From assembly GCF_014803405.1 (NCBI RefSeq), contig NZ_JACYFG010000032.1:124001-188000 (forward strand): DNA of 64,000 nucleotides. The letters run 5' to 3'. The notes below the pieces were generated by a model. It saw nothing but the letters and a program-made list of their open reading frames with translations, was not told the DNA's origin and did not search any database. This DNA comes from Pelagicoccus enzymogenes (GTDB lineage Bacteria > Verrucomicrobiota > Verrucomicrobiia > Opitutales > Opitutaceae). Both the position numbers and the translations under genes were made by a program. Position 1 is the stretch's first letter; every line of letters begins with the position of its first letter. This document shows positions 1-64,000 of this stretch, piece by piece.

Positions 1-200
1 ATGAAGAGTATGTTGGGAGATTTTGGGGGAGCTGCGGGTGACGAGCTGATGAATGCGACGAATCCGCAGAGAATAAGAATGAGGCGTAGGATGCTGATAC
101 GTTTCATGGGAGCACAGTTGGGGAGCTGGTCTTGTTGCCGATTGATGATTCTTCGGGCGAGGCAACGGTGACTTTGGGAATGGGCGAATTTCGCAGCTAG
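1..200 (+). pseudogene. Possible decayed or frameshifted 3' end of an unidentified gene
   Basis: No intact gene is visible. One frame is open from the window edge to about 85 (ending in a stretch like NATNPQRIRM). Another is open from 90 and ends at a TAG at 198-200, reading DTFHGSTVGELVLLPIDD then a short tail. The two pieces look like one C-terminus joined across a frameshift near 80-95, since the second piece has a normal amino-acid mix with no upstream start codon of its own. I do not recognise the family. It could also be non-coding sequence with a chance open frame. Confidence 0.25.
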
Positions 201-435
201 CGGAGAACGAGTAAAACTCATTCATCTGAATTAAGAAGCTTCAGGTTTGAGGGGCGCTTACTGTGCCAAGCTCAACTTTCGCATGTTGATTTGGATACAG
301 CTTTGTCCTTTTGGAGCTTTGAGTTGTTTTTGCATTGGAGGGGTACGGAAACTGGATTTGAGTTCGGTTTCACCATTGAAATCTGGGCCGAGCTGTCGCT
401 CGTCATCAGCCCCACCCCCCTAAACTGCTATTGTC
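201..435. other. Intergenic region upstream of the DUF5060 gene
   Basis: This stretch has no convincing gene. Short open frames here overlap the start of the next gene in another phase and lack coding character. It presumably holds the promoter of the gene starting at 436, but I see no clear -35/-10 pair or operator. Confidence 0.4.
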
Positions 436-2268
436 ATGACGCTTCGTTCAATCGTTTCGACCCTTCTTTGCGCGCTCCTTGTATTTGTTTTTTCCAGCTC
501 TCTCAACGCTGGCGAAAACGTGGCGATCCATCTGTGGGAACCTGTTGTGCTTACCTTTGAAGGCCCGGAGGCTTCGGAAACCGCGCATACCTTCCGCAAC
601 TATCGTATCGACGTAAGCTTTCGTCACGGAGACCGTCAGGTTACCGCTCCGGGCTATTTCGCGGCGGATGGGGATGCAGCGAACAGCGGCGCGGATTCCG
701 GAAACAAGTGGCGGGTGAAGTTCACTCCGGACGCTACCGGAGAATGGAGCTACAAGGTTTCGTTCCGGGAGGGCCCGGACATCGCGATAAGCACAGACCC
801 CAAAGCGGGAAAAGCAGTCAAGCCGATCGATGGTAAGAGCGGAACCTTCGAGGTGCTACCCACTTCAGTGGAAGCGGAAGGCTTCTTTGCCAAAGGGCAG
901 TTGCGTTATGTCGGCGAGCACTACTTGCAGCATCAAGGAACTGGCGAATGGTTCGTTAAAGCGGGAGCGGGAAGTCCGGAAGATTTCCTAGGGTATGCAG
1001 GATTCGACGGCACTTACGATCGTGGCAGCAACCTGCCAGACGATGCTTTAGGCGAGGATGGGTTGCACAATTACGCTCCCCACATCAACGACTGGCGGGA
1101 AGGCGATCCCACTTGGGGAGACGGGCGCGGCAAGGGAATCATCGGAGCCCTCAATTACCTAGCCGAGAAAGGCTGCAACACGATCTACAACGTACTGATC
1201 ACCTTGAACGGGGACGCGGACACGACTTGGCCATGGGTCGACCCCATCGAGTATGACGAAGGCAAGGCTCCCGATTTTAAGTATAAGCGGACCAAATACA
1301 AGAACCTAGACGTGTACGACGTCTCCAAGCTGGACCAGTGGGACATTGTTTTCAGTCACATGGATCGGCTGGGCATCAACCACGACACTTACCTGACGGA
1401 AAACGAGAACACGGCATTGCTGAATGGGGATCAGCTTGGTTTTGAAACGAAGCTCTACTTCCGCGAGATGGCTGCTCGCTTTTCGTATCACCTCAGCTGG
1501 CGTTGGAATATAGGGGAAGAGCCGCACGACGTGCGCCCCCCGGAAATGAGCGAGTGGATGGCCTACCTGCAGACAATCAACATCTATAATCACCCAGTAG
1601 GGCACCACTGCAGCGGGAAGCGCGAGCTGCGTTACGACGTCTACGACCCGCAGCTTGGCAAGGACTACATGGATGCGGCCTTCCTACAGATTAACGAAGA
1701 CTATCATCTGGAAACGCTTAAGTACGTAACGGCATCGCGAGAAGCGGGCAAGAAATGGGTTGTTCCCATCGATGAGCCGAATCGTATCCTTCCTGGAAAC
1801 GACGACATGGCTCGCGAAAGTTTTTGGAAGGTCATGATGGCTGGCGGTGAGGGGCTGGGCGTTTATGTCGCGTATCAGTTGAGCGACTACACTGACATTA
1901 CGATCGAAGATTTCCGCCGCATGGAATCGGTTTGGGAGGTGCTCAAGCATGGAGTCGATTTCTTCCAAATTCCCGAGATCAATCGCGAGCTGCCAAAGCT
2001 CACGACCCAGAACGAACTCATTCGCAACGGCTATTGTTTCGCAGATAGAGGTAACACCTACATCGTTTGGACCAAGCACGCGGCAGCGGTTGACCTCGAC
2101 TTAAGCGACGTCGAGGGTACGTATTCCGTTAAGTGGTACGATCCTATCAATGGAGGGGGGCTGCAGACGACGGAGAATACGGAAGTAAAGGGCGGCAAGC
2201 CGGTCTACTTCGGAACGCCGCCGACCGGCCACAACGAGTGGATTGTGGTGGTGCAGAGGGTGGACTGA
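436..2268 (+). CDS. Secreted DUF5060-domain glycoside hydrolase-like protein (GH140/DUF4038-like)
   Basis: A 610-residue exported protein. Residues 1-25 form a signal peptide (hydrophobic core then SLNAGE). Residues about 27-125 match the DUF5060 beta-sandwich, with VAIHLWEPVVLTFEG at its start and a WSYKVSF strand near its end. Residues about 150-520 resemble a (beta/alpha)8 barrel of the DUF4038/apiosidase-like type, with ALNYLAEKGCNTIYN, a YLTENENTALLNGDQ stretch and a WNIGEEP motif whose Glu could be catalytic. The last 80 residues form a beta-domain like the putative collagen-binding domain that usually ends these proteins. Family members are mostly uncharacterised polysaccharide hydrolases, so the substrate is unknown. 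It sits upstream of LacI regulator 1 on the same strand with a 142-base gap. The GH140-like label is inferred from domain order. Confidence 0.75.
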   Translation: MTLRSIVSTLLCALLVFVFSSSLNAGENVAIHLWEPVVLTFEGPEASETAHTFRNYRIDVSFRHGDRQVTAPGYFAADGDAANSGADSGNKWRVKFTPDATGEWSYKVSFREGPDIAISTDPKAGKAVKPIDGKSGTFEVLPTSVEAEGFFAKGQLRYVGEHYLQHQGTGEWFVKAGAGSPEDFLGYAGFDGTYDRGSNLPDDALGEDGLHNYAPHINDWREGDPTWGDGRGKGIIGALNYLAEKGCNTIYNVLITLNGDADTTWPWVDPIEYDEGKAPDFKYKRTKYKNLDVYDVSKLDQWDIVFSHMDRLGINHDTYLTENENTALLNGDQLGFETKLYFREMAARFSYHLSWRWNIGEEPHDVRPPEMSEWMAYLQTINIYNHPVGHHCSGKRELRYDVYDPQLGKDYMDAAFLQINEDYHLETLKYVTASREAGKKWVVPIDEPNRILPGNDDMARESFWKVMMAGGEGLGVYVAYQLSDYTDITIEDFRRMESVWEVLKHGVDFFQIPEINRELPKLTTQNELIRNGYCFADRGNTYIVWTKHAAAVDLDLSDVEGTYSVKWYDPINGGGLQTTENTEVKGGKPVYFGTPPTGHNEWIVVVQRVD

Positions 2269-2410
2269 TCGTGCCTAGATGAAACGAAGGCCCCGGTTGG
2301 GCGGTTCCACTTTCTAGGCTTCGGTCTATCCTCGTGTGGAGTCCTTTCAGATGTTTGAAACAAGGACGGAATCGCGGCCCATTCGGACTCTTGAATGCGA
2401 CTGAATATCT

Positions 2411-3487
2411 ATGGCTAAAATCTATAAGGTGACGATGGCGGATATCGCGGAGCGGGCAGCGGTTTCGCGCATGACGGTATCCCTTGCCTTAAGGAACCAT
2501 CCTAAGATCAGCGAGAGCACTCAAGTAAGGGTGAAGGAGGCAGCTAAGGAACTGGGCTACGTCCCGAATCCGTATCTCTCTGTATACGGAAGCCACATAC
2601 GTTCGGCGAAACAAAAAAAGCTGCAGGCTCAGATCGCTTTTCTGGGTTATGAGCGGATACGGGAAACGCCAAACCTCTCGCCCTCTGTGATGACTCTCCC
2701 TGAAGCCATCTATTTCGGGGCTGCTCAACAATGCCAGCGTTTGGGGTACGGGATCGAGCGGGTGCTGCTCGACAAAAACGATATCTCCGAGAAACGAATG
2801 GATCAAATTCTTATGAGCCGTGGTATCCTAGGCGTTTTACTGCATCGCAATTTCTACGAAGGAAAAGACTGGGATCTAAGTTGGGAGAAATTTTCGGTTG
2901 CCGCAATCGGTTCAAGCAATGTGCCAAGCGCCTTCCACTCCGTTGACTGTGATAGACAGGAAGGGATGATGCGACTGCTGAACGAGATTCACTGTCTCGG
3001 CTATAAACGCATCGGATTCGCCATATTGGAACAGCAGGACAAGCACCAGCGGCATACGAATCGGTCTGCCGTCAGCGACTATCAACTGCAGATTCCTGAA
3101 AAACGTAGGGTTCCCCACCTTATCGAAGCTCAATTGACGAAGAAAACGTTTTTGCAGTGGGTCCATAAACACCGAGCGGACGTCGTGATCGGTGGCGTGG
3201 CGAAAATGTATGATTGGTTGCTCGAAGGTGGTTGGAACGTACCCAAGCAGATTGGTTTCGTACGGCCGCAACTAATGCCTGAGCAATCTAGCTTTAGCGG
3301 CATTTGCTACGACCACACGGCGATCGGTGCGGCCGGGATTGATGCGATTGTAGGGCAGATAAACCGCAATGAACGCGGTTACTCGCAGCAAACGAGGCGT
3401 ATCCTCGTCTCCGGAGAATGGCAGGAAGGATCCTCCACTCGCTTGATGAGTAAGGGGAGAAAGCGTCCCGTTTTCCATCTCGCGTAG
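2411..3487 (+). CDS. LacI-family transcriptional regulator 1
   Basis: A 358-residue cytoplasmic repressor or activator. An N-terminal LacI helix-turn-helix occupies residues about 7-55 (TMADIAERAAVSRMTVSLAL then KISESTQVRVKEAAKELGYV), followed by a periplasmic-binding-protein-like sugar-sensing domain. The hinge after GYVPNP reads YLSVYGSHIR, not the classical hinge helix of LacI and PurR. The same kind of variation occurs in the other two LacI proteins here (32205 and 47833). It lies between two secreted carbohydrate-active proteins on the same strand. A 16-base palindrome just downstream (3639-3654) is a candidate binding site. The inducer is probably a sugar released from the target polysaccharide, which is inference. 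Confidence 0.9.
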   Translation: MAKIYKVTMADIAERAAVSRMTVSLALRNHPKISESTQVRVKEAAKELGYVPNPYLSVYGSHIRSAKQKKLQAQIAFLGYERIRETPNLSPSVMTLPEAIYFGAAQQCQRLGYGIERVLLDKNDISEKRMDQILMSRGILGVLLHRNFYEGKDWDLSWEKFSVAAIGSSNVPSAFHSVDCDRQEGMMRLLNEIHCLGYKRIGFAILEQQDKHQRHTNRSAVSDYQLQIPEKRRVPHLIEAQLTKKTFLQWVHKHRADVVIGGVAKMYDWLLEGGWNVPKQIGFVRPQLMPEQSSFSGICYDHTAIGAAGIDAIVGQINRNERGYSQQTRRILVSGEWQEGSSTRLMSKGRKRPVFHLA

Positions 3488-3531
3488 CGTGCTATTAGCA
3501 AGATAAGAAATCTCAAGAAGTTGAACGCGCC

Positions 3532-3551
3532 CGTAGGACGTACCTCCTACG
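3532..3551 (+). terminator. Weak hairpin after LacI regulator 1
   Basis: CGTAGGA (3532-3538) pairs with TCCTACG (3545-3551) around a six-base loop, 45 bases after the LacI stop. Only a TTT follows, so it is a weak terminator candidate. Confidence 0.3.
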
Positions 3552-3638
3552 TTTGATGGCGACGAGGGTGGGGAGCGGGACCTCCGGGCCCGTTTTCATT
3601 GGGTGAAAAAACTGTGCTGAGGCTTTACTCGTTCAAAA

Positions 3639-3654
3639 GGTTTACAAGTAAACC
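3639..3654. promoter_or_regulatory. Palindromic operator candidate
   Basis: GGTTTAC-AA-GTAAACC is a perfect 7-base inverted repeat with a two-base spacer. It lies between LacI regulator 1 and the next gene, 125 bases before its start. The size and symmetry fit a LacI-family operator, although the centre is AA and not the usual CG. Binding is inferred from position and symmetry only. Confidence 0.45.
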
Positions 3655-3778
3655 AAATAGGAGGTGGCTCTGTCGTACAGGGAAGCGGCAGTATAGCCCA
3701 TTCTTGGAACTAAGGCGCATTCGAAAATAAACAAGAATGCGACTTCCGCACTTTAAGCCTATTGAATTAAATAACGAA

Positions 3779-5698
3779 ATGAAAAGAATCATGTTATCCG
3801 CCCTCCTTATCTCCCTTTTCAGTACGACAGTGATTTTCTCTCACGCAGTCCCCCCATCAAGAGAAGGGAATTCCAAGCTAGACTGGCAAGATCCAGAAAA
3901 AACATTTTTGAAAGTAGATATCAGCGGAAAGATCCTTAATATTGAAGCCTTAATTCCCAAAAACGTAAGACAGTTTGAGCTACGAATCGAAAGCTCACGC
4001 AATGATTCAATAAGTCGTATTTCCACAGTCTCTCCGTTCGACCCTGATCATGTAAGTCGGAAGGCTATGTACGAAAAGACTGATTTTGACACCTGGTACC
4101 CAGTGGTAGATATCCGTCCTGAACAGGGGATGGAAGGTGTTTGCGTCTTTAAAGACAACCCAACGGGCTACTACACATTTGGCGGCCCATACTATGATGA
4201 TAGCTGTGAGATTGCTAAACAGATCGTTATTCCATCAGGCAGATTGGAGTATTGGGAAAATTCTCTAAGAGTTAGTTCAAAACAAATTGAAATTGATAAG
4301 TTTTACCTTCGTAAGACTTATCCAGTATTGTTAAGAGAGTTTAGACACGAGATAGACTTGCTTTCTGAAGACTGGAGTGGATCTGTCAGTATATTTATTG
4401 ACGGGGAAGAAGGGCAATACGAGCTGGTTCGGAAAGACATTACGCCACCAAAGAGAGAATGGCAGAACAAGCAACTCGAGCAGTTAATGGGAGCTGGCTT
4501 GTCGAAGAAGCGTTTGATAGCGTCGCTCGAAGCAGTAATCGACAATGGCTTGAGGCGACAAAACCTGAACCCGGACAGTCCCACCTACGGATCCTTTTTC
4601 ACCTTTTACGATATGGAAGCGAGACTTCACCGCTCATCCTATTGGCTGTGGGGTGGTTCCCCCATTGTGAAATTGGTCCTTGATGCAATCAAACTGCCTG
4701 AAATCGCCGCCAAATATGACACGGCTAGCCTAATCCAGAGGATGGACGAAGTGGGTAAACTCTACTTGAGATACCAGGTCCGCGAAGAAAATCATCCATC
4801 CCGCGGGTCGTTTTTGGTGATCTGGCTTCGGTCGCCAGATGGATACGAAAAATGGGTAGGAACCTCCGATTCAGGAATCATGTTCAAATGGGCTTTAGCG
4901 CCTTTGTATGAAAATACTGGAGACACTGCTTACTTAGAATCAGCTGACTTTTGGAATACCGAAAAGGGAAAGCTGCTCGAGCAACATGAAATTCTTCCCC
5001 ATAACTATCTATACGACATTGATGAATTCAATGACAGCATTTTAGATGAAACAGGGTGGGATCCAGAGGGGCACAGTGTTTTTTATGATATAACGGGTGA
5101 CGAAAATTATAGAGAAGTTGCCAAGCGCTATATGGAAAAGCATATGCCAAAGTTCCAAAACGAAAATGGATTATGGAACCGAAACTGGTCGATAGGGAAA
5201 AGTAAGGCCTTGCCACCCTTGAAAATGACTCGCGGAACGGGATGGACTATGGAGGGCATGTTGGCGATGAACGAGATGTTCCCTGATACGATTTTTCTGG
5301 AATATGCGATTAAAATCGCAAATCAATTGGTTGAGAATCAACAACCTGATGGGTCATGGAATTTCGTATTCGACGCCCCGGAAGGAGATAAATCCGCCAT
5401 CCCTACAGACAAGGGAACTCCCTTATGGAGTCTATTAATGTATCGCACTTATCAAACCACAAACGATACCAAATATTTGCAGTCTGCACGCAAGGCGCTT
5501 CTTTGGTGCTTGGATAACCAATACCTAGGACCCGACCCTGAAGCCATCGGCAGTATAGTCGGACGGACCAATGCCTCAATGGTTGGGTATCGTTTTTTCT
5601 TCGATGCAACGTGTGCCTACTCAACCGGATTTTTCGGTTTGGCAATACTTGAAGAGTTAAAGCTTCAAGAAACGGATTCGGAAAAACGGAAATTCTAA
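3779..5698 (+). CDS. Secreted six-hairpin glycosidase-like protein (GH88/GH105-like)
   Basis: About 639 residues from the ATG at 3779, which places a clean signal peptide (MKRIMLSALLISLFSTTV) at the start. An in-frame ATG at 3737 would add 14 residues. The N-terminal 220 residues look beta-rich. The C-terminal 420 resemble an (alpha/alpha)6 barrel, with repeated helical hairpins, a KWALAPLYENTGD helix, RGTGWTMEGMLAMNE, and a QPDGSWN turn of the kind seen in GH88/GH105 unsaturated uronyl hydrolases. Such an enzyme would remove the unsaturated uronic acid left by the lyases encoded nearby. The gene is AT-rich compared with its neighbours: positions 3901-3960 have 19 G/C of 60, against 40 of 60 at 30301-30360. 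That suggests recent acquisition. No catalytic Asp has been assigned, so the activity is a hypothesis. Confidence 0.6.
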   Translation: MKRIMLSALLISLFSTTVIFSHAVPPSREGNSKLDWQDPEKTFLKVDISGKILNIEALIPKNVRQFELRIESSRNDSISRISTVSPFDPDHVSRKAMYEKTDFDTWYPVVDIRPEQGMEGVCVFKDNPTGYYTFGGPYYDDSCEIAKQIVIPSGRLEYWENSLRVSSKQIEIDKFYLRKTYPVLLREFRHEIDLLSEDWSGSVSIFIDGEEGQYELVRKDITPPKREWQNKQLEQLMGAGLSKKRLIASLEAVIDNGLRRQNLNPDSPTYGSFFTFYDMEARLHRSSYWLWGGSPIVKLVLDAIKLPEIAAKYDTASLIQRMDEVGKLYLRYQVREENHPSRGSFLVIWLRSPDGYEKWVGTSDSGIMFKWALAPLYENTGDTAYLESADFWNTEKGKLLEQHEILPHNYLYDIDEFNDSILDETGWDPEGHSVFYDITGDENYREVAKRYMEKHMPKFQNENGLWNRNWSIGKSKALPPLKMTRGTGWTMEGMLAMNEMFPDTIFLEYAIKIANQLVENQQPDGSWNFVFDAPEGDKSAIPTDKGTPLWSLLMYRTYQTTNDTKYLQSARKALLWCLDNQYLGPDPEAIGSIVGRTNASMVGYRFFFDATCAYSTGFFGLAILEELKLQETDSEKRKF

Positions 5699-5760
5699 CT
5701 TGCTCACATGTTTACTACGCTGATACACAAACTTTAATTCAGTTTCGCCTCAAGAGAGAT

Positions 5761-5796
5761 CTTGCTCCGCTTGTTTGAGGACTTAGCGGAGCAAAG
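5761..5796 (+). terminator. Hairpin downstream of the six-hairpin glycosidase gene
   Basis: TTGCTCCGC (5762-5770) pairs perfectly with GCGGAGCAA (5786-5794) across a 15-base loop, 63 bases after the stop codon. A T-rich stretch (GCGTTTTTAACG) comes only about 13 bases later, so it may be a terminator or an mRNA-end stabilising hairpin. Confidence 0.45.
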
Positions 5797-5821
5797 TCTC
5801 CAATTTGCGTTTTTAACGTTT

Positions 5822-6240
5822 ACGGCGAATCGAAGTGCACATGATCCTTAACGCCTCTTCTTTGAACTCTTGCTTTTTTCCTCGAACTCAGCCGTACACC
5901 CGTGCTCTTGAGAGAATGAGGATTAGCTTTAGTCGTCTTTGCTGCGTGGGACCAGGGCGGTTTCGCCGGCGAGGAGGGTACGGTCCGAACCAGCGTTTTT
6001 CTAGTTGAAGGAACCAACCCATGAGTCCTCATCTGGACCTCATTAGGCTACATAGGCGATGCCTTCGCCGCCACCCTAGTGGGTGGGGGCGACTACGTTG
6101 CCGTATACCGTTGTCGGTGAGGTCGTTGTCTTGGTTGGCTCTGCTGAGCAGAGACGTAAAGAAAATGATTGTGCACAAGCACGCCTGCAAGGCCTTGGTG
6201 AGATTGCGATTTTGGATAGGTAAACGATAATTGAGGGTCA
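5822..6240 (-). pseudogene. Decayed PL25-like BNR-4 lyase (5' half only)
   Basis: Read on the minus strand, this stretch is a broken paralogue of the lyase at 9063-10442. The signal peptide survives as LTKALQACLCTIIFFTSLLS followed by TDNG (paralogue: LTTALLPCLCFLLS and FTDNG). After a one-base frameshift it continues YGNVVAPTH, stop, GGGEGIAYVA, two stops, GPDEDSWVGSFN, stop, then RTLLAGETALVPRS. The intact gene has YGNAVGPP, GVTYVAYQ, GPDEDAWVASYN and GPLLAGESAMEQRG in the same order. Similarity fades near 5822 (HVHF against YIHIF). The catalytic half and the rest of the propeller are absent. The upstream DNA is also shared with the intact gene (see 6284-6356). Confidence 0.8.
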
Positions 6241-6283
6241 GTAGAACGCTAGTACCTCGCGCCTTCACGTCCCAGTTGCTTGG

Positions 6284-6356
6284 CATCGATACATATTATG
6301 CTTCTTGTGCGTTGGCAGAAATTCGAAGAGAAGACGGTGGTGTTTCGCTGCTTACC
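6284..6356. promoter_or_regulatory. Upstream segment shared with 10511-10583
   Basis: CATCGATAC followed by TAT, then GCTTCTTGTGC, TTGGC and a degenerate AGAGAA-ACGG-GGT stretch occurs here and again at 10511-10583 in the same orientation. In both places it lies between a minus-strand PL25-like gene (here the relic) and a plus-strand secreted enzyme. It is probably a duplicated divergent promoter region, now upstream of the sulfatase at 6457. Confidence 0.55.
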
Positions 6357-6456
6357 AAAGTGTTTACGGTTGATGATCGATGGCAATAATCCAAGCTAAC
6401 CATGGTCAAATCGTAGCCGCGAGGCGTTTTCTCTACCTATTATCTAGATTATTTAT

Positions 6457-8052
6457 ATGAAGCGAACCAATTTATACACCCCTTCTGTCCGATTGCTCGC
6501 CTCAGTGGCTTTTACTACCCTCTCGCTATTAATGCCCCTCCATGCCACCCCTCGGAATGCGAAGCCGAATGTGCTTCTGATCGTGGTCGATGATCTAGGT
6601 TGGAAGGACCTATCGGTACAGGGGAGCGAGTTCTACGAGACGCCGAATATTGACCAGTTGGCAGCGGACGGGGTGCGCTTCATGAATGGATACGCTTCCT
6701 GTCAGGTTTGCAGTCCCTCGCGAGCAAGCCTTATGACTGGGCAGTATCCAGCCCGCATGAAAACAACCGACTGGTTCGGGGCCAAGGCGGGAACGGATTG
6801 GAAGCGAAATACCAAGCTCTTGCCAGCCGAGTACATCGAACGGCTCGACCCTGATCGCATCACGGTAGCGGAGGCTTTCAAGGAAGCGGGGTATTCAACT
6901 TTTTTCGCCGGAAAATGGCACCTAGGGAAAGACGAGTCCGATTGGCCCGAGCACCACGGTTATGAGATAAATGTGGGAGGCCACGACAAAGGCTCTCCCC
7001 CAGGGGGATTTTTCTCTCCTCACAACAACCCGCGAATGGAGGACCGCGACCCCGGCGAGTACCTGCCGTTGCGATTAGCGGACGAAACGGCGAATTTTAT
7101 TTTGAGCAGCGGAGACAAACCGTTTTTTGCCACGCTCTGTTTCTATGCAGTCCATGCTCCACTCCAAACGACCCATGAGCTTTGGGAGAAGTACCGCAAT
7201 AAGGCGAAGTCCATGCCGCAGCCAGCGAGTCGCTTGGAAGTCGAGCGTCGCAGGCCGATTCGCGTGGTGCAGGACAATCCCATCTACGGAGGATTGGTCG
7301 AGGGCATGGACGCAGCTGTCGGTCGCGTGCTCGATGCGCTCGAAGCGGCGGGTCAGTCGGAGAATACCATCGTGCTTTTTACCTCCGATCACGGAGGCGT
7401 CTCATCGGGAGATAACTGGGCGACCTCCAACTTGCCCTTGCGAGGAGGCAAAGGCTACCAGTGGGAGGGCGGACTGCGCGTGCCTTTCATCGTTTCATGG
7501 CCCGGAAAGATTCAACCGAGTGTAAATTTGGATACACCAGTGATTGGTACTGGTGTCTATCCGACTCTTCTTGAGTTGGCTGGGCTGCCGGCTAGACCCG
7601 AGGAGCATGTCGATGGCACGAGTATCGTGCCCGCTCTGCGTGGGGGGCGGATTCCCGAGCGTCCGCTGTTCTGGCATTATCCGCATTACGGCAACCAAGG
7701 TGGCGATCCCAGTTCGGTGGTGCAGCTGAAGGGGTGGAAGCTCATCCGTTACCATGAGGGCGACCCGGACGAATTGTTCTACCTGCCCGATGACCCGATG
7801 GAGTCTAGAGATTTGGCCCAGCGCTATCCGGAAAAGGCCCGTGAGCTTCGTGGTATCTTGGACCATTGGTTGGAGGACGTGGAGGCTGAGTTCCCGACCC
7901 TCAATCCAGACTTTGACGAAGTAGCCTTTGCAAGGGAGCAGGTCAGAAAGGTCGAGGTAATGTTGCCGATGCGCGAAAAGCAAGCGGCGGAGATCCTAGA
8001 GCCCGACTGGAGTCCTGACGCGACTTGGTGGGGCAGCGAAACGGTCGATTAG
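6457..8052 (+). CDS. Secreted sulfatase (S1 family)
   Basis: A 531-residue arylsulfatase-type enzyme of the alkaline-phosphatase fold, exported by a signal peptide (residues 1-30). The metal-binding start VLLIVVDDLGW (about 39-49) and the formylglycine motif CSPSR with Cys85 are canonical, followed by ASLMTG. Further conserved sites include GKWHLG, the DHGG metal-site motif and the C-terminal DELFYLPDDPMESRDLA segment. Cys85 would be oxidised to formylglycine by an FGE-type enzyme, not seen in this window. Family members strip sulfate esters from carbohydrates, here probably sulfated rhamnose or xylose-linked units (inference). It stands alone on the plus strand and converges on the DUF1961 gene. 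Its upstream region appears copied from that of the GH43-like gene at 10603. Confidence 0.92.
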   Translation: MKRTNLYTPSVRLLASVAFTTLSLLMPLHATPRNAKPNVLLIVVDDLGWKDLSVQGSEFYETPNIDQLAADGVRFMNGYASCQVCSPSRASLMTGQYPARMKTTDWFGAKAGTDWKRNTKLLPAEYIERLDPDRITVAEAFKEAGYSTFFAGKWHLGKDESDWPEHHGYEINVGGHDKGSPPGGFFSPHNNPRMEDRDPGEYLPLRLADETANFILSSGDKPFFATLCFYAVHAPLQTTHELWEKYRNKAKSMPQPASRLEVERRRPIRVVQDNPIYGGLVEGMDAAVGRVLDALEAAGQSENTIVLFTSDHGGVSSGDNWATSNLPLRGGKGYQWEGGLRVPFIVSWPGKIQPSVNLDTPVIGTGVYPTLLELAGLPARPEEHVDGTSIVPALRGGRIPERPLFWHYPHYGNQGGDPSSVVQLKGWKLIRYHEGDPDELFYLPDDPMESRDLAQRYPEKARELRGILDHWLEDVEAEFPTLNPDFDEVAFAREQVRKVEVMLPMREKQAAEILEPDWSPDATWWGSETVD

Positions 8053-8080
8053 TGACGCGTCGAATGTCGCATGCGCTTAG

Positions 8081-8217
8081 CGCTAAACTTTAGCCTCCGG
8101 CCGCAGAGGATAGATCCTGCGGCACGGATGCCAGCTAGCGACACCTCCGTCTCTTTTAAACCGCAGAGGTCGCAGAGAACGCGGAGGATTTGGAAATATA
8201 CCTCCGTGTTCTCAGTG
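8081..8217. repeat. Palindrome-rich intergenic segment
   Basis: Three inverted repeats fill the gap between two convergent genes. GCTAAA-C-TTTAGC lies at 8082-8094. GCCGCAG-GGAT pairs with ATCCTGCGGC, with a small bulge, at 8100-8123. An imperfect repeat of about 17 bases has arms CAGAGAACGCGGAGG near 8173-8187 and CCTCCGTGTTCTCAGTG at 8201-8217. They may terminate both genes. The last pair belongs to the style of dispersed element seen at 22277, 25681 and 27257. Confidence 0.55.
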
Positions 8218-8228
8218 TTTAATGAATG

Positions 8229-9044
8229 CTATTCTCCTAGCTCGGAGACGCGAAAATCCGCGTAGCGGGCGGAGCGGGTCCACATATGGCGGAGTCCGAT
8301 ACGTCCTTGGGTGACAGGATCTAATGCGCTCGTATCCCAGATGAAACTACGACGTTTCTCTTCGTCTTTACCCTTGGGCTTCACGGAGAAGAGAAGTCGT
8401 TCGCCTATCTTTACCGCGGTGATTTCGTAAGTGACGCCTGGGATTATGAACCCGCCCACGGGTTGCCGCTCGCCTAGGCCTGTTTGTGGGAAGGTACGGT
8501 TGGGGCCGGTGGGATAGCGACGGGCATGTATGTACTGCTCACTTGACGAGTCGTCATCGTTCCCGAGGGCAGCGTAGCTGATGTGCAGCAAGTTCATGTT
8601 GTCGAAGTAGTGCCGCATGTAAGGAATTTCTCGATACTCTCTCCACTGGTAGATGTCTCGAGAGAAAATGTCTTCACCGTTTCCTTGGGCGTGCAGGTAG
8701 AGGATGTTCACGGCCCAGTTGACAGTATCCAATCTGGTGTAGTCGTATTGCACGAGAATGTCACCTTGGAATTCGCGCTTGGTCCAGAGTACGGCGTGGG
8801 AGGCATGGTCGTCGCGGACGTGGCCTGCTTGGAAGATGAGACCCTTTTCGCTGGGTCTTAGGTCGGCTTTGAGGCCGTCTAGAAACCAGTCTTCTGTCCA
8901 GTCGTCGGTGCCTGAGTATTGGAAGACTTTCTTCCATGGCAAGTCTTGGGAGGACGCGTAGAATGCGTTGGCACCGGGGTTCTCCGCTTGGGCAGGCAGT
9001 TGGGAAAAGAGCAGGGAAGCAAGCAGGGGGAGTTTCAGCTTCAT
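8229..9044 (-). CDS. Secreted DUF1961-family protein
   Basis: A 271-residue exported protein with a signal peptide (MKLKLPLLASLLFSQLPAQA). The rest is beta-strand-rich, in line with the concanavalin-like DUF1961 family: FQGDILVQYDYTRLD, a long NILYLHAQGNGEDIF segment, an RRYPTGPNRTFP loop and a C-terminal GRIGLRHMWTRSARYADFRVS strand pair. DUF1961 proteins are common near polysaccharide-degradation genes and are thought to be glycan-binding or lyase-like, but I know of no settled function. It lies 18 bases downstream of the PL25-like lyase at 9063-10442 on the same strand, so the two are very likely co-transcribed and act on the same extracellular substrate. Confidence 0.75.
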   Translation of the reverse strand: MKLKLPLLASLLFSQLPAQAENPGANAFYASSQDLPWKKVFQYSGTDDWTEDWFLDGLKADLRPSEKGLIFQAGHVRDDHASHAVLWTKREFQGDILVQYDYTRLDTVNWAVNILYLHAQGNGEDIFSRDIYQWREYREIPYMRHYFDNMNLLHISYAALGNDDDSSSEQYIHARRYPTGPNRTFPQTGLGERQPVGGFIIPGVTYEITAVKIGERLLFSVKPKGKDEEKRRSFIWDTSALDPVTQGRIGLRHMWTRSARYADFRVSELGE

Positions 9045-9062
9045 TTCGGAATTGTATGTCCG

Positions 9063-10442
9063 CTAGTCGTTTTTAACCGGAGGCAGCGCCTTTTGCGCTT
9101 CGGTCAGGATTTCCGCTTCGAAACGGCTCCGCTGGATGGCTCCGTTGTCGCCTACGAGGTAAACTCTGCGAAAATCGGAGTTGTCGACTTTGCGAGCCAC
9201 CAAGAGACGGGCATCGGGATGGGCGTTTTCGATGAAGTCGGAGATCATGAGGGTTCCGTCTTCGACCTCGAAATAGGTTTTTCCGGGGTTGAGGGTTTTG
9301 CCACCGTCTTTGCTGTTCCACCACCGGAGCTTTGTTCCTTCCGTCATGAGCACGTTGACGTTTTCCGGAGACGGTACGTGGAGATTTCCGCGTTTGCTAA
9401 GGGTTTTTTCGTCGCCGCCGTGGAACAGCCATTCCTCGCCGTTCCAGCGGCAGTGGTGCAGGAGCTTTGGCCCGCCCCAGGGCTTACCGTTTTCGTCGCC
9501 GAGATAGAGAAGGAAGTGAGGATAGCCTTTGGAGTCGAGAGCCAGGTCGCCGCCGTGCACCCACTTCTCGCCTGTGTTAACGGCTAAGGCATGCTGATCG
9601 GCGTATTCTTTGGTGAGCGGCATCTCGAGGACATCGCCGTGGATATTGCGCCAGAGCTGGTCCTCGGCGCTCATTACCATGTAGTAGCCGTTCTGACGCT
9701 CACCGACGTGTGGTGGGTCATTGCAAATATGGTAGTAGACGCGAGCCGCTATCTTGTCGCCGGGCGCCTTGAGGAATTTGAGGTACCAGGAATCGACCGC
9801 GGCGATGTCGGTGCGCCGTTTAGAAAGGGCGATGGAAACGACGTCCTCGAAGGTGCGGCCGTTGTCGGTGGAACGCTGGTAAACCCAGTTGCTTCGGTGT
9901 GCTCCATGGCGGAAGAAGAGGTAGATGTCGCCGTTGTCCATCTTGATGACTTGGCTGTAGGTGCCGAAGGGGGAGATGTTTTTCCGCATTTCCCAGCTCG
10001 TGATGTCGAATGGCTTCGTGCTGACGACATGGCGTTGCTCGCCGTTGTTGTAGTTGCCGAGCTTGTTTTCGCCGAGCCCGGCAGTTCCGCCGTGGCCGCC
10101 GTAGAAGATGTGGATGTAGCCTTCGTCGTCGATGACCATGGCTGGCTTGCCATGGTTGTCGATATTGCCGCGTTGTTCCATGGCGCTCTCGCCAGCGAGC
10201 AGAGGTCCTACCCATTCGCCGGTCTCGTGATTGTAGGATGCTACCCAAGCGTCCTCGTCGGGACCTTGGTAGGCCACATAGGTGACGCCGTTGTGGTGCA
10301 CTCCGGCGGGCGGGCCCACTGCATTGCCGTAACCGTTGTCGGTGAAGTAGTCGACCTTGTCGTCTTTCGCGGAAAGGGGCATTGCTGAAAGGAGAAAGCA
10401 CAAGCAGGGGAGCAAAGCTGTGGTGAGGTAGCGAGTTTGCAT
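9063..10442 (-). CDS. Secreted PL25-like BNR-4 polysaccharide lyase
   Basis: 459 residues from the ATG at 10442, which gives a good signal peptide (residues 1-25). The open frame extends further upstream but that part would overlap the divergent gene. The protein is a BNR-4 beta-propeller. His97 (NHGKP) and His117 (GGHGG) are 20 residues apart, and Tyr162 and Arg178 (FRHGAHRSNW) are 16 apart. The same spacings occur in the two other PL25-like proteins here and match, as I recall it, the catalytic His/His/Tyr/Arg set of the ulvan lyase PLSV_3936. Expected action is beta-elimination at uronic acid in a sulfated polysaccharide. It is followed by the DUF1961 gene and is divergent from the GH43-like gene. 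The 5' half of a paralogue survives as a pseudogene at 5822-6240. Confidence 0.78.
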   Translation of the reverse strand: MQTRYLTTALLPCLCFLLSAMPLSAKDDKVDYFTDNGYGNAVGPPAGVHHNGVTYVAYQGPDEDAWVASYNHETGEWVGPLLAGESAMEQRGNIDNHGKPAMVIDDEGYIHIFYGGHGGTAGLGENKLGNYNNGEQRHVVSTKPFDITSWEMRKNISPFGTYSQVIKMDNGDIYLFFRHGAHRSNWVYQRSTDNGRTFEDVVSIALSKRRTDIAAVDSWYLKFLKAPGDKIAARVYYHICNDPPHVGERQNGYYMVMSAEDQLWRNIHGDVLEMPLTKEYADQHALAVNTGEKWVHGGDLALDSKGYPHFLLYLGDENGKPWGGPKLLHHCRWNGEEWLFHGGDEKTLSKRGNLHVPSPENVNVLMTEGTKLRWWNSKDGGKTLNPGKTYFEVEDGTLMISDFIENAHPDARLLVARKVDNSDFRRVYLVGDNGAIQRSRFEAEILTEAQKALPPVKND

Positions 10443-10602
10443 ACGTCTTCGTATTATTGAGGCTGAACGGATAGGTTGCTGATTCGTTCTGCACCATCCC
10501 AGTAGTCTGTCATCGATACTTATCGAGCTTCTTGTGCATTGGCTGAACTCTTGAGAGAACAACGGCGGTATCGCCGTTTCACCCAACCCTCTCGACAACA
10601 AC
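10443..10602. promoter_or_regulatory. Divergent promoter region, lyase / GH43-like gene
   Basis: This 160-base spacer separates two divergent secreted-enzyme genes. Positions 10511-10583 are a related copy of 6284-6356, and homology continues at lower quality towards the lyase start. An inverted pair ACGGCGGTA / TCGCCGTTT sits at about 10562-10579. No sigma-70 boxes can be assigned with confidence. Confidence 0.45.
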
Positions 10603-11580
10603 ATGAATCGAATAGAGCTATCCGTAATCATCATTGCACTTGCTAGCGCGACCTTTGTTTCCGGTCGTGCCGAAACCGCTTCTGGCGACAGCGATCCCAT
10701 GCTCGATTGGCATCGCCCAGTGGATGCGAACGTTTTCGTGACCAGCATGGGCAACAACCATGACTCCATCCTTTTCCACGAACCGGAGAGCGAGTTCCCG
10801 TACTACATGATCATCAGTCATACGCCCGAGAAGGCTTACCTTTGGCGGACTAAGAGCTTCTCCTGGAGCAGCGAAGACTGGGAGCTAGTATCCGACAATT
10901 ACAAAATCGGCGATCACTATGAGTACGACGATGGTATCAAGGTGGGTGGGACTTATTACATCTACGAGAGCGGTCAGGTATTCACTTATTCAGGACAATT
11001 GGAGGAATCTAGTGGCAAGTGGAAAGTGGCAGGAAGCTTTCCCAAAAAGCAGTGCGATGACCTTGGAGTTTTCTACGAGGATGGTTTGTTTCACATCTTT
11101 GGCGAACATGGACACTTCCCGCACGGTCCGGACGGAACGAGTCTCGCTCATTTCACCTCGGAGACCGGCTTGGGTGATTGGAAGCTGGTTAACCCTAAAG
11201 CGGTCGATCCCAATCCTGATGGAGGTCACGCCTACGGCGTGGGGGATCCCACTATTGAGAGGATCGGCGATTTCTATTACATTTTTTGCGACCGAGAGTC
11301 GGTGGGAAGTCCTTATAAGGTTACGGCATGGCGATCTAAGAGCTTGTACGAGTCGTTTGAATACTTGGGCGTTGCGATCGCGCCCCGCTCGGACGAGGTC
11401 GACGATTGGGACAACTACCGTATCCAAGATCCAGACATACTGTACGTCCCCGAGCTTGGACGCTACGTAATGTCGTGCAACATGATGGACGTAGACGGGA
11501 ATCCGGGTGGAGATTTCCCTGGAGTTAAAGGTGGTGGCACGCGTGTCATTGGTGTCTTTTATTCGGGTAAATCGGAGTGA
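10603..11580 (+). CDS. Secreted GH43-like five-bladed beta-propeller glycosidase
   Basis: 325 residues with a signal peptide (residues 1-24, cleavage near GRAETA). Five repeats typical of GH43/GH32-type propellers follow: NNHDSILFHE, YEYDDGIKVGGTYYIYES, CDDLGVFYEDGLFHIFGEHGH, YGVGDPTIERIGDFYYIFCD and RIQDPDILYVPELGRYVMS. Acidic residues in the strand-turn positions could form the usual Asp/Asp/Glu catalytic set, but I cannot assign them without an alignment. GH43-type enzymes commonly release xylose, arabinose or galactose, and in an ulvan setting beta-xylosidase action would fit, though this is inference. It is divergent from the PL25-like gene and followed after 170 bases by a sugar-phosphate isomerase gene on the same strand. 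Confidence 0.65.
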   Translation: MNRIELSVIIIALASATFVSGRAETASGDSDPMLDWHRPVDANVFVTSMGNNHDSILFHEPESEFPYYMIISHTPEKAYLWRTKSFSWSSEDWELVSDNYKIGDHYEYDDGIKVGGTYYIYESGQVFTYSGQLEESSGKWKVAGSFPKKQCDDLGVFYEDGLFHIFGEHGHFPHGPDGTSLAHFTSETGLGDWKLVNPKAVDPNPDGGHAYGVGDPTIERIGDFYYIFCDRESVGSPYKVTAWRSKSLYESFEYLGVAIAPRSDEVDDWDNYRIQDPDILYVPELGRYVMSCNMMDVDGNPGGDFPGVKGGGTRVIGVFYSGKSE

Positions 11581-11750
11581 CTTAGGCGGTTTCGTTCGGC
11601 CGAGCGATCTCGCGGAGCTCGTTGCTCGGGCAAAGGGGGCAAATTTTCAAAAAACTGTTGTACTGCCTAAGCCTGAACCGTAGACCGAAGCCCGACTGCT
11701 TAAGGTGACGAGTCCCATCTAGGACTTGTTCGAAACCCAGAAAGGTAAAA

Positions 11751-12392
11751 ATGAAAATTGCACTAATTAACGAAAACAGCCAAGCGGGCAAAAACTGCGT
11801 TGTTGAAACGGCGCTCAAGAAGGTCGTGGAGCCGATGGGACACGAGGTTTTCAACTACGGGATGTATACCGCGGAAGATAGCGAGCAGCTGACCTACGTT
11901 CAGAACGGCATTCTGGCAGCTGTGTTGCTGAACTCGGGAGCGGCCGATTTCGTGGTTACCGGCTGCGGTACGGGCGAGGGTGCCCTCGTTGCCCTGAACG
12001 CTTTCCCAGGGGTGATTTGCGGTCATGCTCAGGACCCTGTTGACGCATTCTTGTTTTCGCAGATCAATGCGGGTAACGCTCTCTCGATGCCGTTCGCCAA
12101 AGGCTTTGGTTGGGCGGGCGAGCTCAACATCGAATACATCTTCGAAAAGCTCTTCGGTCAGGAAATGGGTATCGGTTACCCGAAGGAGCGGGCGGCGATC
12201 ATGGCCAAGAATCGCGGTATCCTCAACGATGTGAAAGCGATCACCCATACGGATTTGGTGACGATCCTGCAAAAGCTCGACCAGGACCTCGTGAAAGGCG
12301 CCCTTGGGGGAGCGAAGTTCAAGGAGTACTTCTATGCCAACGCTACCAACGATGAGATCAAGGAGGCCGTCAAGGCCATCATCGGCGAGTAG
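11751..12392 (+). CDS. RpiB/LacA/LacB-family sugar-phosphate isomerase
   Basis: 213 residues, cytoplasmic, no signal peptide. The family core is clear: an N-terminal KIALINENS strand, the GCGTGEG active-site loop at 71-77 with Cys72, then GVICGHAQDPVDAFLFSQINAGNALSMPF. RpiB interconverts ribose-5-P and ribulose-5-P, while LacAB and related enzymes act on other sugar phosphates. The length is above classical RpiB (about 150 residues) because of a C-terminal helical tail of about 60 residues, so the substrate may differ. Being inside a polysaccharide locus, it probably handles a pentose or deoxyhexose intermediate (inference). AGAAAGG 5 bases before the ATG is a plausible ribosome-binding site. 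A terminator follows at 12427. Confidence 0.85.
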   Translation: MKIALINENSQAGKNCVVETALKKVVEPMGHEVFNYGMYTAEDSEQLTYVQNGILAAVLLNSGAADFVVTGCGTGEGALVALNAFPGVICGHAQDPVDAFLFSQINAGNALSMPFAKGFGWAGELNIEYIFEKLFGQEMGIGYPKERAAIMAKNRGILNDVKAITHTDLVTILQKLDQDLVKGALGGAKFKEYFYANATNDEIKEAVKAIIGE

Positions 12393-12426
12393 GGCTCTGA
12401 GAGCATCGTTTTACGCATTTAACAAG

Positions 12427-12458
12427 GACCTGGCTTCTGCAAAGTGGCTGGGTCTTTT
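12427..12458 (+). terminator. Rho-independent terminator after the isomerase gene
   Basis: GACCTGGCT (12427-12435) pairs, using three G-T wobbles, with GGCTGGGTC (12446-12454), followed directly by TTTT. It lies 35 bases after the stop codon. Confidence 0.65.
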
Positions 12459-12652
12459 CGTATCGAAAAAGTGGAAACAGAATGGGATGTAAGGGTGGAC
12501 TCCGGTACAGACGGCATTGCAGGATCTTAGATAAGCCTTCTCTAAGGGCAAATGGAGATCAGGCCTCCGCGGTCTGCAGCGAGCTGCAACCCTACTAGTC
12601 GTTTCCATACTTGTATCCAAATTTTGTTACCCCTAACCAGAGATTCCGCGAT

Positions 12653-13633
12653 ATGATAGGTTATAAAAACGCAGCTGGGCTTCCGCTCGTTTTAGTGCTG
12701 GCCGCATGCAGCCCAAAGGCGGACAGCGAAATCCTCGTCGAGACGTCCTATGAACTGGGCCGCTATTCGGCAGTGGGTCATTCCGTCGAGCGGAAAAATT
12801 CAGTGATCTATGAATCCTTTGAAGGTGGTGGCTGGAACGCTCAGAACACCACTTTGAGCATAAGCGAACACAAACCAGGGCTCGACGAATCCTTGCCGCA
12901 GAATTTTCTGTTCCCCCAGTTGCAGGGGCCTCATTCGTTTGCGGCCGAGAAGTCGATAGTGCGTTTCGGCGAGTACGCCGCTAAGCTGCATTGGAAGAGC
13001 GGCAATCCGAGCCAATGGAATGGCGATCCGCTAAAGCTGGATAATACGGACCGCAAAGCGATGTTCCACGGCCATAAAGCGAGCAGTAGTAAAGCTACCG
13101 TTTGGTATGGATTTAGCGTCTACTTTCCAAGCGAGGGAACGCGTATAACTGGAGACCAATCTGCCCTGTTTTTCCAAATACATGGCTCGCGAGATAAAAA
13201 CGGGGAGCCCAACCGGATACCGCCGCTCTCCATCAACCTTGTTGCGGATGGATTCAAGTTTGGCTATTCCTGGGACAGTGCAGCGTCGAGCACCAGCACA
13301 ATTGGGGAGGGAGATGTGGATTATGTCGTTCCTACCAACGTGTCGGACTATCAGGACCGTTGGCTCGATGTAGTCATCAAGGTCAATACCAACCCATTGG
13401 AAGAGAAAGGCTCTTTTAAAATATGGTTCGATGGAGAACTCATCACCAGTCGCGAGAACATTCGATTTGGATACAACGACCAGCAGGGGATTTATCCTTC
13501 GTTTGGTTGGTACATTACCGGCCAGAGCGCGTATCGAGACGGAGACATGATCCTTTACCTCGATGAGGTGAGAATGGTTGAAGGCGAGGATGTTGGCTAC
13601 TTCGACGTGGCACCGGGATTTTTCTCCCGGTAA
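12653..13633 (+). CDS. Lipoprotein, PL20/heparin-lyase-I-like polysaccharide lyase
   Basis: About 326 residues from the ATG at 12653, chosen because it puts a short lipoprotein signal with the lipobox LAAC right at the N-terminus. An upstream in-frame start at 12611 would displace it. After the lipid-anchoring Cys the protein is a beta-jelly-roll of the Polysacc_lyase (PF14099) type: AAKLHWKSGNPSQWN, a VWYGFSVYFPSEGTRI strand, SALFFQIHGSRD, PPLSINLVADGFKFGY, and a C-terminal DGDMILYLDEVRM strand. PF14099 includes PL20 glucuronan lyases and related enzymes cutting at glucuronic acid, which fits a uronate-rich substrate. It is likely surface or periplasm anchored. It ends at a strong bidirectional terminator shared with the TonB receptor gene. 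Confidence 0.72.
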   Translation: MIGYKNAAGLPLVLVLAACSPKADSEILVETSYELGRYSAVGHSVERKNSVIYESFEGGGWNAQNTTLSISEHKPGLDESLPQNFLFPQLQGPHSFAAEKSIVRFGEYAAKLHWKSGNPSQWNGDPLKLDNTDRKAMFHGHKASSSKATVWYGFSVYFPSEGTRITGDQSALFFQIHGSRDKNGEPNRIPPLSINLVADGFKFGYSWDSAASSTSTIGEGDVDYVVPTNVSDYQDRWLDVVIKVNTNPLEEKGSFKIWFDGELITSRENIRFGYNDQQGIYPSFGWYITGQSAYRDGDMILYLDEVRMVEGEDVGYFDVAPGFFSR

Positions 13634-13695
13634 GCGACACTTCGAGCGATTTTGCCAATGGTGCCATTGTTTGTAGTATCGGTTTATAAACAAAA

Positions 13696-13727
13696 GCCCG
13701 ATGCTTGAGAAGCATCGGGCAGTTTTT
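13696..13727. terminator. Strong bidirectional terminator
   Basis: GCCCGATGCTT (13696-13706) pairs perfectly with AAGCATCGGGC (13710-13720) around a GAG loop, with T-rich sequence on one side and A-rich on the other. It separates the convergent PL20-like gene and TonB-receptor gene and can serve both. Confidence 0.9.
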
Positions 13728-13752
13728 ATTTAAATCCCTAGGAGTTTTTGTC

Positions 13753-16700
13753 CTAAAACTCGAATGTTGAGCGAAGCGTGAAGGTTCTTTCCGCAGGGAT
13801 ACTGTACACTGGGAAGCTGCCGTCCGGGTTTGCGACTACAGGTACCAGGTCGTCCTCGTTGAGCGCGTTGTTGATGTTCAACTGGAGGGTCCAATCGACG
13901 CGATCTTCGAAGAGCTTGCGTTTGTAGCGGACGAAGGCGTCGATCTTCAGCTGATCCGGTCCGAAGTAGGGGCTCGTCACGTCGGGCCTGTATTCGCCGA
14001 GCTCCGTATCGAAGATCTGCGGAAATCCGATGGCGACATCATCTTGCCAACGTGCTCCGCCGCCGACGGTCCACCCCTTGAGCGAGCTATCGTCAGCGAA
14101 CCTGTAGTTGGTGAAGACATTAAACCTCCACTCGCGTACTTGGTCGATCGAAGTGGAACCGTCTTGAAGCTGGGCCAATTGCAAGCTCGAGATGTAGGTG
14201 TCCATTTGATCTTCAATCGTAGTTTCGTTTGACGGATTGAACTTGAACCTTCCAAACGCGCTCTCTTCCCAGACTGCCGCCCGGTTGAACTCGCCGTAGA
14301 GGTATTCCGTAACTGCGGGGGCGCTGTTATTGCGTGTTACCTCCTGTTTGGCAGCATTCATGGAGATCGTCCAGTTAGATGTAAGGTTGCCAACCATCTC
14401 GAGCTCGAAGCCTTTAGATACACCGTCGCTGGTAACCGACAGATTGTCTGGAGCATCAAATTGTAGCAATCCGTTGGTGTCCGTAGTGATGTTCCATCCG
14501 TCTTTGATGACTTGAGGAAAATCCGGGTAATTGCGCAGCAACTCGATATCGGCTTGGTTTCCTGGATTCACCGCGATCACCTCTTCGATTTGGTTGATGA
14601 AGCGGACTTCCTGACCGATGATGCCAGTCAAACCATTAAGAGAGCTATCGCTTCTAAGCGACTGTACGGTTTCATAGACGTTCGCCCGGATCGAGATGTT
14701 GTCATCGAATAGAGCGACTGAGACCCCGTACTCTTTAGTTTCGCCGAGCGGCGCGCTGAGAGCTCTGTCGAAGAAATCGTGTCTGACTCGATTGCTTGCG
14801 ACTCGGTTTTCCGCTTCCGCGTAGTGAAGACTGAGTCGATTGATCGGGCCGAGATTTTCCACGATAGACTGCGGCATGTGGGCTACGACTCCCCAAGAGA
14901 AAGTCGTGTCCTGATAGGGGTCTCCGCTTGGGCTTGCTACAAAGGATGGATCGTCCAGCAATACCGCTCCATCGGCTCCACGGGGCACTCCGTCCAAAGC
15001 GAATGATTTTACTTCATCGTCTCTCCAGCCGTAGGTGGCAACCAAGTGGTCATCGAGGAAACGGCTGTTGAAGATGATGGCTTTCGATGTCCGTTCCAAA
15101 CGGTTCAGGCCTGCGTTTGTAATTGGATTTTGGATAACGCCAAATTCCCTCGTTACCCAAGCATCGTCGTTGTAGCTGTAAGTTCGCATGCTGCGGGAAT
15201 TACCAACGTTTAGTAAAGGCAAGCGCTCGATTAAGTCGGCGTTCGAGGGACTAGCAGCGTCCTTCAGCGAGTCTCCGAGGTAAACGATTCCCCCGAGGGA
15301 GCGGAAGGTTCTATTTCCAACATTGCCAATCCCGCCCAGGGTAAGCCCACCATCGGGTTTGCGATTGAACTCAACGTAGTCATCGCCCCATGCGTACTGC
15401 AGACCTCCTAGCGACTCATTCTTTTCCTCCCGTTTCTCGAAGAGTGCTGTAACGGTGTGGTCGCCAATGATTTTTCCGAGAAGCCCTTCGAACTTATCAG
15501 TGGCCTTCAGGTTAAAGAAGCCGGTCGCTCGGTAAGTATCGCTTTCAGTGGTCGCTTCATCCCAGTCTCCGCCGGCCCAGGAGATCATGGGGCGACCAAA
15601 GTTGGGGTTTGGGTTCCCATCGGGGAGTACCGTATTCACGTCGATCTGCAAATTGTAGGAGCGCGCTCCTCCGAAGAGGGAGTGGCTCGCCAGGTCCACC
15701 GACTGCGAGTCGAAAGCGAATTCGATACCCGCTTGCTTGTCCAAGAAGAGTTGTTCCGCGGTCAAGCTGATGGAATCGAAGTCCATGCTCGACCCCTTGT
15801 TGTCTCCATCTAGCAGATTGTTCCGGAAGTCCAGGATAGATTCGTCGGTTACGGCACGATTTGCGAACTGATTGGCGATCGCTTCGTTTTGTCCGTTGTT
15901 GTAGTAGCGTTGATTCTGTCCAGTGCCTCGAAGCGTTGCGAACGCTCTGAGCTCTCTATCGCTCGAATCGCTCGGTGTGAAATTTGGATGCCTGAATATC
16001 AAGAAGGCCTCCGCATTGCTAGGGTTGCGACTGGCGTCCACCTCGCCGGAACCAGCAACCGACCAAACGACCGGTGAGCCTACGATCGGACCCAATGGGC
16101 CGAAATAGGCACCGTAGGGACTGAGCGCTGGAGTCGCAATCGCGTCGTGAACGGGCTTCACTAAGCCCTCAGGGTGGGCCAAGGGATCCCACCACATGGT
16201 CAAGCTGTCAACCGGAGCGAATTGGCGAGGCTGGTTGGCATCGATCTCCCCGCTTTCTACGTTCAGCTTGAACGTCAGATCTTCGGTGGGGCGGTAGGCT
16301 AGGGTCGCGAAGATGCGTTCATCACGCTCGAAGGCCGGTTTTTGCTGGTATTTGGTATCCTCATACAGGGCAGCGAACCGGACGGCGAGCTTTTCGTTGA
16401 TGAGCCGGCTTACATCGAGGCTGCTGCGCAGCGAACCGTATGAGCCATAGCTAAGGCTCACGCTATCGCGGTCTTCGAAAATGGGGCTGATTAAACCAGT
16501 ATTGATAATGCCTGCGGGACTTCCGACTCCGAAGAGGATCGAATTCGCTCCTCGGTTTACGGTGACGCTGTCCGTATTGTAGCTGTCCATGGGAATAAGG
16601 CTCTCGAAGTAATCACGGGTTATGGTTGCTCCGGCTAAGCCTCTCACGCGCGTGGTCGCGTTGATCTCGATGGGGCGCTCAGTGAATTCGCGTTCGTTGT

Positions 16701-17481
16701 TTCGACCGGCGTCGTCGGAGAAGTTACCCATCGGTCCGGCGACTTCGGTGCTCGCTGTGTGTACGAGCAACTGCTTTAGATCGGTGGATTGCGTGTCATC
16801 GAGGAAGTCCTTTGTTACGACGCTGATCGACGAGGCGACATCTTTGAGCTTCGTGTTCAGTCGAGTGCCAGCGAGCGTGGAGGAGGCTCGATAGCCTTCG
16901 TTGCTCGAAGCCTCGACTGTAAAAGGCGAGAGTTCGAATACGTTCTCATCCTCGTTCGCATCGCTGTCTTGTCCGGATGCGGTGGCAAAGATGCCAGCAG
17001 CGGAAAGGGCGGCGAACGCTTTGCGCAAGAACGGCCGTTTCTGGTTTTGTTGACCTAAGGTCTCACTTGTTAATGGGGGCATATCAGAGTTCTGGTGTTT
17101 GTTAGTTCTAATGGTTGTAGTTTCTTTTCGACTACGATTAGCATTTTTACCAACTTGCCTGACAGTGATCGCATAGGTGCCGGAATTGGAGTCTGTATAC
17201 AGTTTCAATCCGGTATCCTTCAGCATCGTTTCGAAAGCCTCCTCGATGGTGAAATGGCCATGGACCGACGAGGTTACGACGTTTTTGACAACGTCGGGAC
17301 TGTACAGCATGTCGATTTCGCATTGCTCGGCGGCTTTCTTGAGGGTCTGAATTGCTTTTCCTGCAGGTACCGAAAAGGAGTGTTTACCGTTTTGATAGTC
17401 TGAGGAGTGCGTAGGTGTAGCGGCCACTAATCCAACCACCCCGAAAAGTATCCGGACAAAGAAAGGCATCAGGCCATTCAT
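13753..17481 (-). CDS. TonB-dependent receptor with N-terminal STN signalling domain
   Basis: About 1242 residues from the ATG at 17481 (a GTG at 17523 would add 14). The order is: signal peptide (1-27), an STN domain at about 32-108 (VPAGKAIQTLKKAAEQCEID to KLYTDSNSGTYAITV), a basic linker, then at 148-171 a second signal-peptide-like segment beginning KRPFLRKAFAAL. After that come the plug (ELSPFTVEASSNEGYRASST, LAGTRLNTKLKDVASSISVV) and a long beta-barrel ending in phenylalanine (TLRSTFEF). STN receptors pass a binding signal to a FecR-type anti-sigma factor, and the genes for FecR and the ECF sigma factor lie just upstream on the same strand. The ligand is probably an oligosaccharide from this locus (inference). 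The internal signal-like segment suggests fusion of an STN module onto a conventional receptor. Confidence 0.9.
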   Translation of the reverse strand: MNGLMPFFVRILFGVVGLVAATPTHSSDYQNGKHSFSVPAGKAIQTLKKAAEQCEIDMLYSPDVVKNVVTSSVHGHFTIEEAFETMLKDTGLKLYTDSNSGTYAITVRQVGKNANRSRKETTTIRTNKHQNSDMPPLTSETLGQQNQKRPFLRKAFAALSAAGIFATASGQDSDANEDENVFELSPFTVEASSNEGYRASSTLAGTRLNTKLKDVASSISVVTKDFLDDTQSTDLKQLLVHTASTEVAGPMGNFSDDAGRNNEREFTERPIEINATTRVRGLAGATITRDYFESLIPMDSYNTDSVTVNRGANSILFGVGSPAGIINTGLISPIFEDRDSVSLSYGSYGSLRSSLDVSRLINEKLAVRFAALYEDTKYQQKPAFERDERIFATLAYRPTEDLTFKLNVESGEIDANQPRQFAPVDSLTMWWDPLAHPEGLVKPVHDAIATPALSPYGAYFGPLGPIVGSPVVWSVAGSGEVDASRNPSNAEAFLIFRHPNFTPSDSSDRELRAFATLRGTGQNQRYYNNGQNEAIANQFANRAVTDESILDFRNNLLDGDNKGSSMDFDSISLTAEQLFLDKQAGIEFAFDSQSVDLASHSLFGGARSYNLQIDVNTVLPDGNPNPNFGRPMISWAGGDWDEATTESDTYRATGFFNLKATDKFEGLLGKIIGDHTVTALFEKREEKNESLGGLQYAWGDDYVEFNRKPDGGLTLGGIGNVGNRTFRSLGGIVYLGDSLKDAASPSNADLIERLPLLNVGNSRSMRTYSYNDDAWVTREFGVIQNPITNAGLNRLERTSKAIIFNSRFLDDHLVATYGWRDDEVKSFALDGVPRGADGAVLLDDPSFVASPSGDPYQDTTFSWGVVAHMPQSIVENLGPINRLSLHYAEAENRVASNRVRHDFFDRALSAPLGETKEYGVSVALFDDNISIRANVYETVQSLRSDSSLNGLTGIIGQEVRFINQIEEVIAVNPGNQADIELLRNYPDFPQVIKDGWNITTDTNGLLQFDAPDNLSVTSDGVSKGFELEMVGNLTSNWTISMNAAKQEVTRNNSAPAVTEYLYGEFNRAAVWEESAFGRFKFNPSNETTIEDQMDTYISSLQLAQLQDGSTSIDQVREWRFNVFTNYRFADDSSLKGWTVGGGARWQDDVAIGFPQIFDTELGEYRPDVTSPYFGPDQLKIDAFVRYKRKLFEDRVDWTLQLNINNALNEDDLVPVVANPDGSFPVYSIPAERTFTLRSTFEF

Positions 17482-17741
17482 CCGAGAAAATGGGGTGGAA
17501 GGGGGGGCAGGTTGGTGGTTCACGCGGTAGACTCTGATTTACCCGGAACTCACTAAACGAAATGTGAAATAAATCAATTTTTTGGGGCCGCGTATTCTCT
17601 TTTTATATACGTTTGCGCGGTGGTCGAAATTCGCTGCGTAAAATGCTCTAGATAGCTGGGCACACACAAGTTCACACGCTCCTAGATGGCGATTTCGGAG
17701 GTATGTTTTACTCGGGGACAGACCTGGAGTGGAGCGCGTGC
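17482..17741. promoter_or_regulatory. Leader of the TonB-receptor gene
   Basis: A 218 to 260-base gap between FecR and the receptor. It is AT-rich in the middle (17565-17610), with CCGCG and CGCGG arms flanking that stretch at about 17588-17618. Because fecI-fecR-type receptors are often driven from their own ECF promoter, this is the place to look for one, but I cannot point to the boxes. Confidence 0.35.
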
Positions 17742-18788
17742 TCAGTCGTTTCTGCTCGAAAGGAGAATCTTGTTTCCTTCGCGTTCTGCCGCGATGTTTG
17801 AGGTAGCTTGCAGCAGGTTTATAAATCCTTCCAGCTTGTTGGATCTGAACGTGGCTACGATCTTCAGAGATTCGATTTGGCTATCGACGATGATGAGCTG
17901 ATCTTCGTTGTGACGATTGAAGGATTTCACGACCTCCGAGAGCGGGGTCGAATCGAAGGTAAAGGTTACTGGTTTCCAAAGGAGTATTTCAGATATCTCT
18001 TTTTGTCCTACCTCTTTGATCACGTATCCATTATTGACGTTATCGCTTCGATGCACGACAGCTTTCTGATTTTGGATTAGATTTTTGGGAGTCGGTTTTG
18101 TATCGGACAAGGGACTACGATTCGAAAAAGAAGCATCTTTAAGTAGTGACAGGGCAACGATCCCCTCAGTAACAAGGATTTCGACGGAAGGACCTTCGAA
18201 CTTGACGTTAAACTGAGTCCCGATTGCTCGCAACTTTGTCTCGCCAGCGTAGACGTCGAAGGGGCGGCTTGGGTCTTTGGCGACCGAAAAATAGGCCTCG
18301 CCTGATTTTATCCAGAATTCGCGACGATCCTCGGAGTATTTGCATACGACTTCGGCTCCTTCGTTGAGGTCTATTGTCGAACCATCCTCGAGCTCGTAAA
18401 AGTCATCCTCAGCGTAGCGGAAGGTTTGCGCTTGCGCAGCGATTTCAGATTCGAGTTGAGTTAGGAACAACCCGAGGATTCCGAGAATAGCGAATGCGGC
18501 CGCAGCGCTGGCGAACAGCGCCCAACGCTTGAGGGAAAAGGCGGAGGAGTTGCCGTCGCCCTGTTTCGTGTTTCCCGGTTCTGCGAGATCGAAGTGTTTC
18601 GGGTCGAGAATTTCGAAGCGTTTCCACGTTTTCTGGCTTTGAGCGAGCAGGTCAGGCGCTGCTTCGTGGGATTCCAGCCAGTCCATGAACTCCTCTTCCT
18701 GCTGCGGGCTCAAGCCGTCATCGATCCTCCAAGCCCACTCAGCCGCTTGTTCAGCGATCGTCTCTTCACTTTGTCTTTGCTCTTTCAT
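17742..18788 (-). CDS. FecR-family anti-sigma factor
   Basis: 348 residues. A cytoplasmic N-terminus with a helical FecR_N-like segment (AAEWAWRIDDGLSPQQEEEF, about 15-35) precedes one membrane helix at about 89-110. The periplasmic FecR domain spans roughly 120-220 (FYELEDGSTIDLNEGAEV, GEAYFSVAKDPSRPFDVYAG, AIGTQFNVKFEG, ILVTEGIVAL). The C-terminal 80 residues resemble a DUF4974/STN-like fold (ILLWKPVTFTFDSTPLSEVV). It should hold the neighbouring ECF sigma factor inactive until the STN domain of the TonB receptor signals ligand binding. It starts one base after the sigma-factor stop, so the two are translationally coupled. The receptor follows in the same direction. Confidence 0.93.
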   Translation of the reverse strand: MKEQRQSEETIAEQAAEWAWRIDDGLSPQQEEEFMDWLESHEAAPDLLAQSQKTWKRFEILDPKHFDLAEPGNTKQGDGNSSAFSLKRWALFASAAAAFAILGILGLFLTQLESEIAAQAQTFRYAEDDFYELEDGSTIDLNEGAEVVCKYSEDRREFWIKSGEAYFSVAKDPSRPFDVYAGETKLRAIGTQFNVKFEGPSVEILVTEGIVALSLLKDASFSNRSPLSDTKPTPKNLIQNQKAVVHRSDNVNNGYVIKEVGQKEISEILLWKPVTFTFDSTPLSEVVKSFNRHNEDQLIIVDSQIESLKIVATFRSNKLEGFINLLQATSNIAAEREGNKILLSSRND

Positions 18789-18789
18789 T

Positions 18790-19326
18790 TCAACGCAATT
18801 CGAGCTTGTTTCCGGTCGCGCGCTGGACGTATTCCGTGCATTTTTTTAGACCGATGGTGAGCTGTGAGGAAACGGTGTGGGTAGAGATTTTTAGCCTGGC
18901 AGCAATTTCGGCGCTGGCCAAGCCATGAACGCGTCGCATTACAAATATTTCCCGGCAGCGTTCGGGGAGGGAATCGATTGCGGAGCGGAGGAGCTCCACC
19001 TCGTTTCGATGTTGAAGAATGTCTTTTGCGTTATCCCAATCCTCTAGATGGACGATGTTTGATCCTTCATCCAGTGGTTCCGCTTGTCGCTTTTTAAGGT
19101 CCTTCAGGTAGTCGACCGCGACGTTGTGGGCCGTTCGGAAAAGGTAGGCTTTGGGAGAGGTGACTTCGGTCCGCCCTTTGTACTTTAGGATACGGATGTA
19201 GGATTCCTGAACGATATCATCAATGGCAGAGTCGAAGCCGAAACGACTGCGCAGCCACGCTCTCAGCGAAGGCTCGTGGGGTTCGATTTCCTCTTCGAAC
19301 CAGTCGTTTTGATCGGACAATGCCAT
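18790..19326 (-). CDS. ECF-type RNA polymerase sigma factor
   Basis: 178 residues. Region 2 is recognisable at about 20-85 (IDDIVQESYIRILKYKG, SPKAYLFRTAHNVAVDYLK), and region 4 at about 115-165 (LRSAIDSLPERCREIFVMRR, then the helix-turn-helix GLASAEIAARLKISTHTVSSQL). There are no regions 1 or 3, as expected for the FecI-like ECF group. It should drive transcription of the TonB receptor and possibly other locus genes once released by FecR. It is the first gene of the sigma-FecR-receptor cassette, and a terminator at 19435-19466 insulates it from the GH78 block upstream. Confidence 0.93.
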   Translation of the reverse strand: MALSDQNDWFEEEIEPHEPSLRAWLRSRFGFDSAIDDIVQESYIRILKYKGRTEVTSPKAYLFRTAHNVAVDYLKDLKKRQAEPLDEGSNIVHLEDWDNAKDILQHRNEVELLRSAIDSLPERCREIFVMRRVHGLASAEIAARLKISTHTVSSQLTIGLKKCTEYVQRATGNKLELR

Positions 19327-19434
19327 GGATTTGCTACGATGGACTTTAAAATTGGAAATTTATCAGACGTGCGAACGGTCGAAGAAGTTAGTTTGCGAAG
19401 CATCGATCGGAACGCTTGTTGGCCAAGACTGAAA

Positions 19435-19466
19435 ATCGGAATGAACTCACCAAAAGAAATTCCGAT
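19435..19466 (-). terminator. Terminator downstream of the GH78 block
   Basis: ATCGGAAT (19435-19442) pairs with ATTCCGAT (19459-19466). On the minus strand the stem is followed by TTTTCAG. It sits 25 bases after the stop of the GH78 gene at 19491 and before the sigma-factor gene. Confidence 0.6.
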
Positions 19467-19490
19467 GGTGCGTTCGGAGGCTGTTCGTCG

Positions 19491-22214
19491 TCACTTGCTT
19501 AGAGCTTTCTTTGCGGTGAATTGATACTGCCCCGGCTCGACGCGAATCGGGTGATTGGATGTCTCGATGACTTGGCCGTTGAGACGAATACAGTTGGTAT
19601 AGGGAGCGGGAAGCGTGACTTCGGCGGTGGTGTTGGAAGGGATCGTAACTTGAAGACTGAGTTCCTCGTCGTTGATTTCCCAATACGATGCGATGACTCC
19701 GTAGGGCGAGTCGTATTTCCCTCGGGCAAAGGTGAGAGGTCCGCCTACCAAGGGGGAAATGCGGATCTTCTTGTAGCCGGGATCGAGAGGATAGATGCCG
19801 GCGATACGTTCGTACATCCATTCGCCGATGGCTCCGTAGGCGTAGTGGTTGAGAGAGCCTTGGCTTCTGTTGACGCCGTGGAGATGGGTATAGCCATCCC
19901 AGCGTTCCCAGATGGTGGTGGCGCCTTGGCTGACGGAGAAGAGCCAGGAAGGATAGGTCTCCTTGAAGAGAAGGTCGAAGGCGAGGTCGGAGCGACCGAT
20001 TCTGTCGAGGGTGGGTGCGAGTAGATTTGTGCCCAAAAAACCGGTACGGAGATGGCCCTCCGCTGCCTCGAGGCTGCTTATTAGGTGTTCAGCGGCTTTT
20101 TTGGCGATCTCTGAATCGAGAAGGTTGAAAGCGAGGGCGAGCAGGTAGACGGTTTGAGTTTGGAAATCTCCGGTGTGACGACCCTCGGCGTCGAAAAATC
20201 TCTCTTGGAAGGCCTTGGCAACTTGGGCGTGTAGGGTTTTGAGTTCTTCGCTCTTCTCGGTGTGGCCAAGGACTGCGGCGGTGCGTTGGGTGAGCTCGAT
20301 GGAGCGGGCGTAGAAGGCGGTGGAGATGAGGGAGTTGTCAGTGTCGCCGCGGCGTTTGTCTTTCTGTTGCGAGTAGGGCTGCAACCAGTCGCCTACTGTG
20401 CGTTGGGTGCTGATACCGTCGGTGACGTGGGTGGCGCTGTAGTCGAGCCAGCGCAGCATCATGTCGTAGTTTTCTTCGAGTACTTTTTTGTCTCCGGTTC
20501 TCCAATACGTTTCCCAAGGGATGATGGTGCAGGCGTCGGACCAGCCGGTTTCGGTGAACTTGCCGGTAGCGTTTGGGATGACCACCGGAATCTGGCCGTC
20601 GTCGTACTGCTCTTCGCACATGCTTTGCAACCATGCTGTCCAGAAAGCGTGCAGGTCGGAGTTGTAGAAGGCGGTTGGGGCGAAGACTTGGGCGTCGCCG
20701 GTCCAACCGAGCCGCTCGGCCCGCTGCGGGCAATCGGTGGGGATATCCAGGAAGTTGCCGCGGAGTCCCCAGACGATGTTGCTTTGTAGTTGGTTTATGT
20801 TGAGGTCAGAGGTTTCAAAGTGGCCGGTGTCTTCGAAGTCGGTGTACTGGACGATGCCTTTGACCCAGTTGAATTCTGGTGGATTTTCGGTGTCGTAGCC
20901 AGTTATCTCAACATAGCGGAAGCCGTGGAAGGTAAACTGCGGTTGCCACTCGGCGATACCGTCTTTATTGGCGGTGTAGTGGTTGATAGACTTGGCGGAG
21001 CCTAGGTTGCGAGTGTAGAGGGTACCGTCGCGATTGAGGGCCTCGCCGACTCGAGTTCGGAGGGTTTGGCCCTTTTTCATAGGGATGGCGATGCGTGGCA
21101 CGCCGACCATGTTTTGCCCCATGTCGAAGACGATGGTGTCGGGCTCAGGTTTTGAGATGGAGATGGGCGTGAGCTCAATTTTGTCGCGGGTGGTGAAGTG
21201 GCGCTTCGGCTGTAGTTGTATTTTGGAGTCGATGAGGGCTTCGATGGGCGTTGTCCAGTTGCTGGCAGCGAAGCCGGGTTGATTCCAGCCGGGCATCTCT
21301 TGGTTGGCGTCGTAGGTTTCGCCGTCGTAGATGCCGGAGGTGCGGATGGGGCCGTCGATAGTGGTGAGCCAGGAGGAGTCGGTGAGGACGAGGTCGGAGG
21401 AGCCGTCGGCGTATTCGATTTCCAGTTGGGCGATGATTTCTGGGGGCGGCTCGTTGCCCCAGGTGCGCTTGGGACCGAAGCGGCCTGCGTACCAGCCTTC
21501 CGCAAGGATGAGCCCGATGGTGTTTTTGCCTTGTGTTAGATTTTTGGTGACGTCGTAGGTGATGGTCTCGACGCGGGTGTGGTAGGGCGTCCAGCCTGGG
21601 GCCATGCGGTCTTCGCCGACTTGCTGACCGTTTATGTGGGCTTCGAAGAGGCCTTTGGCGGTTATGTAGAGGCGGGCCTTGGCGACCTCGACCTTGGCCG
21701 AGAAGTCTTTGCGGAAATGAACGGGGCGGTAGAGAGGCGTATCGTATTCGGTCCGCTGGCCTTTGCCGTGCTCCGGGAAGCTAATCCATTTGGCCTGCCA
21801 GTCGTCGTTGGAGAGGAGGCCGAGTTCGAAGGTTTGGATTTGGCTCCAGGGGGAGGCTTCGCCCTTTTGGCTCCAGTAGCGAACGGACCAGTAGGCGACG
21901 TCTCGGGAGCTAAGCTCGGCGCCGGCGTAGGGGATGTAGAGGGATTGGGCACTGTCGGTCTTGCCGGTGTTCCAGAGATCGGCTTGGTCGGGAAGCAGCT
22001 CGGGCGAGCTCGCGACGGCGATCTGGTAGGCGGTTTGCGACGCGCTGTCGGCTGAGGCGGGCAGCTGCCAAGAGAAACTTGGGCTGGCGTTGTAGAAACC
22101 GAAAGGGTTGCTGAAGCCCTCGGAGAGCTCGAGCTCGGAAGGAGCTGGCGGAGCGGCGATGGCGGGGGCGACTATGGAGGCTGCGAAGGTCACGAGGGTT
22201 GTTAGCTTTTTCAT
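19491..22214 (-). CDS. Secreted GH78 alpha-L-rhamnosidase A
   Basis: 907 residues from the ATG at 22214, which opens a clean signal peptide (MKKLTTLVTFAASIVAPAIA). An upstream in-frame start adds 49 unlikely residues. Full GH78 architecture: N-terminal fibronectin-like and carbohydrate-binding sandwiches (YQIAVASSPELLPDQADLWN, ARLYITAKGLFEAHINGQ, LAEGWYAGRFG), the beta domain with FTFHGFRYVEITG, and the (alpha/alpha)6 catalytic domain opening at DIPTDCPQRAERLGWTGDAQ, which holds the acidic residues used for inverting hydrolysis. Later come TTIWERWDGY and SLNHYAYGAIGEWMYE. It removes terminal alpha-L-rhamnose, probably in the periplasm. It is the last gene of the 32.1-19.5 kb block. Confidence 0.95.
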   Translation of the reverse strand: MKKLTTLVTFAASIVAPAIAAPPAPSELELSEGFSNPFGFYNASPSFSWQLPASADSASQTAYQIAVASSPELLPDQADLWNTGKTDSAQSLYIPYAGAELSSRDVAYWSVRYWSQKGEASPWSQIQTFELGLLSNDDWQAKWISFPEHGKGQRTEYDTPLYRPVHFRKDFSAKVEVAKARLYITAKGLFEAHINGQQVGEDRMAPGWTPYHTRVETITYDVTKNLTQGKNTIGLILAEGWYAGRFGPKRTWGNEPPPEIIAQLEIEYADGSSDLVLTDSSWLTTIDGPIRTSGIYDGETYDANQEMPGWNQPGFAASNWTTPIEALIDSKIQLQPKRHFTTRDKIELTPISISKPEPDTIVFDMGQNMVGVPRIAIPMKKGQTLRTRVGEALNRDGTLYTRNLGSAKSINHYTANKDGIAEWQPQFTFHGFRYVEITGYDTENPPEFNWVKGIVQYTDFEDTGHFETSDLNINQLQSNIVWGLRGNFLDIPTDCPQRAERLGWTGDAQVFAPTAFYNSDLHAFWTAWLQSMCEEQYDDGQIPVVIPNATGKFTETGWSDACTIIPWETYWRTGDKKVLEENYDMMLRWLDYSATHVTDGISTQRTVGDWLQPYSQQKDKRRGDTDNSLISTAFYARSIELTQRTAAVLGHTEKSEELKTLHAQVAKAFQERFFDAEGRHTGDFQTQTVYLLALAFNLLDSEIAKKAAEHLISSLEAAEGHLRTGFLGTNLLAPTLDRIGRSDLAFDLLFKETYPSWLFSVSQGATTIWERWDGYTHLHGVNRSQGSLNHYAYGAIGEWMYERIAGIYPLDPGYKKIRISPLVGGPLTFARGKYDSPYGVIASYWEINDEELSLQVTIPSNTTAEVTLPAPYTNCIRLNGQVIETSNHPIRVEPGQYQFTAKKALSK

Positions 22215-22276
22215 TCTGTAATATTGTTTAACCGCTCGCTCTCTTCGTTCGCTTGAGGGCGGGGAGAACGCTGAGG

Positions 22277-22376
22277 TTTTTTGCCACGAAAAGGCACGAA
22301 GAATCTTGGCTCTGAAACCTGCCTTATAAGGCAGGTAGCGTTGGTTGAGCTTTTTGTGCATTTTTGTGGCAAATCT
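22277..22376. repeat. Imperfect inverted-repeat element between GH78 A and GH106 A
   Basis: An arm reading TTTGCCACGAAAAGGCACGAAG near 22280 is matched by its near-reverse complement at 22350-22376 (CTTTTTGTGCATTTTTGTGG). Between them, at 22318-22335, lies the perfect palindrome CCTGCCTT-AT-AAGGCAGG. The arms resemble the elements at 25681-25845 and 27257-27286. Confidence 0.55.
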
Positions 22377-22419
22377 AACTTTTAATCATTGTGGAAAGAT
22401 AGGAGCGTTGCCCTCCTGT

Positions 22420-25400
22420 TTACTTTACGAGGCGGACGGGGCCGATGAGGCCGGAGGGTTCTAGGGTTTTTAGTTCGTCGGTGGCGTAGAAGTTCCAGGA
22501 TGTCCAGGTGTAGCGATCGGACGCGGGGGCGGGTTCGTTTTTGGAAAACCATTCGGGCATGGTGCCATTGAGATCGTAGTCGTCGTTGGCGGGATGGGCC
22601 TCGTCGCCGATGAGGCGGTTGGTCCAGACATTTGTAACCTCAACTTGGATACTGTTCGGACCGGGCTTGAGAGCGGAACTGATGTCGTGGGCGAAGGGCG
22701 GCTTCCACAGGGTGGGAAAGCGTTGGCCGTTGATTGTGATGACGGCGGCGATTTTGACTTCGCCGAGGTCAAGGGCGACGGGAGTGTCGGTGTTGGCCCA
22801 GTTGGCGGGGAGTTCGAAGGTTGCGTTGTAGACGGCGGTGCCGGAGAAGTGGCGTACGCCGTCCTCGCTGTGCTCGGTCCAATCCTGCAGCTCGGGCATG
22901 GCGATTTGGCCGGGGCCGCCCCAGTTTTTATCAAAGGTGACTTGCCAGTCTAGGTCGAGCGGGAGGGCCTCGGGTTCGTCGGTCTTTGCTGTTTGGCCGA
23001 GTGTATCCAGAAGTTGGAGTTTGGAGGGAGTGAATTCGGGGGCTTTGCCTTTGCGGAAGTAGACGAAGCGGGAGCCGTGGGGCTCGACGGTTAGGCGGAA
23101 TCGGGTACGGAGAGCATCGCTTTGGTAGTCGACGACTTGCTCGACGGTACCGGTGTCAGCGTCCCAGATCTCGGGGGTGAGGCCGGTGACGCGGAAGTCG
23201 AGCTGCATGTCTTGGTACTCCTTGCTCTCGTTGAAGAGGAAGTAGAGGGTGCCGTCGCCGATGCTGCGGCGGATGAAGTCGGCGGATGGGGCTCCGTTGA
23301 CGATGAGGTCAGGACCGAGTTGGAGATAGGCGAGGCCGTCGGCGATTTGGGCGGTGGGGATGACGGTGCCTTTTTTGTAGTGGGTTGGCTCGGTTTCGGA
23401 GGCCCAAAGTTTGGATACGATGTTGGAGAAGGTGTCGGATTTTTCGGTTTGTTCGCGGTAACCGATGGGCTTGCTGGGGGCGAGTCCGAGGATGGTGGCG
23501 CCTCGGGCGACGAGTTCTTCGAGTCGTTGGAGGGTGGCGAGGCGGAGTTGGTCGGAGTTGTGTAGGTAGAGGGCTTTGTAGGAAATCCCTTCGGGAAGGA
23601 CCAGTTTGCCGTCTTGCACGGTGATGCGGTGGATGAGTACGTCGGCGTTGACGAAGTCGCCTCGGTAGCCAGCGGGGATGATGCCGCTATTCCAGAGGGG
23701 AATTTGGTTCGGTCGCTTGTCGCCAGTGAATATCAGGAAATCGGATACGGGGAGACCCTGTTGAAGGAGGTAGGAGCCGCGGGCGAGGTATTTGAACCAG
23801 GCTTTGCCGGCGTTGTGCCACCAGGTTTGGTTGCGGTCGATGTGGGAGCCGACGGAGCCCATGGTCATGCCGGGGATGACGTGGGTGTTGGGCTGGTGGG
23901 CGTAGCGGTGAAACATGGTTTCGTTGATGCCTTGGGTCCAGGCGTGGTCGCCGTAAACTTTCATGGAGAAAGGGTGGCCGCGCCAGTTGACTTGGTGCCA
24001 GGAGGTGAAGGATTCGGCGGAGATGACTTTGTTGCCGTAGATACGGGCGGATGAGACGGCAGCGTTGAAGAAGCCGTCGAAACCTTCCTCGCGGACCCAG
24101 AATTCACCCATGGTTTTGTCGGCGGTGCCGCCGACTTCCAGTTCGTTGAGGGTGCCGAAGCCGTAGGGTTCGTTGTAAGCGAGCATGCCGTGCTCGTGGC
24201 AGAGTTCGCTGAAGCGGCGGAAGTAGTTCTGGGTCATGAGGTCGGCGACGAGGTCGCGCATGTCGGTGAGCACGGCATGGGTAGCGGCGTTTGATTCGAT
24301 GACGTGGCCGTTGAAGGTGGGTAGCCATTTGGTGAGGTCGTAGCCCCAGCGGTCGGAGAAGAGTTGGTCGAGGTTGGCGGTCCAGTTGTTGCCGCCCATC
24401 TCGTAGCTATCGATTTCTGAATACAGCAAGGCGTTGGAGCCGCGGGCCTGGGCTTCCTTTACGACTTTCCCGACGTATTGCTCGAAGTGGTGGTCGAGGG
24501 CGGCGGCGTCGAGCTTGTCGATCTCGAGGCCACGGCCGGCGTCTGAAGCAGGATTGTTGAAGGCGTTGGTGGTGGTGTAGCCGTAGCGGGTGATGAGCCA
24601 CTTGCCTTTGGGGAGATTGGTTTTGAGCGTGTCGCTTTCGAGGTTGCCTTGGTGGAGGATGTGGATGTCGGAGGGGGCGATGATAGCGTCGGTGGGAAGC
24701 GTGTCGTAGGGGTTGGCTTCGGCGCTGACCATGGCGTTGTTCACTTGCCAATTGGGTAAGCGTGGGTAGGCGACGAGTTCGAAGCGACTTACGGGGAAGC
24801 TTTGATCGAGAATGAGGCGGAAGTGTTTGGCGGTAAGGCCGTCGGTGAAACTTTGAGTGGAGGTCCAGTGATTTTTGCCGATGCGGCCGTTGTTAAGGGT
24901 CCCGACTTCTTGGAAGGATTCGCCGTCGTCGGAAGTGTAGAGGGTGAAGACGCCGTGGCGGGAACGTTGCTCGGTGACGATGGACTTGATCGTGACGGGC
25001 TCTGGGTAGGAGGCTTGTATCCAGATTTTGCCGTCGTCGGCGGCGGTGATGATTGTTTCTGTGTCGATGTTGCCGTCTTGAAGGGCTTCGATTCCGTTGC
25101 GAGCTGCGGAGGCGGACAGGTTCGCGGTTTGGGTAGCGAGTTGTTGGACGTCGTTGGAGGCTGGCCAGGCGAGGACCGCGATGTCGCGGTAGAAGTCGCG
25201 GCTGCGGTCGGGGCGTGGAAGCGTGATACTCTGTCTGCCGCCGTTAACGACAGTTTCGGCGAATACGACTTTCTTCATGGATTGTTCGGGGGTGACCCAG
25301 GGACCTCCGCTGGAGGACCAGCCGTCGCAGTTGTGCAGGCCCATCTCGATTCCGACGCGTTGGGCTTCGACGGCGGCGTGGGCGAGGATATCGTTGAATT

Positions 25401-25662
25401 CCTCGCTGCCGAATTCGACCGGGCCGCAGGGGATGCCGCGGTCGATGTGGAAGACGAGGGCGCCGCCAATGTCAGCGTCGGCGAGGGCTTCGAAGTCCTG
25501 GGTGAAGCCCTCTTTGGAGAGGTTGCCGCACATGATGTGCATCCAAGTTCGCGGCTTGTATTGGTTGGATGGATTCGCGAATTCAGCGGGGTCGGGGGCC
25601 GCGGATGCGGTGGATGCGAAGAGGGTGGCGGTGGCGAGTAGGGTTTTGGTGAGGTGACGCAT
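22420..25662 (-). CDS. Secreted GH106 alpha-L-rhamnosidase A
   Basis: 1080 residues with a signal peptide (residues 1-22). The N-terminus carries the GH106 hallmark stretch: KPRTWMHIMCGNLSKEGFTQD, ADIGGALVFHID, and GLHNCDGWSSSGGPWVTPEQ. A discoidin-like insertion sits around 200-290. Acid-containing motifs typical of the catalytic barrel are YSEIDSYEMGGNNW and KVISAESFTSW. The C-terminal sandwich ends in GEVKIAAVITINGQRFPTLW and a VEVTNVWTNRLIGDE segment. GH106 enzymes are inverting alpha-L-rhamnosidases that act on branched rhamnose-containing glycans. A paralogue of nearly identical length lies at 48867-52118. It follows a sulfatase gene and precedes GH78 A, fitting stepwise removal of sulfate and rhamnose. 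Confidence 0.93.
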   Translation of the reverse strand: MRHLTKTLLATATLFASTASAAPDPAEFANPSNQYKPRTWMHIMCGNLSKEGFTQDFEALADADIGGALVFHIDRGIPCGPVEFGSEEFNDILAHAAVEAQRVGIEMGLHNCDGWSSSGGPWVTPEQSMKKVVFAETVVNGGRQSITLPRPDRSRDFYRDIAVLAWPASNDVQQLATQTANLSASAARNGIEALQDGNIDTETIITAADDGKIWIQASYPEPVTIKSIVTEQRSRHGVFTLYTSDDGESFQEVGTLNNGRIGKNHWTSTQSFTDGLTAKHFRLILDQSFPVSRFELVAYPRLPNWQVNNAMVSAEANPYDTLPTDAIIAPSDIHILHQGNLESDTLKTNLPKGKWLITRYGYTTTNAFNNPASDAGRGLEIDKLDAAALDHHFEQYVGKVVKEAQARGSNALLYSEIDSYEMGGNNWTANLDQLFSDRWGYDLTKWLPTFNGHVIESNAATHAVLTDMRDLVADLMTQNYFRRFSELCHEHGMLAYNEPYGFGTLNELEVGGTADKTMGEFWVREEGFDGFFNAAVSSARIYGNKVISAESFTSWHQVNWRGHPFSMKVYGDHAWTQGINETMFHRYAHQPNTHVIPGMTMGSVGSHIDRNQTWWHNAGKAWFKYLARGSYLLQQGLPVSDFLIFTGDKRPNQIPLWNSGIIPAGYRGDFVNADVLIHRITVQDGKLVLPEGISYKALYLHNSDQLRLATLQRLEELVARGATILGLAPSKPIGYREQTEKSDTFSNIVSKLWASETEPTHYKKGTVIPTAQIADGLAYLQLGPDLIVNGAPSADFIRRSIGDGTLYFLFNESKEYQDMQLDFRVTGLTPEIWDADTGTVEQVVDYQSDALRTRFRLTVEPHGSRFVYFRKGKAPEFTPSKLQLLDTLGQTAKTDEPEALPLDLDWQVTFDKNWGGPGQIAMPELQDWTEHSEDGVRHFSGTAVYNATFELPANWANTDTPVALDLGEVKIAAVITINGQRFPTLWKPPFAHDISSALKPGPNSIQVEVTNVWTNRLIGDEAHPANDDYDLNGTMPEWFSKNEPAPASDRYTWTSWNFYATDELKTLEPSGLIGPVRLVK

Positions 25663-25680
25663 GGGGAATCGAAGATTAAT

Positions 25681-25845
25681 TGCCCACGAAGGGCACTAAG
25701 GTGCACGAAGTTATGCTAATTGTAGGCGTTGGGGGAGGAAGTCGGAATCTGGGGATGGCCATCGGGGACTACCGAGCGACATAACTAAGTGCTCATGGCC
25801 GCTACCTTGTAAACTCTTCGTGGTTCTTTGTGTCCTTGGTGGGCA
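25681..25845. repeat. MITE-like inverted-repeat element
   Basis: The 30-base arm at 25681-25710 (starting TGCCCACGAAGGGCACTAAG) is imperfectly repeated in inverse orientation at 25816-25845 (ending CCTTGGTGGGCA). About 105 bases with no gene lie between. The same arm recurs at 27257-27286. The element fills the gap between the sulfatase and GH106 A genes and encodes nothing. Confidence 0.6.
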
Positions 25846-25851
25846 GTCTCT

Positions 25852-27234
25852 CTAGTTTTTGGAAACGAGTTTGCGTTCAGTGAGAGGGTACCAGTTTTCG
25901 ATGGCGTCTTTGAGGTCGGCGACGATATTAGGATACCTGTCAGCGAGGTTGTTTTCTTCGTGCGGGTCGGCGATGACGTCGTAAAGCTGGATGGGGACGT
26001 CGCGGGGGTGGACGTTGGCGTATCGATTGACTTCGCCGTCGTAGCTGAGGATGAGTTTCCAGCGGTCGCGGATAGCCCAGAGGTAGAGGAGAGACGCTTC
26101 AGGGTTGTCGAGGTCGGCGATGTCGTGGGCGTAGGAGTCTCCGAAGATGATGTCGCGGTCGATGCGTTCGCCGTCGCGGGCGTTAGGCATGAGGTCGATG
26201 CCGGGGAGTCCGTCGGGGATGTCAACGTTGGCGGCGCTGAGGACTGTAGGGAAAAGATCGATACTGCTGACGAGGTCGCCCTTGATGTCGGGCTCGATGA
26301 CGCCAGGCCAGGAAAGAATGATGGGAGAGCGGGCTCCGCCTTCGTTGACGCTTTGCTTGGACTTGGGGAGAAAGCCGTGTCGCCAACCGTCTTTGCTTTT
26401 GACGGTGGAAGGGGTTTGTACCCAGCCGTTGTCGCAGACGTAGTAGATGAGGGTGTTTTCGCGGAGGCCTTGTTCTTCGAGGTGGTCGATGAGTTGGCCG
26501 CAGGTTTCGTCGAACCATTCGCACATGGCGTAGTATTTGGCGACGTCGGGGTCGAGGCCGAGGGCGTTGTAGTGTTCGAGGATACGGTCCGGTGGAGTAT
26601 GCGGTGTGTGTGGCAGGAAGGGGGCGTACCAGATGTAGAATGGCTTTTCTTCTTCTTGGGCGTGGGCGATAAAGTCGAAGATAGGGTCCATGCCTTGGCG
26701 GCCGATTTTAAGGCCGGCGTCGCCGTGGCGTGCGCCGCGACCGGGGCTGCCTTGGGTCATGCCGTGAGTGAATCCGCCGCGACTGTAGTGCCCTTCCCAC
26801 CATTTGCCGCTTTGGTGGCTGAGGTATCCGGCTTCGCCCAAGATTTTGGGCAATGTATCCAATCGGTCGATATTCTCGAAGAGTTCGATAGAGAGCTCGA
26901 CGTGCTTGGGGTCTTCCTTGGGGGCGAGTCGTGGGGACGGGTCGTTGCCGGTAATCTTGTGTTCGCGGGCGTAGTGGCCGGTGGCGAGCGTCATGAGCGA
27001 GGGGCGGCAGAGCGGTGTGGTGACATAAGCTCTTGGATACACGACGCCGCTCTCCGCGAGCTTGTCGAGGTGGGGCGTGCGGATGTGCTCGTGGCCCATG
27101 AAACTGTAGTCCGTCCAGGCTTGGTCGTCTGACAGAATCATGATGATGTTTGGTCGGTCGTTAGCGGTGGCCGATGCGCCGGCAATCGCGGTGAGCGTGA
27201 GGGATGCTAGGATTTTTCTTAGTAGATGATGCAT
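25852..27234 (-). CDS. Secreted sulfatase with atypical CRPSL motif
   Basis: 460 residues from the ATG at 27234, which gives a signal peptide (residues 1-24). A GTG at 27282 would add 16. The fold is clear: NIIMILSDDQAW (29-40), the modification site around Cys76, YVCDNGW with the metal-site Asp, and a QLYDVIADPHEENNLADRYP C-terminus. The site reads TPLCRPSLMTLATG. The Arg expected four residues after Cys is Leu80, and the common GKWHLG is GKWWEG. I recall planctomycete and verrucomicrobial sulfatases with the same CRPSL and HxITGNDP features, so this looks like a real divergent subfamily and not a broken gene. Whether Cys76 is converted to formylglycine is open. It lies between GH78 B and GH106 A. 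Confidence 0.88.
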   Translation of the reverse strand: MHHLLRKILASLTLTAIAGASATANDRPNIIMILSDDQAWTDYSFMGHEHIRTPHLDKLAESGVVYPRAYVTTPLCRPSLMTLATGHYAREHKITGNDPSPRLAPKEDPKHVELSIELFENIDRLDTLPKILGEAGYLSHQSGKWWEGHYSRGGFTHGMTQGSPGRGARHGDAGLKIGRQGMDPIFDFIAHAQEEEKPFYIWYAPFLPHTPHTPPDRILEHYNALGLDPDVAKYYAMCEWFDETCGQLIDHLEEQGLRENTLIYYVCDNGWVQTPSTVKSKDGWRHGFLPKSKQSVNEGGARSPIILSWPGVIEPDIKGDLVSSIDLFPTVLSAANVDIPDGLPGIDLMPNARDGERIDRDIIFGDSYAHDIADLDNPEASLLYLWAIRDRWKLILSYDGEVNRYANVHPRDVPIQLYDVIADPHEENNLADRYPNIVADLKDAIENWYPLTERKLVSKN

Positions 27235-27256
27235 GTGAAATTTGGGTTTTCGTTTT

Positions 27257-27286
27257 TGCCCACGAAGGACACTAAGGGGCACGTAG
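27257..27286. repeat. Solo copy of the 25681 repeat arm
   Basis: The segment begins TGCCCACGAAGGACACTAAG and matches the arm at 25681-25710 at most positions. It lies in the 72-base gap between GH78 B and the sulfatase. No matching inverted arm is seen within the gap. Confidence 0.6.
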
Positions 27287-27306
27287 TGGAATTTTGTTTT
27301 TGTCTG

Positions 27307-29631
27307 TTACTTGGCTTTTGCAGTGAAGGTCCATTGGCCGGGGGCTACGGTGAAGAGAAGATAGTTTTGATCTTCACCGGCTGGGGTGATGCCTTCGAGG
27401 TTGGCGATTGGTTCGCCGGACCAGATGGGAGTGTCGTTGGCTTTGATTTCTGTGATCTCGAAGTGTTTCTTGGGGATGCCGACAAGGGCGGTAGTTTCCT
27501 CTGGGGAGAGGAGTTGGATGCTGAAGGTCTTATCGGTTTTGTTGATGTCGACGTCGATGTCGCCTTTGACGGAGGGGACGCGGACTTGTATGGAGTTGAG
27601 CGATCCGAGCTGGGGTTTGACGTGGTAGGTTTCCCAGGCGGGATCTACGACGGCGACGCCGGCGATGTATTGGGAGAGGATGGTATTGGGGGCGTTCCAA
27701 CCGTGGTTGTAGGTGCCCATGCCGCCGGTTTTCCAGAACTCCCACAGGGTGGTGTAAGGGGCGTCGACCATGACTGTATAGCGTTTCTTCATACGCTGGA
27801 GGGAGGCTTCTTCTTCGCCCATCACGCAGAGGGCTTCGAGCACGTATTTCTCCATGTAGGGGCTGGCGAATTCTTGTTCCTCGAGCACTTTTTTAATGGC
27901 GGGATACTTGTTGGGTGAAGCAAGACCGGCGAGCACTGCCATGGCGTTGGCTCGGTCGTCGGGGGCGTCTTTGGCCCGCTTGAATTGGCCGCTGTTGTAG
28001 GCGGTGCCGTTCCAGAGCGCATCGAAGTTGTCCTCGATGCTTTGCATGTTGCTACGGTAGCCGGCGACGTCGGCCTCGTTGCCAGTGAGCTTCGCCATTT
28101 CGATGGCCGCTTTTTGGGCGAGGTAGTACCAGCAGTTTTGCAGGACGCCGTAGTCGGAGTTGTCGCCCCAGTCTATCCAGAACCACATGCCCTCCCTGCG
28201 CGTGACGACCAGACCCTCTTCGCCGAGCTCCCAGAGGCTGAGGTAGCGTTTGACGTAGGGATAGACGTCGCGGATGGTTTGGGCGTCGCCGGTGTTCAGG
28301 TAATACGTCCAGAAGCCGTACCAGCCGACGCTGTTGAGCATCTGGAGCGGGAGTTCGGATCGATCTTTCCCGGGCACTGGCGAGTAGAGCTGTCCGTTGG
28401 GCTTTTGGAATTCAGCGAGATTGTAGATGGCCTTTTTTATGAGCCGGTGGGACTCGAGGTCGAAGGTGTAGAAGACTTCGCCGAGCTGATTGACAACGTC
28501 GCCCCACCACTGGGCGCGTTCGCGGGTGGGGCAGTCGAAGAAGGTGTCCCGCATGTTGATGTAGAGAGTACGTCGAGCCATGGTCCAGAGCTTGTTGTAG
28601 AAGGGGTCGTCGGAGTGGAAGCTGCCGGTGAACTCGGTTGCGTATCCGGTTTCCCGGTACTTGAGTTCTAGGATTTCGACGCCTTCGGGGATTTGGTAGT
28701 GGACCTCGTGACCGCTGAGCCAAGCGATGGCTTCGAATTCTTGGATGCCGTCGGTAGTGGTGTAGACACTACGAGTAGCCCACTGGGGGCGCTTTTCTTG
28801 GATGCCGCCGTCTTGATAGGCGTCGGTACGGATGTCGATGGTTTTGCCGGCGGGGGCGTTGACTTTGAGGTAGGGGATGACTTGGGCGTTGTAGGGGAGT
28901 TTGGCGACGATGGTTTGGTCGGTGCCGGCATTGGGGAGCGTGGAGGCGTTTTCGTAGGGACGCAGGTCGCTGAGCATCCAAAGCGGTAGTGGGTTTTGAC
29001 GGAGTTCGCCCCAAGGCTGAGCGCCGGCGGCGCCTTTTGGGACGGCCGGTTTCCAGGCGTCTGTGATAGCGTAGGTTTTTTCGTGCCAGCCCTCGATTTG
29101 GTTGTCGGCCGCGAAGTAGTTTATGTTGTGCTCGGAGAGGCGGTAGTTGGGCTGCGGGTCGGCTGTTTTTTCGCGCGAGTAGGCGGGATGGACGAGGGTG
29201 TGCCAGGTGGCGTCGCTGCCGAGAGTGGTGTCACCGAGTTGGGCGGAGAAGAAGAAGCCGCCTTGGCCGCTGTCTACATGGGAGAATCCGGAGCGTCCCC
29301 AATACCAGGCGAGGGCGGCGATGGAATTTTGTCCTTCGACGAGGAAGGGGCGGATGTCGACCAGATCGTAGTAGGTTCCATTGGGATGGGGACCGCGTTT
29401 GGCGCTACCTTCGAAGATGACTTGTTCGCCGTTGATCCAGAGCCAGAACTTGGAGTCGGCGGCGACTTTGGCGACGGCGGCTTCGGGGATCGAGGTGAGG
29501 GTGAGCTCCTTGCGGAAGCAGCGCCAAGTGTTGTCGGGACCGTCTTCATCGCCCCAGATCCATTGGGCTTCTTGGGCGAAGCTTTGCAGGGAGAGGGCGA
29601 ATGCTGTGATTAGAAAGAGGAAGAGCTTCAT
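27307..29631 (-). CDS. Secreted GH78-family alpha-L-rhamnosidase B
   Basis: 774 residues with a signal peptide (MKLFLFLITAFALSLQSFA). A carbohydrate-binding N-terminal sandwich contains AQWIWGDEDGPDNTWRCFRK and AADSKFWLWINGEQV. After it the catalytic (alpha/alpha)6 domain begins near FFDCPTRERAQWWGDVVNQ, which keeps the acidic residues of the GH78 signature. Later sections are ALWNGTAYNSG, YNHGWNAPNTILSQYIAG and a C-terminal beta-sandwich. It is shorter than GH78 A because the middle beta modules are reduced. It shares this compact layout with the genes at 29768-32089 and 52308-54695, forming a three-member paralogous group. The second gene of the 32.1-19.5 kb block, it is probably co-transcribed with GH78 C. 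Confidence 0.88.
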   Translation of the reverse strand: MKLFLFLITAFALSLQSFAQEAQWIWGDEDGPDNTWRCFRKELTLTSIPEAAVAKVAADSKFWLWINGEQVIFEGSAKRGPHPNGTYYDLVDIRPFLVEGQNSIAALAWYWGRSGFSHVDSGQGGFFFSAQLGDTTLGSDATWHTLVHPAYSREKTADPQPNYRLSEHNINYFAADNQIEGWHEKTYAITDAWKPAVPKGAAGAQPWGELRQNPLPLWMLSDLRPYENASTLPNAGTDQTIVAKLPYNAQVIPYLKVNAPAGKTIDIRTDAYQDGGIQEKRPQWATRSVYTTTDGIQEFEAIAWLSGHEVHYQIPEGVEILELKYRETGYATEFTGSFHSDDPFYNKLWTMARRTLYINMRDTFFDCPTRERAQWWGDVVNQLGEVFYTFDLESHRLIKKAIYNLAEFQKPNGQLYSPVPGKDRSELPLQMLNSVGWYGFWTYYLNTGDAQTIRDVYPYVKRYLSLWELGEEGLVVTRREGMWFWIDWGDNSDYGVLQNCWYYLAQKAAIEMAKLTGNEADVAGYRSNMQSIEDNFDALWNGTAYNSGQFKRAKDAPDDRANAMAVLAGLASPNKYPAIKKVLEEQEFASPYMEKYVLEALCVMGEEEASLQRMKKRYTVMVDAPYTTLWEFWKTGGMGTYNHGWNAPNTILSQYIAGVAVVDPAWETYHVKPQLGSLNSIQVRVPSVKGDIDVDINKTDKTFSIQLLSPEETTALVGIPKKHFEITEIKANDTPIWSGEPIANLEGITPAGEDQNYLLFTVAPGQWTFTAKAK

Positions 29632-29649
29632 CTGGTCGGTTGGGAGCGT

Positions 29650-29780
29650 TTTTTAACCGCGGATTCTTGGATTGGAAGGATCGCTGGATGGCGATCCTGA
29701 GTGGGAATCCGTTGATACGGCTTGAGGGGACTGTGCGGGACGGGCAGTAAAGCCCGCCCCTACGGGGTTATTTGGCGATG
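29650..29780. repeat. Intergenic repeat shared with 52119-52322
   Basis: The gap between GH78 B and GH78 C contains TTTTAACCGCGGAT near its start, GCGATCCTG in the middle, and at its end GCGGGACGGGCAGTAAAG, CCCGCCCCTACGGGG and the last codons of the downstream gene. The same order and near-identical end occur at 52119-52322, next to another compact GH78 gene. GGGACGGGC and GCCCGCCCC form a hairpin that may act as a terminator or RNA-stabilising structure between the minus-strand genes. Confidence 0.65.
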
Positions 29781-32089
29781 ATTTCCCAGGTGCCGGGTTG
29801 AAGAGTTAGGGGCTGAACGGTGGGCGGTTCGATTTTTTTGCCGTTGAGGGTTATGCGGTTTTTGGGGTGGGTGGATTTTGGGAGCTTGAATTGGGCTTGG
29901 GTGCCTTCGGGTACTTTGATTTTGAATACGGTGGTGTCTTGGGTGCGATCCCAGCCGAATTCTATTACTCCGGCGATGCTTGGGACTTTTTGGTGGAGGT
30001 GCTCGATATCGAGGAGGGTGGGTGTGATTACGAACTCTTTCCATCCGGGGGTGGTCGGTTCGATGCCGGCGATGCGGCGGGCGATGATGGCGTTGGGGGC
30101 GTTCCAGGCGTGGTTGTAGCTGCCGCCGTTGGGAAACTTTTCGTAGAGGGTGGTGAGCCACTCGCGGTCGATTTGGCCGCGGTAGCGTGTAGTCATTCGT
30201 TCGATGGCGGCTTCGGGATAGCCGGCGTCGAACATCGCGAGGTTTACCATCCACTCGAAGTGCGGGCTGCAGTAGTGGTTGGGGATGAGAACGTTTTCAA
30301 CGATGGCTTCGTAGCGTTCGTGGCCGGCCAGGCCGGAAAGGATGGCGATGGCGTTGGCTCGGTCGTCTTGGAGCTTCTCGGGAACGCTGCTGTAGTAGTT
30401 GCCTGTCCAATACGCTTGGTCGAAGGCGGCTTTCATGCTGGCGAGGCGCTTGGCGGCCCAGGCGGATGTTTCGGGCTCGCCTAGTTCGTCGGCCATCTTG
30501 CGTAGCGAGTCGAGGGCGGCGTAATAGAGGGCGGTTTGCAGGATGGTTATGTCTTGAGTTTCCTTGACGCCCCAGTCGTACCAGTTCCAGCGGTCGGGGC
30601 TGGTGCCGGTGAGGAGGATGGGGAGGCCGTCGTCGCCCATTTCCCATTTGGCGAGGTAGGTGCGAATGTAGGGGAGGGAGAACTCGAGGGTCTCGCGGTC
30701 GCCGGTGTTGAGGTAGTATTCCCAGACGCATTGGAAGGCGAACTGGAGGTTTTGGCTAAGCAGGTCGCGGAGGCGCAAGGGACCGAGGGCGCCGTAGCTT
30801 CCATCCTCGCTAAAGAGGAAGGTGGAGCGGATGGCGCGGCGGAGGAGGGCGCGGCCGTCGTCGCCCATGACGTAGAATAGGTAGCTGGTTTGGTCGGCGA
30901 CGTCTCCGATCCAGAGGGCGCGTTCGCGGTCGGGGCAGTCCATGAAGTTGTCCCGAGCGCAGACCATGAGCGTGTTGGCGCCCATGTCCCAAAGGCGTTG
31001 CAAGTCGCCGTCGGAGGTTGTAAGGCTGCCTTCGATTTGGCCGACGCTGAGCCAACGGTATTTGAGATCGTGTACTGTCACGCCGGCGGGGATGTCATAA
31101 ATGACTTCGTGTCCATTCATCCAGGAGTAGCCTTCGTAGGCCTGCTTGCCGGGACGGGTAGTGTAGTAGGTTTCGACGCGGTTGAGCTTGTTTTCCGTTT
31201 CGATGGTGATGAGTTCACCGCCTGATTGCGATTCGATTACGAGGTACGGAGTGACTTGCAGGTTGGCGGGGAGGCGGGCTTTGATGGGAGTGCCGTCGCT
31301 GACGAAGGGGAAATGGCCGCTTGAGAAGGCAGTGTAGCTTTTCAGCCCGTGGTCGAAGAGATGAGGGACGTCGTCGAGGACGAGGTCGTGCCAAGGGGCG
31401 TCGGGGACGCGTCCTTTTTCGGTGGCGGCGGGCCAGGAGGCGTCGTTGTAGTTGTTTTTGTACCACGCCTTTTCTGTCCAGTCGCCAAGGCTCTTGTTGG
31501 CGTCGAACGCGACATCGGAGCGTACGACCATGCGATCCACTTCGCCCGCTTCGGGATCGTAGGCAGGGTGTTGAATGGCTCTCCAGCTAGAGTCGGAAGA
31601 AAGGGTTTTATTGGGAAGATCGAGTTGGAAATAGAGTCCGCCTTGGCCGGAATCGATGTGGTAGCCCTTATGGGTTTCGCGTCCCCAATGCCAAACGAGG
31701 ATGGCGACGGTATTTTCGCCTTCGACGAGGTAGGGGGCGAGGTCGAGCTGCTGGTACCAGGTGTTGCGCGGCTTTTCCGAAGCGGGCATTTCCTCGACCG
31801 GCTTAACCCGTTTCCACGGCTGGGCCATGGAAGGCGCTCCAGCGCGGCCGCCTTCGAAGCGCACGAGTCGGCCGTTGACCCAGAGCCAGTACTTGGTGTC
31901 GACGGCGATGGAGGCGAGGGCTTCGGATGGCTTTTCGTCGAGGTCGAAGACCTTGCGGAAGGCGACCCAAGATTGGCCGGGGCTTTCGGCATCTTGCCAA
32001 ATCCAGTGGCCGTTCCAATTTTCGGAGCCAACGGCAGAAGAGCGCAAAGCGGAAACGACAAGGACAAGAATAAAGGTGAATAGCCTCAT
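29768..32089 (-). CDS. Secreted GH78-family alpha-L-rhamnosidase C
   Basis: 773 residues with a signal peptide (residues 1-20). The N-terminal sandwich has WNGHWIWQDAESPGQSWVAF and VDTKYWLWVNGRLVRFEGG. The catalytic domain starts at the FMDCPDRERALWIGDVADQ signature and continues with SYNHAWNAPNAIIARRIAG. It is a close relative of GH78 B and GH78 D in length and motif order. It should be the first gene of the minus-strand block running down to GH78 A, because its start faces the divergent LacI regulator 2 across a 115-base gap. The shared repeat at its 3' end also flanks GH78 D, suggesting duplication of the gene plus its downstream DNA. The exact linkage it cleaves is unknown. Confidence 0.88.
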   Translation of the reverse strand: MRLFTFILVLVVSALRSSAVGSENWNGHWIWQDAESPGQSWVAFRKVFDLDEKPSEALASIAVDTKYWLWVNGRLVRFEGGRAGAPSMAQPWKRVKPVEEMPASEKPRNTWYQQLDLAPYLVEGENTVAILVWHWGRETHKGYHIDSGQGGLYFQLDLPNKTLSSDSSWRAIQHPAYDPEAGEVDRMVVRSDVAFDANKSLGDWTEKAWYKNNYNDASWPAATEKGRVPDAPWHDLVLDDVPHLFDHGLKSYTAFSSGHFPFVSDGTPIKARLPANLQVTPYLVIESQSGGELITIETENKLNRVETYYTTRPGKQAYEGYSWMNGHEVIYDIPAGVTVHDLKYRWLSVGQIEGSLTTSDGDLQRLWDMGANTLMVCARDNFMDCPDRERALWIGDVADQTSYLFYVMGDDGRALLRRAIRSTFLFSEDGSYGALGPLRLRDLLSQNLQFAFQCVWEYYLNTGDRETLEFSLPYIRTYLAKWEMGDDGLPILLTGTSPDRWNWYDWGVKETQDITILQTALYYAALDSLRKMADELGEPETSAWAAKRLASMKAAFDQAYWTGNYYSSVPEKLQDDRANAIAILSGLAGHERYEAIVENVLIPNHYCSPHFEWMVNLAMFDAGYPEAAIERMTTRYRGQIDREWLTTLYEKFPNGGSYNHAWNAPNAIIARRIAGIEPTTPGWKEFVITPTLLDIEHLHQKVPSIAGVIEFGWDRTQDTTVFKIKVPEGTQAQFKLPKSTHPKNRITLNGKKIEPPTVQPLTLQPGTWEIIAK

Positions 32090-32204
32090 TAAATAGGGGG
32101 GGGGAACTCTAGATTATAAGTGGCTCAGGATAGTAGAGGCACCCGTTCGCTGACAGGAATTCCGTTCTGGACACGTCCAAAATTGTGAGGGATATTGAGA
32201 CCGA
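32090..32204. promoter_or_regulatory. Divergent promoter region, GH78 C / LacI regulator 2
   Basis: This 115-base spacer separates divergent genes. It includes a G-run after 32095 and two short palindromes: GGAATTCC near 32157 and GGACACGTCC near 32168. Either could be part of a LacI-type operator, but the evidence is only symmetry and position. Confidence 0.4.
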
Positions 32205-33239
32205 ATGTCGGGAAGACGGGTAACGATTCGGGATATCGCGGAGCGGGCGGGCGTTTCAAAGTCAACGGTGGCTTATGCTCTCAAAGAGGACTCTCAATGC
32301 GCTGCGGCGACGCGAGAACGTATCCAGAGGATTGCGATGGAGATGGGGTATGTAGCGAATCCGCTCGTGTCAGCTCATTTGGCGAATGTAAGGCGTGCGG
32401 AATCGAAAGCGGGGTACCTCGCGACCCTGGCCTATTTGTCGGATCGGCCACTGAAGCAGATGTTGGCGCAAGGGTTTCCTCACATGGGCGCTTACGACGG
32501 GGCTCGAGAACGGGCGAACGAACTGGGGTATCATTTGGAGGTGTTTCACTACGAAAATCCGGATCTGTCGTGGGATCGATTAAAAGGGATCCTGCAGAGC
32601 CGGGGAATACATGGGGTCGTGATTGGTCCGCACCGAGGGTCGAAGGTTCAGCTGGATATGGAATGGGACTGCTTTTCCACGGTGATAATCGGCGATTCCA
32701 TCGCGTATCCAAGATTCCACAGTGTGGGCTTCGATCATCTTGGAAATATGGAGCTGCTCTTTTCTCGGTTGTTTAGGAAGAAGGGCCGGAGGATCGGTTT
32801 GGCCTTGTCTGGGTTTATCAATAGGCGAGTTCGCTTTCAGTTTCGGTCAGCTTTCGATTTCTTTCAGGAAGAGCTGGAGACGGACATGCGGGTCCCTGCA
32901 TTGATATCGGAACAATGGGAGCCTGCCGTTTTCCTGAAGTGGTACAGTGAATACAAGCCTGAGGTCATTGTTACGGTTTACGACGATGTGCGTAGGTGGC
33001 TAGATTCCATTGGAGTGAGAGTGCCGCAGGATGTGGAGATCGCAACGCCAGCGATCATGGCGGATTCGCTGGACTACTCGGGAATCCACCTGCCGCTCAA
33101 AACCCTTGGGAAATTGGCTGTGGACACGGTTGCCGCTCAGCTGTTTCGGAATGAAAAGGGAATTCCGGAGAGTCGTTGCGTTAGCTTGGTGGTGGGCGAA
33201 GTCCGGACCGGAAAGACGCTTCGGGAAGGCCTAGTTTAG
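32205..33239 (+). CDS. LacI-family transcriptional regulator 2
   Basis: 344 residues. The LacI helix-turn-helix covers about residues 6-53 (TIRDIAERAGVSKSTVAYAL then AAATRERIQRIAMEMGYV). It is followed by the effector domain (ILQSRGIHGVVIGPHRG, HSVGFDHLGNMELL, EVIVTVYDDVRRWL). The hinge after GYVANP is LVSAHLANVRR, as in the other two LacI proteins here. Divergent placement from GH78 C makes it the obvious regulator of the 19.5-32.1 kb rhamnosidase/sulfatase block, with an inducing sugar probably derived from rhamnose oligomers (inference). Its stop overlaps the stop region of the PL24-like gene by nine bases, tail to tail, leaving no room for a terminator between them. Confidence 0.92.
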   Translation: MSGRRVTIRDIAERAGVSKSTVAYALKEDSQCAAATRERIQRIAMEMGYVANPLVSAHLANVRRAESKAGYLATLAYLSDRPLKQMLAQGFPHMGAYDGARERANELGYHLEVFHYENPDLSWDRLKGILQSRGIHGVVIGPHRGSKVQLDMEWDCFSTVIIGDSIAYPRFHSVGFDHLGNMELLFSRLFRKKGRRIGLALSGFINRRVRFQFRSAFDFFQEELETDMRVPALISEQWEPAVFLKWYSEYKPEVIVTVYDDVRRWLDSIGVRVPQDVEIATPAIMADSLDYSGIHLPLKTLGKLAVDTVAAQLFRNEKGIPESRCVSLVVGEVRTGKTLREGLV

Positions 33240-34688
33240 GTCTAGATCGATGATCTGCAGGTAGGTGGTACGTGTGTCGCCGGAACCGGGTTCCTTGAGG
33301 TAGTAGTAGAGTTTTCCGTTGCTAATGTGGGGGATGCCTTTGTCGAAGATTCGGCCGGATGTGGGCTCGTAGACGGTTTGCCAATGGTTGGTGCCGCCTT
33401 CTGTACGTTGCACGAAGGGACGTCCGTCCTTGAGCGTGATCATGAGGATGTAGTTGCCGGCCGCGTACAACTCGACGCCGCCAGCGAAATCGGTGGTGAC
33501 AGTGAAGTCGGACTCGCCGCTCGCTCTGTAGGCGTGGTGGAATTTGGTGACATCGTTCTCGTTGTCCCTTACGCGGGATATGATGTGCTCGTCTCCGCGA
33601 TCGGTAACGTTGAAGTCGAAGTAGCCAACCATGTGGACCATATCCTTTTGGGTGGTCGCTACGTAGTCGCCCGGTTCGTAGACTTTGATGAAGCTTGGAT
33701 CCGCGAGCGGGAGCTCGAAGGGTTCGCCCTTGTGGTTTTTCCAATCGTCTTTGCCGTTTGGGTTGTCGGACGAGGCGTAGTACACTCCGTTTTGGTAGAT
33801 GTATCGATCTTGGCGGTCGTTGTTTCGACGCTGGAAGGCCACCCGGATTTTCCCGTCTGCGTATTTCATTCTTCCATACACCCCATAGGTGAAGTCGAGT
33901 CCGTGCTGGTTGGCATTGTCTACGTTGAAGTAGATCGGTTCGTTCCATTTGGATTCGCCGTCGTATTTGCAAATGAAGTACCGGCCGTTGTACGCGGAGC
34001 CCTTGCGCATGTACATGAATAGGTCGCCCTCGTCATTGAGGAAAAAGGTAGGGTAGGTGAGGCGGCCCCATACCTCAGCGTTTTCTACGCCGTCCATGGT
34101 GAGGTGCTTGTAGTCGCCATCTGGAGACTTCATGAAAAGGTCTAGATTAAAATCCTCGTCGGGAACTGTGGCAGCGTCGGGGATCGAGTAGCTGTAACGG
34201 AAGTAGTCTTGGTCGAAGGCGCCGTCATCCGTGAATCCCGGGCGGTAGGCGTGCATGTCGTAGAGCAGGTGGATGGTGCCGTTCTTGGGGCTGATGCCTA
34301 CAGCGATGGTGTTGTGGGTTTCGCCGATCCACCATTTGTTGACGTAGCCGGTATGGCGGTGGGGAAACTCGATTGTGACTTGCTTGCCCGTATCCGTGTC
34401 GAGGCGAGTAAGCATGACGTGACGGTCCTCTTTTCCACCGCGGTACCAAGTCAGGAAGACATATTGCTTGAAGGTTTTGATGCAGTCGCCGTGTGGAACG
34501 AGCGCGTTGCCGAAGAAGTAGTCGTAGGCTCCCTCGCGATTGGGTGCGTCGCGTCCGACCTTTTTCCCGTCAAAGTATAGCGACTGGTCGTTGAGGTGGA
34601 TTTCCGCTTCTAGGGTGACTTCGGCACTTAGGGTACAGGCCATCGCAATGAAGGCTGTCGCGAACGCTGCAAGCTTGATGGTGATCAT
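33231..34688 (-). CDS. Secreted PL24-like BNR-4 polysaccharide lyase
   Basis: 485 residues with a signal peptide (residues 1-22, TLSAE). This BNR-4 propeller differs from the PL25-like ones. Its opening is GDCIKTFKQYVFLTWYRGG followed by RHVMLTRLDTDTG, then ETHNTIAVGISP, GTIHLLYDMHAY and FRYSYS, a set that resembles, as I recall it, the PL24 ulvan lyase LOR_107. A later RRNNDRQDRYIYQNGVYYA strand and HMVGYFDFNVTDRGDEHIIS complete the blades. Expected reaction is beta-elimination next to glucuronic or iduronic acid. It lies 41 bases after a PL25-like lyase gene on the same strand and ends the 47.4-33.2 kb block. Having both families side by side suggests complementary cleavage of one polymer. 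Confidence 0.72.
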   Translation of the reverse strand: MITIKLAAFATAFIAMACTLSAEVTLEAEIHLNDQSLYFDGKKVGRDAPNREGAYDYFFGNALVPHGDCIKTFKQYVFLTWYRGGKEDRHVMLTRLDTDTGKQVTIEFPHRHTGYVNKWWIGETHNTIAVGISPKNGTIHLLYDMHAYRPGFTDDGAFDQDYFRYSYSIPDAATVPDEDFNLDLFMKSPDGDYKHLTMDGVENAEVWGRLTYPTFFLNDEGDLFMYMRKGSAYNGRYFICKYDGESKWNEPIYFNVDNANQHGLDFTYGVYGRMKYADGKIRVAFQRRNNDRQDRYIYQNGVYYASSDNPNGKDDWKNHKGEPFELPLADPSFIKVYEPGDYVATTQKDMVHMVGYFDFNVTDRGDEHIISRVRDNENDVTKFHHAYRASGESDFTVTTDFAGGVELYAAGNYILMITLKDGRPFVQRTEGGTNHWQTVYEPTSGRIFDKGIPHISNGKLYYYLKEPGSGDTRTTYLQIIDLDLN

Positions 34689-34729
34689 CTTGAAAATTGG
34701 GCAAGTCGGTTGAGTCGATTTAGGAGGCG

Positions 34730-36406
34730 TTACTTGTTAGTTGGCCAAAATTGGCCGTCGTGCCAGAGGTAGAGGCGTTGGGCTTTTCCTTTGCGAATGT
34801 TCAGGATGATCGCTTCCGCTTTGCCGTCATCGTTGCGAACAGCTTGGAATTCCATTCGAGATTTGGGTACGGATGCGAAAACCTTGTCGACTTTCCAGTC
34901 TTGTCCCACTGTGCCTAGTTCGGAACTTGTGCTAGCGATGCCGAAGGCAGCGTTGCCGTTATCATCGGTGTAGAGAACGGCGGCTGTTTTGGATTTGTCT
35001 TTGCTTTCGATTCTTTCGAGGTCGAAGATTCGCTTTACCGGTTTCCCGTTTTCATCGATCAAAGTTCGGGATTCGGTGCCGGGCATGGGGAGGCTGTGGA
35101 CCCATTCGGCATCCTGATACTGTACCATGCGCCACTCGCGATATCCTTGGCCCAGCGCGATGTAGGCGGCGGAAGGCTTGCCGTCCTGATCTGGAAGCGG
35201 TTCGGTGCTGAAGCTGGTTTCGCCGGTTGCTTCGGAGTCGTAAGCGAGTGCGTAGGTGTCGGCTATTTTCTTAGTGATGGGCACCTCCAGCTTTTTGCCT
35301 TCCACGTTGTAAAAGGTGTCGTCGCTTGTATCCAACTTCATGTAGTAGGTGTTGATGCGGCTGTAGTGAACCTTGTTGTGGATTTCGCGGAAGTTGCAGA
35401 TGTGCCAGAGGAAGGTGATGAGGATTTCCGTGTCGGAAACCTTCTTCGGATTGATGTAGAATGTATCCACATCGACGGGATCTCCCTCGCTAATGGTGGG
35501 CCAGGTGATCTTAACCGGCTCCCCGAAAGTTTGGGAACCGTTCTCCATCTTGTAGTAGATCCATGGAGACTTGTGGGTGCCGGCACGGGTGAAGAAATAG
35601 ATGTCGCCGTTGCCCATTTTCATGATTTTCGTGTAGGAGGCGAAAGGGGAGATGTCGTCTTTTTGTATCCAGGAACTGATGTCGCCTGGTTTTTCGGTAG
35701 CGACGTGGAGCATGCGTCCGCCCGCATGCGGCGTATCGAAGGACATCGGGTTGAGGCCGTCTTCCCATTCGCCGCCATGTCCGCCGAAGACGATGTGAAA
35801 GTGGCCATCGCCATTTACTTGCAGGGCGGGGCGACCGTGGCTGTCGATTTTTCTGCCGTTCTTGGAAAGCGTGCTATGCCCCGCTTTGTAGGGTCCATCC
35901 CACACGTGGTTCTCGACATCGAAGCTCGCGATGTAGGGATCGGTGAGATGACCCTCGTATGAGACATAAACTTTTCCGTCGACGAACAGAGTGGAGCCTG
36001 TGTGGGTGTTGTTGGGCAGGTTGTCGGAAAAATGCCCATCGGGGATTTCAGGGAGAGGCAGGTTGTCCGAAACGTCAGGAGTGGCGGCGAGCGTGGACTC
36101 GAGGTCAAGGTCGTATATGTCGGTGAAGGCCTTCCCCTCGCGGTAAGCGTCGTAGATTCTTTGGAAGTCCGGGTACTGCCCGTACAAGTATTGGTCGATC
36201 TTGAAATGCCAGAACTCCCTGCTGAACGTGTCCTCGTCCTCCATCAGTTTGAGGAGGGCGGGTAGCGCTCGGTCATGCGTGGATTCGTTCTCGATCAACG
36301 CCTCTCGTTGAGCGAGGTATTCCTTCTCTGTCATGGCCTCAGTACAGGCGCCAAGTGTCAGGATTGCCGCAAGTGCGACAAGAGGGAGAGCAGGAGCTTT
36401 CAACAT
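34730..36406 (-). CDS. Lipoprotein PL25-like ulvan lyase candidate with helical N-terminal extension
   Basis: 558 residues. The lipoprotein signal ends at LGAC with Cys21. Residues about 25-105 form a predicted helical extension (EKEYLAQREALIENES and onwards) not present in the other PL25-like proteins here. The propeller follows. KVYVSYEGHLTDPYIASFD, NGRKIDSHGRPAL with His190, HIVFGGHGGEWEDGLNPMS with His210, SPFASYTKI with Tyr258 and FFTRAGTHKSPW with Arg274 keep the spacing seen in PL25 (20 residues between the His pair, 16 between Tyr and Arg). Of the three this is the closest, from memory, to PLSV_3936. It should be a membrane-anchored endolyase on a sulfated uronate polymer. It is followed by the PL24-like gene, 41 bases on. 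Confidence 0.82.
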   Translation of the reverse strand: MLKAPALPLVALAAILTLGACTEAMTEKEYLAQREALIENESTHDRALPALLKLMEDEDTFSREFWHFKIDQYLYGQYPDFQRIYDAYREGKAFTDIYDLDLESTLAATPDVSDNLPLPEIPDGHFSDNLPNNTHTGSTLFVDGKVYVSYEGHLTDPYIASFDVENHVWDGPYKAGHSTLSKNGRKIDSHGRPALQVNGDGHFHIVFGGHGGEWEDGLNPMSFDTPHAGGRMLHVATEKPGDISSWIQKDDISPFASYTKIMKMGNGDIYFFTRAGTHKSPWIYYKMENGSQTFGEPVKITWPTISEGDPVDVDTFYINPKKVSDTEILITFLWHICNFREIHNKVHYSRINTYYMKLDTSDDTFYNVEGKKLEVPITKKIADTYALAYDSEATGETSFSTEPLPDQDGKPSAAYIALGQGYREWRMVQYQDAEWVHSLPMPGTESRTLIDENGKPVKRIFDLERIESKDKSKTAAVLYTDDNGNAAFGIASTSSELGTVGQDWKVDKVFASVPKSRMEFQAVRNDDGKAEAIILNIRKGKAQRLYLWHDGQFWPTNK

Positions 36407-36600
36407 AAGCAGTTTGGGAGTTTTAATTTCGGGGCGGGGATGCTACTCCTCTCTCGGACCCTGCTACGACTGTTTTCATATCGATACGAATCGATGGCTA
36501 ATTTCGGCCACTGTGAGCGGTTACGAGAGTTTCGCGAACGCTTCCAGACTCGACAGCTCCGCGACCGTCCATCAACGCAGATTATTAGTCCTCTTCAATT

Positions 36601-37989
36601 TCAAATGCTCGCGGACTCGGCAAAGGCGATCTGCTCCTTCAATGACTCGCGGAGTCTGGAAAGGATCGACTTGTATTCAGGATTGCCGACACGGTTCACG
36701 GTTTCTCCCGGATCAATCTGCAGATCGTAGAGCATCTCTTCTCCGTTTTCGTACAGGCTGTAGTTGTAACGTTCGGTGACGATCGCGTCCGCGTTTCTGT
36801 ATCGAGTATAAACGACCTCGTTGATCGCTGCCTCTGGATCGCTTAGTACGGCGGCGAAGCTCTTACCTTGGACCGATGCGGGAACATCGATTCCAGCCAG
36901 AGCGCAAAGGGTCGGGAACAAGTCGACACTGGAAATCAAGGCGTCAGTGGAAACGCCTTGCGGTTTTCCCGGCGCTTTCACGATGAGGGGAATGCGGGTG
37001 GCGAGATGCATGGTGTTGTGTTTGCCCCAGAAATCGTACTCGCCCAAGTGCCAACCATGATCGCCCCAGATCACGACGATCGTATTCTCGGCCAGACCGA
37101 GCGCTTCGAGTTCATTCAGCACGTCACCCACAAGCTTGTCGACGTAGCTGGTTGCGGCAAGGTAGCCGTGCCGCATTTTTAGGTGAAAGGCGTCCGACTC
37201 TAAATCGTAGTCGCCCAGTTCGTAGGTCTTGAATTCGTTGGATCCCCTCAGTGATTCTGGTGCGTGTTTGGGCCGCTCTCGGAAGGCTGCAAGTGGGATG
37301 TCATCAGCGTCATACAAATCCCAATACTTTTTGGGGGCGTAGAAGGGGAGATGTGGACGGATGAATCCGCAGCCAATAAAGAAGGGCTTGCCGCTCTCTT
37401 TGAACCTTCGCAGATCCTCGATTGTGCGAGCCGCAACTAGGCCATCGGTGTAGGCCTCGTCCGGAACATCCACGCTCTCGTAGAAGAGACCACTTCCGCG
37501 TTCCGATTTCGTTTCGGTGGTTGCTGGGTCGTAGCTGACTTTGTGGCTGAGCCCTGTGCCTCGCGGCTTTTCACTCCAAGAGCGATCAGCAGTGTCATCG
37601 CTTTTGTGAAAGATCTTTCCATGGGCAAGCGTGGTGTAGCCTGACTCCTTGAAGGCTTGTGCGATGGTGGTGGCATGCGGGGTGTCGACGTCCGCCCTTG
37701 CGAGGTAGTCCACGAAGCGCGTTTTCGTAGGCAGGATCCCGGTCATCATGCTGGCGCGCGATGCCCCGCAGACTGCGACTTGGCAGTAGGCTCGTTGAAA
37801 GAGCGTTCCCTCTGAGGCAAGGCGATCGATGTGGGGTGTTTTGGCAACTGTGTCGCCGTAGCAGCCGAGTTCTGGTCGCAAGTCGTCAATCGCGATGAAT
37901 AAAACGTTTGGCTTTGAGCCGTTCGAGTTATCAGCGAAACTGGCGAAGGTTCCTGTGACGAACAATAAAAGAGTAACGACTTTTTTCAT
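36601..37989 (-). CDS. Secreted iduronate-2-sulfatase-like sulfatase (S1_7-like)
   Basis: 462 residues, signal peptide at 1-19. PNVLFIAIDDLRPELGCYGD, the modification motif VCGASR with Cys74, GHGKIFHK, the late metal site WGDHGWHLGEYDFWGKH and VYTRYRNADAIVTERYNYSLY are all typical of the iduronate-2-sulfatase group, assigned to sulfatase subfamily S1_7. Members of that subfamily occur in ulvan loci of Bacteroidota and act there on sulfated rhamnose. The Cys-x-Ala-x-Arg form is accepted by formylglycine-generating enzymes. The gene follows the beta-helix gene after 26 bases and precedes the PL25-like lipoprotein gene by 194 bases, so it is likely in one transcript with one or both. Confidence 0.92.
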   Translation of the reverse strand: MKKVVTLLLFVTGTFASFADNSNGSKPNVLFIAIDDLRPELGCYGDTVAKTPHIDRLASEGTLFQRAYCQVAVCGASRASMMTGILPTKTRFVDYLARADVDTPHATTIAQAFKESGYTTLAHGKIFHKSDDTADRSWSEKPRGTGLSHKVSYDPATTETKSERGSGLFYESVDVPDEAYTDGLVAARTIEDLRRFKESGKPFFIGCGFIRPHLPFYAPKKYWDLYDADDIPLAAFRERPKHAPESLRGSNEFKTYELGDYDLESDAFHLKMRHGYLAATSYVDKLVGDVLNELEALGLAENTIVVIWGDHGWHLGEYDFWGKHNTMHLATRIPLIVKAPGKPQGVSTDALISSVDLFPTLCALAGIDVPASVQGKSFAAVLSDPEAAINEVVYTRYRNADAIVTERYNYSLYENGEEMLYDLQIDPGETVNRVGNPEYKSILSRLRESLKEQIAFAESASI

Positions 37990-38015
37990 TAGGGAAAGGT
38001 TGGTAGGAATAAGTC

Positions 38016-39935
38016 TTATTGGCTAATGAGATTGAATTCGGCAATGGCCGCGAGGGTGGCACGTGCTGCTCTGTTGAGCACCAGCTTCACGCGACGGGTT
38101 TCGACGGGATCGAAGGTCACGCTGTGGTCGGAGCCTATCTTCTTGCCGTCGTGAATTTTGACCCAGCCTCCGTCTTGCCAAGCGTGTAGCTGGTATCCGT
38201 CGACGTTTCCTGTGTCTTCTTGTATCTTTGCTCCGGATACGGTTTGGCGGGTGCCGAGATCGAGGATGAGTTCCGAGCCGATCAGTTCGCCATCGGAAAT
38301 CCATTTGGTTGTCGGGTCGCCGTCGTTGGCAAGTTCGGCGGGGTGGCCGGGGGCGGCGTTGTTGGCGGTGATGAAGCTTCCGTGAAGGCGGAGCTGCAAC
38401 TGGGCCCGGAAGAGGGAGGGTGGATAGGCGACTTGTTCGCGCAGTTCGTCGATGCCGACCTCACCTTTGTTCACATCTTCGAAAATTATTGCTTCACCGG
38501 GGGAGCGGAGGCCCACGAAGTTTGGTTTCACGTAGTTGTGGATCTTTCGCACTTCTGGCGACCAGAAGTCGTAAGTGGTGCTTGGGGCGCTGGCGTTGTG
38601 CTCGAAGTTCCAGAAGGTGATGTGCGGGCCGCCATTCGGGTAGCTGCCTTGGTTGCCGCCGTTGTGTGAGAAGCGGCCACCTTTGACGCTGTCAATAAGG
38701 TTCGAATACGGATGGTAGCCGTGGCAATCGACGGACTGGTCCTCGGTCATAACCGAGTCGAGGAAGACGCAAGCGGTAGTGGTCCAGCGGAATCCGATAC
38801 CATGCCAGTTGTCGGTTTCATTGACGATGCGGTTGAAGAGTACGCCGTAGGAGTCACGAGGGTAGCCAGAAGTGTGGCCAGCTTTTCCGCTAAAGGTTAC
38901 GTCTTCCACGGTGACGGCGAGGGCGTCGTCGATGTTGAGTCCTACGTTCCAGTCCGCGATCGTGCAATTGCGTATCCAAGAGTTTTTTACGGCCATGAGG
39001 TGGAGGCCTTTGTAAGCGTAGTCGACTTCCCAATTCAAATGGTGTTTGAACTCTTGCGGGTAGTGGGCCCAACCGCTGCTGAAGCGTATCCCCTCGATTC
39101 CGACCTCCTCGATAGGCTCGTAGGGCCAGAGTTGGGTGGTACCTGCTCCTGCTGGTATGTGGAGTTGCACCGGGTTTTTGAAGGTGACCCGATTACCGTC
39201 GATTGCGGTAATTGTATGTTCCTCGTAGATACGAATGCCGCCTTTGCCCATGTTCCAGAGCGGATTGAAGGTGAGGCCTTCGGCTACTTTGTGTACCGCT
39301 TCGAGGCTTTGGTGGAAGAGCGTGATGTCTTGCCCGACAGAGAGCTTGCTAGGATCGTTTACGGTTATGGAGAAAGCTCCCAGCGGTATAAGTTCGTTGC
39401 ATTGAGCGAGTACTGTCTTATCTTTTTCGATACGGTTGTAATCCTTGGGGCGGACCAGCAGTCTTGGTTTTTCAGGCAGTTCCTTGTCTCGGTATTCGTG
39501 GAAGTAGAGTTCGGTACCGCCTGGTGCGTCACCCGCTCCTTTGAGGACGATGTGACTGCGGTTGATTTCCAGAACATGGTCTTTCAGTTCGCCAGCGCCG
39601 AGGATGAAACGGCCGGCGGGGAAGTTGACCACGACGGGAGTTTCGATAGCGTGAGCGGCGTCGAGCGCAGCTTGGATGCCCTCGATGTCTATCAAATTAT
39701 CGTCGGGGATGGCTCCAAAGTCAGTTACCTGGAGCTGCGTCCAGGAGGACGTGTCCGGAATCGGGCGTTCGGAGAAATGGTAACCGGCAAAGGAGTAGTC
39801 GGGGAAGATGGTTTCGCGCCCTTCGGCGCGTCCGTCGACGAAGTCGATCCAGGAGGGAGCAATGTTTTGGGAATTCGATAGTTGGGCAAATGATGCAGTG
39901 ACTGTGAGAGCTAAAATTGCACGTAAGATATTCAT
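38016..39935 (-). CDS. Secreted right-handed beta-helix protein with C-terminal discoidin-like domain
   Basis: 639 residues, signal peptide at 1-22. Residues about 65-480 form a pectate-lyase-superfamily beta-helix: VTDFGAIPDD, AALDAA, PVVVNFPAGRFILG, HIVLKGAGD, then coils with NSWIRNCTIADWN and LAVTVEDVTFSGKAGH. The last 130 residues resemble a discoidin/F5-8C domain (AELANDGDPTTKW, ELILDLGTRQTVSGAKIQ, RRVKLVLNR). I cannot identify the catalytic residues. Related proteins are usually annotated DUF4955 or pectate-lyase-like. A paralogue of the same layout is at 57569-59740. Position between lyases and a sulfatase suggests activity on the same polymer, possibly as an undescribed lyase or glycosidase. 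Confidence 0.75.
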   Translation of the reverse strand: MNILRAILALTVTASFAQLSNSQNIAPSWIDFVDGRAEGRETIFPDYSFAGYHFSERPIPDTSSWTQLQVTDFGAIPDDNLIDIEGIQAALDAAHAIETPVVVNFPAGRFILGAGELKDHVLEINRSHIVLKGAGDAPGGTELYFHEYRDKELPEKPRLLVRPKDYNRIEKDKTVLAQCNELIPLGAFSITVNDPSKLSVGQDITLFHQSLEAVHKVAEGLTFNPLWNMGKGGIRIYEEHTITAIDGNRVTFKNPVQLHIPAGAGTTQLWPYEPIEEVGIEGIRFSSGWAHYPQEFKHHLNWEVDYAYKGLHLMAVKNSWIRNCTIADWNVGLNIDDALAVTVEDVTFSGKAGHTSGYPRDSYGVLFNRIVNETDNWHGIGFRWTTTACVFLDSVMTEDQSVDCHGYHPYSNLIDSVKGGRFSHNGGNQGSYPNGGPHITFWNFEHNASAPSTTYDFWSPEVRKIHNYVKPNFVGLRSPGEAIIFEDVNKGEVGIDELREQVAYPPSLFRAQLQLRLHGSFITANNAAPGHPAELANDGDPTTKWISDGELIGSELILDLGTRQTVSGAKIQEDTGNVDGYQLHAWQDGGWVKIHDGKKIGSDHSVTFDPVETRRVKLVLNRAARATLAAIAEFNLISQ

Positions 39936-40086
39936 TTTGAGCGTGAAGGTGATAACAGGCTAGTGCTGGCTGTTTTGTAGTAGATTGTAACTGGTTCCAG
40001 GTGTTGCCAGCCTCGGCGAACAAATCCTACAATTAGTGTTAAATGCGAAGGCGTTGCGAGTTTGATGGAATTTGGAAACGAGGTTT

Positions 40087-41541
40087 TTAGTCCTGTGTTC
40101 TTCTTCGGATCGGGCCCTCGTCTCCGACGAGGTACATGCGGCGGTAGGGGGTGCCGTCCGGTTTCTCTGCGACGATGATGCGAGCGTCGGGGTGGGCGTT
40201 GCGGATGAAGGCGCTGGCAGCGGAGCCGGGGCTATCCAGGTTGCTGAGCGAAGCCGGGCGATCTCCGTAGAGATTCTTGGATTCGGGTTCGAAGTAGTCT
40301 CCGAAGCGCAGGAGCTCTTTGCCGGGCGCGAAGCTGGCTCCGCCGTCTTGGCTTTCCCACCAGCGCACGATGGTGCGGTCGACCGAGGGATCGACGCCGC
40401 TCAGGAGAAAGCGTACTTGTTTGCCGGATACGAGGAAGTCTCCGCGGCCGATGGGGAGGCCGTTTTCGAAGTTTCCTGCCCAATTTTCACCGTCCCAGCG
40501 GAAGTAGCGGGCGTTTTTCGGGCCGCCGATTTGCCAGCCAATGTCTTCTCCGATGTAGGCGGCGATGTGAGGGATGCCTTCGGCGTCAACTTGGGTGGAA
40601 CCGTTGAAGGTCCACTTTTCACCGGTATCGACGGCGAGGGTTTTGACATCGGCTTCTTCCTTGGTGAGCGGGATGTTGAGCGGTTCGTCGTGGATGTTTT
40701 GCCAGACCTTCGTAGCGGTGTTGAAGGTCATGTAGTAGAGGTTCTTTCGCTCGGTGGAGTGGCCCCCTCGGTTGTTGCGAGGCGCGTCTTGGTCCCAGCA
40801 GTAGTGGTAGTCGAAACCTACTACGATTTCATCTTTGAGGCCTTTGGTGGCGAATGCGTACCAGCTATCCGAGCCGATGTCGTCAGCGCGCCGCTTGTGC
40901 TTGAGGAAGGGGACGGGTGCTTCGAAGGTACGGCCGTGGTCAGTAGATTTTTGATACACCCAGTCGCTGCGGTGAGCGCCGTGACGGTAGAACAGGTAAA
41001 GGTCACCGTTGTCCATCTTGACGGCTTGGTTGTAGGTGCCGAAGGGGGAAATGTTGTTGAGGTCTTCCCACTCGGTGATGTTGAGTGGTTTTTTGGATAC
41101 GGAATGGCGGTTTTCGCCGAGGGCGGAATTGCCGAAAGGGTTCTCGCCGTGTATCGCTTTATCTCCACCGTGGCCACCGTAGAAAATGTGGATGTAGCCG
41201 AGATCGTCGATGATCATGGTGGGCTTGCCGTGGCTGTCGATTTTTCCTTTAGGGTCTTTTCCAAGAGTGCTGGTGCCTGCTTTGAAGGGACCGAGCCATT
41301 CCTTTTTTTCGTGGTCGTACGCAGCGACGTAGGGGTCTTCGAGCAAGCCTTGGTAGAAAACATAGGTTATGCCGTCCTTGTGTTCGCCTGCCGGGTGTTG
41401 GACGATGGCGACGCCCTCGCCCCAGCCGTTGGTGGCGAAGAAGGGCGTGGTAGCGGTCTTGGGCGCTGGCTTCGAGCAAGCGCCCAGCAAGGCTCCGAAA
41501 GCGACGAGGAGGGAAACGACGATAGACTGTTTTGTTTTCAT
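40087..41541 (-). CDS. Lipoprotein PL25-like BNR-4 polysaccharide lyase
   Basis: 484 residues from the ATG at 41541. This start gives a standard lipoprotein signal (LVAFGALLGAC, Cys22), whereas an upstream in-frame start adds 36 improbable residues. The propeller has ITYVFYQGLLEDPYVAAYD, GKIDSHGKP with His104, IFYGGHGG with His124, FGTYNQAVKM with Tyr170 and FYRHGAHRSDW with Arg186. These have the same 20 and 16-residue spacings as the PL25-like proteins at 9063 and 34730. It is closest to the 9063 protein across the HGAHRS and C-terminal NAHPDAR and RRMYLVGD parts. It is expected to be a surface-anchored lyase. It lies 151 bases upstream of the beta-helix gene on the same strand and is preceded by a 474-base non-coding gap, so it probably has its own promoter. 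Confidence 0.8.
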   Translation of the reverse strand: MKTKQSIVVSLLVAFGALLGACSKPAPKTATTPFFATNGWGEGVAIVQHPAGEHKDGITYVFYQGLLEDPYVAAYDHEKKEWLGPFKAGTSTLGKDPKGKIDSHGKPTMIIDDLGYIHIFYGGHGGDKAIHGENPFGNSALGENRHSVSKKPLNITEWEDLNNISPFGTYNQAVKMDNGDLYLFYRHGAHRSDWVYQKSTDHGRTFEAPVPFLKHKRRADDIGSDSWYAFATKGLKDEIVVGFDYHYCWDQDAPRNNRGGHSTERKNLYYMTFNTATKVWQNIHDEPLNIPLTKEEADVKTLAVDTGEKWTFNGSTQVDAEGIPHIAAYIGEDIGWQIGGPKNARYFRWDGENWAGNFENGLPIGRGDFLVSGKQVRFLLSGVDPSVDRTIVRWWESQDGGASFAPGKELLRFGDYFEPESKNLYGDRPASLSNLDSPGSAASAFIRNAHPDARIIVAEKPDGTPYRRMYLVGDEGPIRRRTQD

Positions 41542-42015
41542 GGGGTTGCTTGCAGTGTTTTTCGTACCAGCGGACCGCAAAGGATTTTGTCTTGGGGATT
41601 TGGTGTTACCGGCATTCGTTGAAGGGGAAAGTTCTTGGCTTTGGGACACGAAGTGACGCCATCACCTCACGGGAGCCTTTGGGGCGTCGCAAACGTCGCT
41701 GCGGGAAAATTGAGTACTCGTCATGTTTTTGGGGTTGAGGGGGGTATAGGAGTCGAACCGAAGCGGCCTGAAATGGACAGGCTGAGATAATGAGGTATTA
41801 AGCAGAGAAGAGAATCACTCCCAAATTCATACTGTTCGATGAGCGAACCCTCTTTGAGCCTGGGTGTCGATGCGAGTTCTATTAATGCCCTTTGGGTGAG
41901 TCTTGGTGCCGTTTCACATCCTAGGCTTTTGAACGCTAAGCATATCAGTCAGAGCACCGCGCAACTACCACGTGATCGCGTAGTTGTTTGCGTCGAGGAG
42001 CCTCCGCATGCGATG
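41542..42015. other. Non-coding gap with a shared palindrome
   Basis: No open frame here has coding character. It presumably holds the promoter of the PL25-like gene at 40087-41541 and the 3' end of the VOC transcript. At 41967-41985 it contains TACCACGTGATCGCGTAGT, which matches the reverse complement of the palindrome at 54762-54781 at all but one position. A short stretch near 41748 resembles a tRNA T-arm but has no cloverleaf around it. Confidence 0.5.
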
Positions 42016-42924
42016 CTAATGCTTCTCGCCGGAGCTCGACTCCTCGAAGGCGAGTTTGGCTTCCATGAACTCTGTTCGCGTACCGTCGAGGTCGTGTACG
42101 TTGAGGAGCCAGCGGTTGCTGCGGCCGACCATGGGTTTGTGTCGGTCGAGGTCCGGCAAACCGTTGCGGAGGAGCTGGCGGTGCACCCATTGAATGTCCT
42201 CCGTTAGGAGGCAGAGGTGGTGCATAGAGCCGAGTTGCTTTCTGGAGGGGACCATGCCGTCGATCAAAATGTATTCGATGTAGTCGCCATGCTCGCCGGG
42301 CATTTGCATGTTCACCCAAGCGTCCGGTCCGTCGTCGTTTCGGGATCCACGCCATGTTTCTTGGAAACCGAGCGCTTCTCGATAAAAGGCATTTGCGGCT
42401 GGCTCGGAGCGTACTGTAAGGCCGACGTGCTGTAGCCTGACGGAGAGCCTGTGAGAGCCCAAATGTTCCCCGCGAGTTTTCGCCTGCAAAGAGTCTGGGA
42501 TGTACTCGAGGAAGAGCAAGCGGTGTCCGTCTGGATCGGTGAGCGCACTGGTTAAGGAACCATCGAGGCTGGGGTAGATCTCCGACGGTTTCAGCCCTAT
42601 CTTCCTCAAAAGGTTTGTGGTGAGCTCAAGATCGCGCACTTGAAATGCGATTTCGATGAGGCGGTTGTCATCCGTTTCTTCCGGTACCTGAACGAGTTTG
42701 AGAAACTGCTCGTCGTTGATTTTTAGATACTCCGATCCTTCGCCCTCATTTGTGGAAAAGGCGGATTCGAAACCGTAGTAGCTTGCGTATTGATGGGCGG
42801 ATTGCTCGAGATCCGAAACCTGGAAGGCCACGTGAGCAATGCCAACGATGGGAAGTTCTTGTTCAGCTTTCATTGGGGTCCAAAAGCAGATTGCCGCTAG
42901 CGTGGGGACAAGGGCTGCTTTCAT
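42016..42924 (-). CDS. Exported two-domain VOC (glyoxalase-fold) protein
   Basis: 302 residues with a signal peptide (about 1-20). Two vicinal-oxygen-chelate modules follow: IAHVAFQVSDLEQSAHQYAS to TDPDGHRLLFLEYIP (about 28-143), and LQHVGLTVRSEPAANAFYRE to VHDLDGTRTEFME (about 163-288). Paired His and Glu positions in each half (HVAF/FLEY; HVGL, HHLCLL, TEFME) could bind a metal. VOC proteins are usually cytoplasmic lyases, isomerases or dioxygenases, so export is unusual. In this setting it might act on a reactive keto-sugar formed from unsaturated uronates, but that is speculative. It ends 34 bases before the start of the GH5 direction of reading, so it is likely the downstream partner of GH5 in one transcript. 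Confidence 0.8.
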   Translation of the reverse strand: MKAALVPTLAAICFWTPMKAEQELPIVGIAHVAFQVSDLEQSAHQYASYYGFESAFSTNEGEGSEYLKINDEQFLKLVQVPEETDDNRLIEIAFQVRDLELTTNLLRKIGLKPSEIYPSLDGSLTSALTDPDGHRLLFLEYIPDSLQAKTRGEHLGSHRLSVRLQHVGLTVRSEPAANAFYREALGFQETWRGSRNDDGPDAWVNMQMPGEHGDYIEYILIDGMVPSRKQLGSMHHLCLLTEDIQWVHRQLLRNGLPDLDRHKPMVGRSNRWLLNVHDLDGTRTEFMEAKLAFEESSSGEKH

Positions 42925-42958
42925 TTGCGTGCCTCAGGCGATTGGCGTGAGCGCGCGA

Positions 42959-44350
42959 CTATGGCGTGCCGGGCGAGAGCTTGATCTCGATGCTTTTCTT
43001 ATCTACGGGCCAACTTTCGATGATAATTTGCTGTCTCATGGGGTCCCAGATGATCGCTGCCGCCGAGGCATTCGGGTGGCTCTTGTTCACCTCTAGGCGG
43101 TCTCCATGAAGGGGGTCTTGAGAAAGGACGAGGCTATCGCCGATGGAGAGTGTGAAGCCGTCTGGGTAGTGACGGTTGGCTCCAACGAATATGCGGGAGC
43201 TTCCGAGGCTGTTGTCGGTGGTGATTTTTGCGGTGAGCGTGCGCGTAGCGAAATCGAAGAAGAATGATTCGATGTCTCCCGCGATTGCTTGTGGATAGGG
43301 CCGGGCGATGATGTCGGTAATGTACTTCCGTTCGGTGTCGCCGATCAGTTCGTCGTCGGTGAAGATTGCCCAAGTCGACTCACCGTGAGGAAGGAAATTG
43401 CCGTAGGATTTAGATCCGAGAAACCAGGCTTTGATCGCTCCCATGCCGAGACGATCCATTTCTTGGGCTGTGTGAATATAGAATTTCATGTATTCGAGTT
43501 GTCCAATTTCTCCGAATACGGAGTCATCAGTGCCGTATCTGAAGGTAGGGTAGCCCCATTCGCCAATAAAGATGGGAGCTTTCAGCACGGAGCCCTCATT
43601 TTGGAAGCGCTCTAGCTCGGGGGTGATGAACTCCATGTTTTTCTGGTAGATGTGTGGGGCGAAAACGATGTTGTCGCGATCTACTGGATACTTGATCTCG
43701 GTGTATTGAATGCCGTCAGTCTTGTGGCCTTTGTTTTGAAAAATGCTTTGTAGGAGGCAGAGCTTCTCGGGGTTGAACTTATCGTGCTCGTCGATGATAC
43801 GTTGGTAAAGCGGTATGAGGTGGTCCTTCACCAGCTCGTCATAGGAGATTTCCATCGTGAGCTTGCGTGGCTCGTTGATCAGGTCGTATCCGATGACGTA
43901 GGGCTCTTCCTGATACCGTTCCCAGATCAGTTTCCAGGCGTCGATGTAGGTGCTGTGCTCGTTGTTCTTGTTTGCCCAGAATCCTTCCCAGCTGAACTTC
44001 ACGCCGTAGGTGGTCATTTTGAAGACTGTGGTTATGCCTGCCTGTTTGGCATGCTCGACGAGAGCGTCGAGTCTCTCCAGGTAGTTAGTGTCCACGGTTG
44101 CTCCCTCAAAGTGGCTGAGCTTGCCGAGCTCCAGCCTGATGACCTGTGAATTTGCTCCCAGCCGAACCATTCGCAAGTAATCATCGGCGGCGAAGTCGAT
44201 GTCGGTGTTGCGGTAGCTCGTTACAATGACGAATCCTCTGGGGATGACGTGTCGGCCTTCCGGGTCCCGGAGGCCGTTGTCGGCTGGGCTTGACCAAGCG
44301 GCCGGGAGAGCGGTGAAGAGTAAGATTAGAAGTCCGGTTTTGAAGTTCAT
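42959..44350 (-). CDS. Secreted GH5-type glycoside hydrolase
   Basis: 463 residues, signal peptide at 1-20 (AAWSS). A (beta/alpha)8 cellulase-type domain spans about 25-345. RGFVIVTSYRNTDIDF and LGANSQVIRLEL lead to strand 4 with YDLINEP (Glu160, likely acid/base) and strand 7 with IFIGEWGYP (Glu264, likely nucleophile). A C-terminal beta domain of about 100 residues follows (IESFFFDFATRTLTAKITT). The overall layout recalls endoglycoceramidase or exo-beta-glycosidase branches of GH5, so the substrate cannot be named. Context suggests it removes a beta-linked sugar from the same polysaccharide. The VOC gene lies 34 bases downstream in the same direction. Confidence 0.85.
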   Translation of the reverse strand: MNFKTGLLILLFTALPAAWSSPADNGLRDPEGRHVIPRGFVIVTSYRNTDIDFAADDYLRMVRLGANSQVIRLELGKLSHFEGATVDTNYLERLDALVEHAKQAGITTVFKMTTYGVKFSWEGFWANKNNEHSTYIDAWKLIWERYQEEPYVIGYDLINEPRKLTMEISYDELVKDHLIPLYQRIIDEHDKFNPEKLCLLQSIFQNKGHKTDGIQYTEIKYPVDRDNIVFAPHIYQKNMEFITPELERFQNEGSVLKAPIFIGEWGYPTFRYGTDDSVFGEIGQLEYMKFYIHTAQEMDRLGMGAIKAWFLGSKSYGNFLPHGESTWAIFTDDELIGDTERKYITDIIARPYPQAIAGDIESFFFDFATRTLTAKITTDNSLGSSRIFVGANRHYPDGFTLSIGDSLVLSQDPLHGDRLEVNKSHPNASAAAIIWDPMRQQIIIESWPVDKKSIEIKLSPGTP

Positions 44351-44718
44351 TTTATGTTCTCTAGGGTGCTGATGAGGCTTCTTGAAGGCAGGACGCAGAA
44401 GTAGCTGGATCCATGCTGAGTGAGTAAAGGAGAGTACGCAACTTGGGGGTCTGTTATCCTGTCGCTTTGGCCTAAAGGAAATTAGGGAACGCGAGGGTGG
44501 CGTCGAGGGAAGAGCAACCTGCTAATGCATGACTACAAAAGTTGATTGATTTGGGAATCAATTGCCGCGTGGGCGCGGCCCCAAAGCCGACGTTACGCTT
44601 TGTTGTCAGGCCATCTCCCCTGCTTATCGGTTCCTTTTGGCAAAAGCGCTCGGTCCTTTTAGGAGTGCTCCTTGGGTGTTCGTTGAAACGAGTTTGCTCT
44701 GTGATAATCCTGTAAAGA
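44351..44718. other. Non-coding gap between CBM-like and GH5 genes
   Basis: No credible gene. Small hairpins are present: CCGCG-TGGG-CGCGG at 44565-44578, AGGAG-TG-CTCCT at 44661-44672, and ATAATC paired with GATTAT at 44704-44722, the last overlapping the stop codon of the gene at 44719. One of these may end the CBM-like transcript, and the rest probably holds the promoter for GH5. Confidence 0.4.
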
Positions 44719-45795
44719 TTATTCGGATACGGAGAGTCGGGCGAGTCTACGTTTTGACTCTTCCATGGGAATGGTGGCGAGAACCGTTTGAATTCCATCT
44801 GATTGTTGTTCGACGAATTGGCTAACGCCTGCGGTGGACCAGGATTCCGGGTGGAGCGTCTCGGACCAGAAAACCGTGAAGAGGAGATCACTCTCTACCG
44901 CGTCTAGGGCCCGGGAGTAGCGGAGTTCGATGGTTTCTCCGTTGATTGAGATGTCCTTTTCCGCGACGGTCGTGGCGAAGGGGTCCTGGCCGGTGGCAAA
45001 TTCCAGGAGGTTGGATTCGCCGTCTCTGTTGGCGTCGAATGTGGATGCCGCGTTGCCGGTGCCTTCTTTGGTGCCGAAGTGCAGCATTCTCCACTCCTCG
45101 AGAGCGGTGGTGGGAGGCGTTACGGTTTCGGCAAGGGTGAGGCTCCGTACGGCAGAGTCGGGGAGCTCCGCATGGTTGAATGCGATACGATCAATCTTGA
45201 ATGCTTTAGATCTGCCGTGAATGACGAGTGTATAGGTTTCGCCGGCTTTGAATTTGTAGATGGCGACCCGCTTGTTTTGGTGGCCGCCAGGATCCAGGCG
45301 TCCTTGAAAGTTGTTTTCGTATCCACCCTGCCATACGAAGCTGCCGTCGTTTTTGCCGCCGAAGAACTTGGTGTTGTTTTTCAGGAGCGAGAGTGGGGCG
45401 TCGTCCGTGTGGTTGTCGCCCGCATTGGGGCTGGCCTCGTAGTCGCCGTCTACCCGCACGTAACAATCGTTGGATACGTCGTCCCGATGTTCGCCGTCGA
45501 TGATTTGGTTGGTTTCGGCGCAGCGCAGTTGCAGGTAGTAGAGGCCGGGGGTATGGATGCGGAATTGGTACTCAAGGGGTGAAATGGCGGGGCCGTGGGT
45601 GTAGATGTTGCCATCGAATCGAAGATAGCCTTCGCCCGTAAAGTTTGGATCGGAGCTTTCCTTTATCCATTGTCCTAGAGGAGACGCGGTGTTTTCGGCT
45701 TCCATTATGACGATGCCGTTCGACTCGTGGTAGAGCGTTTGACCGATGGATGGAGAGACAATTGCGAGGGCGAGTGGGGTGATGAAACGTTTCAT
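44719..45795 (-). CDS. Secreted CBM-like protein with verrucomicrobial C-terminal domain
   Basis: 358 residues, signal peptide at 1-18. Residues about 25-215 look like a carbohydrate-binding beta-sandwich of the CBM6/35 kind: GIVIMEAENTASPLGQWIKE, YQFRIHTPGLYYLQLRC, and FKAGETYTLVIHGRSKAFKIDRIAFNH, where the final strand ends the fold. Residues about 230-280 hold the EF-hand-like segment DANRDGESNLLEFATGQDP, a module typical of Verrucomicrobia secreted proteins that may assist export, sorting or calcium binding. No catalytic domain is evident, so it is probably a glycan-binding protein helping the neighbouring enzymes. It lies 173 bases downstream of a sulfatase on the same strand. Confidence 0.75.
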   Translation of the reverse strand: MKRFITPLALAIVSPSIGQTLYHESNGIVIMEAENTASPLGQWIKESSDPNFTGEGYLRFDGNIYTHGPAISPLEYQFRIHTPGLYYLQLRCAETNQIIDGEHRDDVSNDCYVRVDGDYEASPNAGDNHTDDAPLSLLKNNTKFFGGKNDGSFVWQGGYENNFQGRLDPGGHQNKRVAIYKFKAGETYTLVIHGRSKAFKIDRIAFNHAELPDSAVRSLTLAETVTPPTTALEEWRMLHFGTKEGTGNAASTFDANRDGESNLLEFATGQDPFATTVAEKDISINGETIELRYSRALDAVESDLLFTVFWSETLHPESWSTAGVSQFVEQQSDGIQTVLATIPMEESKRRLARLSVSE

Positions 45796-45968
45796 TGATT
45801 CGGACCGATCTGGACGAATGCACGCTGGGGGTGCGTAAAAGCGCAGTGTTCAATTCGATTGTACGCAATCCAACGAATTTAATTAATCGTGCATTCAATA
45901 CATATGGAATTGGATCGTCCGCCTCCAGGTCGATCCTGTCGAGAAGGGCCGAATGGTTTGAGCCGATT

Positions 45969-47405
45969 CTATCTCGTGTTGAAATTCGGATCGAAACTAG
46001 GATTTAGGGTTGTGGGGATATCGGCATTCGTCTCGCGCTGCCAAGACTGGAGTGTTCCGAGCATTCGTTCGACTCTTTCTGGATATTGAGCGGCCAGATT
46101 GTTTTGTTCTCCGATGTCTTCCCTCACATTATATAGCTCGAGGGCGTCCGACTCGAAGAATTGCATCAGCTTCCAGTCGCCGGTTCGTACAACGCTGCAC
46201 GGCGTCGTGCGCCAGTACATCCGTTCCGTGCCAAAAACGGGTTTCACTTGAAGCCTGCTGTTTAGATAGAGTGGGTAATGCCAAAAGATCGAACGTTCTG
46301 GGATTGGGTCACCCTTCATCAAGGGAACGAGAGAAACGCCGTCTACTGGCTGGGAGCTTGGAAGTGCAGCTCCCGCTAGTTCTGCGAATGTTGGCATGTA
46401 GTCGACTCCGGTGACTGGAGTTTGGCAAACGCTTCCGGGTTCGATTTTTCCTGGCCAGCTCATGATAAGCGGCACACGAATTCCCCCTTCGTAGAAGCTT
46501 CCCTTGGAGCCTTTGAGAGGGTCGTTCCAAGTCGCTCCCGCGTGCCCTCCATTGTCGGAAGTAAAGACGATCAAGGTGTTTTCCGACAAGCCTGAGGCAT
46601 CTAGGGCTTTTCGAATCCGACCGACGGAAGTGTCGACGGCCTCGATCATTGCTGCGTAAACGGGATCCCAATCCCTGCTCCACTCTTTGGCTCCCAGCTT
46701 GTTCTGGTATTTCTTTACAACAGCCGCCCGGGCATTGATGGGGACGTGCACATCCCAGTGGTTAATGTAGAGGAAGAAAGGGTCCTCATTGTCGTTCGCT
46801 GCACTGTCTTTAATATGCCCAATGGCTGCATCGGTGATCCACTCGGCCACGTCTTTGTCGCCGTAAAGCCGATTATCCATCTCGAGACCTGCCCCGCGAC
46901 CGTCGAGATCATTTATATCAAATCCCTGGCCCGTGCTGCCGAGGTGCCACTTGCCGAGGTGAATCGCCTGATAACCGGCTGCTTTCAGGATCCTCGCCAA
47001 TGACTCGGTTGAAGGATCCAGATGGGTTGTGGACTCGATGGTTCCGTCTCCTTTGGCATCCTTCTGGTTCGGCACCAGAAGCTTCATCAGTTCCGCGGGG
47101 CCTTTCGCCACCCGGCCGGGCTGGTACATCTTTGTTCGAGGCGTGTACATCCCGCTTATGATGCAGGAGCGGGAAGGCAGGCAATTAGCGGCTCCTGGAT
47201 AGCCGTCGCTGAAGGTCATGCCGGAGGCGCTGAGCGAATCGATGTTTGGCGTTTCGTAGAACTCTGCTCCTTGGTAGCCCACGTCGGCCCACCCAAGGTC
47301 GTCTGCCATAATGAATACGATATTCGGTTTGTTGGAAGCTCTACTCAAGCATGGCCAAAGGGCCAGGCAAAGCACCACTGTCTTTATCATTCTCATATGC
47401 GGCAT
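45969..47405 (-). CDS. Secreted sulfatase (S1 family)
   Basis: 478 residues, signal peptide at about 1-23. NIVFIMADDLGWADVGYQG, the motif CLPSR with Cys75, HLGKWHLGSTGQGFD, FTSDNGGHAG with the late metal-binding Asp/Asn, and LKGSKGSFYEGGIRVP are canonical for type-I sulfatases. The Tyr-rich C-terminal part (YPLYLNSRLQV) probably shapes the substrate pocket. Alternative in-frame ATGs at 47396 and 47390 are equally possible starts. The gene is first in the 47.4-33.2 kb minus-strand block and diverges from LacI regulator 3, so it is a likely target of that regulator. The sulfated sugar it recognises cannot be told from the sequence. Confidence 0.92.
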   Translation of the reverse strand: MPHMRMIKTVVLCLALWPCLSRASNKPNIVFIMADDLGWADVGYQGAEFYETPNIDSLSASGMTFSDGYPGAANCLPSRSCIISGMYTPRTKMYQPGRVAKGPAELMKLLVPNQKDAKGDGTIESTTHLDPSTESLARILKAAGYQAIHLGKWHLGSTGQGFDINDLDGRGAGLEMDNRLYGDKDVAEWITDAAIGHIKDSAANDNEDPFFLYINHWDVHVPINARAAVVKKYQNKLGAKEWSRDWDPVYAAMIEAVDTSVGRIRKALDASGLSENTLIVFTSDNGGHAGATWNDPLKGSKGSFYEGGIRVPLIMSWPGKIEPGSVCQTPVTGVDYMPTFAELAGAALPSSQPVDGVSLVPLMKGDPIPERSIFWHYPLYLNSRLQVKPVFGTERMYWRTTPCSVVRTGDWKLMQFFESDALELYNVREDIGEQNNLAAQYPERVERMLGTLQSWQRETNADIPTTLNPSFDPNFNTR

Positions 47406-47832
47406 TTTTCGGAAATGGGGTTAATTGGAATGGCTGTTATTTTGCGCGGCAAATAGGGGACGTTGCCCAATAGGCAGGCATCCCATCGAGTTAGAGTTAG
47501 GTTCTCTCCTAGGGCTTTCACAGCTTCCAAAAGTTAGCATCGTTGAATCGCAGCGGGTACGTTCTCGGCCGCTTGTGGCGTTGCTGATTACTGCGACGAG
47601 CGTCTCACTTCGTTCGGTACATCGAGCCCCGGAGTCCGAAGGGGCAAATCGCCGTGATGCCCCGTCGCGGTCTTCCGCGATCGACGGAGTCGACCCCTTG
47701 GGGCGGGGTGGCGATTTGAGGGCAAAGATATTCACTTCATTCTCGTAACGCTCGTGATTGGTGAGCTACAAGTGGAATCCGCTTCTAACATCCGCAGCCG
47801 AAGCCACCGTTCCAGAACTACGAATTATATCG
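47406..47832. promoter_or_regulatory. Divergent intergenic region with a structured element
   Basis: This 427-base spacer lies between a sulfatase and LacI regulator 3. Positions 47646-47717 are bounded by the inverted pair AAATCGCC / GGCGATTT and contain an inner hairpin (CCGTCG...CGACGG enclosing CGCGG-TCTT-CCGCG) and a run CCCCTTGGGG. It could be a small repeat element or a structured leader. The rest presumably carries promoters in both directions. Confidence 0.45.
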
Positions 47833-48849
47833 ATGAAAGTTAGCATGCTTGATATCGCAAAGGAGCTAGGCATCAGCCGGGCTACTGTCTCGCTTGCCCT
47901 GAACAATTCGCCGAAAGTCGCGGAGGCTACGCGGCAAAGCGTTTTAGACGCTGCGCGTCGAATCGGCTATAAAGCGGACCCCTATGTATCCGCTTTGATG
48001 GCGGCCCGGCGTCATGGGCGAGAGCCTAGCGATGCTCCTGTTCTGGCGTTGGTGATTCCGTCTAGGGAGGAGAACAGCTGGAAAGAGCGATATAATCTCA
48101 AACGCTTTATCGAAGGATGCCAGGCCTATGCCCTTGAGCTCGGATTTAAGACTGAGCTCTTCTGGATTGGCGATCGAGCGATGACTGCAATGCGACTCAA
48201 CCAGATCATTTGCAGCCGTGGAATACGCGGAGCAGTGTTGATCTCGCAAGGGCAATGGAGTCCAAAACTTGAATACAAGTGGAAAGACCTCGCTATTGTC
48301 TCGTTCGGTGGTCGCGAGCTAGCTCCCCGCTCAGACTGGTTATCTAGCGATTACTACGGAAACATGGAGGAGGTTCTGAGGATCCTGAAGAGCCAGGGCT
48401 TTAGTCGCATCGGTTTCACGATGGAGAAGTCATTTGTCTTTTCCCGCCACAATCGTTGGGCGGCCGCTTATCACATGGAGCAGGCGGAAAAGGAGTTGGA
48501 GCCTATCGACATTTGGCAGGATCCTTCGCCCACCTTTGAAGGGTTTCGAGAATGGTTTGTTCGCAATCAACCCGAGGCAATTCTTAGTATCGAGCCCTAC
48601 ACTGTATTAAAGTGGGTACGACAGCTAGGTCTTCAAGTTCCTGAGGATGTGAGCGTCGCCGCAATCACCAATGTCGAAGAGGGCGGACCTGTGAGCGGTA
48701 TCGTGATAGATACTGAAACCTGCGGAAAACTTGCGATAGATATGCTGCTTGAACGCATTCATCGAAGCGAATCCCTGCCGTACGCCACTCCTCGTCACGT
48801 CACGGTCAGCGGTTATTGGAATCGTGGCGAAACTTTGAAGTACCGGTGA
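47833..48849 (+). CDS. LacI-family transcriptional regulator 3
   Basis: 338 residues from the ATG at 47833, chosen because the helix-turn-helix begins at once after it (MKVSMLDIAKELGISRATVS). A TTG at 47758 would add 25 residues of no family character. DNA-binding region about 3-52, then RRIGYKADPYVSALMAARR, the same variant hinge seen in regulators 1 and 2. The effector domain includes ICSRGIRGAVLISQG, WLSSDYYGNMEEVLRILK and PEAILSIEPYTVLKWVRQLG. It diverges from the sulfatase at 45969 and converges on GH106 B, so the 47.4-33.2 kb block is its most likely regulon (inference). Confidence 0.92.
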   Translation: MKVSMLDIAKELGISRATVSLALNNSPKVAEATRQSVLDAARRIGYKADPYVSALMAARRHGREPSDAPVLALVIPSREENSWKERYNLKRFIEGCQAYALELGFKTELFWIGDRAMTAMRLNQIICSRGIRGAVLISQGQWSPKLEYKWKDLAIVSFGGRELAPRSDWLSSDYYGNMEEVLRILKSQGFSRIGFTMEKSFVFSRHNRWAAAYHMEQAEKELEPIDIWQDPSPTFEGFREWFVRNQPEAILSIEPYTVLKWVRQLGLQVPEDVSVAAITNVEEGGPVSGIVIDTETCGKLAIDMLLERIHRSESLPYATPRHVTVSGYWNRGETLKYR

Positions 48850-48866
48850 TTTCTCGTTAGCTGGCC

Positions 48867-51800
48867 TTAGCGGTCGAAGAAAATTGTTGAAGTGTGGATT
48901 TGGACAGGACCGATAAGGCCTGCCGGTATGAGGGGAGCTCTTTTCTTGAAGAAGGGGTATGCGACAAAGGTCGAGCGCTCGCCGATCGGGGCGGGCTCGT
49001 TGGCGGTGTACCAATCTACCATCTTGTATCGATTGATGAAGGACAGCTGCGGGTCTTTGATCAACAGGGTTTGGTTGAGCTGGGGCTCTAGGTCGTAACC
49101 AGTGAGGTTTTGGAATTGTTCGTCGCCGATGAGGCGGTTGGCCCATTGGTTGACGACTTCGATGCGTAGTTTATTTTCACCTACGCGGGCGGATTCGGTG
49201 ATATCTATGGCGAAGGGAGGCGTCCAAAGGGCTCCGACTTGCTGGTCGTTCAAGTGCACGCGGGCGGCGACTTCGACGGTCCCGAGGTCCAAGGTGAGGT
49301 GGCGGTTTTTGGCGAAGTGACTTTCGTCTAGATGTATGGTCTTTTCGTAGATGGCGGTGCCGGAGTAGTGCTTGACGCCTTCGATGGAGTGATCGGTCCA
49401 GTCAGTGAGGGCTTCGAAGCTTAGAGTTTGCGGGCCAGCTTTCAGCTCGGGGAAGGTGACGGTCCAGGGGCCGTCGATGGGGATGTTTTCGAGGGGTCTG
49501 GGGTCTGGAGTCGCGCGTTGCTTTTTACCATCGTTGCGGAAGATGACGAAAATGGCACCTTGTGCGGCGGTGGGAACGGCGAGTTTGGTTTTCCCTTCGG
49601 CGTGAGTGACGTTTTGCGGGATGGTGGTTTCGCCGGTGACAGGGTCCCAGAGCTCTGGTAGCTTGCCGTCGACATTGAAGGTGCAGTCGAAGGTTTGGCT
49701 TTGGGCTTCGGGGTTATAGAAGAAGTAAATGTCTTCGGTTTCCGTCTTGCGGTGAGCGTAGTTGATCGATTCGCCGTTTTCAATCTTCAGGTCGATGGGG
49801 AGCTTGTAGTCGGCATAGATCTTTTCCCAGGAGCTTTCGGTGCTGGTCGTCGGGCGGCTCCAAATTTGGGATACAAGGGTTTCGAATGTTTGGATGTCTT
49901 CATCCGCAAGCGCATAGTTGCCCAGGCGTCTGGGCGGAGCGCCGAGGATGAGAGCTCCCTGTTCAGAAAGTTCGTTGAGACGTTTCAGGGTTGTGAGTGT
50001 GATTTCCCTGTTGTTCCGCAGGACGAGGGCGTGGTAGCGGGTGCCCTCGGGGAGGACGAGTTTTCCGTCTTTCACGGATATCCGGTTTATCAATACGTCG
50101 GCATTGACGCCATCGTAGTTGATGTGGTTGGGGAGATCGTCCAGGCCGGATCGGTTGGGGATGCCGTTAGGGGCTCCGTCGCCAACAAAGACGAGTAGAT
50201 CGGAAACGGGCACGCCTTGGCGGAGGAGGTGTTGTCCGCGGGCGATGTATTGGAACCAGCTTTTGCCGGCGGTTTCCCACCAGGTTTGGTTGCGGTTGAT
50301 TTGGGCGCCGAAGCCGTTCATGGTCATGCCGGGCTTGACCTTGGTGTTGGCTTGGTGGGCAAAGGTGTGGAAGACGAACTTGTTGACGCCGAGGGCCCAG
50401 GCACGGTCGCCGACCGATTTCCATTTTCCGGGGTGGGCTTCGAAGTTGGTTTGCGGCCCGGAGGTGAAGGCTTCAGCGGAGATGATGTTGTGGCCGTAGA
50501 TGTGTCCGGCGGAGATGGCGCTATCGAGCAAGGTTCGGCTGGAGGCGTGGAATTCGCCCATGGGAATGTCGGCCTTGCGGGCGGCGTCGAGTTGATTGAA
50601 GGGGCCGTTGCCGTAGGGTTCAAGGATGCTTTTGAGCCCCTCCCGCTCGCAAAGAGCGTCGAAGGTGTCGAAGTAGTTTTCGCACATGAGATCGTTGTTG
50701 AAACGACGAATGTCCCAGAGGACACGGTCGGTGGCGTTGGCGCTTTCGACGTAGCGGCCGGCGTAGAGCGGCAGAAAGTTTGTGATATCGTAGCCGTGGC
50801 GTCTTTCGAACTCGTCCTCATAGCCTTTGGTCCAATTTTGCCCGCCGACTTCGTAGCTATCGATTTCGACGTACTGCAGGGCTCCGGGCGCGACTTCCTT
50901 GACGGCGTTGATGACGTTGCGCACGTAGCCTTCCCAGAAAACTTCGAAGGATTCGCGACTGAACTTGTCGACTTCCCAGCCGGTGCCAGCGATGGATGCC
51001 GGATCGTTGATGGCGGCGGTGGTGGTGTATCCAAAACGCATGACGGTCCATCTGCCCTTGGGCAGTTTCGTTTTGAGGCGGCCCTTGGCGTCTATTTGCG
51101 AAGTGAGATCGACAATGCTATCCTTGGCGATGATCATGCTAGGATCAACCGGATCGAGTACGGGGAATCCCGGGCTGTTGTGGCGCATGATGTTGAGGCG
51201 GCCATTGAGCTCCGTGAATTTTTGGGTGGCGCTGAGTTCGATCTCGGCAAGGTCCATCGCCTTCTCGGTGACGAAGCGAAAGTAGCGAGCAGTGAGCGGC
51301 GGGAAGCTGTGATCCATGCTGTACTCGTACTTGCCGTGGCGGAGGAGTTTGAGCTCGTGGGCGGTGGTGAACGATTTCCCATCGTTGGAGGTTTGCAGGA
51401 AGTACTTCCTGCGGGGACGTTGCTTCTCTGTATTCAGATAAAAGCTACGAGCGGTGAAGGGTTTTCCGAAGTCCCATTGGATCCAGGCGGTGCCCTCGTC
51501 GGAGACGGAGAGCTCGGTGCGTTCGTCGAGTTTGCCGTTGGTCGCGATGTGAGGGTGGAAGCCGGGGGCGGAACTGGTGACGACTGGGTGGAATTGGGTT
51601 TGTTCGATTTCGCTATCGAGGGAGGGGTAGGCGATGACGGCGATGTCGCGATAGAAGTCGCCCCGCATGGTGGGGCTGGGGAGGCGAAGGTCGATGGTGC
51701 CGCCGTCGATAAAGAGCTCGCGGTACACGACGCGCTTCATGGAGTGCTCGACGGGAACCCAGGGGCCGCCGCTGGAGGTCCAGCCGTCGCAGTTGTGGAT

Positions 51801-52118
51801 GCCGAAGCTGAGGCCGAGGCGTTGGCATTCGGCGGCGGTGAAGGCGGTCAGCTCGATGTGCTCGGGCGAATTGAAGGTGACCGGGCCGTTGGGAACCCCG
51901 ATGGTAACGTTAAAGAGGATGATGCCGCCGATGCCCGCGTCGGCCATGGCCTCGAGGTCTTCGGTGATGCCCTCACGGCTAATGTTGCCCGCCATGAAGT
52001 GATACCAAGTGTGTGGCTTGGCGGAGTGCGGCGGGGATTGAAAGGACTTGAGAAGAGGCTCCGCGTATAGAGCGGGGATAAAGGTGGAGATTAGGAGTAG
52101 GATGAGCAGGCTTCGCAT
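48867..52118 (-). CDS. Secreted GH106 alpha-L-rhamnosidase B
   Basis: 1083 residues from the ATG at 52118, which starts a clean signal peptide (MRSLLILLLISTFIPALYA). Upstream in-frame sequence is repeat DNA. Family hallmarks: KPHTWYHFMAGNISREGITED, IGGIILFNVTIGVPNGPV, FGIHNCDGWTSSGGPWVPVE, then QYVEIDSYEVGGQNW and NIISAEAFTSG in the catalytic part, a discoidin-like insert around 230-320, and the C-terminal sandwich with VVNQWANRLIGDE. It parallels GH106 A (22420-25662) in length and motif order but reads NEPAPIGERS near its end, so it is a diverged paralogue and not a recent copy. Downstream of GH78 D on the same strand, it converges with LacI regulator 3. Confidence 0.93.
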   Translation of the reverse strand: MRSLLILLLISTFIPALYAEPLLKSFQSPPHSAKPHTWYHFMAGNISREGITEDLEAMADAGIGGIILFNVTIGVPNGPVTFNSPEHIELTAFTAAECQRLGLSFGIHNCDGWTSSGGPWVPVEHSMKRVVYRELFIDGGTIDLRLPSPTMRGDFYRDIAVIAYPSLDSEIEQTQFHPVVTSSAPGFHPHIATNGKLDERTELSVSDEGTAWIQWDFGKPFTARSFYLNTEKQRPRRKYFLQTSNDGKSFTTAHELKLLRHGKYEYSMDHSFPPLTARYFRFVTEKAMDLAEIELSATQKFTELNGRLNIMRHNSPGFPVLDPVDPSMIIAKDSIVDLTSQIDAKGRLKTKLPKGRWTVMRFGYTTTAAINDPASIAGTGWEVDKFSRESFEVFWEGYVRNVINAVKEVAPGALQYVEIDSYEVGGQNWTKGYEDEFERRHGYDITNFLPLYAGRYVESANATDRVLWDIRRFNNDLMCENYFDTFDALCEREGLKSILEPYGNGPFNQLDAARKADIPMGEFHASSRTLLDSAISAGHIYGHNIISAEAFTSGPQTNFEAHPGKWKSVGDRAWALGVNKFVFHTFAHQANTKVKPGMTMNGFGAQINRNQTWWETAGKSWFQYIARGQHLLRQGVPVSDLLVFVGDGAPNGIPNRSGLDDLPNHINYDGVNADVLINRISVKDGKLVLPEGTRYHALVLRNNREITLTTLKRLNELSEQGALILGAPPRRLGNYALADEDIQTFETLVSQIWSRPTTSTESSWEKIYADYKLPIDLKIENGESINYAHRKTETEDIYFFYNPEAQSQTFDCTFNVDGKLPELWDPVTGETTIPQNVTHAEGKTKLAVPTAAQGAIFVIFRNDGKKQRATPDPRPLENIPIDGPWTVTFPELKAGPQTLSFEALTDWTDHSIEGVKHYSGTAIYEKTIHLDESHFAKNRHLTLDLGTVEVAARVHLNDQQVGALWTPPFAIDITESARVGENKLRIEVVNQWANRLIGDEQFQNLTGYDLEPQLNQTLLIKDPQLSFINRYKMVDWYTANEPAPIGERSTFVAYPFFKKRAPLIPAGLIGPVQIHTSTIFFDR

Positions 52119-52307
52119 TTTTAACCGCGGATATTTGATTGAGAAAGTTCGCTGGATCCGTCCGTCGCCCTTCGGGCTTCCTTCTCCGCCAAGGCTTCGG
52201 CAGGACTGGGATGGAGGACACATGGCGATCCTGGATGGGAAGCCTCTGATGCGGCTTGGGCGGGATTGGGTTGGGCGGGACGGGCAGTAAAGCCCGCCCC
52301 TACGGGG
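52119..52307. repeat. Intergenic repeat shared with 29650-29767
   Basis: The gap between GH78 D and GH106 B begins TTTTTAACCGCGGAT and has GCGATCCTGGATGGGAA in the middle. Its end reads GCGGGACGGGCAGTAAAG and CCCGCCCCTACGGGG, running without change into the last codons of GH78 D, exactly as at 29740-29780. The hairpin GGGACGGGC / GCCCGCCCC is conserved. The 5' part is longer here by about 70 bases. Confidence 0.65.
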
Positions 52308-54695
52308 TTATTTGGCGATGATTTTGTAGGTGCCGGGGGGGACTTGGAAGTGGTGGTATTTTTGATCTTCGCCTTGGTGGGTGATCTTGGTTTTGGATTT
52401 TTTGGCTTTGCCATCTTTCCAAATGACTTGGCCGTTGGCGGTGATGGTGGTGGGAGTGACGTTTGCTTTCGGGATGCCGATGAGGGCGGTGGTGCCTTCC
52501 GGGGAGATGAGGTCGAGAGTGTAGGTTTTGTTGACGGCCTCGATCTCGACGGTGATGTCGCCTTGTACGCTAGGGACGATCTGCTTGAGGTGGGTTAGAT
52601 GGGCAAGGTTGGGGCGGACGCTATAGGTCTTCCAAGCGACTTCTTCGGGGACGATGCCGGCGATGTAGTGGGAGAGCACATAGTTGGGGGCGTTCCAAGC
52701 GTGGTTGTAGGTGCCGCGGGGGCGGGTGTCGTTGGCGTAGCGTTCGTAGAGGGTGGTGAGATCGGGGTCGCGCACTTGGTCTTCGTGGCGGGTTCTCATG
52801 CGTTCGAGGCCGGCTTCGTAGTTGCCGGTGAGCATGATGGCTTCGAGCACGATCCACTCCATGTGGGGGCTGGCATTGTATTCACTGAGCAATACGTTTT
52901 CGAGCAGGGCGTCGTATTGGTCGGGGCTAGCGAGGCCGGTAAGGACGGTGAGGGCGCTGACGCGTTCTTCCTTAGTTTTGCCCTCGGAGCCGTAGTATCC
53001 GTCACGCCAGTACACCTTGGCGTAGTTTTCTTGGATGCTTTTGATGCGTTCTTGGTAGAAGGGGATGTTGTCTTCGATGCCGAGTTCGCGGGCAATTTTG
53101 ACGGCGGAGTTGAGGGCCATGTAGTACCAAGCGATGTGAGTGGGCTGGTGGTCGGGGTTGAGGCCCCAGTCGACCCAGCGGGCGTAGCCACGGCGCTCTT
53201 CGGGGAGGCCGTTTTCCTCCATCTTCCAGAGCTTGAGGTAGCGGTCGATGAAGGGGTAGGCGTAGGCGAGGGTTTCGCGGTCGCCGGTGTGGAAGTAGTA
53301 GCGCCAGATGCCTTGCTCGATGTATTGCAGGCTTTGGGCACAGAGTTCGCTGCTTTTGCCGCGGTAGTCGCCGAATCCGGGGGCGAGGCCTTGGATAATG
53401 TCGCCGGATTGGTAGGCGAAGGTGTTTTCGATGCCTTTTTTGAGGAGGAGGCGGGAGGGCTCGTTGAGGGTGTAGAAGACGGGGCCGGTTTGGTCTGCGA
53501 CGTCGCCGATCCAAAGCCCACGTTCGCGGTCGGGACAGTCCATGAAGCTGTCGCGGGCGCAGATTTGCAGGGTGTTGGCAGCCATCCACCAGAGGCGGGT
53601 GAAGAAGGGGTCGTTGGACTCGAAGGTGCCGGTGATCTCGTCATAGGCGGTCCAGCGGTATTTGAGTTCTTGGACTTCGACGCCGGGTGGGATCTGGTAT
53701 TCGACGAAGTGTCCGTTCATCCATGAGTAAGTCTCGAAAGATTGGATACCGTCGCGGGTGGTGTATTGGGCGTCGATGAGGTTGAAGGGGTTCTCCATGC
53801 CGATTTCGATGGTTTTGCCGGCGGGGCTGTCGACGGTCATGAAGGGCGTGATCTGCTGGTTGTGGGGAAGGCGGCCGCTGAGGGTGACGGTTTCCTCGGT
53901 GTCGTTGGTGTAGGGGAGCGTTATGAATTCGTCGCCGATTTTGAGGGAGAGGTAATCGACGTGTCCGTAGTCGGTCCACTGGGGGATGGGACGTTTGACG
54001 AGGTCGCCGTAGGGGTCGGAGTAGGCGGGGCCCTTTGGGGTGGCGGCTTGCCAGGCGGAGTCGTTGTAGCCGGGGAGGTACCAGGCGGAGTCGGTCCAGT
54101 CGCCGAGAGCGAGGCGGGCGTCGTACTTGACGTCCATGGCGTTGGGGCGGTTGTTGGAGCGGTGAAGGCCCTCGCTGGCGGGGTCGTAGGAGGGGTGGAC
54201 GGTGAGCTTCCAGCTTTCGTCGGAGCGGAGCTTGGTTTTGCCGAGGTCGGCGGAAAAGAGCAGTCCGCCTTGGCCGCTGGATTCGTGGGTTTTGGCGGTT
54301 TTGCCCCAGTACCAGACAAGGATGGCGACGGTGTTTTCGCCGGGCTGGAGGTGGTTGCGGAGATTCACTTCGTCGAAGTAGCCGTCGCCGGGGGCGGGGC
54401 CGCGGGCGAGTCCGCCTTCGAAGAGGGCCAACTCGCCGTTTACCCAGAGCCAGTACTTGGTGTCGGTGGCGATGTGGGCGATCACTTGCTCGGGAACGGC
54501 ATCGAGATCGAAGGTTTTGCGGAAGGCGACCCAAGTGTTGGAAGGGCCGTCTTCGGCTTGCCAGATCCATTGGGCGTCAGTCCAGTCGGCGTTTGCCCGA
54601 GCAGCTTGAGTACTGGCGAAAAGAAGAGCGATGACGGCAAAAACTATTTTCGCAGCAAATTGGGAAGCAAGGGGGGAACGGGGATTTCTTTCCAT
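52308..54695 (-). CDS. Secreted GH78-family alpha-L-rhamnosidase D
   Basis: 795 residues, signal peptide about 13-35 after a basic N-terminus. ADWTDAQWIWQAEDGPSNTW and ATDTKYWLWVNGELALFEGG mark the N-terminal sandwich. SFMDCPDRERGLWIGDVADQ opens the catalytic (alpha/alpha)6 domain, and GTYNHAWNAPNYVLSHYIAG follows near its end. The C-terminal sandwich has LISPEGTTALIGIPKANV, closely matching GH78 B (LLSPEETTALVGIPKKHF). It belongs to the compact trio with 27307 and 29768. It diverges from the sensor kinase gene across a 129-base spacer and is followed by GH106 B, so the two-component system probably controls this rhamnosidase pair (inference). Confidence 0.88.
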   Translation of the reverse strand: MERNPRSPLASQFAAKIVFAVIALLFASTQAARANADWTDAQWIWQAEDGPSNTWVAFRKTFDLDAVPEQVIAHIATDTKYWLWVNGELALFEGGLARGPAPGDGYFDEVNLRNHLQPGENTVAILVWYWGKTAKTHESSGQGGLLFSADLGKTKLRSDESWKLTVHPSYDPASEGLHRSNNRPNAMDVKYDARLALGDWTDSAWYLPGYNDSAWQAATPKGPAYSDPYGDLVKRPIPQWTDYGHVDYLSLKIGDEFITLPYTNDTEETVTLSGRLPHNQQITPFMTVDSPAGKTIEIGMENPFNLIDAQYTTRDGIQSFETYSWMNGHFVEYQIPPGVEVQELKYRWTAYDEITGTFESNDPFFTRLWWMAANTLQICARDSFMDCPDRERGLWIGDVADQTGPVFYTLNEPSRLLLKKGIENTFAYQSGDIIQGLAPGFGDYRGKSSELCAQSLQYIEQGIWRYYFHTGDRETLAYAYPFIDRYLKLWKMEENGLPEERRGYARWVDWGLNPDHQPTHIAWYYMALNSAVKIARELGIEDNIPFYQERIKSIQENYAKVYWRDGYYGSEGKTKEERVSALTVLTGLASPDQYDALLENVLLSEYNASPHMEWIVLEAIMLTGNYEAGLERMRTRHEDQVRDPDLTTLYERYANDTRPRGTYNHAWNAPNYVLSHYIAGIVPEEVAWKTYSVRPNLAHLTHLKQIVPSVQGDITVEIEAVNKTYTLDLISPEGTTALIGIPKANVTPTTITANGQVIWKDGKAKKSKTKITHQGEDQKYHHFQVPPGTYKIIAK

Positions 54696-54761
54696 GGCAG
54701 TTTTGGGAACGCGTGAAGACTTTCTGCTTGTTGGAGGTTACGCATTCGCTGCTCTTTACGC

Positions 54762-54781
54762 TACTACGCGATCGCGTGGTA
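54762..54781. promoter_or_regulatory. Long palindrome in the GH78 D / sensor kinase spacer
   Basis: TACTACGCGATCGCGTGGTA is a 20-base palindrome with one mismatched pair and a perfect 12-base core ACGCGATCGCGT. It lies between divergent genes. Nearly the same sequence, inverted, occurs at 41967-41985. It could be a regulator site or a small repeated extragenic palindrome. The flanks GCTCTTTA and TAAATGGAGC extend the symmetry. Confidence 0.45.
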
Positions 54782-54824
54782 AATGGAGCGTGATTCAGAT
54801 CAAATGATGCGGTAGCGTTTTGTA

Positions 54825-56894
54825 GTGAGGGCAGCTCTAATCCTCAGTTTATTGCCTTTGGCTTACTTACCCCGTCGCTTGCGATGGATTGGAGAAGGGA
54901 CAGATCTACGATCCGGCCTCGGTGGGTTGACCCTGCAGGGTGGCTTGCTCGGAGAGCGATCCCTACCTTCTCGAATGCTCCTCTACTTGCGGTGGGGATC
55001 TTTATTTCTTTTCGGACTGAGTTCTCTCTCTCTTCTGGAAATGCGTGGGAAGAGCCTGAACGCTCTCGACCGGGAAATTTCCGCGATTGAGGCTCAGCTG
55101 AAGCTCTTGCCGGTGCGGGAACCCGGCGAGATGGGCGGAACGGCTGGCATTTACGTGGAACGGCAGGCTGACTCAAGCTCGTCGATTACAGTAGATTTGG
55201 GAGAGGTTTTTCCGATCGATCTTATCGCCCTGCTTCCCACGCGAATGCAGAATGTGGAGCGTGAGATGGAGCAGGTCGGTTTCCCTTCTCGTTTCGAGAT
55301 TTTGGGTTCTGTCAGTGAAGATTTCAGGGAGCCGGTCGTGCTGTATTCGGGGAGAGAAAACGATTTTCCAGACCCAAGCGGGTATCCAGCATTGTTTGAC
55401 GGGGAAGGTGCCGAGGCACGCTATGTGCGAATCGAGGTGCATGATTTCCCTCAAGTGCGAATGCGTCGCGCAGCCTCTTTTGCGGAGCTTTTCGTATTTT
55501 CCAATGGTCAAAATGTGGCGAGTGGCAGGCCGGTAGAAGCTAGTGATTCGATTTCTTGGGAGGGATTATTCGATGCGTCTTTCTTGGTCGATGGCCAAAC
55601 GACGTTCGGCCAGCCCATTTTAAGTGGTGAAAAAATGCCACGGAGTCGCGGTTGGCACGCTGCAGTTCGGATGCGCGCCGATAAGAAGGAATTCGTGGAA
55701 TTACATTTCAATACCGCACAAAAAATTCACGGTATTCACTTGTATCCAGTATATCATTCCCTCTGGCCAAACGGCACAGACTACGGCTTTCCAAGCCATT
55801 TTCGCCTTGAGGTACGCGAGCCGGACAAGGGCTGGCGCACGGTGGAGGATTGGTCGGAGCGTGTGTTCCCGCCACCGGGGAACAGTCCAGTCTATTTTTC
55901 GATTGAAAGTCTAGAGGTAGACGCGGTGCGCTTGCTAGCCCTTCGGTTGCCCGAGAGTATTCCGTCTCGCTTCATTTTCGCCTTAGCGGAGATAGAAGTT
56001 TTTTCTGATGGGAATAACATCTCTCGCGAAGCAAAGGTGGTATCTTCCAGTTTGCATACTTTTAACCTAGAGGAGTGGAACGAAGAAGCTTTGATCGACG
56101 GCTATGCTACGCGAGGCAAGATATTGCCGCTCCAGGAGTGGCTGAAGGGACTTGCCCTCAGAGGACAACTCGAAGAGCGCTTGGCTTTATTATTCGCTCG
56201 GCGCTCGGAGAAGCAGAAAGAATTTACCCAGCTCCTTAGAATCGTGGTCACTGTATTAAGTATGACACTACTGTTCGTAGCGGGACTCCTAATTCGCAAC
56301 AGGTCGATACGTCAGAAACAAATGCTGGACTTGAGGAACCAAATAGCAGCTGACCTTCATGACGACGTGGGAAGCAATCTTGCTAGCATCACAATTTTGG
56401 CAGCAGGCGCTCGCGAGCAATGTTCGACGGGTACACCTCAAGCCATTGCCTTAGAGCGCTTGGTGGACATTGCAAAAGAAACTTCTGCATCCATGAGAGA
56501 CATTGTCTGGATGCTTCATCCGGTCCGGAAATCTAACATAAGCCTTACGGCGCGGCTGAAGGACATTGCGAGTCGCTTGCTTGCCGAGACTGAGTTTACC
56601 TTCGAGGGATCAAAGGAAGTCGGTGCGGATGCGCTCAGCATGGAAAAATTGCATCATTTTCTGCTCTTTTATAAGGAAACGCTGCACAACCTTGCTAGAC
56701 ATGGGAACGCGACCCATGTGAGGATTTCACTCGGTGTATTAGATAAGAATATGCATTTGCGGATATCGGATGACGGCAATCGCCCCGAAGCGGGAAAACT
56801 TCCCGAAGGATTGAAGCTACGAGCGGAGAAATTGTCTGCAGCCTTGTCTTACAGATCTGTTGATGCGTGGAACGAACTGACCTTGATTGTCTGA
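54825..56894 (+). CDS. Membrane sensor histidine kinase with discoidin-like sensor region
   Basis: 689 residues from a GTG start. An ATG at 54975 (residue 51) is a possible alternative and would place the first membrane helix (MLLYLRWGSLFLFGLSSLSL) at the N-terminus. Residues about 110-420 are extracytoplasmic and look like two discoidin/F5-8C-type sandwiches (SSITVDLGEVFPIDLIALLP to RYVRIEVHDF, and KEFVELHFNTAQKIHGIHL to VRLLALRLPES). A second helix follows at about 468-488 (VVTVLSMTLLFVAGLLI). HisKA_3 dimerisation with phospho-acceptor His512 (AADLHDDVGSNLASI) comes next, then a HATPase domain with KETLHNLARHGNATHV and RISDDGN. The last glycine box is divergent (PEGLKLRAEKL). This is a NarX/LiaS-type kinase. 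It overlaps the response-regulator start by one base. Confidence 0.9.
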   Translation: MRAALILSLLPLAYLPRRLRWIGEGTDLRSGLGGLTLQGGLLGERSLPSRMLLYLRWGSLFLFGLSSLSLLEMRGKSLNALDREISAIEAQLKLLPVREPGEMGGTAGIYVERQADSSSSITVDLGEVFPIDLIALLPTRMQNVEREMEQVGFPSRFEILGSVSEDFREPVVLYSGRENDFPDPSGYPALFDGEGAEARYVRIEVHDFPQVRMRRAASFAELFVFSNGQNVASGRPVEASDSISWEGLFDASFLVDGQTTFGQPILSGEKMPRSRGWHAAVRMRADKKEFVELHFNTAQKIHGIHLYPVYHSLWPNGTDYGFPSHFRLEVREPDKGWRTVEDWSERVFPPPGNSPVYFSIESLEVDAVRLLALRLPESIPSRFIFALAEIEVFSDGNNISREAKVVSSSLHTFNLEEWNEEALIDGYATRGKILPLQEWLKGLALRGQLEERLALLFARRSEKQKEFTQLLRIVVTVLSMTLLFVAGLLIRNRSIRQKQMLDLRNQIAADLHDDVGSNLASITILAAGAREQCSTGTPQAIALERLVDIAKETSASMRDIVWMLHPVRKSNISLTARLKDIASRLLAETEFTFEGSKEVGADALSMEKLHHFLLFYKETLHNLARHGNATHVRISLGVLDKNMHLRISDDGNRPEAGKLPEGLKLRAEKLSAALSYRSVDAWNELTLIV

Positions 56895-57544
56895 TGAGTA
56901 CTGAAAAATTATCCGTTTGGTTGATTGAAGATCATGCGAACTACCGCGATACGGTTGCCATGGCTTTACGGGCTCGAGCGGAGATCGCGTCGTTGCTGGA
57001 CTTTAGCGAGGCAGAGAGCGCGTTGAAACGCTTGAAGTCCGTTCCTTCAGCTCGACCTGATGTGATACTCATCGATCTGGGACTTCCTGGTCTTTCCGGA
57101 TTGCAAGCGATTCCGAAGCTGAAAGATCTGCTGCCCACCGTTAACATCGTAGTGCTAACGGTGTTCGACGATAAACCGAAGGTTTTTGAAGCGATAGCGT
57201 CAGGAGCTTCCGGATACTTACTCAAGTCTTCTACCCCCGGCGAGATCGTTAATGCAGTCGTGCAGGTGCATCAGGGAGGCTCGCCGCTGACACCACAGGT
57301 AGCTCGTTACGTGTTGTCCGCTTTCTCCGAGGTGCGAATACAGGCTTCTGCGACAAAGCTTACTCAGAGAGAGCAGGAGATTCTGTCTTACTTAGCAGAT
57401 GGTTTAATTAAGAAGCAAGTTGCTCAGAAGCTGGACATCAGTGCCCACACGGTGGATTATTACGTGCGAAAGATATACGAAAAACTACAAGTTAACACCT
57501 TGTCGGGTGCAATTTCGAAAGCGGTTCGGGAGGGGCTCGTCTAG
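56894..57544 (+). CDS. NarL/FixJ-family response regulator
   Basis: 216 residues from the ATG at 56894, which overlaps the kinase TGA as ATGA, a standard coupling. The receiver domain covers about 5-125: WLIEDHANYR, phospho-acceptor Asp61 in VILIDLGLPG, the Thr switch in IVVLTVFDD, and the Lys in GYLLKSSTPGEI. The C-terminal LuxR-type helix-turn-helix is at about 150-210 (LTQREQEILSYLADGLIKKQ, SAHTVDYYVRKIYEKL). It should be phosphorylated by the kinase encoded just upstream and act as a transcription activator, most likely at the adjacent GH78 D/GH106 B promoter. It converges with the beta-helix gene, 24 bases apart, with a small CAGTT-GAAA-AACTG hairpin between. Confidence 0.95.
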   Translation: MSTEKLSVWLIEDHANYRDTVAMALRARAEIASLLDFSEAESALKRLKSVPSARPDVILIDLGLPGLSGLQAIPKLKDLLPTVNIVVLTVFDDKPKVFEAIASGASGYLLKSSTPGEIVNAVVQVHQGGSPLTPQVARYVLSAFSEVRIQASATKLTQREQEILSYLADGLIKKQVAQKLDISAHTVDYYVRKIYEKLQVNTLSGAISKAVREGLV

Positions 57545-57568
57545 AAGTTCAGTTGAAAAACTGTACGC

Positions 57569-59740
57569 TCAGTTTCCAGGATTACGGTTCCCTCTCCAGA
57601 ATGTGGCCTCAACCGGGCGGGCAATTGGGAGCGTCCAGCTGTTTGTATCGAGGTCGAAAGTGGCTTCTGGATTGAGTTCGATCCAGCCTCTCAGGTCTTT
57701 TGATTCGAAAACACTTGGTGCGTATATTGCGGGATCGCTTCCTTCGCGAACGATAAGGGACCAAGTGGTGTTTCCATTTCCTTGCCTAGAGAAATTGATT
57801 TCGGAACTGGAGCTTGTATCCAAGTGTTGGAGCGCTTTAAATGACCGAATGCGAAGGGGTTCGGACTCGTGGCCTTGCTTCATAGATGTCACGGTCATGC
57901 GCAGCTTGCGGGTGTTCGCTTTACTATCGAAATAGAGTTGTAGCGCTTCCTGCTCGGAAACCTCTCCCTCCCAGGCTTTCTGCCAAGAGGAGTCATCCCA
58001 GATTTCGACTCGTAGCTTTTCGATATTCATTTCCTCAAAAGCGAGGTAGACTCCTAGGACTTCGTAGGGAGTTCCTAAGTCGGTCATTATCCATTGCCCA
58101 AGACCAGCGTGAGAAGATTCCCAGTAGACTGAGGGATTTAAGTTGTTCGCGTGAACTGGAGGGTGGTTCGAAACAAAAGAAGATGCTGAATGGTAGGCCC
58201 CGTAGCGACGCATTTGAAGTTGAGCCTCGAACAGGGATTGAGGATAGGGCTGTTGTTCGCGAAGTTCGTCCAAGCCCTCATTAGCGAAACCGACTGTTTT
58301 TCCGGGGGAGCTAAAACCGATGAAGAGCGGCCTAGCGTAGGTGTAGAGGGGCTGTTGTGTCGGGTTCCAGAAATCATAGTTTGAACGCGTTTCGCCCGCT
58401 TTTTCAAAGTTCCAGAAGGTTAGGTCGGGCCCGCTGTTTGGATAGGCGCTCTTGGCTCCTCCGTTGCGGGTGAAATTTCCCTTGGTGACGTTGTCGAGAA
58501 GATTCGCGTAAGGATGGTAGCCATGGCAGTCGACTGATTTTTCACCCAATGTACAATTTTTGAATACCGTGCTCGTCGTGCTCCATCGCATCCCGGCAGC
58601 ATGCCAGTGTGACGCGGTGTTCAAGCAGTTCTCGAAGAGCGTCCCGTAACTGTAGCGAGCGTAGTATGAAGAATGGCCCGGCTTTCCTGAGAATTCCACA
58701 TCTTTGACCGTAATCGCGATACTACGGTCAATAGCCAAGCCTTGGTTCCAATCACGAAATTCAGTATCACGTATCCATGAGTCCCTTACGTTCTCGAAGA
58801 GGACAGCGTTCCAAGCGTAGTCTACGACGGCATTTTTGTGGTGCGAAAAGGTATCTGGATGATTTGCCCAGTCGCTGGAGAAGCGGATGCCGATGATGCC
58901 GACTTCAGAAATATGCGGATGCGTCTCGAGGCGAGCGTAACCGGTGTCGAGCTCGATGTTGAGCTGAACTGGATTTTCAAAAACCACCTGGTTTCCGATG
59001 ACGCGAGAGATAATGTGTTTTTCGAAAGAGCGGATACCTTTATTGCTCGAATTCCAGGCTGAATTGAATTCAAGTCCTGGGAAATTTGCTTCCCGGCTTT
59101 GCGAGTCGTTATAAACGAGGTCTACCGAATCGCCAGGCGTGAGCTGGCTGGCATCGTCGACTGTGACGACTCGTTCACCTTTTCGAACGCCCTCGATAAG
59201 TATAGTAATTGTCTCTGTTGTGCGATTCTCGGGACGAAAGATGAAGCGCCACGGGCCACCGTCCGTCGGCACTCCCTCATCGTTTTCTCCACCGGACCAG
59301 TCGGCGAAAATTTCCGTGCCATTGTCGTGGGCGCCGACACCCCTAAAAACGATATAGCCACGGTTTACCTCGATAGGCGACTTTGCGTTCGCTTCGTCGG
59401 CAACGAGAAATCTCCCAGCAGGGAAGTCGATCACCACCGGGCCATTAGATGACTCGGCAGCTTCTATGGCCGCACGGATCGCGGTGTCATCAAAAAGGCC
59501 ATCGTCAGGTATCGCTCCATAGTCGGTAACGTCTATACTCTGCCAATCGTCCAACTGAGGCAGGGGGGCATTTGAGAAACGATACCCGGCGTAGGAAAAG
59601 TCTCGCAACGAGCTTTGCCAAGGCGTGCCAGCCTGAGCGTTTTGGTTGAATTCGACCCAAGAGGGAGCTTCGATCAGCTCTTCGGAGCGTAACATTCCAG
59701 TCGTGGCGAGCAGTAAGGGTACTAATAAAATGCGTTTCAT
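57569..59740 (-). CDS. Secreted right-handed beta-helix protein with C-terminal sandwich (paralogue of 38016)
   Basis: 723 residues from the ATG at 59740 (signal peptide MKRILLVPLLLATTGMLRSE). An upstream start adds 15. The N-terminus PSWVEFNQNAQAGTPW then DFSYAGYRFSNAPLPQ matches the 38016 protein (PSWIDF, DYSFAGYHFSERPIPD). The beta-helix begins VTDYGAIPDDGLFDD and runs to about 500, with DSWIRDTEFRDWNQGLAID and KDVEFSGKPGHSSYY. A discoidin-like domain follows at about 530-640 and a short C-terminal beta region beyond that, which the 38016 protein lacks. Function unknown. It is likely a lyase or hydrolase on the same polysaccharide. It may be co-transcribed with the cytoplasmic GH78 upstream of it, 196 bases away. 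Confidence 0.75.
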   Translation of the reverse strand: MKRILLVPLLLATTGMLRSEELIEAPSWVEFNQNAQAGTPWQSSLRDFSYAGYRFSNAPLPQLDDWQSIDVTDYGAIPDDGLFDDTAIRAAIEAAESSNGPVVIDFPAGRFLVADEANAKSPIEVNRGYIVFRGVGAHDNGTEIFADWSGGENDEGVPTDGGPWRFIFRPENRTTETITILIEGVRKGERVVTVDDASQLTPGDSVDLVYNDSQSREANFPGLEFNSAWNSSNKGIRSFEKHIISRVIGNQVVFENPVQLNIELDTGYARLETHPHISEVGIIGIRFSSDWANHPDTFSHHKNAVVDYAWNAVLFENVRDSWIRDTEFRDWNQGLAIDRSIAITVKDVEFSGKPGHSSYYARYSYGTLFENCLNTASHWHAAGMRWSTTSTVFKNCTLGEKSVDCHGYHPYANLLDNVTKGNFTRNGGAKSAYPNSGPDLTFWNFEKAGETRSNYDFWNPTQQPLYTYARPLFIGFSSPGKTVGFANEGLDELREQQPYPQSLFEAQLQMRRYGAYHSASSFVSNHPPVHANNLNPSVYWESSHAGLGQWIMTDLGTPYEVLGVYLAFEEMNIEKLRVEIWDDSSWQKAWEGEVSEQEALQLYFDSKANTRKLRMTVTSMKQGHESEPLRIRSFKALQHLDTSSSSEINFSRQGNGNTTWSLIVREGSDPAIYAPSVFESKDLRGWIELNPEATFDLDTNSWTLPIARPVEATFWRGNRNPGN

Positions 59741-59936
59741 GAATACGGAATTGAGCCTAAACGATAGCCGCCGTTGTTTTAGCAAAGCACGTCAGTAGGA
59801 GCGTCGGGTGTATTCCGCACAAAGGTTGTAAATTCATAACAGTATGAAGACGCGACTGAATCCCTATGGAGATAGTGGGCGTACTGAAGGGTCACGCGAT
59901 GAGATGACGCTCCAGGGGAATCCGTTTTGTGCTGTA

Positions 59937-62765
59937 TCACTCACCGAGGCGTTTCGGGACGCTCTTTGCAGGCGGAGATTCGTCGTCCTTTCCCGCTATG
60001 CGGTAACTTCCAGAGCTGAGTTTCAGGGTTTTCGGATAGCGTGTACCCAAAACTGAATTTTCGGTCCATGCAGTGGTTTCTCCGTCGATCGTCGCCGCTT
60101 GGATACGGTTGGGAAGAACGATGGTGGCGCTCGTATTTGGGGGGATTTCAATGGACCAAGAGAAGTCACTCTCTTCAAGCTTCCACGAGCTGCTGGCGGT
60201 GCCGTAGGGAGTCTCGATGCTGGCGGAGGCTCCAATGTGCAACCCGACGGTTTGCGGCATGAAAATTAGTTTCTTGAAACCGGGTGTCGACGGGGCGGCC
60301 TGCACTCCGCCGATCGCGTTGTAGAACCAGTGGTGAAAGCTAGATTGGAAGGGATGGCTGAGGGATTTTGAGGTGGTTTTCTTGATGGGATCCCATCGGC
60401 TCATGTTTTCCCAGATCGAGGTAGCTCCTTGGCTAAACATGTATCGGTAGCTTGGGTACGTCTCTTTCTGGAACATCTCCCAGGCCACATCGGCGTGACC
60501 GTAGTTGCTGAGGGCATGATAGAGGAACCCGGCTCCGTGGGCGCCGACGTTGAAGTGACCTCCGTTGCCGTGTACGACTTCCTCGGCGAGACGGTCGGCT
60601 ACCGCTTGGCGGTTGTTGGCGTCAACCACTCCGTAGATCAAGGCTAGGGCGTTCTCAGTTTGACTGTTGAAGGTCATGGCCCGCTGGTGGAAGTAGGTCG
60701 AGTTGATGGCTTGCCGTATGCTTTCGGCCCGCTCGGCGAAGGTTTTTACCAACTCGTCGCCTTTCTCAAGCGCCTTGGCTAGCGCGGCCATCGCCTTTAC
60801 CGCGAAAAAGTAGTGCATGGCTGCGGTGGTGGCTGGGTGGGAGTTGAACGGACTGCCGTCGACACGGGTGAAAGACAACTCGAGGGTGGCGGGTTGATCG
60901 CACCAGTCGCCGAGGGAACCGGTAGGAATGCCGCTCGGATACTTCTCGTGGGCAAATTCCAAGTAGTTCAACATGTGTTGCCAGTGGTGTTCAACGATGC
61001 GAAGGTCGCCCGTGTAGTGATATTTATACCACGGAAGCAGAATGGTACATATGCCCCAGTCGAAGGCTTCGAACATGCCGTTGCGGCGACCGGGAGCGAT
61101 GTTGCCGGGCAGTCCACCTAGGAGGTCGGAAGAGCTGCGAATGTCTTCGATATACTTACCAAGGCTCGATCCGATGTCCCAGTTGTAATAGACCATTTCG
61201 CCCGTGTTGTAGGCATCGAGCCAACCGCACTTCTCGCGGTGCGGGCAGTCGGCGGGCAGACCGACGAAGTTGGCTTCGTAAGTCCAGAGGATGCACTCGT
61301 GCAGCTTGTTGAGGAAGGCGTCGGAGCAGGAGAAGGCTCCGGTTCGCTTGAAGTCCGTGCGTACTTGGTAGCCAACGATGTCGTCAAGTTGAGGCTTTTG
61401 GGGGAGACCTCTTATCTCGATGTATTGGAAACCGTGATACGTGAAGCGAGGTTCGTAGGTTTCCCGGCCCTGGCCGCTGGTTATGTAACGATCGTGCTGG
61501 TAGGCGCCAACGGCGCGGCGACCGATGGTGTCCCAGTCGAGTTGATTCTCAGGCGTGAGGATCTCCGTATAGCGAAGGTCGATGGCGGTGCCGCGTGGAG
61601 CTTCGAGGGAGAGTGAGATCCAACCGGCGAAGTTGATTCCCATGTCAACGATGTAGGCGCCTGGTTCCTGTTCGATGATCGAAACCGCTTCTACCCGATC
61701 TACTTTGCGAGTGGGGGGCAACAATTGGGCTTCCAGGCGTTGTGGGAGTGGTTGGTCCTCCTCTGGCCCGGAAACGCTTCCCCACGTGAGGTCGTCGTCG
61801 CCGATACGGCCGTCGCAGACCTCGCCGGTGTAGAGGTTTGCTTTGAGCAATTGGCTTGTGGCAGCTTGCCAGTGGGAGTCAGTCACGATGGTTTCGCGGG
61901 TGCCATCAGCGTATTCGATTTCCAATTGCGCGAGGGCGATCGGTTTTCCGTAGCGGAACAGTGGGTCAAAAAAGCCCATACTCTGGCCATACCAGCCCTC
62001 TGCGAGATGAATGCGAAGCTCGTGTTCCCCTCTGGAAAGTTGTTCGTCTAGAGCGTCGATAGTGTAGAGTGCTCTGACTTCGTAGTCTGTCTGAGAAGGG
62101 GAGAGAACGCGGTCTGAAATTTTCTTCCCATCGAGATAAAGCTCGGAGTAACCGAGGCAGCTAGAGTAGAGACGGGCGCGGGTGATCGCCTTTTTGATTG
62201 CAAAGGAGCGACGAAGCCAGCAGGCAGGTTCAGCTGACTTCACTATTTGAATACGCTCCGGACGCTTGGCGACAGCTACTTCGTCGAGCTTGCGTTCGCG
62301 CTCGTAGCCGCCATCGGCGATGGGTTGGTAGACGACTTTTTCGCACCACTCGAGTACCAGTGGGTCCTGGCTCGGAGCGCGTGCGGCAGCATTGATCCAA
62401 TTGGCGGACCAGTCCGAGGCTTTGAGCAGTCCCATCTCCCAGAATGCGATCTCGGAAGTGGCCTCGGCTCCTTTGTTGTCCCAGACGCGAACCTGCCAAT
62501 AAGCGATAATCCGTGAAGCAAGCAGCGTTCCGGCATAGGAGACGAGGTGCGACTGGTCGCTTTCTACTCGTCCGCTATCCCAAAGGTCGGCTTGACCCTC
62601 GGCAAGTTTCTCGGGGGCGCTGGCGACGCGGATTTGGTAAGCTGCTTGGAAAACCGATTTGCGATTGGATCGGATCTTCCAGCTCAGACGAGGCGTTGTT
62701 GTTTGTATGCCGATGGGTTGTTGGATGCTTTCGCAGCGAAGATCGTAAAGTGAAAATGTGGACAT
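59937..62765 (-). CDS. Cytoplasmic GH78 alpha-L-rhamnosidase E
   Basis: 942 residues from the ATG at 62765 (MSTFSLYDLRCESIQQPIGI), the usual start of cytoplasmic GH78 enzymes. There is no signal peptide. Modules in order: FnIII-like (AAYQIRVASAPEKLAEGQAD), lectin-like insertion (ARLYSSCLGYSELYLDGKK, LAEGWYGQSMGFF), beta domain (FTYHGFQYIEIRG), and the catalytic barrel starting FVGLPADCPHREKCGWLDAY. The signature is close to that of the other GH78 genes, but the Gly-Asp after the Trp reads Leu-Asp, so one acid is shifted by a residue. LSHPFQSSFHHWFYNAIGG follows late. It probably cleaves short rhamno-oligosaccharides after import. It lies 55 bases downstream of the isomerase gene on the same strand. 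Confidence 0.9.
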   Translation of the reverse strand: MSTFSLYDLRCESIQQPIGIQTTTPRLSWKIRSNRKSVFQAAYQIRVASAPEKLAEGQADLWDSGRVESDQSHLVSYAGTLLASRIIAYWQVRVWDNKGAEATSEIAFWEMGLLKASDWSANWINAAARAPSQDPLVLEWCEKVVYQPIADGGYERERKLDEVAVAKRPERIQIVKSAEPACWLRRSFAIKKAITRARLYSSCLGYSELYLDGKKISDRVLSPSQTDYEVRALYTIDALDEQLSRGEHELRIHLAEGWYGQSMGFFDPLFRYGKPIALAQLEIEYADGTRETIVTDSHWQAATSQLLKANLYTGEVCDGRIGDDDLTWGSVSGPEEDQPLPQRLEAQLLPPTRKVDRVEAVSIIEQEPGAYIVDMGINFAGWISLSLEAPRGTAIDLRYTEILTPENQLDWDTIGRRAVGAYQHDRYITSGQGRETYEPRFTYHGFQYIEIRGLPQKPQLDDIVGYQVRTDFKRTGAFSCSDAFLNKLHECILWTYEANFVGLPADCPHREKCGWLDAYNTGEMVYYNWDIGSSLGKYIEDIRSSSDLLGGLPGNIAPGRRNGMFEAFDWGICTILLPWYKYHYTGDLRIVEHHWQHMLNYLEFAHEKYPSGIPTGSLGDWCDQPATLELSFTRVDGSPFNSHPATTAAMHYFFAVKAMAALAKALEKGDELVKTFAERAESIRQAINSTYFHQRAMTFNSQTENALALIYGVVDANNRQAVADRLAEEVVHGNGGHFNVGAHGAGFLYHALSNYGHADVAWEMFQKETYPSYRYMFSQGATSIWENMSRWDPIKKTTSKSLSHPFQSSFHHWFYNAIGGVQAAPSTPGFKKLIFMPQTVGLHIGASASIETPYGTASSSWKLEESDFSWSIEIPPNTSATIVLPNRIQAATIDGETTAWTENSVLGTRYPKTLKLSSGSYRIAGKDDESPPAKSVPKRLGE

Positions 62766-62820
62766 CTTGATTCGGTAGCCGGTTTGGAAACGGTAAGGAT
62801 TGTTGCCTTGGCAAATCTGC

Positions 62821-64000
62821 TTAACAGACGGTGATGGCCTCGATGCCGAGGAGCTTGGCAAGCTTCTGCAGTTTGCTGGCAATGTGGCCAATGCCCACGG
62901 CACAATGGTGGGCGGGCCCGTGGCTATTCCATTGCTCCACGAAGGCGCGGGCCCCAATGGAGAAGCGGTAGCGGCTGTTCGTATTACCGATTTCGAGGAT
63001 GGGGCCCGACTCGGATTCGGCCTCGGCGATGAGTAGGCGGAGCTCGCCGTCGCCAGACTGTACTAAAGACAGCAGGGTGACAGGACCGTGCTTGACGGAC
63101 ATTTCGACGGAGAGGCCGTCGCCCACTTTGCCGTGGTAGACGTCCAGCGGTTTGACCTTGGTTTTGCCTTGAGCGATGGCGAGATGCCCAGGGCCGTCGT
63201 GGCCGAGGAGGACGATGTCATCCTCGAAGTCGATGGCGTAGTATTCGGTGAAGGATCCGCCGACTCCGAAGAGGTCCATGATCTTCATGGCTTGGGCGTT
63301 TTTGATTTCGTACTCTCCTGCGACGGGAACGCCATTGGCAGTGAGAAGCGAGTTGCCGAGGATGACTGAACTCATTGTATCCAAATTTTCTTCATTTCCG
63401 GTGCCCATGTAGTAGTAGGCGAGGGAACCGAGGTCGTGGTTGGCGACCAGTCTGTCGAGGGCGACTGAGGTGCGGGCGGCTCGTTCGAGCTCGGCTGGGG
63501 CGCAGTCGGGCTGCACGTCGAACTCTTTCTGGAACAGAGCGACTCGTTCCGCAATTTCCGTATCCGTAACGTCGCGACGGAGAGCCGAAAGCTCGTCGAC
63601 TTCTACGATTTCCATGTGGCCGCCAAAAACACCGCACTGCTGGGTAATGTCGGTGTAAATGTCCAGCATACCGTTGTAGTAGTGGCCCATGAGACCGAGG
63701 CGGTTGTGGTACATGCCGTGAGCAACGCGGGCGGCGGCAACCCAGTCTGCGATCTCGCTCCAGCAAGGGTCGGACTCCTCGAGGGTGCCGGTGATTTGCT
63801 GGAATTCGATCCCGGTACGATTGAAGACGTTGGAAATTTCGGGTACGGGGCAGGCCGAACAGTATTCGAGCCAGCGGCCGGTCATGAGGGTGCGGTTGCC
63901 GAGCTTATTGAAACTCTCGTAGTCGATCTTGGCGCTGGGAGCAATGTTCAGGAGAATAACGGGAACCTTGGCGCGTTGTACGACGGGCAGCACGGTCGAG
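62821..64000 (-). CDS. L-fucose/L-arabinose isomerase-family protein (N-terminus beyond the window)
   Basis: The last 393 or so residues of an isomerase whose start lies beyond 64000. The visible part begins TVLPVVQRAKVPVILLNIAP and includes RVAHGMYHNRLGLMGHYYNGM, DITQQCGVFGGHMEIVEVDEL and SVILGNSLLTANGVPVAGEYEIKNA, then FTEYYAIDFEDDIVLLGHDGPGH and a C-terminal HHCAVGIGHIASKLQKLAKL. These are the ordered landmarks of FucI/AraA-like aldose-ketose isomerases, which use a divalent metal held by Glu/Asp/His residues. Substrates in the family include L-fucose, L-arabinose and D-arabinose. Here an L-rhamnose or related sugar is plausible but unproven. It precedes the cytoplasmic GH78 in the same transcript. 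Confidence 0.85.
   Translation of the reverse strand, partial: STVLPVVQRAKVPVILLNIAPSAKIDYESFNKLGNRTLMTGRWLEYCSACPVPEISNVFNRTGIEFQQITGTLEESDPCWSEIADWVAAARVAHGMYHNRLGLMGHYYNGMLDIYTDITQQCGVFGGHMEIVEVDELSALRRDVTDTEIAERVALFQKEFDVQPDCAPAELERAARTSVALDRLVANHDLGSLAYYYMGTGNEENLDTMSSVILGNSLLTANGVPVAGEYEIKNAQAMKIMDLFGVGGSFTEYYAIDFEDDIVLLGHDGPGHLAIAQGKTKVKPLDVYHGKVGDGLSVEMSVKHGPVTLLSLVQSGDGELRLLIAEAESESGPILEIGNTNSRYRFSIGARAFVEQWNSHGPAHHCAVGIGHIASKLQKLAKLLGIEAITVC

Follow-up and report, generated by a model that had tools for sequence, protein, structure and literature searches.

A two-component system of Pelagicoccus enzymogenes combines a sensor kinase, in which a pair of extracytoplasmic F5/8C (CBM32-like) domains is joined to a DesK-type HisKA_3 core (Pfam, AlphaFold2), with a LuxR-type regulator, and lies beside rhamnosidase genes in a locus that also encodes ulvan lyases. 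An 18-bp palindrome recurs before the same sensor gene in two distant relatives, and we regard this pair as probably a dedicated, autoregulated switch for ulvan, a polysaccharide of green seaweeds. The window analysed here is a 64,000-nucleotide stretch of contig NZ_JACYFG010000032.1, and all coordinates refer to it.

The kinase and the regulator

Both open frames, kinase and regulator, are present at 54825–57544, as the original prediction had them. The sensor histidine kinase gene (54825–56894, plus strand) is open from a GTG at 54825, and alignment would place its start at ATG 54975, the position at which both orthologous kinases begin. Because of this agreement, the kinase may be 639 rather than 689 amino acids long. 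The spacing of the palindrome speaks against the ATG: its distance to GTG 54825 is 44 bp, close to the orthologous spacings of 38 and 46 bp, whereas ATG 54975 is 194 bp away. The ATGA overlap that had been described at the junction of the two genes was not found; the sequence reads TGATG, the A of the kinase stop codon TGA serving as the A of the regulator's ATG at 56894.

Of the proposed HisKA_3/HATPase core, the first half was borne out by Pfam, which places the HisKA_3 dimerisation and phospho-acceptor domain (PF07730) at residues 504–567 (56334–56525, plus strand) with 38.6 bits against a cut-off of 24; the phospho-acceptor histidine is invariant in the family alignments. The HATPase domain (56634–56891, plus strand), in contrast, gave Pfam matches below the cut-off and is tentatively assigned from the alignment and from its fold, which matches those of DesK and VraS in the structure search. 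Its N box and first G box are kept; the later glycine motifs, including the second glycine box, are altered, likewise in both orthologues. A transmembrane segment (56235–56300, plus strand) is predicted by sequence reading and falls within a long helix of the model. The architecture is not due to chance, since many full-length relatives share it and PF00754 is matched by 52 of 53 aligned sensors.

The regulator gene (56894–57544, plus strand), directly downstream of the kinase, is of the predicted LuxR/NarL type, with a receiver (Response_reg, PF00072; 56915–57259) and a GerE domain (PF00196; 57356–57520) that score 69.8 and 58.2 bits, respectively, both above the Pfam cut-offs. Its helix-turn-helix is 75–82% identical among the three orthologous systems. 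According to a simple gene caller, a regulator lies immediately 3' of the kinase in 24/29 order-level cases and for 54/74 kinases of the wider set.

The sensor ectodomain

In the sensor, F5_F8_type_C (PF00754) is matched in two stretches with 33.6 bits (cut-off 28.2), the best being residues 239–374, and a NedA-like F5/8C match at residues 110–203 is sub-threshold. When the sensor was modelled alone, AlphaFold2 returned a pLDDT of 94.0 and a pTM of 0.91, and residues 28–153 and 195–319 of this model match CBM32/F5-8C structures with Z values of about 9–10.8 over about 100–115 residues (VIA-align, in which the sensor was searched by itself because kinase cores fill the list obtained with the full-length protein). 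The fold predicted for this region is thus the discoidin fold that had been proposed, and no differing fold was obtained. Domain 1 (55134–55511, plus strand) is below the Pfam cut-off and, being weak by sequence, owes its assignment to structure prediction (AlphaFold2, VIA-align). Domain 2 (55506–56009, plus strand) is identified by PF00754, AlphaFold2 and VIA-align and carries a clade-specific aromatic/histidine loop (Y310/H311/W314) that might bind carbohydrate. It is followed by a conserved strap that repeats the N-terminal piece of the F5/8C fold and by the start of a stalk helix (56010–56168, plus strand), both delimited from invariant residues and the model; the strap may complete domain 1. 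The tandem as a whole matches known structures at a low TM (about 0.2), and therefore the mutual orientation of its two domains differs from that in known CBM32 structures.

The locus and its orthologues

As predicted, the kinase gene diverges from a pair of rhamnosidase genes, confirmed by Pfam: a GH78-type gene (52308–54695, minus strand; PF17389) and, downstream on the same strand, a GH106 gene (48867–52223; PF17132, 578 bits). The window further encodes a PL25 ulvan lyase (40087–41649, minus strand; PDB 5uam, E 1.1e-152) with a likely start at ATG 41541 and a lipobox LLGAC, a PL24 ulvan lyase (33231–34688, minus strand; PDB 7czh and 6byp) and two more PL25-related genes. Altogether it holds five GH78-type, two GH106 and four sulfatase genes, three LacI-type genes and an ECF/FecR/TonB set; a TonB-dependent receptor is encoded at 13753–17523, and no SusD family was detected among the 34 window genes scanned. 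This gene content points to ulvan, which the original prediction did not name, as the predicted substrate of the locus.

With the best three candidates per genome scored and the own genome set aside, orthologues of the pair were found in one of 387 genomes of the phylum, Pontiellaceae B12227 (G272; same contig as locus L083), and in one of 372 genomes of the order, an Opitutae MAG (G573; same contig as locus L084). A search of 29 genomes from the family of G272 yielded no more. Their kinases are 49–50% and their regulators 72–78% identical to those of the window, and the clade of the three has a support of 0.999 in the kinase tree (from which L133, a copy of L054, was excluded). Both orthologues sit among GH78, GH106 and sulfatase genes. 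The gene that diverges from the kinase in L083 is similar to the PL40 ulvan lyase Uly1040 (E 6e-116), and two further PL40 relatives (29–30% identity) occur elsewhere in the G272 genome. In L084, a gene for a PEP-CTERM protein lies opposite the kinase across the divergent promoter; no PL24 or PL25 relative was detected within the 48 kb examined around this locus and no PL40 relative in the whole G573 genome. Ulvan lyases were thus detected in the window (PL25 and PL24) and in Pontiellaceae (PL40), two loci out of three. Two other genes (L083:1567-4953 and L084:1-3420) had strong phmmer matches to PL40 lyases and were rejected as such: the similarity is confined to the Laminin_G and C-terminal modules and does not extend to the lyase part, and neither gene retrieves an ulvan lyase in PDB.

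The G573 locus, with its pair and its rhamnosidase/sulfatase cluster and no ulvan lyase detected, speaks for the possibility that the pair regulates the locus while its sensor binds another ligand shared by such loci (for instance a sulfated rhamnoside, or rhamnose itself) or acts through a partner protein. Rhamnosidases are also the most constant neighbours across the three loci. We nevertheless judge this reading unlikely, given that in two genomes out of three an ulvan lyase gene lies at the palindrome, the two genes belonging to unrelated families, and that carbohydrate binding is the typical role of CBM32-type folds in enzymes.

A conserved palindrome as candidate operator

The 18-bp palindrome ACTACGYGATCRCGTAGT is common to all three kinase promoters, in which the surrounding DNA is unconserved. 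In the window, it occurs as ACTACGCGATCGCGTGGT (54763–54780), a candidate operator between the GH78 and kinase genes. A pattern search retrieved a second site, ACCACGTGATCGCGTAGT (41967–41984), upstream of the PL25 gene; this site had been left out when the pattern was derived. The P. enzymogenes genome thus has two sites, one in the kinase/GH78-GH106 intergenic region and one upstream of PL25, and G272 and G573 have one each, before the kinase. These are also the only hits in the three genomes when up to two mismatches are allowed (2, 1 and 1, all in these loci), with one hit in G001 and none in G004; the reversed control pattern is found at two mismatches once each in G000, G272 and G573. 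At up to one mismatch, 0.015 sites would be expected in 6.2 Mb. The three promoters have an 11-bp exact word in common (7 bp after masking); shuffles reach at most 9 bp (3/3000). Exact matches to the degenerate form occur in 3/372 order genomes, the third being within a gyrase-like coding frame, so that intergenic exact sites are found in these genomes only where the kinase/regulator pair occurs.

In a symmetry test, the window, for which the stretch was placed manually around the known site, gave p 0.016; the values for L083 and L084 were 0.066 and 0.098. Across the family, 7/95 members had a strong palindrome (p 0.05, mononucleotide shuffles) in the 150 bp preceding the kinase, near the 5 expected, with 5/28 in the order-level set, and hence no family-wide operator rule is detectable. 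The case for the candidate operator rests on conservation across three promoters, not on symmetry alone.

Could the palindrome instead be the site of a different regulator in the locus, such as one of the three LacI-type proteins encoded in the window? LacI-type operators, too, are palindromic, similar in length and symmetric at the centre. We consider this improbable: the site accompanies the kinase promoter in each of the three genomes, its intergenic exact copies in the 372 order genomes occur only alongside the pair, and no LacI gene adjoins the kinase among the flanking genes compared in L083 and L084. Recognition by the LuxR-type regulator is the reading that we prefer. The two window copies, one beside GH78 and one before PL25, thereby lend indirect support to the original proposal that the regulator acts on adjacent genes. 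From the site at 41967 it is 317 bp to the GTG of the PL25 gene and 425 bp to the likely ATG, which makes control of PL25 less sure than autoregulation. Elsewhere in the window, no gene has a site at up to three mismatches; since the window also contains the LacI-type genes and the ECF/FecR/TonB set, the pair cannot be the sole regulator of the locus.

The sensor family in Verrucomicrobiota

The window pair represents one branch of a family of discoidin-sensor kinases with 31 copies in 9/57 relatives and up to 12 copies in one genome. At the order level, a sulfatase gene is present in 18/29 family loci versus 4/20 control stretches (p 0.004), where the loci average 17 kb and the controls 15 kb, two loci overlap (L065/L080), and the controls comprise 16 random positions and 4 that were replaced by hand after landing on kinase loci. 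Among immediate neighbours classified by Pfam, with the window and its orthologues counted, sulfatases account for 7/55 versus 2/60 in controls and TonB plug domains for 8/55 versus 3/60. In the wider set, 13/78 loci have a sulfatase gene and 93/113 neighbours, scanned with large or duplicate ones excluded, give a mixed list; these 78 loci have no matched control and, accordingly, we claim no enzyme link beyond the order. Genomes with at least about 33 sulfatases make up 8/9 of those with the family and 6/48 of those without it (p 1.5e-5, with relatedness ignored). The order-level alignment (A1) comprised 28/31 kinases, excluding L057 (a near-copy of L058) and L062 and L070 (missed by the gene caller); in the wider set, the caller recovered a kinase in 72/80 loci (74 kinases), of which 52 were aligned with the window sequence (A2).

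The association with sulfatases also argues against the idea that the pair senses the cell surface, the envelope or a protein partner and merely hitch-hikes in the ulvan locus, with the palindrome acting in autoregulation only. F5/8C domains can bind proteins and lipids, the kinase core is similar to DesK/VraS/LiaS types, among which are envelope sensors, and in G272 and G573 the palindrome occurs only before the kinase. Set against these points, the second palindrome upstream of PL25 and the rhamnosidase clusters beside all three orthologues leave this idea, in our estimate, very improbable.

Proposed mechanism and its meaning

Computation shows the architecture, the predicted fold, the linkage of the orthologues to rhamnosidase and sulfatase genes, the occurrence of ulvan lyases at two loci out of three and the conserved, near-unique palindrome. 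In the proposed ulvan switch, the kinase would reside in the inner membrane with its two CBM32-type domains outside, where their probable, directly bound ligand would be a fragment of ulvan, a sulfated oligosaccharide of rhamnose and uronic acid. The conserved strap and the stalk helix would relay the signal to the HisKA_3 core, and this would phosphorylate the LuxR-type regulator; a dimer of the latter would then bind ACTACGYGATCRCGTAGT and presumably activate its own operon, the divergent GH78-GH106 operon and the PL25 ulvan lyase gene. The prediction is concrete in that it names two proteins, one ligand, one DNA site and three target promoters.

Verrucomicrobiota are reported to play an important part in the degradation of sulfated methyl-pentose polysaccharides (PMC8857213). 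How they sense these polysaccharides is little described: our literature search, in which subscription journals were thinly covered, retrieved no study of a discoidin-type polysaccharide sensor kinase and no ulvan-responsive two-component system. What is new here is the predicted target set of the pair, defined by a site conserved in two distant relatives. More tentatively, and with slightly less than even confidence, we suggest that Verrucomicrobiota possess their own class of polysaccharide sensors, tandem CBM32-type membrane kinases that bind polysaccharides or their oligomers directly and occur in up to 12 copies per genome, one per degradation locus, the window member being ulvan-specific and its operator code moving between distant lineages with the locus. 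Should each sensor prove to match its locus throughout the family, the kinases could serve as labels for the substrates of unassigned loci.

Comparison with known systems

The pair has the kinase core fold and regulator architecture of the HisKA_3 / NarL-LuxR systems DesK-DesR, VraS-VraR, NarX-NarL and UhpB-UhpA, with DesK and VraS as the best structure matches. NCBIfam models gave weak matches of the kinase to UhpB, NarX and MctS and of the regulator to MctR and NarL, and none of the kinases scanned, nor the regulator, reached an NCBIfam cut-off. We know of no DesK-, VraS-, NarX- or UhpB-type kinase that senses with tandem F5/8C domains. In Pontiella agarivorans, PF07730/PF02518 kinases and regulators were noted near glycoside hydrolase and sulfatase genes, and the accessible part of that paper names no sensor type or DNA site; the word 'discoidin' is absent from its text (PMC10880615).

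Like the hybrid two-component systems of Bacteroidota (Y_Y_Y / beta-propeller), the pair would work with an outer glycan sensor encoded beside its presumed target degradation genes. Those hybrids unite kinase, receiver and AraC-type helix-turn-helix in one polypeptide, whereas the window has separate genes, a LuxR-type GerE helix-turn-helix and a CBM32-like tandem sensor, and the window kinase has no Y_Y_Y or Reg_prop Pfam match up to E 1; the contrast with Y_Y_Y systems drawn in the original prediction therefore holds. Each sensor domain has the fold of the CBM32 / F5-8C modules of GH84C, ZmpB and AlyQ and of chitosan-binding modules. Those modules are enzyme appendages, whereas in the window the fold forms the input domain of a kinase. 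Clostridia use carbohydrate-sensing anti-sigma factors with CBM-type ectodomains as polysaccharide sensors; these resemble the window kinase in their extracellular CBM-type sensor and act via sigma factors, whereas the window pair would act via a phosphorelay.

Sensor kinase and its regulator

Both reading frames put forward in the original prediction, for a sensor kinase and a LuxR-type response regulator, are present in the window. The kinase frame opens with a GTG at 54825 on the forward strand; an ATG at 54975, the position at which both of its closest relatives start, would give a protein of 639 residues. The regulator starts on the same strand with an ATG at 56894 and the junction is TGATG, with one base common to the kinase stop and the regulator start, instead of the ATGA overlap that had been described. 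Pfam searches assigned F5_F8_type_C and HisKA_3 domains and a sub-threshold HATPase to the kinase, and Response_reg and GerE to the regulator. The ATP lid (in the last ∼ 90 residues of the kinase, 54975–56894) is without the usual later glycine motifs, an alteration found in both orthologues. Third-position GC is 0.54 in the kinase and regulator genes (54825–57544), lower than in the neighbouring GH106 (0.74) and GH78 (0.79) genes (48867–54695), a gap possibly due to different histories or expression levels; in the LacI-type gene at 47758 it is 0.55.

The AlphaFold2 model of the 639-residue kinase (53 sequences) had a mean pLDDT of 90.1, and the sensor modelled alone (374 residues) had a pLDDT of 94.0 and a pTM of 0.91. 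The expected pair of F5/8C-type domains was borne out, as the sensor model matches CBM32/F5-8C structures at residues 28–153 and 195–319, with per-domain Z of ∼ 9 to 10.8 over ∼ 100–115 residues to CBM32 and other F5/8C structures. Structural matches of the kinase core include DesK and VraS. Neuropilin b1b2 and the ZmpB CBM32 pair match the whole tandem with good E-values, yet with TM-scores of ∼ 0.2 and rmsd of at least 15 Å, and the C domains of coagulation factors align to the sensor at 5–6 Å. Taken together, these matches indicate that the domains are ordinary and that their arrangement has no close match. A PDB search with the sensor profile found a streptococcal fucose-type lectin, a CBM32 and neuropilins (best E 7e-5), covering domain 2.

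Domain 1 lacks the N-terminal piece (N-x-A ... L-x-D-G) typical of F5/8C domains. In the alignments the same piece recurs, strongly conserved, after domain 2 and directly ahead of the stalk helix, and this strap may act as the coupling element. The window kinase and its two orthologues have 16 invariant polar or aromatic residues in the sensor, each being found in < 10% of the other 50 sensors; among them Y307, Y310, H311 and W314, grouped in a single loop of domain 2, are candidate ligand contacts.

Distribution of the kinase family

Kinases with a discoidin sensor form a true, expanded family. We found 31 full-length members in nine of 57 genomes (P. enzymogenes and its relatives), including 12 in G001, seven in G004 and three in P. 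enzymogenes; G001, of the same genus, is a candidate for pairing sensors with substrates. At E 1e-70, matches were present in 24 of the 240 genomes sampled from the phylum; three of these cover the kinase core alone. Of 536 related stretches in a species-level genome collection, the 80 best are for the most part labelled as Verrucomicrobiota, with some from Planctomycetota and Lentisphaerales and one from an Acidobacteriia MAG. NCBIfam models gave no match above cut-off. With a simple gene caller, the gene directly 3' of the kinase encodes a regulator for 24 of 29 kinases at order level and 54 of 74 in the wider set; at L060:8966–11694 the usual order is reversed, the regulator preceding the kinase. 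No clear linkage to enzymes was apparent among the wider family members. Close to the kinases, L085:1788–4805 and L113:12507–15521 encode proteins of ∼ 1000 residues with similarity to sensor domain 1 of the kinase profile (108–113 bits), perhaps partners sharing the kinase's ligand.

Orthologous loci and the likely substrate

Besides P. enzymogenes itself, matches at E 1e-75 (best three candidates scored per genome) were found only in Pontiellaceae bacterium B12227 (locus L083) among 387 genomes of the phylum, and only in an Opitutae MAG (locus L084) among 372 genomes of the order; the other 28 genomes of the B12227 family have no orthologue. Both kinases are 49–50% identical to that of the window, the regulators being 77–78% (L083) and 72% (L084) identical. 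In the tree the three form a clade with a support of 0.999 and a long stem. L083 and L084 are more similar to each other than either is to the window, although the MAG belongs to the window's order and B12227 only to the same phylum, which suggests, on sequence comparison, that the pair has moved between lineages by transfer.

L083 and L084 include rhamnosidase superclusters that contain relatives of the window genes: GH78 genes at 52308 (64% identity), 29768 (50–53%) and 19491 (41%), and GH106 22420 and sulfatase 25852 (each 42–44%). Sulfatase 36601 has its relative (66%) only in L188. Among the 387 phylum genomes, GH78 52308 has relatives with > 60% identity in B12227 only, and with 39–47% in seven others.

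The window encodes five GH78-type and two GH106 rhamnosidases, four sulfatases and several lyases, along with a TonB receptor accompanied by FecR and ECF sigma genes. The lyases include a PL25 ulvan lyase (40087–41649, reverse strand; match to structure 5uam, E 1.1e-152) and a gene matching PL24 ulvan lyases (33231–34688, reverse strand), and two further genes (9063 and 34730) are PL25-related. Ulvan is most likely the substrate of this locus, which seems to extend past the window; a PL25-related gene lies ∼ 3.4 kb beyond its right edge (L082:3389–4870, contig C31). The gene that diverges from the L083 kinase matches Uly1040, described as a PL40 ulvan lyase (PMC12915356), over 777 residues. 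No PL24 or PL25 relative was found in the 48 kb examined around L084, nor a PL40 relative in that genome. Ulvan is therefore supported for two of the three loci, with lyases from unrelated families. B12227 has two further PL40-related proteins (L204 on C110 and L205 on C162; 29–30% identity), distant from the kinase. Two Laminin_G proteins considered as PL40 lyases were rejected, as they have only accessory modules in common with PL40.

A candidate operator

All three kinase promoters share an 18-bp palindrome, ACTACGYGATCRCGTAGT. Their longest common word is 11 bp; none of 3000 dinucleotide shuffles exceeded 9, and masking the palindrome shortens the common word to 7 bp. The candidate operator lies at 54763–54780 in the window (one mismatch), at 9900–9917 in L083 and at 9874–9891 in L084 (no mismatches in either), and an independent second window site (41967–41984, one mismatch) occupies the gap upstream of the PL25 gene. 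The distance to the kinase start is 38 bp in L083, 46 bp in L084 and, in the window, 44 bp from the GTG or 194 bp from the ATG, a spacing that agrees with a start at GTG 54825; the divergent gene lies 67 bp away in the window, 343 bp in L083 (PL40) and 115 bp in L084.

At up to two mismatches, P. enzymogenes has just its two sites, B12227, the MAG and G001 have one each and G004 has none; a reversed control pattern gave one match each in P. enzymogenes, the MAG and B12227. Base composition predicts 0.015 sites at up to one mismatch per 6.2 Mb. The exact degenerate form occurs in three of the 372 order genomes and the control pattern in none of the entries listed; the third match (G031) is within a gyrase/topoisomerase-like coding frame. 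Exact sites were found in both genomes with the pair versus one of 370 without it (p 4e-5, uncorrected for relatedness). The regulator HTH is 75–82% identical among the three orthologues, as expected for a retained DNA site.

A lyase would cut ulvan into fragments that would enter the periplasm, where the tandem sensor may bind them; the stalk and HisKA_3 core would pass the signal to the regulator, and its binding to the palindrome would raise expression of the kinase operon, the GH78–GH106 operon and the PL25 lyase. From ligand binding onward, this scheme is inferred. Three orthologues are available, one of them with no ulvan lyase detected.

Comparison with known systems

A literature search, one query of which was possibly defeated by spelling, found no discoidin-sensor kinase for polysaccharides. 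In the accessible text of a Pontiella paper, kinases and regulators are described near GH and sulfatase genes with the sensor type unnamed (PMC10880615), and in that of a paper on Verrucomicrobiota in diatom blooms the terms 'histidine kinase' and 'two-component' do not occur (PMC8857213). The component parts are of known kinds; as far as the literature searches reach, the novelty lies in their combination, in the family and in the predicted ulvan regulon.
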